Assembly: GCA_000585075.1 (NCBI GenBank)
Contig: JEMY01000009.1
Coordinates: forward strand, 1-35,241
Origin: Candidatus Accumulibacter regalis
Lineage (GTDB): Bacteria; Pseudomonadota; Gammaproteobacteria; Burkholderiales; Rhodocyclaceae
Length of the DNA: 35,241 bases
Direction: 5' to 3'
Both the position numbers and the translations under genes were made by a program. Below the pieces are notes generated by a model. That model searched no databases and was not told the origin of the DNA. It saw nothing but the letters and a program-made list of their open reading frames with translations. This document shows, piece after piece, positions 1 to 35,241 of this stretch. Every line of letters begins with the position of its first letter. Positions within the stretch are counted from its first letter, which is position 1.

Positions 1-78
1 CGCGAGTTTCCCTTCGAGGGCGAGGATTTCGCGTACATGGTCTTCCGCAAACGCAACTGCTGTCAGGGCGCGTTCTGA
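1..78 (+). CDS. traU: TraU, C-terminal end only (conjugative transfer)
   Basis: The first reading frame is open from the window edge to a TGA at 76-78 and encodes 25 residues ending in FRKRNCCQGAF. The FRKRNCC tail resembles the C-terminus of TraU, a periplasmic protein of F-type type IV secretion needed for DNA transfer. The next gene, trbC, starts 4 bases downstream, and TraU-TrbC-TraN is the usual order in F-type clusters. The fragment is short, so the call rests on the tail motif together with its neighbours. Confidence 0.7.
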   Translation, partial: REFPFEGEDFAYMVFRKRNCCQGAF

Positions 79-82
79 GGCC

Positions 83-793
83 ATGAGCAGGCGATCATGG
101 ATCCTGCTGTCGGTGCTTTGCCTCGGCGTCAGCGCCTGGAGTGGGCCGATGACGTTCGCGCTGGCTCAAGTCGTAGGACCCGCGGACAGCGATCTAAGGG
201 TAGCCCGAGAGCGAATGGGTTCTGCGCTGAACGCCGTCGACGTTCCGAAGGCCACTGGCCGTCCAACGGTTCCCGATCCGACCAGGCTGCCACAGCCCGC
301 GACCACGGGGCCCGATATCGCCCGGATGGCTGAGATCTACCGCCAGGCCCCACCAAGCTCGGCACCGGGCAAAGACGTCCCGGAGTTGATGGTGTTTGTT
401 TCCTTTTCGCTGCCGAAGGAAACGCTGCAGCGAATCGTCAGCCAGGCGGAGAAATCCGGCGCCGTCTTGGTCCTGCGCGGACTCCACGGGAATTCGCTCA
501 CGCGGATGGGGGAGGAGATCGCGCGACTGGTCGGCGACCGGAAGGTCACGGCGATCATTCATCCACCGGCCTTCAAGCAGTTCAAGGTGCACCAGGTGCC
601 GGCACTGGTGCTGGCACGATCCGGCCAGGCGTCAAAGGTCGGCGAAGACGGCTGTGCCCCGGGGTCGAGCTTCATCCGCGTCGACGGCGATGTCACTCAG
701 GACTACGCGCTCGATCTGATCGAGCGACAGGCGCCGGTGTGGGCGGAAGTTGCGCGGCGCTACGCGGCAAGACTCTCGGGGTCGCGGCCATGA
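83..793 (+). CDS. trbC: TrbC, F-type conjugative pilus assembly protein
   Basis: This encodes 236 residues with an N-terminal signal peptide (hydrophobic stretch at about 6-28). A conserved C-terminal domain from about residue 100 has a thioredoxin-like layout, including MVFVSFSLP, the LVLRGLHGNS segment and the VPALVL segment. These are typical of the TrbC_Ftype family, periplasmic proteins needed for pilus assembly in F-type type IV secretion. The N-terminal third is Pro/Ala-rich and variable. The stop overlaps the start of the next gene as ATGA (790-793), which points to translational coupling in a tra operon. Confidence 0.88.
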   Translation: MSRRSWILLSVLCLGVSAWSGPMTFALAQVVGPADSDLRVARERMGSALNAVDVPKATGRPTVPDPTRLPQPATTGPDIARMAEIYRQAPPSSAPGKDVPELMVFVSFSLPKETLQRIVSQAEKSGAVLVLRGLHGNSLTRMGEEIARLVGDRKVTAIIHPPAFKQFKVHQVPALVLARSGQASKVGEDGCAPGSSFIRVDGDVTQDYALDLIERQAPVWAEVARRYAARLSGSRP

Positions 794-1986
794 GCAAGCG
801 CTGGGTCTTCGTCCTTGCGCTGCTTCTGGCAAGCCGTCTTTGGGCGCAAGGCGATGCTGCGAGCAGCGCGTTTGCCGAGGGTAAAGCGCTGGGCGCCGGT
901 ACGATCGACAGCGCCTTCCAGGCGATTGGCAACGGCACCGGCGCCGAGACGGTGCCGGGATTCGGGCTGAGTACTCCCCAGTCGCAGGTGTTCCAGGCGG
1001 GGCAGGGTCAGTTGTCGGGGCCGGGTACGGCCAAGATCATCGACTGCGCCAGCCAGGCCCCTGAAGTGGATTCCTACCTGCGGCAGGAGTGTGACGCCGT
1101 CAATTTCGTGGCGCGCAACCCGGCCGTGCGACCGGCGTTCTCGATCGATCGCGCCAACGATCCTCTGATCAGTCGTGCCCGAGCGCTGGCCCGCAATCCG
1201 ACGATGAATGGCACCGGCATTACCGCCGGGAATCCTGCCGAACAGTGCCGGGTGGTGACCGAGAACCAGCCCGCGTCGTTCAGCCGGGAAACGTGCAATG
1301 ACTACCGGCCGGTGAGCAGCGCTTTCTGTTCGACCGCGCGGCAGATCAGCGTCGATCAGCATCACCGCTACCAGTGCGTCGAGCAGATGCAATCGGTGAG
1401 CAATGCCTCGTGCTTCATCGGGCAACAGATCGCCGTCGATACGCGTTACCGCTACCAGTGCAATCAGACGGTGCAGGGCTACGAGTCGTTGAGCTGTCGG
1501 CGGGGTGTTTCCGTCACCGTCGGGTTTGGCCAATGCACTCCCGGCGCCTGGCTCGGACGCGCGGCGTTTGTCGATTGCGGCCGCTGCGTCGATCCGTACA
1601 TGGCGATGAACATCTTTTGCGGTAGCGATGGTCGATCGTACGAAGTGGAGCCCTACCGTTCCAGCGACGGCGCCAATCGCTTCGACTATCGCCCGCTTGG
1701 CTATTCCTGGGATGGCAGCTACGGTCGCTTCCCGGTGGCGGTCGCGCCCGGACAATCGGTCAGCGATCACTACGTCAGCGATCTCGGCTTTGGCTGCCAT
1801 CTCTACGTCTATTTCAGCGTCAGCTGCAGCGCCACCACCTGTACGCCATCGGTGCGCAACGTCAGTGCCGGTTGCAACTCGGCCGGCGGCAGCGGCACCG
1901 GTGCGGCGTTGCAATTGCCGATGTCCACGACGGTCAGCAGCTGGCGGTCGAGCGAGTGCGCCAGCTTGCAGCAGCGAGCGCAGTGA
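790..1986 (+). CDS. Cys-rich secreted TraN-like protein
   Basis: This encodes 398 residues starting at the ATG that overlaps the trbC stop. An upstream in-frame start at 739 would lie inside trbC and is not preferred. The N-terminus is a signal peptide (hydrophobic core at about 6-17, then WAQG). The protein is rich in cysteine, with repeated pieces such as HRYQCVEQ and YRYQCNQT around residues 195-240, and ends in a Gly/Ser-rich region. It lies between trbC and traN and overlaps the latter by one base. It looks like the N-terminal half of the large TraN mating-pair stabilisation protein made as a separate polypeptide. An independent secreted partner of TraN is also possible. Confidence 0.65.
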   Translation: MSKRWVFVLALLLASRLWAQGDAASSAFAEGKALGAGTIDSAFQAIGNGTGAETVPGFGLSTPQSQVFQAGQGQLSGPGTAKIIDCASQAPEVDSYLRQECDAVNFVARNPAVRPAFSIDRANDPLISRARALARNPTMNGTGITAGNPAEQCRVVTENQPASFSRETCNDYRPVSSAFCSTARQISVDQHHRYQCVEQMQSVSNASCFIGQQIAVDTRYRYQCNQTVQGYESLSCRRGVSVTVGFGQCTPGAWLGRAAFVDCGRCVDPYMAMNIFCGSDGRSYEVEPYRSSDGANRFDYRPLGYSWDGSYGRFPVAVAPGQSVSDHYVSDLGFGCHLYVYFSVSCSATTCTPSVRNVSAGCNSAGGSGTGAALQLPMSTTVSSWRSSECASLQQRAQ

Positions 1987-4061
1987 TGAAGGCGTTGCTT
2001 GCGATGTCGTTCGTCATCACCCTCGCGGGACAAGCGACCGCCGGCGATTGTCGGCTGGCGAGTTCGACTTGTGTCGATAGCACCGCGAGCAAGACGATCT
2101 CCGGCATCGTAGTGACGCTGGCACAGGTTGGCGGCTGCTGGGAGTACCAGGACACCTATACCTGCATCAAGCCCGAGGCCATCGACTACTGTGCCGCACT
2201 GGCCACGGCCGGTTGCGGGCAGATCGGTTCGAGCTGCAGCGATACCGCATTCAATGGGAGCTGCAACACTTATACGAAGACGTTTCAGTGTGGCACCGAT
2301 CAGGGAGAGCCCAGCAACACGCTTCGGTTGAGCAATAGCTACACGCTGCTCACCGACGCTCCCGACGCCAGTGCCTGCAGCAGCTATGCGCAGAACGCAC
2401 GCTGCCGGCTGGCGGCGCATACCTGCGTCGATTCGACGCCATGCAAGCTGGATGCCAGCGGGGCGACGGTTTGCCTGGCCGGCGTGACGCCGCCGGAAGG
2501 CGGGCTGAACTCGACGGCGAGCTGTTGGCGCTATCAGGACGACTATTCGTGCATTGCCGACGACCCCCTCGATTACTGCGCGGCGATCAAGGCGACCGAG
2601 GGCTGTACGCTGCTCACTTCGACCTGCGACAGCACGGCCTTCGACGGGTCGTGCAATCAATACACGCGCCAGTATCAGTGCACCAACGTGACGGCATCGA
2701 CCAACCCGCCGACGGTCGTGCCACTCGACACCTCGTACACCATCGTCTCGAACACACTCGACACCAGCGGCTGTACCTCGCTGGCGGAAAGCAGCAATTG
2801 CGTCCATGCCGCGCACACCTGCACGGACAACACGCCGTGCAAGACGATCAACGGCCTGCAGGTCTGCCTGGACAGCGTCTCGCCGCTGCCGGACGGGGCC
2901 CAGCGTGCGGGCGATTCTTGCTGGGCATGGTCGGAGGACTACACCTGCGCCGCGACGGCGCTGAGCGATGACTGCCAGGAGCTGATCGACCGGGGATGCA
3001 CCCAGGTGGGCAGCGACTGCGTCGACCGCCTGCCCTCGGGCGCTTGCGACCTGAACGAACGCACCTACTCGTGCCAGACCTCGTCGGCGGTGCAGACGCA
3101 GCGCACGGTCTGCGATCAGGTGGCGTTCTGTCAGGGCGGCAACTGCTTTGATACCAGCCATCCGGCCGATCAGGATTTCGGCAAAGTCCTCGCCACGCTG
3201 GAGGCGGCACGCGAAGCCGGGGTCTATGGCGGCGATCAGCGGCTGTTCACCGGCGTCACGGAGCAGTGTCGCAAGCGGCTCTTCGGTCTGGTGAACTGCT
3301 GCAAGAAGGGCGGCGGTGGTGCGGCGAAGAGCAACAACGCGCTGATGTCGGCGGCGATCCAGGGGGCGTATGCGGGAGGGCAGCTGGCGGTGAACGCCGG
3401 CAGCAAGTACGTCTTCGATTTCATGTATCCGCAGTACGCCGGCTATCTCGAAGCGGGCGCGAAGGCGATGATTTCGTCCGAGGTGCTGTTTACGCCGACG
3501 AATTTCCAGCCGTCGTTCAGTTTCTATGGGCTGACCTTGTCCACGGGGACGATGACCAGTGGCCTGCTCGGCGGACCGATTTTTTCCATCGGGTCGCTGG
3601 GCAGCTTCAATTTCTACTTCGATCCTTACTCATTGGCCGTGGCGGTGGCTCTCGAGTTGCTCTCGGACCTGCTCTCGTGTGATCAGGCCGAGCAACTGCT
3701 GGCCATGCACCGGGATGCCAATCTGTGCGTCGCGGTGGGCTCCTTCTGTTCGGCCCGGGTGCCGATCATCAGGACGTGCATCGAGCAGACCCAGTCGTAT
3801 TGCTGTTTCAACTCTCGCCTGGCCCGGTTGATCAATGAACAGGGCAGGGGACAGATCGGCAAGAGCTGGGGAAGCGGCAGGCATCCGGATTGTTCCGGAT
3901 TCACTCCGGCGGAGTTCGAACGGCTTGACTTCTCGCAGATCGACCTGGGCGAGTTCATCGCCGAAGTCACGGCCAGCGTGCGCGTACCCACGGCGTCGTC
4001 GATCGGGCAGAAGGTCCAGGGCACCGTCGAGCAACGCGTCAATAGCTACTACAACCGGTAA
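1986..4061 (+). CDS. traN: TraN, mating-pair stabilisation protein
   Basis: This encodes 691 residues with a clear signal peptide (about 1-20, cleavage near ATA-GDC). Three Cys-rich repeats follow (around residues 55-100, 190-240 and 320-375), each with the pattern D-x-C...GC...S-x-C...G-x-C...C. The C-terminal region carries a CC-Lys-Gly-rich junction, YCCFNSRLARLINEQGRGQ, and a GFTPAEFERLDFSQIDL-type tail, all typical of TraN. TraN is an outer-membrane protein that steadies mating pairs during F-type conjugation. The ATG overlaps the preceding stop by one base. Family members are often longer, and the missing N-terminal part appears to be the preceding gene. Confidence 0.85.
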   Translation: MKALLAMSFVITLAGQATAGDCRLASSTCVDSTASKTISGIVVTLAQVGGCWEYQDTYTCIKPEAIDYCAALATAGCGQIGSSCSDTAFNGSCNTYTKTFQCGTDQGEPSNTLRLSNSYTLLTDAPDASACSSYAQNARCRLAAHTCVDSTPCKLDASGATVCLAGVTPPEGGLNSTASCWRYQDDYSCIADDPLDYCAAIKATEGCTLLTSTCDSTAFDGSCNQYTRQYQCTNVTASTNPPTVVPLDTSYTIVSNTLDTSGCTSLAESSNCVHAAHTCTDNTPCKTINGLQVCLDSVSPLPDGAQRAGDSCWAWSEDYTCAATALSDDCQELIDRGCTQVGSDCVDRLPSGACDLNERTYSCQTSSAVQTQRTVCDQVAFCQGGNCFDTSHPADQDFGKVLATLEAAREAGVYGGDQRLFTGVTEQCRKRLFGLVNCCKKGGGGAAKSNNALMSAAIQGAYAGGQLAVNAGSKYVFDFMYPQYAGYLEAGAKAMISSEVLFTPTNFQPSFSFYGLTLSTGTMTSGLLGGPIFSIGSLGSFNFYFDPYSLAVAVALELLSDLLSCDQAEQLLAMHRDANLCVAVGSFCSARVPIIRTCIEQTQSYCCFNSRLARLINEQGRGQIGKSWGSGRHPDCSGFTPAEFERLDFSQIDLGEFIAEVTASVRVPTASSIGQKVQGTVEQRVNSYYNR

Positions 4062-4143
4062 TGACTGAGCAGGCTTCTTTTTCCGGGCAAGGACGCGAGG
4101 CCTTCGGACAGGTGGGTGGCGTGGATTTCCTCGGGGAGATTCG

Positions 4144-4557
4144 ATGAAAGCACCTCCGAAAACTCTTGCGATGGCGCTGGCCGTGCTGGGTCTGCTGGGC
4201 ACCAGCGACGTTGTTGCTGCGGACTTGAAGCAACATTTGATTGCAGCGATCGATGCACCCGATGGTCGATACGACGGGGAGCTGAGTGGGCGGATGGCGG
4301 AGCTCTTCAAGGGGCAGACGCGGTCGCCTGCGCCGGTGCGGGTTCAGGTCAGAACATTGAGGAAGTTTGCCGAGGCCGGTTGTGCTCGCCTGGAGGCGAC
4401 GCTGATCCAGGACGACGTGCCGACGAAGGAGGGCAAGCGGATTCCACTGGCCGTTCGCTACGAACTCAATCTGTGCCGTGATGGGCAGCCACCGAGTGAA
4501 GGGATCGACCATGAAGCGGCGTCGCGACTGCTTTCGGGGGAAACGCCGGGGCAGTGA
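4144..4557 (+). CDS. Small secreted protein of the transfer cluster
   Basis: This encodes 137 residues with a signal peptide (hydrophobic about 8-24, cleavage near VVAAD). The mature part is about 110 residues with two cysteines (around 78 and 113) that could form a disulfide and a mix of predicted strand and helix. I do not recognise the family. It is co-directional with traN, 82 bp downstream, with a purine-rich GGGGAG just before the ATG. A periplasmic accessory role in conjugation is inferred from position only. Confidence 0.6.
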   Translation: MKAPPKTLAMALAVLGLLGTSDVVAADLKQHLIAAIDAPDGRYDGELSGRMAELFKGQTRSPAPVRVQVRTLRKFAEAGCARLEATLIQDDVPTKEGKRIPLAVRYELNLCRDGQPPSEGIDHEAASRLLSGETPGQ

Positions 4558-5069
4558 TGGAATTCGCATCCTTCATCGGCAGGCAGAAGGGGGCGAATAG
4601 ATGCGAGACGTTTAGTATAGGTTTTGGTATAGGTTGTGTAGTGACTAACCGTACAGACCAGTAAACACGGGGTTGACATACTGCTGCATCATCGGGGTAT
4701 GGCCGGACAGGTCTTCTTGGCTCATTGAAATCGGCTACTTCTCTGGGTGTTTTTTTCGGGCAACTTGCGCGCGCCGCAAAGTGTACCGCAAAGCGCGTTC
4801 CTGCTCGCTGGCTGTTCCTGCGCGCCATCGGAAGCGGTGGCGCGTGGCGGCCGCTTTCCCGTGACGAATGTCGCTGAAGCGCAGCGCAGACCGTGCTTTC
4901 ATTGACGGGCCGGCAGGAAAGCTCTATTTTCGGGTTCCACGGGCTGACCGTTGCCGGGCCGGAACCAGCCAGGTCCAGCGTCCGTTCAGGCCGATGTCGC
5001 GCCACAGGCCCGCACCCGTCTGCCGCGCCTTCCTTCCAACACAGGAACCTTCCAAAGGGGATTTTTCGC
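4558..5069 (+). other. 512-bp non-coding stretch with tandem repeat and promoter-like site
   Basis: No convincing gene is present. At 4615-4638 there are two tandem 12-bp units that differ at one base (GTATAGGTTTTG and GTATAGGTTGTG). A perfect TTGACA lies at 4673-4678, with only a weak TATGGC at 4698-4703 as a possible -10 (19-bp spacing). The stretch separates the transfer genes from the sapC gene and may be near a boundary of the conjugative element. No attachment site or integrase could be recognised. A GGGG element at 5057-5060 precedes the sapC ATG. Confidence 0.35.
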
Positions 5070-5915
5070 ATGGCCACCCAGTTGCTTATCTACGAAACCG
5101 CAGTCCCGGTCTCCCATGCCAGGCACGGCACGTGCTCGGTCGAAGTCGGCAAGGGCTTTGCGTTCGCGCGCAACGTCAACTCCGTTCCCCTGATGGCCAT
5201 CGAGTTCCCGCAGGCTTCGCCCGAGTATCCGGTGGTCTTTGCGCAAGGCGCCGACCAGGTGCTCCCGGCGGTGATTCTCGGCGCCCGCCAGAACGAAAAC
5301 CTCTATCTCGCCGGCGACGATAGCTGGCGCGCCAGCTACCTGCCCGCCTTCATCCGCCGCTACCCCTTTGTCTTTTCACCCGGCGAAGACGGTCAGACGT
5401 TCACGCTGTGCGTCGACGAGGCCTTCCCGGGCCTGAATCGCGAAGGCCGCGGTCAGGCGCTGTTCACCGCCGAGGGCAAGCCGAGCGAATACGTCGACCA
5501 GGTGCTCAAGTTTCTCCAGGAGTATCGTCTGCAGTTCGTGCGAACGGAGGCCTTCTGCAAGAAGCTCCAGGAGCTTGACCTGCTGGAGCCCATGCAGGCG
5601 CAGTTCACGCTCCCCAGCGGCGAAAAGATCTCGCTGAGCGGCTTCCTGGCCGTCGATCGCAAGCGCCTCAAGGCCTTGCCGGCCGACAAGCTGCACGAGC
5701 TGGCGGCCAGCGACGAGCTCGAGCTCATCTACCTGCACCTGCAGTCGATGCGCAACTTCAACGCGCTCAAGGACCGCCTCGCGCCAGGCAGCGAAGCGGC
5801 CAGCCCGGCCGCCGGAAAAGGCGACGAGGCAGGCAGAGCCGGGAAAGCCGACGGCGCCGACGATTCCGCCGCGCAACAGCGCCCGCCCGCTGGCGCCAGC
5901 AGCCAGCTCAACTGA
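5070..5915 (+). CDS. SapC family protein
   Basis: This encodes 281 residues starting with MATQLLIYE. The N-terminal two thirds have the features of the SapC family, including a FARNVNSVPLMAIEF segment, PVVFAQG, LPAFIRRYPFVFSPG around 90-110, and a long helical C-terminal part. SapC proteins are widespread in Proteobacteria. The name comes from an S-layer-associated locus and the biochemical role is not established. The last 45 residues are Ala/Gly/Asp-rich and look disordered. A longer reading from 4893 has no family support. The start is chosen for the AAAGGGG ribosome-binding site 9 bases upstream. Confidence 0.82.
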   Translation: MATQLLIYETAVPVSHARHGTCSVEVGKGFAFARNVNSVPLMAIEFPQASPEYPVVFAQGADQVLPAVILGARQNENLYLAGDDSWRASYLPAFIRRYPFVFSPGEDGQTFTLCVDEAFPGLNREGRGQALFTAEGKPSEYVDQVLKFLQEYRLQFVRTEAFCKKLQELDLLEPMQAQFTLPSGEKISLSGFLAVDRKRLKALPADKLHELAASDELELIYLHLQSMRNFNALKDRLAPGSEAASPAAGKGDEAGRAGKADGADDSAAQQRPPAGASSQLN

Positions 5916-5950
5916 GCTGCCGGGCCCGGGTTTCACGCCGTATCCCGATC

Positions 5951-6030
5951 ATCCGGACTCTGGATCTGCGCTGCGCTGGCTCTCGAGGGCGCGCGGGGGA
6001 GGACTTTTCCGCCGCCGCGTTGCTTTTCAC
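5951..6030 (+). repeat. Degenerate copy of the 3' flank of the DGR target genes
   Basis: This stretch after sapC carries the same ordered words seen after both DGR targets (17402-17474 and 23001-23061): ACTCTGG, TGCGCTG, a GGGGGAG-ACTT core and CCGCCGCGT-GCTTTT. Here the hairpin core is degraded. It could be a worn copy of that flank, or the flank itself may belong to a dispersed intergenic or terminator family. The similarity was found by eye. Confidence 0.4.
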
Positions 6031-6103
6031 TTCATCCGCGCGGCTATGGCAACGCCTTGCTGCGGTGAGCGCGTTGGCTTTCCTGCGGCAGCCCGGGCAC
6101 GCC

Positions 6104-6138
6104 CTGGACTGCCGCGTCGCTGCGCTCCTCGCAGTGAC
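6104..6138 (+). repeat. Dispersed REP-like repeat, copy A
   Basis: This 35-bp unit begins CTGGACTGCCGCGTCGC and ends CTCGCAGTGAC. Identical copies occur at 23149-23183 (same orientation) and at 19659-19693 (opposite orientation), and close relatives occur at 6244-6280 and 6333-6369. All lie between genes. Such repeats are common in the genomes of many bacteria. Here this copy sits just upstream of a fic gene fragment. Confidence 0.75.
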
Positions 6139-6147
6139 GGGTTACGA

Positions 6148-6231
6148 CCCCGGCCGGTACGTCATCGTCGCGACGGCCGAAGAGTCCTACCAGGCCTTCG
6201 TCCCGGCGCCGCAGCCACCCCTGGCGCTCGT
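6148..6231 (+). pseudogene. Fragment of a Fic-family gene (N-terminal end)
   Basis: One frame reads PGRYVIVATAEESYQAFVPAP, which closely matches residues 6-26 of the intact Fic protein at 9442-10611 (PGQYVTLSTADEPYQAFVPAP). The similarity also holds in the DNA and then stops abruptly near a repeat element at 6244. No further fic sequence follows. This is a remnant of a duplicated or deleted fic gene, bracketed by REP-like repeats on both sides (6104-6138 and 6244-6369). Confidence 0.7.
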
Positions 6232-6243
6232 GCCCCACGCACC

Positions 6244-6369
6244 GTCATTGCGAGGAGGCGAAGCCGACGCGGCAATCCAGAGGTTTTGCGCTTCGCGTGG
6301 TCGATGTGGCGGAAGATGGCAAGAGGAGGGGACTGGATTGCCGCGTCGGCTGCGCCTCCTCGCAATGAC
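6244..6369. repeat. Inverted pair of REP-like repeats (REPIN-like)
   Basis: The arms at 6244-6280 and 6333-6369 are 37 bp each and are reverse complements with a single mismatch (GGCGAAGCC versus GGCGCAGCC on the same strand). The spacer is 52 bp. Two REP sequences in inverted orientation with a short spacer match the layout of REPIN elements, which are moved in trans by RAYT transposases. No RAYT gene is present in the window. Confidence 0.7.
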
Positions 6370-6663
6370 CAGCGGGCTGGCGTTTGCCGCCTTCCCGACG
6401 AGACGTTGAGCAAGTCCGACAGCGGCACGCAACCCCTGCGCTGTCTGGGATGTATATGTTTCATACTGCGTGCAACACCACGCCAGGCCATCGAGGACCG
6501 GCTGCTTGCCGAGACCCTCAGGGAAGGGGAGTTGAAGCAGGTCGTGTGACCGACCCATCGATCACCGAGCAATCGGGCGAGGAATGCAGCACCAAGCAAA
6601 TGAGCAAGCGGCGCGGGCGGGGCTCGTCCAGGCCGGAAGCAAGCCACTGAAAGGGGCGAAGGA
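6370..6663 (+). other. Leader region upstream of hsdM
   Basis: No gene was recognised in this stretch of about 290 bp. It ends with GGGGCGAAGGA directly before the hsdM ATG, a strong ribosome-binding site. The promoter of the restriction-modification operon probably lies here. TATATG at about 6451 is the only -10-like word I could see, without a clear -35. Confidence 0.3.
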
Positions 6664-8202
6664 ATGATCACCGGCAACATCAAGAGCCAGATCGACCAGA
6701 TCTGGAACGCCTTCTGGTCGGGCGGTATCTCCAATCCGCTCGAAGTCATCGAGCAGATCACCTTCCTGCTCTTCCTGCGTCGCCTCGACGACCTGCACAC
6801 GCTCGAAGAGAACAAGGCCGCCCGCCTCAAGCGCCCGCTGGCCCGGCGCGTCTTCCCCGAAGGCAGCGACAGCCGCGGGCGCTCGTACGAACACCTGCGC
6901 TGGTCGCGCTTCAAGCATTTCGCGCCGGCCGAGATGTACACCCTGGTCGCCGAGCACGTCTTCCCGTATCTGCGCACGCTCGGCGGCGACGGCTCGACCT
7001 ACGCGCAGCACATGAAGGACGCGCGCTTCACGATTCCGACGCCGGCGCTGCTCGCCAGGGTCGTCGATCTGCTCGACGCCGTGCCGATGGAAGACCGCGA
7101 CACCAAGGGCGACCTCTACGAGTACATGCTCGGCAAGATCGCCAGCGCCGGCCAGAATGGCCAGTTCCGCACGCCGCGCCACATCATCCGGCTGATGGTC
7201 GAGTTGACCGCGCCGCAGCCCGGCGACGTCATCTGCGACCCGGCCTGCGGCACCGCCGGATTCCTCGTCGCCGCCGGCGAGGTCCTGCGCGAGCGCCATC
7301 CGAACCTCCTGCACGACGCGAAGATGCGCGAGCACTTCCATCACCACATGTTCCATGGCTTCGACTTCGACAACACCATGCTGCGTATCGGCAGCATGAA
7401 CATGCTGCTGCACGGCGTCGAGAATCCCGACATCCGCTACCGCGACTCGCTGGCGCAGGATCACGCCGGCGAGGAGGAGAAGTACACGCTGCTGCTTGCC
7501 AATCCGCCCTTCGCCGGCAGCCTCGACTACGAGAACACGGCCAAGGACCTGTTGCAGATCGTCAAGACGAAGAAGACCGAGCTGCTCTTCCTGGCGCTTT
7601 TCCTGCGCCTGCTCAAGCCCGGCGGACGCGCCGCGGTGATCGTCCCCGACGGCGTGCTCTTTGGTTCGAGCAAGGCGCACAAGGAGCTGCGCCGGATGCT
7701 CGTCGAAGAACAGAAGCTCGACGCCGTGGTGAAGCTGCCCGGCGGCGTCTTCAAGCCCTACGCCGGCGTGTCGACGGCGATCCTGCTATTCACCCGCACC
7801 GACTCGGGCGGCACCGACAGCGTCTGGTTCTACGACGTCCAGGCCGACGGCTGGAGTCTCGACGACAAACGCGCACCGCTGTTGGCTGAAGACAGGCTCG
7901 GGCCGGTGCCGCGCAGCGCGCTTGGCGAAGGCGAGCACGGCAAGAATAACCTGCCCGACGCGCTGGCCCGCTGGGCGCAGCGCAACGGCGCCGAGCGCGA
8001 ACGCCCGCGTACGGCGCAGAGCTTTTGCGTGGCGAAGGCCGACATCGCTGCGCAGGGCTACGATCTGTCGTTGAATCGCTACAAGGAAGTGGTGCACGAG
8101 GAGGTTGAGCATCGCGCACCGAAGGAGATTCTTGCCGAGCTGGCGACGCTGGAGAAGGAGATTTTCCGGGGGATGGAGGAGTTGGAGGGGATGCTGGGAT
8201 GA
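6664..8202 (+). CDS. hsdM: Type I restriction-modification DNA methyltransferase subunit HsdM
   Basis: This encodes 512 residues. An N-terminal helical HsdM_N domain (about 5-130) is followed by an N6-adenine methylase domain. SAM-binding motif I is DPACGTAGFL at about 192-201 and catalytic motif IV is NPPF at about 280-283. The C-terminus is helical and would contact HsdS. With HsdS it forms the modification enzyme that methylates adenines in a bipartite target site and protects the host from HsdR. The stop overlaps the hsdS start as ATGA, so the two are translationally coupled. Confidence 0.96.
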   Translation: MITGNIKSQIDQIWNAFWSGGISNPLEVIEQITFLLFLRRLDDLHTLEENKAARLKRPLARRVFPEGSDSRGRSYEHLRWSRFKHFAPAEMYTLVAEHVFPYLRTLGGDGSTYAQHMKDARFTIPTPALLARVVDLLDAVPMEDRDTKGDLYEYMLGKIASAGQNGQFRTPRHIIRLMVELTAPQPGDVICDPACGTAGFLVAAGEVLRERHPNLLHDAKMREHFHHHMFHGFDFDNTMLRIGSMNMLLHGVENPDIRYRDSLAQDHAGEEEKYTLLLANPPFAGSLDYENTAKDLLQIVKTKKTELLFLALFLRLLKPGGRAAVIVPDGVLFGSSKAHKELRRMLVEEQKLDAVVKLPGGVFKPYAGVSTAILLFTRTDSGGTDSVWFYDVQADGWSLDDKRAPLLAEDRLGPVPRSALGEGEHGKNNLPDALARWAQRNGAERERPRTAQSFCVAKADIAAQGYDLSLNRYKEVVHEEVEHRAPKEILAELATLEKEIFRGMEELEGMLG

Positions 8203-9362
8203 GCGCCTCGTCGATTGCTACCGCGAAGCTTGGCGACGTGGCCGATCTGAATCCGCCGCTCACCGCATCGCTCAGTGACGACGAGATCGTGTCCTTCCTG
8301 CCAATGTCTGCCGTGGTGGCGGAGTCGGCGGATGCCGTTGATCGGGAGACGCGCTCGTACGCAACGGTCAAGAAAGGATACACGGCGTTTGTCGGTGGCG
8401 ACGTGCTCGTTGCGAAGATCACCCCGTGCTTCGAGAACGGAAAGATTGCCCATGCGCACCTCACGCGCGACTTCGGCTTCGGGTCAACTGAATTTCATGT
8501 CGTCCGGCCACGCGCCGGTCAGCTTGATGCTCGTTACCTGGTGCACTACCTGAGACAGGACAGCATCCGCCGCCAAGGCGAAAGCCGAATGACCGGCAGC
8601 GCTGGGCAACGTCGCGTTCCCGAACCCTTCGTCGCCGGGCTGGATGTTCCAATGCTTCCGCTCGTGGAACAGCGGCGAATTGCGGCGATTCTGGACAAAG
8701 CGGACGCGCTGCGAGCCAAGCGCCGCGCCGCGCTCACCCACCTCGACACCCTCACCCAATCAATCTTCCTCGACATGTTCGGTGACCCACGTTTGAACTC
8801 ACTAGCATGGTCCGTCAAGCGTCTGAATCAGCTTGGAGTGGTGAAGACCGGCGGGACACCACCCACCTCGAAACCGGGGCTGTTTGGCGGGGCGGTTCCA
8901 TTTGTTACACCGGCGGACTTGGCGCGAGAGGGTTTCGTGAAGCGCACGGTTACCGAGGAGGGTGCTGCTGAGGCGGCAACTGTTCGAGCCGGAGCATCGT
9001 TAGTCTGCTGCATCGGAGCGACAATCGGAAAGATGGGAAAGGCCGAACATCGAAGTGCCTTCAACCAGCAGATAAACGCAGTTGAATGGTCGGATGCCGT
9101 CAATGATGACTTCGGTTTGAATGTTCTACGATTCTTCAAACCTCAGATCGCTGCATGGGGCGCTTCGACGACGTTACCAATTCTAAAGAAGTCGTCGTTC
9201 GAGAAGCTTGAAATCCCCATACCGCCAATATCGTTACAGAGCGAGTTTGCATGCCGCGTCAAGGTTGTAGAAAGGCTGAGACGTACCCATAGCGCCTCAC
9301 TTACCCAACTCGACGCCCTCTTCGCCTCCCTCCAGCACCGCGCCTTCCGCGGCGAACTGTAG
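8199..9362 (+). CDS. hsdS: Type I restriction-modification specificity subunit HsdS
   Basis: This encodes 387 residues with the two-half layout of HsdS. Target-recognition domain 1 spans about 5-150. A conserved helical spacer includes EQRRIAAILDKADALR at about 157-172. Target-recognition domain 2 spans about 200-340, and a second conserved helix ends in LDALFASLQHRAFRGEL. Each recognition domain reads one half of a split DNA target and the helices set their spacing. The second half has fewer GC-rich codons than the first and than the flanking genes (for example around 8990-9250), consistent with domain exchange. Confidence 0.93.
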   Translation: MSASSIATAKLGDVADLNPPLTASLSDDEIVSFLPMSAVVAESADAVDRETRSYATVKKGYTAFVGGDVLVAKITPCFENGKIAHAHLTRDFGFGSTEFHVVRPRAGQLDARYLVHYLRQDSIRRQGESRMTGSAGQRRVPEPFVAGLDVPMLPLVEQRRIAAILDKADALRAKRRAALTHLDTLTQSIFLDMFGDPRLNSLAWSVKRLNQLGVVKTGGTPPTSKPGLFGGAVPFVTPADLAREGFVKRTVTEEGAAEAATVRAGASLVCCIGATIGKMGKAEHRSAFNQQINAVEWSDAVNDDFGLNVLRFFKPQIAAWGASTTLPILKKSSFEKLEIPIPPISLQSEFACRVKVVERLRRTHSASLTQLDALFASLQHRAFRGEL

Positions 9363-9403
9363 CCTACAAGTAGAAATCGCCCTGTTTTATTTTCCCGTCA
9401 CAT

Positions 9404-9431
9404 CCTAAAATAACGGCAACGTTTATTTCAG
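9404..9431. promoter_or_regulatory. AT-rich inverted repeat, candidate fic promoter/operator
   Basis: The 79-bp gap between hsdS and fic is AT-rich compared with its surroundings. It contains TAAAAT at 9406-9411 (a -10-like word) and an imperfect palindrome AAATAACG-GCAA-CGTTTATTT. The Fic protein downstream ends in a winged-helix-like domain, so autoregulation at this site is possible. The -35 (TGTTTT at 9383) is weak. Confidence 0.35.
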
Positions 9432-9441
9432 GTTCGCGATC

Positions 9442-10611
9442 ATGCACCGACCGCCGCCCGGCCAGTACGTCACGCTCTCGACGGCCGACGAGCCCTATCA
9501 GGCGTTCGTGCCGGCACCGCTGCCGCCGGTGCCACCGCTGGCGTGGACGCCGGCACTGCGGCGGCGCTTCGACGATGCGCTGGTCGCACTCGGGCGCCTC
9601 GACGCGATCACCGCGCTGCTGCCGAATGCCGCGCTGCTGCTCTACAGCTTCGTTCGCAAGGAGGCGGTGCTCTCGTCACAGATCGAGGGCACGCAATCCT
9701 CGCTGGCCGACCTGCTGCTCTTCGAGATCGACGAGCAGCCCGGCGTGCCGCTGGACGATGCGCACGAGGTCAGCCGCTATGTCGCGGCGCTGGAGCGCGG
9801 GCTGGCGCTGCTGCGCGGTGGCTTACCCCTCTGCAGCCGTCTGCTCTGCGAAATGCACGCGGTGCTGCTCGACCATCCGCGCGGGCGAGGCAAGGCGCCC
9901 GGCGAAATCCGCAGCTCGGCGGTATGGATCGGTGGCTCGCGGCCGGGCAATGCGGCTTTCGTGCCACCGCCGGTGGACGCGCTGCCGGCGTGCATCGCCG
10001 CTTTCGAGCGCTTTCTCAACGACGATCCGGAAGCCACTTCGCCGCTGCTCAAGGCGGCGCTGGCGCACGTGCAGTTCCAGACCATCCACCCCTTTCTCGA
10101 CGGCAACGGCCGCATCGGGCGGCTGCTGATCGTCCTGCAACTGGTCGCCGACGGCGTGTTGCGCGAGCCGCTGCTCTACCCCAGCCTGTTCTTCAAGACG
10201 CATCGTTCGCTGTATTACGAGCTGCTGAACGAGGTTCGCCTGCGCGGCGACTGGGAGCGCTGGTTGGATTTCTTTGCCGAGGGCGTGCAGGCCAGTGCCG
10301 CGCAGGCGCTGGTCACGGCGCACGCGCTGCTGGCGCTGGTGAACGCCGACCGTGACCGCATCGCGACGCTGGGCCGCGCCGCATCCTCCGCGTTGGTGGT
10401 GCACCAGGCGCTGCAGCGCCAGCCGTTGGCGACGTCGACAGCACTGGTCAAGGCCGCCGGGCTGACGGCGGCGACGGTGAACAAGTCGCTCGGCCATCTG
10501 AGCGCGCTGGGGATCGTCGCCGAACTGACGCAACGCCAGCGCGGGCGCGTCTTCAGCTACCGGCGCTACGTCGAGCTGCTGAACGCCGACCTGCCGCCCG
10601 CTGCGGCGTGA
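9442..10611 (+). CDS. Fic family protein with N-terminal inhibitory motif
   Basis: This encodes 389 residues. The Fic motif HPFLDGNGRIGR is at 216-227, with the catalytic His first. Upstream, SSQIEGT (about 79-85) fits the (S/T)xxxE(G/N) inhibitory helix of class II Fic enzymes. The C-terminal about 90 residues look like a winged helix-turn-helix. Fic proteins usually transfer AMP to a hydroxyl group of a target protein, and the inhibitory Glu restrains this. The gene sits inside the type I restriction operon, before hsdR, an arrangement seen in other bacteria. It may regulate the system or act as a toxin-like component. An N-terminal copy fragment lies at 6148-6231. Confidence 0.92.
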   Translation: MHRPPPGQYVTLSTADEPYQAFVPAPLPPVPPLAWTPALRRRFDDALVALGRLDAITALLPNAALLLYSFVRKEAVLSSQIEGTQSSLADLLLFEIDEQPGVPLDDAHEVSRYVAALERGLALLRGGLPLCSRLLCEMHAVLLDHPRGRGKAPGEIRSSAVWIGGSRPGNAAFVPPPVDALPACIAAFERFLNDDPEATSPLLKAALAHVQFQTIHPFLDGNGRIGRLLIVLQLVADGVLREPLLYPSLFFKTHRSLYYELLNEVRLRGDWERWLDFFAEGVQASAAQALVTAHALLALVNADRDRIATLGRAASSALVVHQALQRQPLATSTALVKAAGLTAATVNKSLGHLSALGIVAELTQRQRGRVFSYRRYVELLNADLPPAAA

Positions 10612-10632
10612 AACGAAAGGGGTGATGCCGCC

Positions 10633-13600
10633 GTGAGCCTGTTCTCCTTCCTCGACCGCGAATGGCCGGCGGTATTCGACGCTGCCGCGCGCGCCGAGGC
10701 GGCGGTGCACACCGACCCGCGCAGCGCCTGTTTCTACGCCCGCCGCACGCTCGAACTGGCGGTCGCCTGGGCGTACAAGCACGACGCGGCGCTCAAGCTG
10801 CCGTACCAGAACCAGATCTCGGCGCTGATTCACGAGCCGAGCTTCAAGCAGGCGGCGGGCGAGGCGGTGTTCAGCAAGGCACGGGTGATCGTTGCTCTCG
10901 GCAACCGCGCGGTGCACGGCCCGCGCAGCGTCCCGACAGACGACGCGCTGGTCGCCGTGCGCGAGCTGTTCCACGTTGCTTACTGGCTGGCGCGTACCTA
11001 TGGACGCACGGCACGGCCGGCGCCGGGGCTGGTCTTCGACGCCGCTGCGCTGGCCAGGCCGACTCGCCGCTGCGCTGGCCAGGCCGACGGCCATGCCGGC
11101 GCCCGCCGCGGCGCAAAGCGCCGAAGCCCTGCAGCGGCTCGAATCCGAACTGCGCGAGCGCGACGAGAAGCTTGCACAAGTGCTCGCCGCTCAAGGCGCG
11201 CTCGACGACGAGCTGGCGCGGCTGCGCGCCGAAGTCGCTGCGGCGAAGCAGGCCGCGGCGGCCGAGCCCGACACGCACGACTATTCGGAAGCCGAGACCC
11301 GCCGCTATTTCATCGACCTGTTGTTGAAGGAGGCCGGCTGGCCACTGGAGCAGGAGCCAGGCCAGCCCGCTTCGCGCGAGTTCGAGGTCGCGGGCATGCC
11401 CAACGGGCAGGGAAAAGGTTTTGTCGACTACGTGCTGTGGGGCGACGACGGCAAGCCGCTGGGACTGGTCGAAGCCAAGCGCACGCGTCGCGATGCGCGC
11501 GTCGGCCAGCAACAGGCCCGGCTCTACGCCGACTGCCTGGAACGACAATTCGGCCAGCGCCCGCTGATCTACTACTCGAACGGCTACGAGCACTGGCTGT
11601 GGGACGACAGCACTTACCCGCCGCGCGCGGTGCAGGGCTTCTGCAAGAAAGCCGAGCTGGAACTGCTGATCCAGCGGCGCAGCACGCGCCAGCCGCTGGC
11701 TGTGGCGACCATCGACCGCGCCATCGCCGAACGCTTCTACCAGACACGCAGCATCCGGCGCGTCGCCGAGAGCTTCGAGCGCGACCACGAGCGCAAGGCG
11801 CTGCTGGTGATGGCCACCGGCGCCGGCAAGACGCGCACGGTGATCGCCCTCTGCGACCTGTTGATGCGCAGCAACTGGGTCAAGCGCGTGCTCTTCCTCG
11901 CCGACCGTGTGGCGCTGGTCAAGCAGGCGGTGGGCGCCTTCAAGCGCCACCTGCCCGACGCGTCACCGGTGAACCTGGTCAGCGACCGCTACGGAGAAGG
12001 GCGGGTGTTCGTTGCCACCTACCCGACGATGATGGGGCTGATCGACGAGATGGCGCTGGAGCGCCCGGGGCGTTCCGGGAGCGCAGGGGGCCGAGGGCGC
12101 GGAGGCGGCGGCCAGCGCCGCTTCGGCGTCGGGCATTTCGACCTGGTGATCATCGACGAGGCGCACCGCTCGGTCTTCCAGAAGTACCGCGCGATCTTCG
12201 ACTACTTCGACTCGCTGCTGGTCGGGCTGACGGCAACGCCCAAGGACGATGTGGATCGCAATACCTACGGCCTCTTCGACCTTGAAAACGGCGTGCCGAC
12301 CGACGCCTATGCGCTGGAAGAAGCGGTGCGCGACGGCTTCCTGGTGCCGCCGAAAGCGGTCTCGGTACCGCTCAAGTTCCAGCGCGGCGGGATCAACTAC
12401 GACGATCTTCCGGACGAAGAAAAAGAGCAGTGGGACGCCATCGAGTGGGACGACGACGGCATCGTTCCCAACCGCGTCGAGGCCGAGGCGGTCAACCAGT
12501 GGCTGTTCAACACCGACACGGTGGACAAGGTGCTGGCGCACCTGATGACGCGTGGCGTGAGCGTTGCCGGCGGCGACCGGCTGGGCAAGACGATCCTGTT
12601 TGCCAAGAATCAGGCGCACGCCGAGTTCATCGCCGAGCGCTTCAACGCCAACTACCCGCACTTCAAGGGCGAGTTCGCGCGCGTGATCACCTTCAGGACC
12701 GAGTACGCGCAGGACCTGATCGATCACTTCAGCATCAAGGAGCGGGCGCCGCATATCGCGATCTCGGTCGACATGCTCGACACCGGCATCGACGTGCCCG
12801 AAATCGTGAACCTGGTCTTCTTCAAGCTGGTGCGCTCGAAGACCAAGTTCTGGCAGATGCTCGGCCGCGGCACGCGCCTGTGCCCGGACCTGTTCGGACC
12901 GGGGCAGGACAAGCAATTCTTCCAGGTCTTCGACTACTGCCAGAACCTCGAATACTTCGGCCAGGACCCGGAAGCAACCGACGTTCCCGTGGTCGCGTCG
13001 CTGGGCAAGCGCCTGTTCACCACGCGTCTGCAGCTGATCGGCGCGCTCGACCAGCGGCTCGACGTCAGCGAACGCGGTGGCATCAAGGAGATCGCTCTGC
13101 CTTACGCCATGCCGGCGAACGAGGTCGAGCTGCGCCGCGACCTTGCCGAACTGCTGCACCGCGAGACGGCGGCGATGAACCTCGACAACTTCGTCGTGCG
13201 GCCCCGGCGCCGCATCGTCGAGCAGTATGCCAAAGCCGAGGCCTGGAAGACGCTGACTCCGGAGGCACGCTCGCAGCTCGCCGCCGAGGTGGCCGGCCTG
13301 CCTTCGGAAATGGCAGCGGAAGGCGAGGAAGCGCGGCGCTTCGACCTGCTGGTCCTCCGACTGCAACTGGCGCTACTGCGCGCCGAGCCGGCTTTCCAGC
13401 GTCTGCGCGAGCAGGTGATGGAGATCGCCGCGCTGCTTGAGGAAAAGGCCGCGATTCCGATGGTTCGCGAGCAGATGGTGCTGATCCTGGCGCTGCAGAC
13501 CGACGACTGGTGGCAGGACGTCACCGTCGCCATGCTCGAAGCGCTGCGCCGCAAGTTGCGCGAGCTCGTCCGGCTGATCGAAAAGCGCCAGCGCAAGCAG

Positions 13601-14146
13601 ATCTACACGGACTTCGACGACGAGATGGGCGACGAGAGCGAGGTCGCCTTGCCGGGCTTCACGGCGGGCACGGACTACGCGAAGTTCCGCGCCAAGGCGC
13701 AGGCCTTTCTGCGCGCGCACCAGGACCATGTGGCGATCCACAAGCTGCGCATGAACCGGCCACTGACCGTGGCCGACCTGGGTGAATTGGAACGGATGCT
13801 GGCCGAGAGCGGTGTGGGTGCGGTCAGGGATATCGAACGCGCCGCCAGCGAGTCGCACGGGCTGGGGCTCTTCGTGCGCTCGCTGCTCGGCATGGACCGT
13901 GAGGCCGCCAAGCAGGCGCTCGCCGGTTTCCTGGCTGGCAAGACGCTAGCCGCCAACCAGATCGAGTTCGTAAACCTGATCGTCAATCACCTCACCGAAC
14001 ACGGCGTGCTCGACGCCGCCTTGCTTTACGAGTCGCCGTTCATCGACATTACGCCGCGCGGTCCGGAGGCGCTGTTCAGCAGCGGCGAGGTCGATGACTT
14101 GATTGCCGTGCTCGCTGCCGTGCGGGATACGGCGGTGGCGGCGTGA
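10633..14146 (+). pseudogene. hsdR: Type I restriction endonuclease subunit HsdR, frame-broken by a 25-bp duplication
   Basis: The frame opened by the GTG at 10633 encodes an N-terminal DUF4145-like domain (about 1-120), then loses register at a tandem repeat at 11041-11088. The remaining protein continues in the next frame to 14146. Removing one 25-bp unit rejoins both parts into about 1162 residues. The rejoined protein has a coiled coil (about 155-200), a nuclease motif D...VEAKR (about 257-275), Walker A ATGAGKT (about 385), DEAH (about 499), LTATP, and a QMLGRGTR helicase motif VI, then an EcoEI-type C-terminus. HsdR translocates DNA and cuts it away from the site. As written the full protein is not made. 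Reinitiation at 11093 would give a shorter form lacking the N-domain, but no good ribosome-binding site is visible. A Gly/Arg-rich insert at 12062-12121 lies between helicase motifs. Confidence 0.88.
11041..11088 (+). repeat. hsdR: Tandem 23-bp direct repeat (25-bp period) inside hsdR
   Basis: Copies at 11041-11063 and 11066-11088 are identical and separated by TC. The 25-bp period is not a multiple of three. The upstream frame enters at 11041 on a codon boundary, and the downstream frame has its codon boundary at 11066. Deleting one period therefore gives an uninterrupted reading (ALARPTAMPAPAAA) across the join. It is a recent slippage duplication, a reversible switch, or an assembly error. 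Confidence 0.9.
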
Positions 14147-14238
14147 GAGGCGACCTGCGAACTGAAGCAGGCGGAGTGAACGCCTTTATCCATTTCTGAT
14201 AGAACTGTTGATCTGATCGCTGGCAGGGAGCCATCGCA

Positions 14239-17200
14239 ATGCCGACCAAGATATTCCTGGCCTCATCCTCCGAGTTGCTGGAGGAGCGCAAAGAGTTCGA
14301 GATTCTCGTCAATCGCAAGAACAAGCTTTGGCAGCCGCAGGGCGCTTTCGTCGAACTGATCGTGTGGGAGGACTTTCTCGACGCGCTATCCAGAACACGG
14401 CTGCAGGACGAATACAACAAGGCCATCCGCGATTGCGACATCTTTGTGATGCTGTTCAGCACCAAGGTCGGTCGCTACACCGCAGAGGAGTTCGAGACTG
14501 CTTTCGAGCAGTTCAAGGCGACTGGCAAGCCACACATCTTCACCTACTTCAAGACCGCAGCGATCGACCTGGGCAGCGTCAGTCAGGATGATCTGATGAG
14601 CTTGTGGGCCTTCCAGAAAAAGCTCGATGACCTGGGGCACTTCCGCACACCGTACAGGAATATCGGCGAGCTGAAGTTCGAGTTCAATCAACAACTGGAC
14701 AAGCTGGTGGCGAGCGGATTCATCGTTCTCAACTCCGGCCCGGGCGACGGCCCGCCACCGGACGAAGACTCCGCCGAGGCGAACTCGGTCATCGCCCTCT
14801 ACCTGCACGCGCTGGCGACCGATCTCGCCGGGCTGAAGCTGGGCGAAATCGACGCTTCCGCCGATCCGGCACGGCAGACGCCGCTGCAGCTCGCCGACAT
14901 CTACGTGCCGCTGGATACCACCCTGCAGATTGCGCAGGAGACGACGCTGGCGGAGTGGCTGGCACGCGCAGCCAGCCGCCAGCGTGACGACGTTCACCAA
15001 CAGCGCTCCGGGCAACGCGAAACGCGCCCGGTTTCCGCCCTCGAAGCGCTGGCCGCGCACCGCCAGCTGACGCTGCTCGGCAAGCCGGGCAGCGGCAAGA
15101 GCACCTTCGGCGCGAGCGTCCTGCTGGCGCTCGCCCAGGCCTGGCAGGGTCACCTCGAGGAACTCGCCAGCCTCGGTGACACCTGGACGCATGGCAAGCT
15201 GCTGCCGATCCGCGTCATTCTGCGCCGCTTCGCCGAGCAGCTACCCCCCGGCGACAAGCCGGCGCGTGCCAGCGAGCTGTGGGACTTCATTGCCCGCGAC
15301 CTCGACGCCGCTGGCTATGGCATGTCGCCGGAGACCATGAAATACGTGCAGCGCATCGCCCGCAAGCGAGGCGCGCTGATCCTCTTCGACGGCCTCGACG
15401 AGTGCGGCAACCGCGCCAGTCGCGAACGCGTGCTGGCTGCCGTCGATGAGCTGATGGGCAGCGCCGGGAAGGCCTGCCGCTTCGTGCTCTGCGCGCGGCC
15501 GTACGCGTGGCCCGGCGGCGCCGATCCGGCGCAGGGCGTATACGCTCTCGCCGATCTCGACGACGGGCAGATCGAGCGCTTCATTCGCGCCTGGTACGCG
15601 GCGCTGGTCACGCGCGGCTGGCGCTCGCCCGGCGACGCCGAACGCAAGATCGACGACCTGCTCGCCGCCCGGCAGCGTCCCGACCTGCTGCCGCTGGCGC
15701 GCAACCCGCTGCTGCTGACCTTGATGGCGACCTTGCATACCAACCGTGGCCGCCTGCCCGACGATCGCGCCGACCTCTACGAGGAGTCGGTCGAGTTGCT
15801 GATGCTGCGCTGGAACCGCCAGATCGGCGCCGACAAGGCGCTACTCGACGAGCTGGCCATTCCCGGCCTCAAGCTCTCCGACCTGCGCGAGGTGCTCGAA
15901 GAGGTGGCGTTCAAGGTGCACGCCGGGAACGTCGGCCGCGAGGGTACGGCGGATATCGGTGAGGATCGCCTGGTCCGCGCCTTCTGCCCGCTGCTCGGCA
16001 AGGACAGGAACAAGGCTGCCGTTGTCGTCGAGTACATCGAAAAGCGCGCCGGCCTGCTGATCGGGCAGGGCGAGAAGGACGGCGAGCGGCAGTTCACTTT
16101 TCCGCATCGCACTTTCCAGGAATTCCTCGCCGCCAGCTTTCTCGCGGCGCAGGGTGACTTCGCAGCGCAGTGCGCCGGCCTGGCGCGCGCCGCGCCGACA
16201 CACTGGCAGGTCGTGCTGCCGCTGGCTGCGCGACTGGCCAAGGCCGAGCGGGGCGCGAGTGCAGCTGACGAACTGGTCGGCGGAAAGTCGATCGTCGACT
16301 TCCGGAAGCGCGGGCGGCCGGAAGAAGCCGATTGGACCTGCGCGCTGCTTGCCGGAACGCAGTTGCAGGAGATCGGTCTCGGGGCGATCAACAAGAGCGC
16401 GCGCACGCAGGCGATTGCCGAGCGCGTGGCTGGCTGGCTCGCCGCGTCTCTGCCGGTACACCCGGACGATGGCGGCGCACCGAACCGGCAGCGCGCGCAA
16501 GCCGGTGATGTGCTGGCTGTGCTTGGCGATCTGCGTTTTGACCCCGAGCGCTTCTACCTGCCGGCCGACGAGATGCTCGGCTTCGTGCGCATTGCGGCGG
16601 ATTCCGAGTTCAGGATTGGCACGCGCAAGGCGGACGCGCAGCGGCTGGCGAAGATCGTCGGTAACGAAGTGGATAATGACGAAATCAATGACGAGCCAAC
16701 GCCGACGCCCGAGTTTCTTATTGCCCGCTATCCGGTCACCGTCGCTCAGTTCCGTGCTTTTGTCGAGGCGACACAATACGAGATCGGCGATGCTGACGCC
16801 TTGCGTGACGCGGCCAGCCGCCCGGTGCGCTGGGTGAGCTGGCACGAGGCGATCGCCTACTGTGATTGGCTGAACGACGAGCTCACCAGTTCGCCGCTCC
16901 TTCAGGACAGCGAACCGTCCCGTCTTGTACGCCAGCGCCGGTGGCAGGTTGCGCTGCCCAGCGAACTTGAGTGGGAGAAAGCGGCGCGTGGCGGGTTGCC
17001 GGATGCGGTCTTCTCATGGGGCAATGAGGTCGACCCGGCTCGCGCCAACTATGGCGACTCGGAGATTGGCGATACGTCTGCTGTCGGTTGTTTTCCAGCC
17101 AGCGACTTCGGGCTGCACGACATGATCGGCAACGTATACGAATGGACGCGTAGCCTCTGGGGAACGGACTGGCAGAAGCCCGACTTCGGCTATCCGTACC

Positions 17201-17385
17201 GCTTCGACGACGGCAAACGTGAGGCACTCGACGCTAGGAACGACATCCTGCGGGTCGTTCGCGGCGGCTCGTGGTACGACGCCCGTTACGTCGCGCGCTG
17301 CGCCTCCCGCAGCGGGAACGTTCCCGGCGGCCGTAGCAACGGCCTCGGCTTTCGGGTGGTGTTGCGTTCGTCCCCTGAGGCGTAG
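14239..17385 (+). CDS. DGR target 1: TIR-like / NACHT / FGE-sulfatase (C-type lectin fold) receptor-like protein
   Basis: This encodes 1048 residues. About 1-160 form a TIR-like alpha/beta domain (KIFLASSSE first strand; EEFETAF around 83-89, where TIR enzymes carry their catalytic Glu). About 265-560 form a NACHT/STAND NTPase with Walker A GKPGSGKST (281-289) and Walker B LILFDGLDEC (about 378-387). A helical region follows. About 770-1048 is an FGE-sulfatase domain (PSELEWEKAARGG, MIGNVYEWTRS, VVRGGSW). Residues about 1005-1045 are encoded by variable repeat 1 and carry 18 TR-adenine substitutions. By family knowledge DGRs diversify such C-terminal folds to change ligand binding. An immune-type sensor with a TIR-like effector is inferred. 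The start has AGGGAG 9 bases upstream. A close paralogue is at 19876-22983. Confidence 0.88.
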   Translation: MPTKIFLASSSELLEERKEFEILVNRKNKLWQPQGAFVELIVWEDFLDALSRTRLQDEYNKAIRDCDIFVMLFSTKVGRYTAEEFETAFEQFKATGKPHIFTYFKTAAIDLGSVSQDDLMSLWAFQKKLDDLGHFRTPYRNIGELKFEFNQQLDKLVASGFIVLNSGPGDGPPPDEDSAEANSVIALYLHALATDLAGLKLGEIDASADPARQTPLQLADIYVPLDTTLQIAQETTLAEWLARAASRQRDDVHQQRSGQRETRPVSALEALAAHRQLTLLGKPGSGKSTFGASVLLALAQAWQGHLEELASLGDTWTHGKLLPIRVILRRFAEQLPPGDKPARASELWDFIARDLDAAGYGMSPETMKYVQRIARKRGALILFDGLDECGNRASRERVLAAVDELMGSAGKACRFVLCARPYAWPGGADPAQGVYALADLDDGQIERFIRAWYAALVTRGWRSPGDAERKIDDLLAARQRPDLLPLARNPLLLTLMATLHTNRGRLPDDRADLYEESVELLMLRWNRQIGADKALLDELAIPGLKLSDLREVLEEVAFKVHAGNVGREGTADIGEDRLVRAFCPLLGKDRNKAAVVVEYIEKRAGLLIGQGEKDGERQFTFPHRTFQEFLAASFLAAQGDFAAQCAGLARAAPTHWQVVLPLAARLAKAERGASAADELVGGKSIVDFRKRGRPEEADWTCALLAGTQLQEIGLGAINKSARTQAIAERVAGWLAASLPVHPDDGGAPNRQRAQAGDVLAVLGDLRFDPERFYLPADEMLGFVRIAADSEFRIGTRKADAQRLAKIVGNEVDNDEINDEPTPTPEFLIARYPVTVAQFRAFVEATQYEIGDADALRDAASRPVRWVSWHEAIAYCDWLNDELTSSPLLQDSEPSRLVRQRRWQVALPSELEWEKAARGGLPDAVFSWGNEVDPARANYGDSEIGDTSAVGCFPASDFGLHDMIGNVYEWTRSLWGTDWQKPDFGYPYRFDDGKREALDARNDILRVVRGGSWYDARYVARCASRSGNVPGGRSNGLGFRVVLRSSPEA
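17253..17374 (+). repeat. DGR variable repeat 1 (VR1)
   Basis: This 122-bp segment at the 3' end of target 1 aligns without gaps to the template repeat at 17525-17646. There are 18 differences, and every one is at a template adenine (changes to G, T and C are all seen). The last 27 bases, ending at 17374, are identical to the TR and would serve as the initiation-of-mutagenic-homing region. The variable codons fall between GGSW and GFRVV of the FGE domain, and the stop codon follows 8 bases after the repeat. Confidence 0.95.
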
Positions 17386-17442
17386 CCCTGGCCTCTGTTC
17401 CTCTGAACTCTGGGCCTCTGGTGCGCTGACTCTGGAGGGGGT

Positions 17443-17462
17443 GCGGGGGAGACTTCCCCCGC
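17443..17462 (+). other. Hairpin 69 bp after VR1
   Basis: A perfect 8-bp stem with a 4-base loop is present: GCGGGGGA-GACT-TCCCCCGC. An identical hairpin follows VR2 at 23042-23061, within about 95 bp of nearly identical flank, but none follows the TR. DGRs can use a hairpin or cruciform downstream of VR to help target homing, usually much closer to the VR than here. A transcription terminator is the alternative, although no T-run follows directly. Confidence 0.6.
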
Positions 17463-17488
17463 CGCGTCGCTTTTCGCTATCATGCACG

Positions 17489-17510
17489 GGCCGGGTGGCG
17501 ACATCCGGCC
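17489..17510 (+). other. Short hairpin just upstream of the TR
   Basis: GGCCGGGT and ATCCGGCC flank a 6-base loop, giving an 8-bp stem with one G.T pair that ends 14 bases before the template repeat. It could be part of the template RNA or its 5' boundary. A TATCAT word at 17478-17483 just upstream is a possible -10 for the template RNA, with no clear -35. Confidence 0.3.
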
Positions 17511-17524
17511 AGGCAGTCTGGAAA

Positions 17525-17646
17525 GGTCGTTCGCGGCGGCTCGTGGAACAACAACCGTAACAACGCGCGCTGCGCCTACCGCAACAGGAACGATCCCGAC
17601 AACCGTAACAACAACATCGGCTTTCGGGTGGTGTTGCGTTCGTCCC
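17525..17646 (+). repeat. DGR template repeat (TR)
   Basis: This is a 122-bp non-coding copy of the VR, very rich in AAC triplets (11 AAC codons in the VR reading frame) and with 27 adenines between the invariant TGG and the GGC of the GGCTTTCGGG block. In the VR frame it would read [25 protein letters not shown] in its centre. No adenine substitution in this region can create a stop codon. It is on the same strand as both targets and the reverse transcriptase. Its RNA is the template that the RT copies with errors at adenines. One TR serves both VRs. Confidence 0.95.
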
Positions 17647-17920
17647 ACGTCCTTCTCACCCTTTTTCTGGTTCCGTCGCCAGCCGGCGGGACGGCGTAGC
17701 GGTGCACCCGCGCCGACTATGCTCCGGAAATGCGGGCCGATCCGCGCGAGCGGTTTTGCCCGCCGAGGCGAAGGAAGAAGAACAGCGCCAGGCAGGTCTG
17801 GTCCGCGCGCGTGCCGTGAGGCAGGGCGACATCAGGGGCATCGCCCGCGCCGGGCAGATAGTCAAGCCAGGGCACGGCCAGGCCATCGCGCCCGCCGTCG
17901 CCCGCCCCTCCCGACTATGC
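17647..17920 (+). other. Spacer between the TR and the avd gene
   Basis: No convincing gene is present in these 274 bp. Open frames here are high-GC noise with no family features. A 12-bp direct repeat (CCGACTATGCTC) occurs at 17713-17724 and 17911-17922. In other DGRs the template RNA extends past the TR and needs downstream sequence for RT and Avd binding. This spacer is the natural candidate for that part of the RNA. Confidence 0.4.
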
Positions 17921-18325
17921 TCATCCAGCTTCCGCGTCGCCTCCGGGTGTGCCACCGGTGGCCCGGGAAGGCACGCCGGATCGGGTCTGCTTGAGCCAGC
18001 CGCCCAGCAGGCGGCCGATTTCGGCGACCATGCGGCTGACGTGCTCGTACTGGCCGCTGCTCAGCCAGTCCCACTGCCGTGACAGGCGCAGGTAGAGGCG
18101 CAGCTTGTTGAGCCGTGCGTCGGCGGCCTGCAAATGCTCCAGTCGCTGCCCGCCACTGCGCGCATTGGCTTCGAAGATCGCCTCCTGAAAATCCAGCGCC
18201 GCGCCCTGCAGGCGCTGCGTAATGACGAAGCGCTGGCTCTTCGGGAAACGCTCGCATTGTGGCAGCAGCCAGCTCAGCAGGTCGTAAGTGTGGGTGAAGA
18301 TCACCAGCTCTTTGGTCGGTGGCAT
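17921..18325 (-). CDS. avd: Avd-type DGR accessory variability determinant
   Basis: This encodes 134 residues starting MPPTKELVIF, with GAGGA 9 bases before the ATG. The sequence is almost entirely helical and matches the Avd four-helix-bundle pattern: a short N-terminal segment with TYDLLSWLLPQCERFPKSQRF, then a helix with FQEAIFEAN, then LRLYLRLSRQWDWLSSGQYEHVS, and a last helix with EIGRLLGGWLKQ. Avd forms a basic pentameric barrel that binds the RT and the template RNA and is needed for cDNA synthesis. It is on the opposite strand to the RT and the TR and runs toward the TR, whereas the best-studied DGRs have avd, TR and RT on one strand. A longer reading from 18445 is possible but lacks family support. 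Confidence 0.85.
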   Translation of the reverse strand: MPPTKELVIFTHTYDLLSWLLPQCERFPKSQRFVITQRLQGAALDFQEAIFEANARSGGQRLEHLQAADARLNKLRLYLRLSRQWDWLSSGQYEHVSRMVAEIGRLLGGWLKQTRSGVPSRATGGTPGGDAEAG

Positions 18326-18489
18326 GGGCGATAATCCTCGAAGGGCTTGATCGGGAAGTCGAAGTAGGTGTGGCACGAGCGCCGGGTGCCGGGCGCGACA
18401 AGCGAAGTGCATGGCACCCGTCACCGATGGGCTTGGCCGGAGCAATCAGGCGACTCGCCTGGTAGCGCGAAATTCAGGATGGGCGACCA
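18326..18489. promoter_or_regulatory. Divergent intergenic region between avd and the RT gene
   Basis: These 164 bp separate the divergent avd (minus) and RT (plus) starts and should hold promoters for both. I saw no strong -35/-10 pair. The RT start is a GTG at 18490 preceded by AGGA at 18476-18479. An ATG at 18479 is out of frame. Confidence 0.3.
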
Positions 18490-19551
18490 GTGGCATCTCT
18501 CTTCGCAGCGATCACCGACTGGGACAACCTCTGGCGCGCCTATCGGCTGGCTGCACGCGGCAAGCGCCGCAAGGATAGCGCGGCGGCTTTCGAGCAGGTG
18601 CTTGCCGACCGGCTGATCGCCTTGCAGAGCGCGCTGCGCACGCGAAGCTATCGCCCCGGCGCCTATCGGCATTTCTTCATTCACGAACCAAAGCGGCGCA
18701 AGATCAGCGCCGCGCCGTTTGTCGACCGCGTCGTCCATCATGCCCTGTGCAATGTCATCGAGCCGATCTGCGAGGCGGGCTTCATTGCCCACAGCTACGC
18801 CAATCGCCGTGGCAAGGGCACGCATCGCGCGGTTGATCGCTTGCAGGAGCTGGCGCGTCGTCATCGCTATGTGCTGCGTGCCGACATCGTCCAGCATTTT
18901 CCATCGCTGGACCACTCGCTGCTGCGCGCCAAGCTTGCGCGCCTGATCGAGGACGAGGAGGTGCTGTGGTTGGTCGACAGCATCCTTGCCAGTGGCGTCG
19001 GCGCGCTCACGGCCGAGTACACGCCCGTCTATTTTCCGGGCGACGACCTGCTCGCCGCTTGTCGTCCACGCGGCTTGCCGATCGGCAATCTGACCTCGCA
19101 GTTCTGGTCGAACGTCTTCCTCAATGATTTCGACTGGTTCGTCCAGCGTGAGCTGGGTTGTGGCGCCTATGTGCGCTACGTGGACGATTTCGCCCTGTTC
19201 GGCGACAGCAAGTCCAGGCTCGCCGCGTGGCGGGAGGCGATCATCGTGCGCTTGGCGCGCGAGCGCTTGACGATCCACGAGGCACAGACGCAGGTGCTGC
19301 CGACGCGCTGTGGCATTCCCTGGCTGGGATTCGTCGTCTATCCCGCGTGCCGCTTGCTCAAACGGCGTAACGCCGTGAATTTCACCCGTCGCCTGGCTCG
19401 TAACCTGGACGATTACCAGGCCGGCCAGCTTTCGTTCGGCGAACTCGACGCCAGTGTGCAGGGCTGGATCAACCACGTGCGCTACGCCGATACCTGGGGC
19501 TTGCGCGAGCACGTGTTTGCCAGCCATCCGATTCCGAAACGGAGCGCCTGA
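18490..19551 (+). CDS. DGR reverse transcriptase
   Basis: This encodes 353 residues from a GTG start. Reverse transcriptase motifs are in order: basic N-terminal region ([19 protein letters not shown], about 69-87), motif [15 protein letters not shown] with catalytic Asp132, [10 protein letters not shown] at about 195-204 (the IGxxxSQ form typical of DGR and related RTs), and YVDD at 230-233 with the two catalytic aspartates. A thumb region follows, ending in [12 protein letters not shown]. It lacks the intron maturase and endonuclease domains of group II intron RTs. With Avd it copies the template RNA with errors opposite adenines. The TR, two VRs and avd beside it confirm the DGR assignment. 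Confidence 0.95.
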
Positions 19552-19875
19552 CGACGGGCCTGGCGCCAACACGTTGGCCTCTGTCGCCCAGCTTCGTTGA
19601 ACTATCGTAGTTGCTCTTGGCTGCCCATGCCGCCGTCGTCACCCGCAAACCGCATGCCGTCACTGCGAGGAGCGCAGCGACGCGGCAGTCCAGCGCCACC
19701 TTCTGACTTGTCTCTCCGGGACTGAACTCGTGCGTCACGGATGCGGTTTGCGAGGCATCGAAACGCTTCGCGGAAGGCAAGCGCAGCAAGCGCGGCCAAA
19801 CAGACGGACTTGCCGCTCTTTCTCGTGGCCGCTTGGCTATACTGTCCCGCGAATCGCCTCAACGGAACCGTCACG
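19552..19875 (+). other. Intergenic region upstream of DGR target 2
   Basis: These 324 bp contain one REP-like repeat (19659-19693) and no gene I can support. The reading frame of target 2 is open upstream to 19741, but the extra 45 residues have no counterpart in target 1, which begins directly with the TIR-like strand. A weak TATACT at about 19837 might act as a -10. Confidence 0.35.
19659..19693 (-). repeat. Dispersed REP-like repeat, copy B (inverted orientation)
   Basis: This is the exact reverse complement of the 35-bp repeats at 6104-6138 and 23149-23183. Target 2 is therefore bracketed by oppositely oriented copies (19659 and 23149), which are potential recombination points for duplicating or inverting the target gene. 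Confidence 0.75.
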
Positions 19876-22800
19876 ATGATCACGATAAAGCTTTTCCTTG
19901 CCTCGTCCTCCGAATTCTGCGAGGAGCGGAAAGAGTTTGAGCGCTTCATCGGCCGCAAGAACAAGCAGTTGCTTCCTCGGGGTGGCTTCATCGAGGTGGT
20001 CCTCTGGGAAGATTTCCTGGATGCCATGTCGAAGACCCGGCTGCAGAACGAGTACAACCAGGCGATTCGCGAATGCGACCTCTTCGTGATGTTGTTCGGG
20101 AGCAAGGTCGGTCGCTACACCGACGAAGAGTTCAAGACCGCGTACGCGCAATTCACGGCCACCGGCATGCCGTTGATCTTCACGTATTTCAAGGATGTGC
20201 AGATCAGTTCGGTCAGCGCCAACCGGGCCGGTCTGGCAAGTCTGTGGGCCTTCGAAGACAAGCTCAGGGCGCTGGAGCACTTCCCGACCGTCTACACGAA
20301 CACCGCCGAGCTGGAAAACCACTTCGGTGAGCAACTGGAGAAGCTGGTCGCAGGCGGCCTGATCGAAGTCGCTTCGGGCAAGTCGTACCAGTCACCCAGC
20401 GGCGATGCTCGCCCGCCTGCGGGCAAAACCTACCCGGTCGACGGCTATCTGCGCTGGCTGCGTAGCCATACCGAGTGCATCGAGCTGCGCGGCATCGAAC
20501 GTGCGGGTGGCGCACGGGTGGTGTCCTTGCCGCTGGAGGCGGCCTATGTGCCGCTGCGTGCCCGGCCGATCCCGCGGCCTGGCGACGCGCAGGAGCGGGA
20601 GGCAACGCAGCGCAGCTCCCGCAGCCGCGCCAACGCTGGCGAGAAGACAGCACCCGACGAGCGTGTGGGTGACAACGATATCGACCTCAACCAGGTGCTC
20701 GGTCTCGGCAATCGACTGGTGATCATCGGCGGGCCAGGCTCGGGGAAGACGACGGTACTGCTGCACATGGCCTGGGCGCTGGCGTCTTCGCTGCTCACCG
20801 GGCAGGCGGAGCCGGCAAGGTCGCGCCTTGGTCTGGCGGTGGCTGCCAGCGAAATTCCCTTGCCGATCTTCGTGCCGCTCGCGTCGTTCGCCCGCTTCCG
20901 CCGCCAACTGCCGGCCAGCGCGCCGGCACGCGAGAGAACGCTGGCGCACTTCATCTCGTATCACCTGATCAGGAAGCAGGCCGACGTCGATCTGCCCGAC
21001 GATTTCTTCGTACAGCTGCTCAGGGATGGGCGGCCAGTGATCCTGCTGCTCGACGGGCTCGATGAGGTCGCCAATGAAGAAGAGCGCGCCGAAGTGCGCG
21101 CGTCGGTCGAAGACCTGGTCAGTGGCCAGGCGCGCATGCGCGTCGTCGTCACCTGCCGCACCATCGCCTACCGCAGCGGTGGCACCGCACTCGGCGCGAA
21201 GTTCCGTGAGATTGCCGTGCAGCCGCTCGGCTTCGAGCAACACGTCGCGCCGATGGTGCGGCAGGCGTACGCCTGTATCCACCCGCAGGACGCCGATTTG
21301 CGCAACGAGCGGGTGCAGGACTTGCTGAGCGGCATTGCGAGGCTCGAAGACGAGCGCCGCGCGCGCCTCGGCAGTGATGCGCACGTTCTGGTCGACAGTC
21401 CGCTGATGGTGCGCCTGCTGTTGATCGTGCATGTGAGCAACCGCACGTTGCCGGACGGGCGCGCCGAACTCTTCGACAAGGCGATCAGCGCCTTGCTGCA
21501 GGTCGACTACGGACGCGAGCAGGCCGACATCCGCGAGCTGGCCAGCGACTGGAAAGTGTTTCGCGAAATGGCCCAGCATCTCGCCTTTCACATGCACCGG
21601 CACGGGCGTGACCAGGGGCGCGAGATCGGTGAGCGGGCCTTGCGGAAAGTCTTGTGCGAGGAGGCCGAATTCCGGCCGCACGTCGATCGTTTCCTGAGCC
21701 ACGCCCGCCAGCGCGGCAGTGTGCTGGAGGAGCGCCAGGAGGCCTATCGCTTCATTCATCTGGCTTTTCAGGAATTCCTGGTGGCGCGCTACCTGCGCGA
21801 AGTCATCGGCGGCGAGGCCCGTGAAGCGATCCTTTCCGTTCTCGGCGACCGCCTCGACGATCCGTGGTGGCGCGAGCCGATTCTGCTCCTGGCTGGCTAC
21901 TGGGCGAGCAATGCCGCCAAGCCGGCGCGGGAATTTCTCGGCGAGCTGGGGAGGGCGGGTGGCAATCCGAACGTGCAGTTCTCGGCTGCCGAACTGGCGG
22001 GAACGGCGGCGCTGGAATGGCGCGAGCGCGGCGAAGCGACGCGTGCCGATTGCGCGCGGAGGATCGTTGATCTGTTGGCCGACGCGTCGACGCTGCTCGG
22101 CGCCGGGCCCGTTGTCCGCGCGCGTGCGGGAGACGTGCTGTCGGCGCTGGGCGACCCGCGCTTCGACGCGCAGCGCTTCTGGCTGCCGGCCGACGAGATG
22201 CTCGGTTTTGTGCGCATGCCGGCTGACCCCGAGTTCCGGATCGGTACGCGCAAGGCGGATGCGCAGCGGCTGGCGAAGACCGTCGGCGGCGAAGTGGGAA
22301 AGGACGAAATCAATGACGCGCCCACGCCAACACCGGAGTTCCTTATCGCGCGCTACCCGGTCACCGTCGCCCAATTCCGCGCCTTTGTCGAGGCGGCGCA
22401 CTACGAGATCGGCGATGCCGACGCCTTGCGTGACCCGGACAGCCGACCGGTTCGGAGGGTGAGCTGGCACGAGGCCATCGCGTACTGCGACTGGCTCAAC
22501 GAAGCGCTTGCCGTGTCGCCGTTGCTTGAAGGCACCAAGGCTGCCGGGCTCGTGCGCCAGCGCCAGTGGCGGGTTGCCCTGCCCAGCGAGCTTGAGTGGG
22601 AAAAAGCCGCTCGTGGCGGACTGCGGGATGCGGTCTTCTCCTGGGGCAACGACGCCGACCCGGCTCGGGCCAACTATGGTGACTCGGGGATCGACGATAC
22701 CTCTGTTGTCGGCTGTTTTTTGGCCAACGATTTCGGCCTTTACGACATGATCGGCAACGTGTTGGAATGGACGCGCAGCACTTACCAGCCGTATCCCTAT

Positions 22801-22983
22801 CAACCTGACGATGGTTGCGAGGATCTGCAAGCCGCTGCCAACGTTGAAAGGGTCGTTCGCGGCGGCTCGTGGTTCAGCAACCGTAGCGGCGCGCGCTGCG
22901 CCTCCCGCAGCAGGAGCGGTCCCGACGTCCGTCTCAGCGGCATCGGCTTTCGGGTGGTGTTGCGTTCGTCCCCTGAGGCGTAG
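19876..22983 (+). CDS. DGR target 2: TIR-like / NACHT / FGE-sulfatase (C-type lectin fold) receptor-like protein
   Basis: This encodes 1035 residues from the ATG at 19876, chosen because MITIKLFLASSSE aligns with MPTKIFLASSSE of target 1. It has the same order: a TIR-like domain (about 1-160), NACHT with Walker A GGPGSGKTT (285-293) and Walker B VILLLDGLDEVA (about 386-397), a helical region, and FGE-sulfatase (about 770-1035) with VR2 at about 992-1032. The N-terminal and C-terminal domains are strongly similar to target 1, but the central NTPase is clearly divergent, so the two are mosaics. Immediately upstream are the RT and a REP-like repeat. A receptor-like role with a diversified sensor is inferred. 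The 17 VR2 changes are all at template adenines. Confidence 0.88.
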   Translation: MITIKLFLASSSEFCEERKEFERFIGRKNKQLLPRGGFIEVVLWEDFLDAMSKTRLQNEYNQAIRECDLFVMLFGSKVGRYTDEEFKTAYAQFTATGMPLIFTYFKDVQISSVSANRAGLASLWAFEDKLRALEHFPTVYTNTAELENHFGEQLEKLVAGGLIEVASGKSYQSPSGDARPPAGKTYPVDGYLRWLRSHTECIELRGIERAGGARVVSLPLEAAYVPLRARPIPRPGDAQEREATQRSSRSRANAGEKTAPDERVGDNDIDLNQVLGLGNRLVIIGGPGSGKTTVLLHMAWALASSLLTGQAEPARSRLGLAVAASEIPLPIFVPLASFARFRRQLPASAPARERTLAHFISYHLIRKQADVDLPDDFFVQLLRDGRPVILLLDGLDEVANEEERAEVRASVEDLVSGQARMRVVVTCRTIAYRSGGTALGAKFREIAVQPLGFEQHVAPMVRQAYACIHPQDADLRNERVQDLLSGIARLEDERRARLGSDAHVLVDSPLMVRLLLIVHVSNRTLPDGRAELFDKAISALLQVDYGREQADIRELASDWKVFREMAQHLAFHMHRHGRDQGREIGERALRKVLCEEAEFRPHVDRFLSHARQRGSVLEERQEAYRFIHLAFQEFLVARYLREVIGGEAREAILSVLGDRLDDPWWREPILLLAGYWASNAAKPAREFLGELGRAGGNPNVQFSAAELAGTAALEWRERGEATRADCARRIVDLLADASTLLGAGPVVRARAGDVLSALGDPRFDAQRFWLPADEMLGFVRMPADPEFRIGTRKADAQRLAKTVGGEVGKDEINDAPTPTPEFLIARYPVTVAQFRAFVEAAHYEIGDADALRDPDSRPVRRVSWHEAIAYCDWLNEALAVSPLLEGTKAAGLVRQRQWRVALPSELEWEKAARGGLRDAVFSWGNDADPARANYGDSGIDDTSVVGCFLANDFGLYDMIGNVLEWTRSTYQPYPYQPDDGCEDLQAAANVERVVRGGSWFSNRSGARCASRSRSGPDVRLSGIGFRVVLRSSPEA
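22851..22972 (+). repeat. DGR variable repeat 2 (VR2)
   Basis: This 122-bp segment at the 3' end of target 2 aligns without gaps to the TR 5.3 kb upstream, with 17 differences, all at template adenines. It differs from VR1 at most variable codons but shares three non-template codons with it (TCC, AGC and a GGC near the 3' end). Its 3' end is identical to the TR and VR1, as expected for the homing initiation site. Confidence 0.95.
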
Positions 22984-23041
22984 CCCTGTCCTCTGCTTCC
23001 TCTGAACTCTGGGACTCTGGTGCGCTGACTCTGGAGGGGGT

Positions 23042-23061
23042 GCGGGGGAGACTTCCCCCGC
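23042..23061 (+). other. Hairpin 69 bp after VR2
   Basis: This has the same 8-bp stem and GACT loop as at 17443-17462, within a nearly identical 3' flank. The conserved spacing after both VRs, and its absence after the TR, suggest either a homing-related structure or a shared terminator copied along with the target gene. Confidence 0.6.
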
Positions 23062-23148
23062 CTCGCCGGCTTCGAGTGATCTACGCGTTGGTTGGCAAGG
23101 TCACTGCGGTCAAGAGTGCTGGTGTTCCTGCAGCAGCCGTGGCAGGCC

Positions 23149-23183
23149 CTGGACTGCCGCGTCGCTGCGCTCCTCGCAGTGAC
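23149..23183 (+). repeat. Dispersed REP-like repeat, copy C
   Basis: This is identical over 35 bp to 6104-6138, and the similarity extends about 25 bp upstream (CCTGCRGCAGCC and GCAGGCC/GCACGCC words). It lies between DGR target 2 and the thioesterase gene. Confidence 0.75.
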
Positions 23184-23232
23184 GGCTTGGCGCGCCGGGG
23201 AAATCCCCGCGGCGTCACTTTTCGCTGGCGGC

Positions 23233-23709
23233 CTATTGCTGTCCTGCCGCGGAATCGGGCAGCCGCACGGCGATCATGTGCCCGCGCGCGCAGACCTCGC
23301 CGTGGGCGCTCAACGACAGGCTAACGGTGACCTTGCGCGGCTTGACCTCGACGATTTCGCCTCGGACTTCCAGTTCGCCGTCTATCGGCGTCGGGCGGAG
23401 GTAATCGACCTTGAGTGAGGCGGTGACAAAGCGCATGGGTGGGGCGCTGCCCATTTCGCGGCCTTCTGCTTTGCACGCGGCGGCGGCGGCGGAACCTGCG
23501 CCGTGACAATCGAGCAGCGAGGCGATGAGGCCGCCATAGACGTTTCCGGGAACGCCGCCGGTGTGGTAGGGCTGGGGTGTGAAGCGTGCAACGGTCGTAT
23601 CGCCGTCCCAGTAGCTCTTCAAATGGTGGCCGTGTTCGTTGTTCTTGCCGCATCCGTAACAATGCGCGAAATCATCGGGATAACAATCCTGAAAAGCCGT
23701 GCTGGGCAT
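23233..23709 (-). CDS. PaaI-family (hotdog fold) thioesterase
   Basis: This encodes 158 residues. The N-terminus has a Cys/His pair motif (CYGCGKNN) found in one branch of hotdog thioesterases. It is followed by GGVPGNVYGGLIASLLDCHGAGSA (about 50-74), where Gly and Asp/His residues line the acyl-CoA site, and by the C-terminal strands SLKVDYLRPTP and GELEVRGEIVEV. The family hydrolyses acyl-CoA thioesters and the substrate cannot be read from the sequence. It lies 63 bp downstream of the next minus-strand gene and may share its transcript. Confidence 0.8.
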   Translation of the reverse strand: MPSTAFQDCYPDDFAHCYGCGKNNEHGHHLKSYWDGDTTVARFTPQPYHTGGVPGNVYGGLIASLLDCHGAGSAAAAACKAEGREMGSAPPMRFVTASLKVDYLRPTPIDGELEVRGEIVEVKPRKVTVSLSLSAHGEVCARGHMIAVRLPDSAAGQQ

Positions 23710-23772
23710 GTTTGCTTCCTTTCTTCCTTTGTCGCGCGGCCGGCGCGCCGGCCTCGTCGTGATTCGGACGGG

Positions 23773-24084
23773 TTAGTCGGCAATGATTTCGTGCGTGAGG
23801 TTGTCGACGACCAGCGGGCATTCGAGGTAGGTCAGCGACGGTTCGCTGGCGTATTTGCCGCGCACGAAGGCTTTCCATTCCTCCGTGTAGACCCGGTCGG
23901 CGTCGGCGCGTGAATTCCAGAGATAGATGCCGCCGGCCCGGTTGCCGTCTGCGGAAAGAAAGTAGTACTTGCGAATCAGGCCCGGCATGCCCTGGTATTT
24001 TGCCGCCGTGCCCTGGAAGGTGGCCTGGGCCTGCTCCCTCGACAGGGTCTGAGGGAGCTTGAATTCGACGATGACGGTGATCAT
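23773..24084 (-). CDS. YdhR-like monooxygenase-fold protein
   Basis: This encodes 103 residues starting MITVIVEFKLP, with AGGAG 7 bases before the ATG. The pattern of short strands and helices, with GLIRKYYFLSADGNRAGGIYLW and the AxxYTEEW region, fits the dimeric alpha/beta-barrel proteins related to YdhR and antibiotic-biosynthesis monooxygenases. The catalytic role is unproven for most members. It probably forms a two-gene unit with the thioesterase. Confidence 0.75.
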   Translation of the reverse strand: MITVIVEFKLPQTLSREQAQATFQGTAAKYQGMPGLIRKYYFLSADGNRAGGIYLWNSRADADRVYTEEWKAFVRGKYASEPSLTYLECPLVVDNLTHEIIAD

Positions 24085-24123
24085 GGGTTTCTCCTGGCGT
24101 GGTGAGTTTACTCCAGCGACACA

Positions 24124-24193
24124 TCGCCCGATGAATCGGGCTCCTACAGATAATGCCTCGCCTGCCTCCGTAGGAGCCCGATTTATCGGGCGA
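24124..24193. repeat. Inverted repeat with nested palindromes
   Basis: Arms at 24124-24149 and 24168-24193 (26 bp each) are reverse complements with two mismatches. Each arm contains the smaller palindrome CCCGAT-RA-ATCGGG. The element lies between the YdhR-like gene and the cytochrome b operon end. It is a REP-type dispersed element and could also stop transcription. It belongs to a different repeat family from the 35-bp one. Confidence 0.7.
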
Positions 24194-24267
24194 TAAAAGC
24201 TGCTCGGTCGCTCACCACGCTGATAGGCGACTAAACATTTGGCATGCCCTGGGCAGCCAGGCCGGCT

Positions 24268-26187
24268 CTACGACCCCTGCCTGGGTTGAAACGCCATCGA
24301 CCTGGCCGAGACACTGAAGGCATCCGAGAAACACGCGCCGTCTTCCGCTCCGTGCTGCTTGAGGAAGGGGAAGATGGCTTCGACCATGCGCACCGAGCCG
24401 CAGGCGTAGATCTCGTGTTCCTTGAGCTCGGGGAAGTCCTCCAGGATGGCTTCGTGGACCAGGCCGGTGCGGCCGCTCCAGGCGGTTTCCGACTCGGGCT
24501 CCGAGAGCACCGGGATGAAGTGGAAGTTGTCGTGCTCCTGCGCCCAGCGCGTCGGCAGTTCGGGCAGGTAGAGGTCCTGCAGCGTCTTGACGCCCCAGTA
24601 GAGGTGGATCTGGCGCTTGAGGCCGCGCTGGAAGGCGTCCTCGACCATGCTCTTGACCGGCGCGAAGCCGGTGGCGCCGGCGACAAAGACGATCGGGCGC
24701 TCGGATTCGCGCAGGCTGAAGTCGCCGATCGGGCCTTCGAAGCGGACTTCGTCACCGACCTTCATCGCCTCGAAGACGTGCGTCGTGAACTTGCCGCCGG
24801 GCATCAGGCGGATTTGCAGCTCGACGAAGTCGGGTTCGTGCGGCGGATTGGCGAAGGAGAAGGCGCGCCGCTGGCCGTCGTCGAGGATGATGTTCACGTA
24901 CTGGCCGGCCTTGAACCTGATCTGCTGGCCTTCGGGCAGTTTGAGCAGGACGCGCATCACGTCGTGGGTGAGCTTTTCCATCCGGACCACACGGGCCGTA
25001 TATTCCGGGATGCGGCTGGTGGCGGCGCTCGCCTGGTACTCGATGATCACGTCGTCGAGTGCGGTGGCGCAGCACGACAATACCTTGCCCTGCGCCAGCT
25101 CGGCGTCGGACAGCGCGTTCGGCTGGTAGAGGCCGGGGTCGACCTTGCCCTGCAGGACGGTGCATTTGCAGACGCCACAGCCGCCGTTGCGGCATTCGTA
25201 GGGCAGGTTGATGTCCTGGCGCAGGCCGGCGTCGAGCAGGGTTTCGCCAAAGCGCGCGCTGACCGCCTTGTCGTCGGGCTGGAAGGTGATCGAGGTCAGT
25301 GCCTTGGCCGAGCCGAGGCGTTTCGGCGGCAGCCAGGGAACGAGGAAGAGCAGGCCGGTGAGGCCGAGCACCCAGAACCAGAGATGCAGCGGGTCGGTGA
25401 CGTAGACCAGCGCCAGCACCGGCAGCTCGAACCAGTCGAAGGCGATGCCGGTGGGCACCACCGACATGTCGGCTTCGCCGCCCTGGCTGAGGATCGGCTT
25501 GACCAGCGACAGGGCGAGGAACATCAGCGTCACGGCGATGGCGATCGGGCGCGGCGGATTGATGTGCGCGCGCGGGATGCGCTGCACGTGCACCCACATG
25601 ATGATGGCAATGATCAGCGGGACGCCGATGTGCATGAAGGCGATGAGCGTGAACAGGCGGCTATTGACACTTTCCAGGGTCAGGAAGTTGCGGATCAGCG
25701 TGCCGTTGAACATCGGCAGGACGTCGAACCACTCGGCGGTGGCGATGACGACGAACTGCGCCAGCTTGTCCCAGACGAGCATGAAGCCGTTCACGCCGGC
25801 GACGTAGATCAGCCACAGGAGGGCGACGCCGGTGAGCCAGGAAAACGAGCGGAAGCCGCGATAGCGGTCGTAGGCGAAGTGGCGCAGCATGTGCAGCAGC
25901 ATGGTCAGGATCATGCCGTCGGTGGCGTAGCGGTGCACGCTGCGCAGGATGCCGCCCAGCCACCACTGGTCGTGGGTGATGCTCTCCACCGAATCGAAGG
26001 CGTGGTGGACGCCGGTGTCGGCGAAGATGTAGAGGTAGAGACCGGAGATGAGCAGCAACCAGAATTGCCAGAAGCTGATCGTGCCGAGGTGGTAGAAGGG
26101 GTTCATCTTGTCGCCGAAGGCGACGTTGAACACGTTCTCGATACGCATGAACAGCCAGCGGATGACCTGTTGAATGATTTTGACCAT
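24268..26187 (-). CDS. Cytochrome b / [2Fe-2S] ferredoxin / FAD-NAD(P) reductase fusion
   Basis: This encodes 639 residues. About 1-215 is a cytochrome b N-terminal domain. Two His pairs spaced H-X13-H (HRYATDGMILTMLLH and HIGVPLIIAIIMWVH) should bind two b hemes. More membrane helices follow to about 300. About 305-395 is a plant-type [2Fe-2S] domain with CRNGGCGVC and a fourth Cys in VLSCC. About 400-639 is an FAD and NAD(P)-binding reductase (RAFSFANPP for FAD, VAGATGFAPVKSM for NAD(P), a terminal CGSVRMVEA). A cytochrome b/b6 fused to flavin and NAD(P) domains was described in 'Ca. Accumulibacter' and proposed to link quinols to NAD(P). It is the last gene of a three-gene operon. Confidence 0.88.
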   Translation of the reverse strand: MVKIIQQVIRWLFMRIENVFNVAFGDKMNPFYHLGTISFWQFWLLLISGLYLYIFADTGVHHAFDSVESITHDQWWLGGILRSVHRYATDGMILTMLLHMLRHFAYDRYRGFRSFSWLTGVALLWLIYVAGVNGFMLVWDKLAQFVVIATAEWFDVLPMFNGTLIRNFLTLESVNSRLFTLIAFMHIGVPLIIAIIMWVHVQRIPRAHINPPRPIAIAVTLMFLALSLVKPILSQGGEADMSVVPTGIAFDWFELPVLALVYVTDPLHLWFWVLGLTGLLFLVPWLPPKRLGSAKALTSITFQPDDKAVSARFGETLLDAGLRQDINLPYECRNGGCGVCKCTVLQGKVDPGLYQPNALSDAELAQGKVLSCCATALDDVIIEYQASAATSRIPEYTARVVRMEKLTHDVMRVLLKLPEGQQIRFKAGQYVNIILDDGQRRAFSFANPPHEPDFVELQIRLMPGGKFTTHVFEAMKVGDEVRFEGPIGDFSLRESERPIVFVAGATGFAPVKSMVEDAFQRGLKRQIHLYWGVKTLQDLYLPELPTRWAQEHDNFHFIPVLSEPESETAWSGRTGLVHEAILEDFPELKEHEIYACGSVRMVEAIFPFLKQHGAEDGACFSDAFSVSARSMAFQPRQGS

Positions 26188-26288
26188 TTGTATGTCAGCT
26201 CAGAAGATTGATGAGGCGTATGTGTCGCGTTGGCCAGCCGTGCGGCGCCGGTGTCGGCGCGGCCTGCGCGGCTGGGCAGCGGCGGCGA

Positions 26289-26786
26289 TCACTTGAAGAA
26301 CAGCCCGCCCTGGTCGGGATTGAAGTCGATGACCATCACCTGGCGCGGCGCGAGGGTGATCGGCTCGTCCTTGACGTAGTCGAATCCGGGCTTGACGAGG
26401 TTGTCGTCCATGCGCACCGTCAATTGGTGGCTGCCGGCCTTGACCTCGAAGCGCTTGTAGACCGTCGACACGCCGTCCTTGTACAGGCCGGTCGGGTGCA
26501 GCACGGTGCGAAAAACGTCCTTGCCATCGAGGTCGACTTCGAGCTGGATGTCCGAGCGCTCACGCGGACAGTCCATCGGCGCGCGCATGTTCGGCGGCAT
26601 CTTTGCCAGCTCTTCGGGTGTCCGTTTGCGGCATTCGCGGGCGCCGAGGTGGCTGATCGAAAGCTTGATCAAGGCGACGTCGTCGGGAATCTGGTGGTAG
26701 GTCGGCGAGGTGGCAAAGTAGCCGATGAAGGCGGCAAAGGCGCCGTAGAGAATCACCTGGCCGACGATGGCGGCGGGTTTAAGCAT
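26289..26786 (-). CDS. Membrane-anchored protein of the cytochrome b operon
   Basis: This encodes 165 residues. The start is chosen at 26786 (MLKPAAIVGQ) because GGAGAG lies 9 bases upstream and a hydrophobic helix follows (about 7-25). The upstream reading into the neighbouring gene is not conserved-looking. The periplasmic part is about 140 residues, predicted mostly strand, with two cysteines (around 52 and 73). I do not recognise a family. It overlaps the preceding gene by 8 bp and sits between two cytochrome b fusions, so it is probably a structural or assembly subunit of that complex. Confidence 0.7.
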   Translation of the reverse strand: MLKPAAIVGQVILYGAFAAFIGYFATSPTYHQIPDDVALIKLSISHLGARECRKRTPEELAKMPPNMRAPMDCPRERSDIQLEVDLDGKDVFRTVLHPTGLYKDGVSTVYKRFEVKAGSHQLTVRMDDNLVKPGFDYVKDEPITLAPRQVMVIDFNPDQGGLFFK

Positions 26787-28350
26787 GATGTGAAGCTCTC
26801 CGCAAATAGGATGGAAGTCGATCGTTCGCAACCCCGAGGGTTTCGATCCGGGCTCGGAATTCGGCCAGCGCAGCGGCCAGTGTGCTGCTGTCGCTCGCCG
26901 AGCCGAGCCACAGTTGCAGTCGCGAGCCCGGCACACTGTGGCGCAGATGCGGTTCGCGCTCGCCGAGCAGGCGCTCGCCGGTCCACCTCTCGCCGAGGCG
27001 GAAATCGCAGCCGCCGCTGCGGCAGGCGGTCACCAAGACTCCGTCGGCGCCGCCACGCAGCGCATATTCCACGAAAGCCGGCGGCAGCATGCCGGTGCAT
27101 ATCAGGTCGATGACCGCGGTGTCTGCTCCGCCCAGGGGGGTAGCCCGGGCGCCGCGTGCGCAGGAGAAGACGACGATGCGCGTGCGCCCGGCGAGTTGTG
27201 CCAGTGCCTGTTCGAGTTGCTGGCGCAGGGCGTTGACCGGCAGTTGCGGCATGTCGATGCCGGTGATCAGCGTCTCGCGGCGGCGGAAGGGGGTCGACGA
27301 CGGGCACGAGCCGGCACAGATGCCGCAGCTGGCGCAGAGGTCGGCGTCGACGACGGCGAGCTGGTAGCCGGGTCGGTCCGGGTGCGGCGCCATCGAGATC
27401 GCCGCGTAGGGGCAGTCGACGTGGCAGCGGTCGCAGCCGGTGCAGTTGGCCGGGTCGACGACGGCGACCGGCTGCGCCTTGGCGTGCGGCAGCAGCGGCA
27501 AGGCAAAGAGGAGCGCGGTCAGCGCGAAAAGCAGGGTCCACACGAGGGCTGGCGAGGTCAGGTCGGTGAGCGGGTGGATGAAGAGGATGAACCAGTCGAA
27601 AGCGAGTTTGCCGGGAACGATGGCCAGATCGGCCGGCGGGTTGCTGAGCGCGGGCCGGAACAGCGCGAGCAGCGTCAAGGCCGCTGCCGTGGCCAGCATG
27701 ACGCGTCGGGTCGGCAGGTAATCGAGGTGGGCGACGCGATGAACGTGCGCCCACAGGCCGAGGATCAGGAGCAGCGGTACACCGAGATGGATGAAGATCA
27801 GGACGGTGAAGAAGCGGTCGTTGATCGCGCCCGGGGAAATGAAATTGCGCGCCGACGGTTCGCTGAAGATCGGCAGCCAGTCGAGCAGTTCGGTGGTCGC
27901 GGTGGCCGACACCTGTGCGAGCTGGTCCCAGACGATCCAGTAGCCGCCGATTCCGGCGATATACGCCAGCCAGATCAGCGGGATGCCGGTCATCCACGAA
28001 TAGAGGCGGAAGCCGTAATAGCGGCCATACGACCACTCGCGAACGAGGTGCAGCATCATCACCAGCATGAAACCGTCGGAAGCATAGCGATGCAGGCTGC
28101 GCAGGACGCCGCCGAGGTACCACTGCTCGTGCGAGAGGTAGCCGATCGAGTTGTAGACGGCGTCGATGCCCGTGTCGAGGACGGTGTACAGGTACAGACC
28201 GCTGCCGACGACGATCCAGAGCAGATAGAGGCCCATCGCGCCAAGGTGACGCAGGGGGTTGTCCTGGCCGCCGAAGGGCGCATCGAAAGCTTCTTCCACG
28301 CGCAGGAAAATGCTCTTCGTGCCGTTGCGTAGTGCTGCGTGGAAGCTCAC
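26779..28350 (-). CDS. Cytochrome b / 2x[4Fe-4S] / MvhD-like fusion protein
   Basis: This encodes 523 residues. A cytochrome b domain (about 1-220) has two H-X13-H pairs (HRYASDGFMLVMMLH and HLGVPLLLILGLWAH), and further helices run to about 300. Two [4Fe-4S] motifs follow: CTGCDRCHVDCP (about 305-316) and CASCGICAGSCP (about 341-352). The C-terminal part (about 390-480) resembles MvhD, the small [2Fe-2S] subunit that links hydrogenases to heterodisulfide reductase-type flavoproteins (FSCARGA, ICTGMLPP, VTACRSGGCDFRLGE). It is the first gene of the operon, behind an FNR-type promoter. It should pass electrons between the quinone pool and a soluble partner, possibly an HdrA-like protein encoded elsewhere. 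Confidence 0.85.
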   Translation of the reverse strand: MSFHAALRNGTKSIFLRVEEAFDAPFGGQDNPLRHLGAMGLYLLWIVVGSGLYLYTVLDTGIDAVYNSIGYLSHEQWYLGGVLRSLHRYASDGFMLVMMLHLVREWSYGRYYGFRLYSWMTGIPLIWLAYIAGIGGYWIVWDQLAQVSATATTELLDWLPIFSEPSARNFISPGAINDRFFTVLIFIHLGVPLLLILGLWAHVHRVAHLDYLPTRRVMLATAAALTLLALFRPALSNPPADLAIVPGKLAFDWFILFIHPLTDLTSPALVWTLLFALTALLFALPLLPHAKAQPVAVVDPANCTGCDRCHVDCPYAAISMAPHPDRPGYQLAVVDADLCASCGICAGSCPSSTPFRRRETLITGIDMPQLPVNALRQQLEQALAQLAGRTRIVVFSCARGARATPLGGADTAVIDLICTGMLPPAFVEYALRGGADGVLVTACRSGGCDFRLGERWTGERLLGEREPHLRHSVPGSRLQLWLGSASDSSTLAAALAEFRARIETLGVANDRLPSYLRRASHHA

Positions 28351-28397
28351 GTGGCTGGGGCCTCTGAAGCTTGGTTGAGAATAATTATTAGCCGCTG

Positions 28398-28439
28398 ATT
28401 ATATAGATTGCGGGCAGGAGGCGACTTGACACGAGTCAA
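28398..28439 (-). promoter_or_regulatory. FNR-type class II promoter of the cytochrome b operon
   Basis: On the minus strand, TTGAC-ACGA-GTCAA (28439-28426) is a symmetric FNR/Dnr-type box. A perfect TATAAT (28403-28398) lies downstream. If TATAAT is the -10, transcription starts at 28391 and the box is centred at -41.5, the classic position for FNR activation. The first gene starts 40 bases further on. This predicts induction at low oxygen or by NO. Confidence 0.75.
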
Positions 28440-28537
28440 ATCGAAAACAAGCCCGCACAACGCCAACCGGGCAGGAGCGCGTCGCTTGCCGTCGGTGTCT
28501 GCCGGCCGGGAAGGCTGCCGGCGCGGCCGTTGGCGGC

Positions 28538-29002
28538 TTAGACGCCCGCGGCGAAACCCAGTTGCCGCCAGGCCTCGAAGACCATCACCGCGACCGCGTT
28601 GGAGAGGTTGAGGCTGCGTTGCCCGTCGAGCATCGGCAGGCGCAGGCGCTGCCCGTCGGCAAACTCGGCCATCACCTCGGCCGGCAGGCCGCTGGTTTCC
28701 TGGCCGAAGACGAAGACGTCGTCGGCGGCAAACACCGGGTCGTCGAAGCGCCGTGCGCCGCGGGTGGTGATCGCGAAGCGCCGCCGCCCGGCCAGCGCCT
28801 GCTTGCAGGCTTCCCAGTCGGGGTGGCGGAAAACGCGCGCGAACTCGTGATAATCGAGGCCGGCGCGTTTCAGCGAGCGGTCTTCCCAGCGGAAGCCGAG
28901 CGGTTCGACGAGGTGCAGTTCGCAACCGGTGTTGGCGCACAGACGGATGACGTTGCCGGTATTCGGCGGGATTTCGGGCCGGAAGAGGACGACGGCGGTC
29001 AC
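28538..29002 (-). CDS. trmL: tRNA (cytidine/uridine-2'-O-)-methyltransferase TrmL
   Basis: This encodes 154 residues from a GTG start. It has the SPOUT family pattern of TrmL: N-terminal PEIPPNTGNVIRLCANTG, then FGQETSGLP (about 97-105) and the C-terminal knot RSLNLSNAVAVMVFEAWRQ. TrmL methylates the ribose of the wobble base 34 in tRNA-Leu isoacceptors. Its start overlaps the stop of the Sco gene as GTGA, so it is translated from the same message as the copper chaperone, a somewhat surprising pairing. Confidence 0.92.
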   Translation of the reverse strand: MTAVVLFRPEIPPNTGNVIRLCANTGCELHLVEPLGFRWEDRSLKRAGLDYHEFARVFRHPDWEACKQALAGRRRFAITTRGARRFDDPVFAADDVFVFGQETSGLPAEVMAEFADGQRLRLPMLDGQRSLNLSNAVAVMVFEAWRQLGFAAGV

Positions 29003-29883
29003 GGCGTCTTGGGCGCGTCGCGCCGCCGGTTTCTCCAGAAGTTGATCGACAGGTAGATCATGAAGCCGGTGAAGGTGAGGAAGCCGGCGAACATGAAGTA
29101 CAGCGAGTAGTCGGTGCGATAGCGCCCGGTCTGCGGGTCGTAGACCGAGCAGATGATGCGCACCCGTTCCATGATCTCGCGCAGGGTCCCCATCTCGGGC
29201 GGGATGGCCGAACCGGTGATCAGCAGCTTGAGCGGTTCGGCGAGGTCTTCCGCGGTGAATTTCTCGCCATAGACCTGGCGGACGATCGTGCCTTGGGCGT
29301 TGACCATGGTCACCTGGTTGAGGTGGTCGAAGCCGGCCGCGGTGGCGACGAAGCGGAAGCCGAAATGAGCCGTCAGTGGGTCGACGATCGCGGCAGCCGG
29401 GCTGAGAAAATTCCAGTTCGGCAGGTCGATGCCGTACTGCCGGGAAAAATCCTTCAACGCCGCCGGTGAGTCGAAGGGCTGGTTGAAGCCGATGCTGATG
29501 ACGTTGAAGCGGTCGGCACCCATGACGCTGACCGTGTTCTCGAGCGCTTTCTGCAGGTTGCGGGTGGTCGTCGGGCAGACCTGGAAACAGGCGGTGTAGA
29601 TGAAGTTGACCAGCAGCGGCTTGCCCAGATAACGCGACAACTCGACGGGTTTTCCGTCACGATCGAGAAGAACGAAGTCGCCCAGCGGTCGGCCGATGGC
29701 GGCTTGCGAGAAGGCGAAGGCGGCTTTCTCGTCGAGCGCGGTCAGCGTCAGGTCGCCGCGCAACACGCCCTGTGGGCGAGCGGTGAGCTTGGGCTTGTCG
29801 GCATCCGTTTCGGCGGCCATGAGCGAGGCGGCTGCAAGGTAGAGAAGCGCCGCAAGGAGGGCGTGAAAACAACGAGCAATCAT
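28999..29883 (-). CDS. Sco1/SenC-type copper chaperone
   Basis: This encodes 294 residues. The start is at 29883 (MIARCFHALL), which gives a signal sequence or membrane anchor at about 5-23. The thioredoxin-like domain carries the copper-binding CFQVC (Cys99 and Cys103) and a distal His187 (FDHLNQ). A C-terminal membrane helix (about 260-285) is unusual for Sco but known in senC genes near heme-copper oxidases. It delivers copper to the CuA or CuB centre of the complex encoded upstream. The reading frame is open to 30045, but that region overlaps ctaB and is not used. Confidence 0.88.
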   Translation of the reverse strand: MIARCFHALLAALLYLAAASLMAAETDADKPKLTARPQGVLRGDLTLTALDEKAAFAFSQAAIGRPLGDFVLLDRDGKPVELSRYLGKPLLVNFIYTACFQVCPTTTRNLQKALENTVSVMGADRFNVISIGFNQPFDSPAALKDFSRQYGIDLPNWNFLSPAAAIVDPLTAHFGFRFVATAAGFDHLNQVTMVNAQGTIVRQVYGEKFTAEDLAEPLKLLITGSAIPPEMGTLREIMERVRIICSVYDPQTGRYRTDYSLYFMFAGFLTFTGFMIYLSINFWRNRRRDAPKTP

Positions 29884-29927
29884 CGGAGCATGCCAGCGGT
29901 GGATCGGAACGCCAGGGCGTCCGAGCG

Positions 29928-30824
29928 TCAGGACGCGAATTGACTGTCCACGATGGCGGCCAGCAGCACCAGTGTCAACTGGATCAGGGAGGCATGGAAA
30001 CAGACCATCGCCGTTTTGCGCTGGGTGTCGCGGGTCAGCAGCCACGCTTTGTGGATGAACAGGAAGCCACCGGTGGCAGCGCCGACGAAGTAAACGACGC
30101 CGAGGCCGAAAGCCAGCGGTACGAAGGACGCGGCAACCAGTGCCAGGGTGCTGTAGAAGATCGTCTGCGCGGCCCGCCGGTCACCGACGACCACCGGCAG
30201 CATCGGTACGCCGGCGGCGGCGTAGTCGTCGCGGAAGGCGATGGCCAGGCTCCAGAAGTGCGGCGGTGTCCACAGGAAGAGGACCAGCGCCAGCGCCAGC
30301 GGCACGGCGCCGAGGTGGGGGTCGGCGGCGGTTGCGCCAGCAAGGACCGCCCAGCTGCCGGCGAGGCCGCCGAAGACGATGTTCAGCCAGGTGCGGCGCT
30401 TGAGCCAGACGGTATAGACGATGGCGTAGAAGAACGCGCCGAGGAAGACGAAGAGCGCCGACCAGGCATTGAGCGCGATCCAGGCGGCGCCGACCGAGAG
30501 GACCATCAGCGCGCCGATCAGCAGCAGCCAGAGCGGCCCGTGGCGCAGCTCGCCGGTGACGAAGGGACGCTTGCTGGTGCGCGCCATGAGGTGGTCGCTA
30601 TCGTGTTCGTAATACTGGTTGAAGGCGCCGGCGCTGGCCGATGAAACGAGTACCGAAAGGGTCAGTACCAGCAGTTGCAGCGGGCTCAGGCTGGGCCCGG
30701 CGCCGACCGCCAGGCCGGCCAGGGCGGTAAAGGTGATGACCACGCCGATACGCAATTTGAAGACGCCCAGAATGGCACGGAAGGGAAAGCCGGAAGTGCT
30801 GTTCGGTGGGAGCGTGGATTGCAT
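29928..30824 (-). CDS. ctaB: Protoheme IX farnesyltransferase (heme O synthase)
   Basis: This encodes 298 residues with about nine membrane helices. The UbiA-family prenyl-diphosphate motif is NQYYEHDSDHLMARTSKRP (about 69-87), with a second Asp-rich loop (AFRDDYAAAGVPMLP). It attaches a farnesyl group to heme B to make heme O, the precursor of heme A. It lies between the catalytic oxidase subunit gene and the Sco gene, so the complex probably uses a modified heme. A ctaA gene for the next step is divergent at 33704. Confidence 0.93.
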   Translation of the reverse strand: MQSTLPPNSTSGFPFRAILGVFKLRIGVVITFTALAGLAVGAGPSLSPLQLLVLTLSVLVSSASAGAFNQYYEHDSDHLMARTSKRPFVTGELRHGPLWLLLIGALMVLSVGAAWIALNAWSALFVFLGAFFYAIVYTVWLKRRTWLNIVFGGLAGSWAVLAGATAADPHLGAVPLALALVLFLWTPPHFWSLAIAFRDDYAAAGVPMLPVVVGDRRAAQTIFYSTLALVAASFVPLAFGLGVVYFVGAATGGFLFIHKAWLLTRDTQRKTAMVCFHASLIQLTLVLLAAIVDSQFAS

Positions 30825-30906
30825 GAGTCTCGGTGGCGCGGCGAAGGGAAGAGGTCGGGAGTTAGCGTGGAAATCGCCCCGCGGGGGCGGGCGTCGGACC
30901 TGCTTG

Positions 30907-30971
30907 AATCGGGCCTGGAGCCATTCCCCAGGCCCGATTGAGGCAGGCCCCCACGCCCAGGGGCGTGGGGG
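30907..30971 (-). terminator. Two hairpins between the oxidase subunit I gene and ctaB
   Basis: Arms 30907-30918 and 30928-30939 form a 12-bp stem with a 9-base loop. Arms 30948-30957 and 30962-30971 form a 10-bp stem with a 4-base loop. They lie just after the subunit I stop on the minus strand. No T-run follows, so they may weaken read-through or protect the 3' end of the subunit message rather than stop transcription fully. Confidence 0.5.
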
Positions 30972-30980
30972 AGCGCTCGA

Positions 30981-32675
30981 TCAGCTGAGCAGCCAGACTT
31001 CGGACAGGTACTTCCAGTTGACGAAGTAGTAGAGCACGAAGGACACGAAGAGCAGCAAGGCCAGGACGACGGTACCGGGGACCGGGACGTGGTCGCTGCC
31101 GTGCGCGACGGCCGAGGCCGCTTGCGTGTTACTCGGGATCGGGGTCGGCTTGTCGGAGACCTTGCCGCCGTCGAGTTTCTTGCCGAAGAGCAGCGAGCCG
31201 ACGATGAGCAGGATCCACAGGCCACCACCGATGACGGCGATGACCCCGAAGATGCCGGTCAGGCCCATCATCAGGTAGGCAGCACCCGGCCATTCATACT
31301 GGAACGGTGCGCCCGAGAAGGCCATGTCCCAGTGTCGGCGGGAAACGCCCAGCGTACCGGCGCCCATCATCACCAGGCCGAGAACGCCCATGCTGATGCC
31401 GTACAGGTAGGGCTGGATCTGGCACAGCTTGGGCAGGATCAGTTCGCGCCGGAAGAGCACCGGGACGAGCAGGAAGGTGATCGACATGAAGGCCAGGGTC
31501 GTGCCGCTGACCACCGTGGTATGGAAGTGGCCGGGGACGTAGAAGGTGTTGTGCATCAGCATGTTGATCTGCTCGGTGCCGAGGACGACACCGGAGATGC
31601 CGCCGAGGAAGCCGAAGCTGACCAGCGAGATGAACATGCCCGAGAACACCGGGTTACCCCACGGCGCCTTGCGCAGCCATTCGAACATGCCGTTGGTGAA
31701 ACCTCTGCGCCGTTGCGCCGCTTCGATTGCGCCCGGGACCGTGAAGCCGTGGATCATCGACGCCATCACCGCGAAGTACATGAAGTAGGAGGTGTTCAGC
31801 ACTTTCCACTCGGCACTCATGCCCGGGTCGGACAGCAGGTGGTGCGCACTGGCCAGTTGCAGGAAGAGGATGTAGAGCAGGAAGGCAAAGCGCGAGACTT
31901 TCTCGGACAGCGGCTTGGCGTTGAAGAGCACGGCGGCGGTCAGGTACCAGACCGAGACGTGCGCGGCAACGTTGATCTGCTGCGACGAGTGCCCCAGGCC
32001 CCACCAGACCATGCGGTACAGCTGGGCGTCGATTTCCTTGATCCAGCCCATCGACCAGAAGAAGGTCGGGATCAGGATGCCGGCGCCGGAAAGGATGGTG
32101 AAGGTGGCGATGATCGCGGCGGTCAGCGCGCCGAAGGTCACCAGCGGCAGCGAGCCCTCATAGGTCTTGTCCTTCTTGGCGACGACCAGCGTGCCGAAGA
32201 AGACGCAGGTCCCGAGCAGCGCGCCAACCGCCACCAGGATGATGCCCAGGTAGAAGTGCGGCTGCGCCTGCATCGGCACGTAGGAGGTGAACATGACGCT
32301 CGATTCACCCTGGAAGATGGCGACGTTGGTGATGATGCCGCCGACGACCATCAGCCAGAAGCCGAGCCAGGCGATCTTCGGTGTCGCTATTCGGCACCTC
32401 AGCAGCACCGATGAGGCGAAGTAGAGAACGGCCATTTCGAAGAACAGGATCCACAGGATCAGCATGTCGATGCCGTGGGCGGTGAGAATCAGGTAGAACT
32501 GGTCGGCTGGCAGCAGCTTGATCGCCGGCCAGCGGGTAAGGATTACCAGCAGGGCGGTGATGCCGCCGACGAGCAGCCAGAGGACGCCGGCGACGGCGTT
32601 CCAGCGCATCAGTTTCTCGGCCTGGTCCTCAAACTGCATTCCCGATATTGGACAGGTGCGGTACGTGGTTGCCAT
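30981..32675 (-). CDS. Heme-copper oxidase-family catalytic subunit, candidate NO reductase (sNOR-like)
   Basis: This encodes 564 residues and about 13 membrane helices. The metal ligands are present: His67 (low-spin heme), His229 (CuB), His278-His279 (CuB), and HNTFYVPGHFH with His383 and His385 (hemes). The cross-linked tyrosine of oxidases, found in HPEVY or similar, is absent: the motif here is HSSQQ, with Gln233 at that place. Loss of this Tyr is typical of NO reductases in the superfamily. Together with a CuA subunit and senC, the layout resembles the coxB2-coxA2-senC (norSY-senC) cluster of ammonia-oxidising bacteria. ctaB and ctaA nearby suggest heme O or A. An oxygen reductase with an altered site cannot be excluded. 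It starts 14 bp after the CuA subunit gene. Confidence 0.8.
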   Translation of the reverse strand: MATTYRTCPISGMQFEDQAEKLMRWNAVAGVLWLLVGGITALLVILTRWPAIKLLPADQFYLILTAHGIDMLILWILFFEMAVLYFASSVLLRCRIATPKIAWLGFWLMVVGGIITNVAIFQGESSVMFTSYVPMQAQPHFYLGIILVAVGALLGTCVFFGTLVVAKKDKTYEGSLPLVTFGALTAAIIATFTILSGAGILIPTFFWSMGWIKEIDAQLYRMVWWGLGHSSQQINVAAHVSVWYLTAAVLFNAKPLSEKVSRFAFLLYILFLQLASAHHLLSDPGMSAEWKVLNTSYFMYFAVMASMIHGFTVPGAIEAAQRRRGFTNGMFEWLRKAPWGNPVFSGMFISLVSFGFLGGISGVVLGTEQINMLMHNTFYVPGHFHTTVVSGTTLAFMSITFLLVPVLFRRELILPKLCQIQPYLYGISMGVLGLVMMGAGTLGVSRRHWDMAFSGAPFQYEWPGAAYLMMGLTGIFGVIAVIGGGLWILLIVGSLLFGKKLDGGKVSDKPTPIPSNTQAASAVAHGSDHVPVPGTVVLALLLFVSFVLYYFVNWKYLSEVWLLS

Positions 32676-32689
32676 CTATTTACTCCCCC

Positions 32690-33229
32690 TTATTTCACGT
32701 AGATACGGCCGAGCATCCAGGAATGGCCGATGCCGCAGAATTCGTTGCAGACGATGGCATAGGTGCCCTTCTTGGTGGGTGTCATCTTCACCACGTGCTC
32801 GTAACCGGGGATTACCTGGATGTTGATATTGACCGGTTGCAGCGAGAAGCCGTGGTTGTAGTCCATCGACGAGAGGTGAATCTTGTAGGTTTGACCTTCC
32901 TCGAGTTCGAGGATCGGGTACCAGGCCCAGAGGCGGGCGATCAGGTAGCCGTCGCCACCCGGTGGCACCCTGACCACCGGGATGTCCTGGTCGGTCTCGG
33001 TACGGATGGTGTTCTCGGCGATGAACTTCTCGGCCTTGGCGGCGAACAGTTCGGGGGTGGTCTTGTAGGCCTCGTTGGACAGGTTCTGCTTACCGTATAT
33101 GTGCCAGTAGATCATCATGCCGAACATGATCATCCCCCACACGAAGGCGATCGCTATCCACGCCCATTCGACCTTGTCGATGGGTTGCTTCCACCAGAGC
33201 CGATCTGACGGCGGCAGAATTGCACTCAT
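32690..33229 (-). CDS. Heme-copper oxidase-family CuA subunit (subunit II)
   Basis: This encodes 179 residues. One N-terminal membrane helix (about 20-45) is followed by a periplasmic cupredoxin domain. The CuA ligands are complete: His126 (NHGFS), Cys161, Glu163, Cys165 (CNEFC), His169 and Met172 (GHSWM). It should take electrons from a periplasmic c-type cytochrome and pass them to the catalytic subunit. A single membrane helix rather than two is typical of B-family (ba3-type) enzymes and their NO-reductase relatives. It lies 30 bp after the small-subunit gene. Confidence 0.9.
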   Translation of the reverse strand: MSAILPPSDRLWWKQPIDKVEWAWIAIAFVWGMIMFGMMIYWHIYGKQNLSNEAYKTTPELFAAKAEKFIAENTIRTETDQDIPVVRVPPGGDGYLIARLWAWYPILELEEGQTYKIHLSSMDYNHGFSLQPVNINIQVIPGYEHVVKMTPTKKGTYAIVCNEFCGIGHSWMLGRIYVK

Positions 33230-33259
33230 ATTTGTTTCTCCCTGAGGTGACTGGCTGGC

Positions 33260-33409
33260 TTATTTGGCGACCGGCGTGTTCATGATGTCGATGATGCCCC
33301 ACAGGATGTAGAGCAGCCCCGGTGACGCCACACCGAGAAACAGGAGCAGGAAGTGGTTGTCGAGCAGCTTCTGCATGAACGGGATGTCGTCGTCTTTGTC
33401 GTCGACCAT
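33260..33409 (-). CDS. Small single-helix subunit of the oxidase-family complex
   Basis: This encodes 49 residues starting MVDDKDDDIPF. GGAGGA lies 7 bases before the ATG, a very good ribosome-binding site that decides the start. An acidic N-terminus is followed by one membrane helix (about 20-42). It is the first gene of the operon. Its size and position fit the subunit IIa-type peptides that complete ba3-like enzymes. The function is inferred from context. Confidence 0.75.
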   Translation of the reverse strand: MVDDKDDDIPFMQKLLDNHFLLLFLGVASPGLLYILWGIIDIMNTPVAK

Positions 33410-33503
33410 GGGTGAATCCTCCATCGCTGATTGGCGCTTGTGGCGCTTGGTAAGTTGCCGATAACGTAAAAATTTCTTGAGCTTTCCGGGCACAATTGGG
33501 CGA

Positions 33504-33546
33504 AGAATACCTGCACTTGCCCCGCCTTTGATTTGATTCACGTCAA
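33504..33546 (-). promoter_or_regulatory. FNR/Dnr-type promoter of the oxidase/NO-reductase operon
   Basis: TTGAT-TCAC-GTCAA at 33533-33546 is a near-perfect FNR/Dnr box. On the minus strand, TATTCT (33509-33504) is a reasonable -10, which puts the box about 42 bp upstream of the predicted start. The operon's first ATG is at 33409. Low oxygen or NO would switch on the complex, which supports an anaerobic role. Confidence 0.65.
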
Positions 33547-33660
33547 GAACCCGGAAAGACGCCGACTGGCGGCAAAGCCAGCAATCATCAGCCCTGCAGG
33601 CATGGCGCTGCGACCGTCGGTCGCAGCGCCGGGAGCACTCAAGAGGGCCGGCAAAGAGCC

Positions 33661-33666
33661 TATAAT
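33661..33666 (+). promoter_or_regulatory. -10 element upstream of ctaA
   Basis: A perfect TATAAT lies 38 bases before the ctaA ATG. The region 17 bp upstream (CTCAAG) is a poor -35, so an activator may be needed. The FNR-type box at 33533-33546 is too far upstream (about -133) to act in the usual way on this promoter. Confidence 0.5.
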
Positions 33667-33703
33667 TCGCGCTTCGCTTTCCTCTCTTTCCCGGGTTTTC
33701 GGT

Positions 33704-34753
33704 ATGGATAAAGTCGCTCGCCGGCAGGTCGCGCTGTGGTTGTTCGTCTGCAGCGCCATGGTCTTTGCAATTCTCGTCGTCGGCGGCGTCACCCGCCTGA
33801 CCCATTCCGGTCTTTCGATCGTCGAGTGGAAGCCGATCGTCGGTATCGTTCCGCCGCTCAATCAGGCCGAATGGGACGAGACCTTCGAGAAGTACAAGCA
33901 GACGCCCGAGTACCAGAAGGTCAACCACCGCATGGGGCTCGACGAGTTCAAGGGCATCTTCTTCTGGGAGTACTGGCACCGTGTGTTAGGGCGACTGATC
34001 GGCGTCGCCTTCCTCTTGCCTTTCGTCTATTTCTGCTGGCGACGAAAAATTGCTCCGCCGCTGATGCCCAAGCTGCTGGGGATCTTCGTTCTTGGTGGCC
34101 TGCAGGGGGCGATGGGCTGGTACATGGTCAAGAGCGGCCTGATCGACGATCCGCGCGTCAGTCACTATCGCCTGACGGCGCACCTGTCGCTGGCCTTCCT
34201 GATTTTCGTCGCCATGACGTGGCTGGCGCTCGGCCTGCTCGAGGAGCGGGTGCGCGTGACCGCGGATGCGACGCTGAAGGGTTTGCAGCGCTTCGCCTTC
34301 TGGCTGGCGATCCTGGTTGGCTACATGGTCGTCAGCGGTGGCCTGGTCGCCGGAATTCGGGCCGGCAAGGCCTACAACAGCTTTCCGCTGATGAACGGGC
34401 ATTTCCTGCCGCCCGAGAGCTTCATCATCGATCCCTGGTATCTCAATTTCTTCAACAACATGGCGCTGGTGCAGTTCGATCACCGCCTGGGCGCATGGTT
34501 GCTGGCCTTTCTGGTTCCCTGGTTATGGTGGAAGATCAGGGCGGCGGCGGTTTCGCGCCGCGCTCGCCTGGCGGCAATCTTCGTGCTGGCAGCCGTCTTC
34601 GTGCAGATCGTACTGGGTATCTCGACCTTGTTGCTCGCCGTTCCGGTCGGTCTCGGCGCGGCACACCAGGGCGGGGCGATGGTCGTTCTCGGCCTGCTGC
34701 TATGGTTGAATCACGAACTGCGCGTGCCGTCGGCGGTGGGCCGCAGCGTTTGA
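33704..34753 (+). CDS. ctaA: Heme A synthase (CtaA/COX15)
   Basis: This encodes 349 residues with eight membrane helices. Family motifs are GGVTRLTHSGLSIVEWKP (about 27-44), FFWEYWHRVLGRLIG (about 86-100, heme-binding His), YRLTAHLSLAF (about 151-161), VAGIRAGKAYNSFPLMNG (about 213-230), FDHRLGAWLL and a last His in AAHQGGA. It oxidises heme O to heme A. The start MDKVARRQ is chosen over an open reading from 33533, which has no family match. The gene is divergent to the oxidase-family operon, which encodes CtaB, so heme A supply is probably coordinated. Confidence 0.93.
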   Translation: MDKVARRQVALWLFVCSAMVFAILVVGGVTRLTHSGLSIVEWKPIVGIVPPLNQAEWDETFEKYKQTPEYQKVNHRMGLDEFKGIFFWEYWHRVLGRLIGVAFLLPFVYFCWRRKIAPPLMPKLLGIFVLGGLQGAMGWYMVKSGLIDDPRVSHYRLTAHLSLAFLIFVAMTWLALGLLEERVRVTADATLKGLQRFAFWLAILVGYMVVSGGLVAGIRAGKAYNSFPLMNGHFLPPESFIIDPWYLNFFNNMALVQFDHRLGAWLLAFLVPWLWWKIRAAAVSRRARLAAIFVLAAVFVQIVLGISTLLLAVPVGLGAAHQGGAMVVLGLLLWLNHELRVPSAVGRSV

Positions 34754-35241
34754 TTGCCGGCCAGGGCTTGCGACTGCGGAAAATCCGCCAGGCGGCCTGT
34801 CTGCTGACCGCGCTGTCGCTGCTGCTGGTGCTGCTCAGCGCCTGGCTGCGGCTTGCTGCGGCAGGCCTGGGTTGTGCCGACTGGCCGGCCTGCTACGCGG
34901 CGCTGCTGGGCGGCGAGCCGCCGGCGCAGACTTTCGGCCCGCTGCGTCTGCTGCATCGCGCTGCGGCCTCGCTGGCGCTGCTCCTGGCTTGCCATCTGGC
35001 CTGGCTGTGCTGGCGCCGTCCGTCGCTGCCGGAGCCGGCACGTCCGGCGGGGGTGCTGGTCCTGCTGGTGCTGGCGCTGGCCGTGCTCGGTTTGTGGAGT
35101 TCGGATCCGCGCCTGGTGGCAGTGACCTTCCTGAATATCCTCGGCGGTCTTGCCCTGGTCACCTGTTCGTGGCGAGTGGTGCTCGCGAGCAGTCCGGCAA
35201 CGTCGTTTGCAGGGCAGCGGTCTTCCCATTCCCCGCGCCCA
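34750..35241 (+). CDS. Second CtaA/COX15-like protein, cut by the window end
   Basis: The frame is open to the right edge (at least 164 residues). A TTG at 34750 overlaps the ctaA stop as TTGA. An ATG at 34702 in the same frame is an alternative but has no visible ribosome-binding site. After a basic start and a membrane helix comes AAAGLGCADWPACYA, like the GLGCPDWPLC segment of COX15-type proteins, then PLRLLHRAAASLALLL with a possible heme-binding His. It looks like a reduced or diverged heme A synthase paralogue or a cytochrome oxidase assembly protein. The 3' part is not in the window. Confidence 0.6.
   Translation, partial: MIAGQGLRLRKIRQAACLLTALSLLLVLLSAWLRLAAAGLGCADWPACYAALLGGEPPAQTFGPLRLLHRAAASLALLLACHLAWLCWRRPSLPEPARPAGVLVLLVLALAVLGLWSSDPRLVAVTFLNILGGLALVTCSWRVVLASSPATSFAGQRSSHSPRP

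Follow-up and report, generated by a model that had tools for sequence, protein, structure and literature searches.

A complete diversity-generating retroelement (DGR) with two targets occupies positions 14239 to 22983. It lies in a window of 35,241 nucleotides (the whole stretch of DNA that was analysed) from Candidatus Accumulibacter regalis. An earlier note on this DNA had claimed such an element, and the claim is strongly supported because all parts are present and the changes in the variable repeats (VRs) are confined to adenines of the template repeat (TR). The parts, in window coordinates, are:

14239-17385, plus strand: target 1, in the order TIR-like/DUF4062, NACHT, FGE/C-type-lectin
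17253-17374, plus strand: VR1, at the 3' end of target 1
17443-17462, plus strand: hairpin after VR1, with an 8-bp GC-rich stem and the 4-nt loop GACT, 68 nt from the VR end
17525-17646, plus strand: TR
17659-17870, plus strand: structured RNA 3' of the TR (model R1), a putative cDNA-priming or RT-recruiting spacer
17921-18325, minus strand: avd, 134 aa, antisense to the TR and the reverse transcriptase (RT)
18490-19551, plus strand: DGR RT, 353 aa, GTG start, with GNLTSQ and YVDD
19876-22983, plus strand: target 2, with the architecture of target 1
22851-22972, plus strand: VR2, at the 3' end of target 2
23042-23061, plus strand: hairpin after VR2, identical in its letters to the VR1 hairpin, 69 nt from the VR end

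Over the 122-bp core of the repeats, 18 of the 27 TR adenines are changed in VR1 and 17 in VR2, and the 95 other positions are the same in all three repeats; when the comparison is stretched to 131 bp, beyond the repeat ends, a few non-A mismatches appear. Because the mismatches in the core sit solely at TR adenines, chance repeats and plain segmental duplication are ruled out. A search of the whole genome with the TR as query returned only three copies (TR, VR1 and VR2) and found no further VR elsewhere in the genome. In a set of 89 distinct TR/VR pairs, drawn from relatives and the window, 1512 of 2558 TR adenines were changed versus 60 of 8675 other positions, counts from a repeat finder that itself favours pairs with few non-A changes. 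Adenine mutation cannot reach a stop codon from any TR codon, and by computation the TR codons allow about 6.6 × 10^15 protein variants per VR. Compared with Ca. A. meliphilus, VR2 of the window differs at 23 of the 27 TR adenine sites and at 5 of the 95 others. The TRs of the two species differ at five non-A sites, and there the VRs match the letter of their own TR in 20 of 20 cells. At the level of sequence, this pattern indicates concerted evolution of TR and VRs between the species. It also points to past mutagenic retrohoming between Accumulibacter species, and the element may still be active.

The RT carries GNLTSQ at residue 199 and YVDD at residue 230, the motifs that the earlier note had listed. 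That note had named a placement outside the DGR clade as evidence against its reading, an outcome that was not observed. In our RT phylogeny, which has long branches and leaves the exact position of BPP-1 unsure, 83 DGR-side rows including BPP-1 are separated from the three other RTs of the genome with an SH-aLRT of 100. A search of the genome found one RT of the DGR kind; the three other matches are 30-33% identical to it, and the two of these that were tested pass the group II cut-off, versus 128.6 bits against a cut-off of 300 for the window RT. In the tree built here the window RT shares a clade with a Nitrosomonas RT, and two cyanobacterial RTs lie outside but near. Among 161 phage records there was no relative of the RT at 60% identity or above, and IMG/VR has one contig with an RT at 61% identity. 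The Avd-type helper claimed earlier passes both NF033474 (DivGenRetAVD, NCBIfam; 100 bits, cut-off 80) and PF22296 (bAvd, Pfam; 75.3 bits, cut-off 40), but its minus strand was absent from that note. This antisense placement marks out a single RT clade, where it holds for 57 of 57 rows that have an avd call. With the TR and avd transcripts converging, one may ask how the two products, TR RNA and Avd, are co-ordinated. By contrast, avd of BPP-1, a Bordetella phage, is sense and upstream of the TR. The main text of Roux 2021 (PMC8144416) does not mention avd, accessory, NACHT, orientation or opposite.

Directly 3' of the TR lies R1, a covarying RNA of ~210 nt for which no Rfam match was found. 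Of the 87 loci outside the model, 36 carry it as well. Where a TR was called, all 28 matches outside the model are on its strand, between -36 and +47 nt from the TR end. Double compensatory changes occur in 31 of 45 pairs in an alignment not fitted to the R1 model. Folding of the window's own RNA is barely better than that of shuffles (z -1.1), and of the 62 tree rows in the antisense-avd clade only 37 yielded R1. The comparison DGRs (L140-L145) gave no match below E 0.01. The conserved element sits between the stop codon of avd and the TR, where a read-through avd transcript would copy it. One alternative is that it works at the DNA level, or as the 3' part of the antisense avd transcript, rather than in the TR RNA. 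We consider this very unlikely given that several near-invariant G-U pairs exist on the TR-sense strand only (the opposite strand would give A-C), that 28 of 28 matches adjoin the TR 3' end and that a structured spacer also follows the TR in BPP-1, as stated in PMC12875486. A search of BPP-1 with R1 gave no match (best E 0.61). R1 offers a handle for finding TRs across a whole DGR lineage. It also opens a route to studying cDNA priming in cellular DGRs, a process understood chiefly from BPP-1 (PMC12875486).

A perfect hairpin with an 8-bp stem and a 4-nt loop follows both VR1 and VR2 and none follows the TR, as scored on the identical locus L042. With a stem of at least 8, a loop of 3-4 and a distance within 120 nt as criteria, hairpins were found near 52 of 86 VRs (shuffle mean 0.7) and near 5 of 76 TR entries. 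The locus resembles BPP-1 in its TR/VR pairs, Avd, RT, 8-bp/4-nt hairpin after the VR and spacer RNA 3' of the TR. Phage hairpins, by contrast, have GRNA loops 4-34 bp from the VR in the available text of PMC3240598; the window's GACT loop departs from this, as does its distance of 68-69 nt. In BPP-1 a tail protein is the target, whereas the window targets are NACHT-lectin proteins.

The window shares a near-identical block of ~11.5 kb, both VRs included, with Ca. A. appositus, beside flanks at about 88%, and VR1, VR2 and the TR are identical. Therefore, no diversification is visible since the copies parted (or the MAGs share assembled DNA), which would speak against present activity of the DGR. 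It is conceivable, but in our judgement unlikely, that the cassette is a fossil that was once active and recombined between species with its VRs already fixed. Decayed cassettes in other genomes of the family fit such a history: L174 has an RT fragment only and L175 has Avd and a target without an RT. These two had been candidates for another role of R1, as RT-less matches, and were rejected as decayed or incomplete DGR cassettes; in L176, a third R1 match without an RT, an FGE match alone was found, and a further match of this kind, G136, has E 6e-4. However, the RT, avd, both targets, the RNA and the hairpins of the window all appear intact, and VR2 was rewritten after the split from Ca. A. 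meliphilus. Moreover, the shared block has just nine substitutions, so the identical VRs point to little elapsed time rather than inactivity.

The VRs lie, as claimed earlier, at the 3' ends of two large NACHT proteins. Both targets (47% identical) match NACHT and FGE-sulfatase in Pfam and share the order TIR-like/DUF4062, NACHT, FGE-lectin; in target 1 the N-domain spans aa ~1-165 and the FGE/C-type-lectin C-domain aa 813-1041. Walker A and B motifs are GKPGSGKS (281) and LILFDGLDE (380) in target 1 and GGPGSGKT (285) and ILLLDGLDE (389) in target 2. The longest listed ORF for target 2 starts at 19741, but N-terminal alignment with relatives favours the ATG at 19876. Each VR codes for the variable tip of an FGE-type C-type-lectin domain; the model of this domain (pLDDT 94) matches FGE and T. 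denticola TvpA in Foldseek.

The N-domain matches TIR_2, DUF4062 and NPHP3 in Pfam, all below the curated cut-offs and some just below (window's best: DUF4062 22.6 versus 24.7 bits, TIR_2 26.1 versus 28). Its secondary-structure order fits the TIR beta-alpha order. Foldseek matches to the N-domain model (pLDDT 75.5, six sequences) were poor and uninformative: most were small GTPases, no TIR was among the 50 matches listed, and one nucleoside 2'-deoxyribosyltransferase stood at rank 45 of these. The best PDB sequence matches (E 0.72), to ribosome-associated proteins, were rejected. After the third strand, all 22 distinct homologues have Glu83 and 21 of them have Glu84; these may be equivalent to the published catalytic Glu. 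The N-domain is a candidate NADase. In PADLOC the N-domain matched the candidate defence protein PDC-S60 (E 2.3e-12 and 7e-5), and no Avs-named model matched the targets at E <= 0.001. As a comparison, Avs and bacterial NACHT proteins have the same order of effector, STAND and C-terminal sensor; unlike Avs, the window targets have a sensor rewritten by a retroelement. EruA, an antiphage NACHT protein in NCBIfam, matched partially (46.9 bits, cut-off 1000). The available text of a 2026 preprint (PMC13174449) describes DUF4062 as an NADase and antiphage system, with TIR-like members in bacterial Swarozyc and human TEP1 and NPHP3. The window's weak match lies beside NACHT, an arrangement that the preprint also gives for TEP1 and NPHP3. 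It describes bacterial Swarozyc as portal-activated, whereas the presumed sensor in the window is a DGR-varied lectin; the word "retroelement" is absent from the preprint's main text.

On balance, we favour the explanation that this DGR diversifies NLR-like immune receptors by way of a structured TR RNA. The element would belong to a lineage common in multicellular or aggregate-forming bacteria. The TR would be transcribed jointly with R1, which, by analogy with the BPP-1 spacer, may recruit RT-Avd and prime cDNA synthesis. The RT would misread template adenines, and the mutated cDNA would take the place of either VR, with the identical 3' end and the hairpin after the VR as guides. Ligand binding by the lectin end would then release the NACHT ATPase to oligomerise, and the N-terminal domain would become active; the resulting loss of NAD+ would halt the infected cell. 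The ligands bound by C-type-lectin VRs can be diverse, and this breadth would also suit sensors of something other than phage, in kin or cell-cell recognition or in regulation inside Accumulibacter microcolonies. Accumulibacter forms dense microcolonies, as stated in PMC10907252. We find a role of this other kind somewhat unlikely, since the N-domain is similar to TIR/DUF4062 and to a candidate defence protein in PADLOC, the NACHT Walker motifs are intact and restriction-modification and Fic genes adjoin; these features suggest an immune function of the two targets. If so, lectin sensors rewritten within a lineage's lifetime would amount to an NLR-type adaptive immune receptor in bacteria, made concrete by a candidate executioner (TIR-like/DUF4062), a sensor surface and the writing parts.

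Such a system is not categorically new because Dore et al. 2024 (PMC10907252), in the text available, describe DGRs with paired STAND and C-type-lectin targets that they vary, and name Accumulibacter as a host. The earlier statement that NACHT-target DGRs are far less studied thus needs qualifying. By Pfam the window has two STAND NTPase and C-type-lectin targets, as have the DGRs of clade 5, and of 5D in particular, from multicellular bacteria in that text, where TIR N-domains are mentioned for some clade 5 members; its main text does not mention DUF4062, avd, antisense, opposite or hairpin. The class is already known, and the antisense-avd clade, R1, the hairpins after the VRs, the VR2 differences between species and the DUF4062-like N-domain go beyond the earlier note. 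We tentatively suggest, as a possibility short of our favoured explanation, a distinct DGR lineage with a ~210-nt non-Rfam TR RNA and an antisense avd (placed between structured RNA and RT, in MAGs labelled as several phyla) that arms NADase-NACHT-lectin receptors in Accumulibacter. Among 32 loci here with at least two VR calls, the VRs are on opposite strands in 27 and on one strand in the window, L042, L043, L073 and L086.

The earlier note placed the element in a defence island beside a type I restriction locus and near conjugation genes. HsdM, HsdS, Fic and HsdR do lie upstream, and F-type T4SS genes (TrbC and TraN) are at the left edge. The island holds up in part: type I restriction-modification and Fic genes adjoin, but the SapC-Fic gap of 3.4 kb is about 1.5 kb and 0.7 kb in two near relatives, which therefore have no room for HsdM-HsdS, and the right flank consists of cytochrome-oxidase and other housekeeping genes. 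The host is a bacterium of a kind found in sewage treatment.

A repeat search of the window found one element in three copies, and a finder that allowed free variation at template adenines only called the template repeat (TR) and variable repeats (VR1 and VR2) given below. An earlier note had claimed a complete two-target diversity-generating retroelement (DGR), and the anatomy it described was right, with ORFs, repeats and motifs all found where it had put them.

Features of the DGR
14239–17385 (+), target 1
17253–17374, VR1 at the 3' end of target 1; altered at 18 of the 27 TR adenines and nowhere else in the 122 bp
17525–17646, TR, called by the adenine-variation finder
17659–17870 (+), TR-3' RNA, covariance model R1
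17921–18325 (–), avd, encoding Avd
18490–19551 (+), reverse transcriptase (RT)
19876–22983 (+), target 2
22851–22972, VR2 at the 3' end of target 2; altered at 17 of the 27 TR adenines and nowhere else in the 122 bp

Between the two VRs, 17 of the 27 TR-adenine sites and none of the 95 other positions differ. All 27 adenines are in codon position 1 or 2, and no TR codon can become a stop codon by adenine mutation. Searching the 4.6-Mb, 85-contig genome with the TR revealed no copies beyond the TR itself, VR1 and VR2. Both targets match NACHT and FGE-sulfatase and contain Walker A and Walker B, the RT matches RVT_1, and Avd matches bAvd and DivGenRetAVD (Pfam and NCBIfam in each case). It is close to certain that this locus is a DGR.

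Systems of this kind are already known from Dore et al. (2024; PMC10907252), who propose DGR-varied STAND-lectin antigen sensors, commonly paired, and name Accumulibacter. DGR-linked FGE-type domains are also described in other conflict systems (Kaur et al., 2020; PMC7159879). To this class we add a candidate executioner domain, an antisense-avd clade marker, a covarying TR-3' RNA and evidence at the species level for adenine-targeted rewriting. Our best guess is that the receptors of the window DGR act by an immune mechanism.

The model of the C-domain, the FGE/C-type-lectin end that carries the VR, has a mean pLDDT of 94; Foldseek matched it to formylglycine-generating enzymes and to TvpA, a DGR protein of Treponema. 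For the N-domain, the putative TIR-like/DUF4062 start of both targets, window copies and relatives matched TIR_2 and NPHP3 in 6/6 and DUF4062 in 5/6 sequences at E 0.01, all below the cut-off, and the domain also matches PADLOC candidate PDC-S60. An alternating beta-alpha order is seen in its model (pLDDT 75.5, six sequences). None of the 50 Foldseek matches listed for this model was a TIR and most were small GTPases, so the assignment rests on sequence matches. According to a May 2026 preprint (PMC13174449), DUF4062 domains are TIR-like NADases of a bacterial antiphage system and adjoin NACHT in human proteins; our literature search found no paper naming both diversity-generating retroelements and DUF4062. 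The DUF4062-like module is found widely across the genus, with matches at E ≤ 1e-15 in 14 of 28 genomes. At two of the compared loci, L044 (9484–10533) and L046 (13991–15034), a DUF4062-like domain occurs near a NACHT-FGE target in an ORF that has no NACHT or FGE matches, which suggests gene fission or a frameshift.

Scanning genome contigs with the RT yielded 93 relatives. The 80 retained were led by Candidatus Accumulibacter together with many Anaerolineae/Chloroflexi MAGs. Within the family, 20 of 297 genomes had an RT match at E ≤ 1e-40. We examined 98 RT-bearing loci, including the window and one viral contig, some of which may be the same DNA from two collections. An Avd match was present within 4 kb of the RT in 77 of these loci (63 antisense only, 13 sense only and one, L095, both) and absent from that range in 21. 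Antisense avd fills a single clade of the RT tree (62 of 86 rows, SH-aLRT 100), in which all 57 rows with an avd call are antisense and five rows have no call. Outside this clade avd is sense in 18 rows (six assigned by hand) and antisense in L095 alone; the tree needs two changes of avd orientation in total. By annotation avd is sense in the BPP-1, Anabaena, Prosthecochloris, Ideonella and Aeromonas-phage DGRs, and that of Fischerella was assumed to be sense. An RT-strand TR was called in 41 of the 57 antisense rows, leaving 16 with no such call, and midpoints were in the order TR–avd–RT in 39 of the 41. In the two exceptions, L049 and L053, the midpoints are blurred by long open frames. In the passages covered by the literature search, no paper described the antisense-avd layout. 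At L095 (9437–11408), an RT that falls among the sense-avd rows of the tree, accompanied by the TR-3' RNA, has antisense avd before it and sense avd after it; this mixed layout is perhaps an RT swap.

In the window, 275 nt separate the TR from the avd stop. The first ~210 nt 3' of the TR align across ten loci. At E ≤ 1e-3 the covariance model matches 47 of the 98 loci, made up of the ten used to train it, L042 (Ca. A. appositus), which is identical to the window here, and 36 of the remaining 87. Of these 36, 28 have a TR called on the same strand, and in all 28 the match lies between –36 and +47 nt of the TR end; the other eight lack a TR call on the strand of the match. In an alignment of 67 matches (E up to 1), 93.2% of cells pair versus 69.8% in shuffles (0/500 as high), although this alignment was fitted to the model and therefore leans towards structure. 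Aligned independently with MAFFT, 19 loci show double compensatory changes in 31 of 45 pairs. Taken alone, the window RNA folds only a little better than shuffled sequences (z –1.1), so the case for this RNA rests on covariation. The model found nothing below E 0.01 in comparison DGRs L140–L145, and Rfam gave no match at gathering score across the window, nor at E ≤ 5 across 17480–18000. With stricter filters, by which weak matches are lost, eight of 297 family genomes match at E ≤ 0.001. The RNA was undetected in 25 of the 62 antisense-clade rows and is thus diverged, cut off or missing there. Two strong matches away from a listed RT were inspected: L174 retains a TR, a VR, and RT and Avd fragments, and L175 retains Avd and a target with no RT match. 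The DGR remnant L174 (genome G018) has TR and VR in agreement at all non-A positions across 97 bp, and the full-length RT elsewhere in that genome may act on it in trans. The Ca. A. meliphilus locus, L043, has two extra model matches (4192–4329 and 4783–4922) upstream of target 1, with no TR called there.

Both VRs are followed at 68–69 nt by a hairpin, GCGGGGGA-GACT-TCCCCCGC, in a 72-bp repeat common to the two target 3' ends; none follows the window TR. BPP-1 needs such a hairpin (Guo et al., 2011; PMC3240598), but its loops are GRNA whereas those of the window are GACT. In relatives, leaving out L042 and with it the identical window, 52 of 86 VRs had a hairpin with a stem of 8 or more and a loop of 3–4 in the next 120 nt, against a mean of 0.7 and a maximum of 3 in shuffles; for TR entries the count was 5 of 76, against a mean of 0.9 and a maximum of 3. 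With looser limits (stem ≥ 7, loop 3–6), hairpins followed 65 of 89 VRs and 19 of 89 TR entries, with TRs counted once per pair.

In favour of activity, orthologous VR2 sequences of the window and Ca. A. meliphilus differ at 23 of 27 TR-adenine sites and at 5 of 95 others. At the five non-A sites that separate the TRs of these two loci, every VR has the base of its own TR (20/20 cells), a pattern directly visible in the VR2 comparison. Across nine locus pairs the own-TR base was found at non-A TR differences in 260/260 cells, a figure that is partly built in because the finder admits few non-A mismatches. The evidence against activity comes from L042: window 12830–23574 has nine mismatches and no gap when aligned with it, and 12069–12753 is identical, the stretch between 12753 and 12830 being N in L042. 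This near-identical block of ~11.5 kb (12069–23574) is thus found in two Accumulibacter species; to its right, identity is about 88% across 6 kb. TR, VR1 and VR2 are identical in the two. Either the two genomes exchanged this block recently at a matching chromosomal position, or they share assembled DNA; no later diversification is visible in it. All nine mismatches are clustered within 30 bp of target 1 (14560–14589).

In the genomes of Ca. A. appositus and Ca. A. meliphilus, SapC and Fic matches keep their order with a gap too small for HsdM-HsdS, so the restriction-modification locus is not a fixed partner of the DGR. Elsewhere in these two genomes HsdM-HsdS had short, distant matches only (40 candidates scored of 210 and 219), and HsdR is partly present in both. 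The SoFic-like Fic protein between HsdS and HsdR (9442–10611) is kept in both species. Target 2 is flanked by 45-bp inverted repeats, 19653–19697 (+) and 23145–23189 (–), that are 96% alike, and this element also occurs at 6101–6140 and nine other places in the genome. A short dispersed repeat at about 6230–6480 has dozens of matches in the genomes of L042 and L043.
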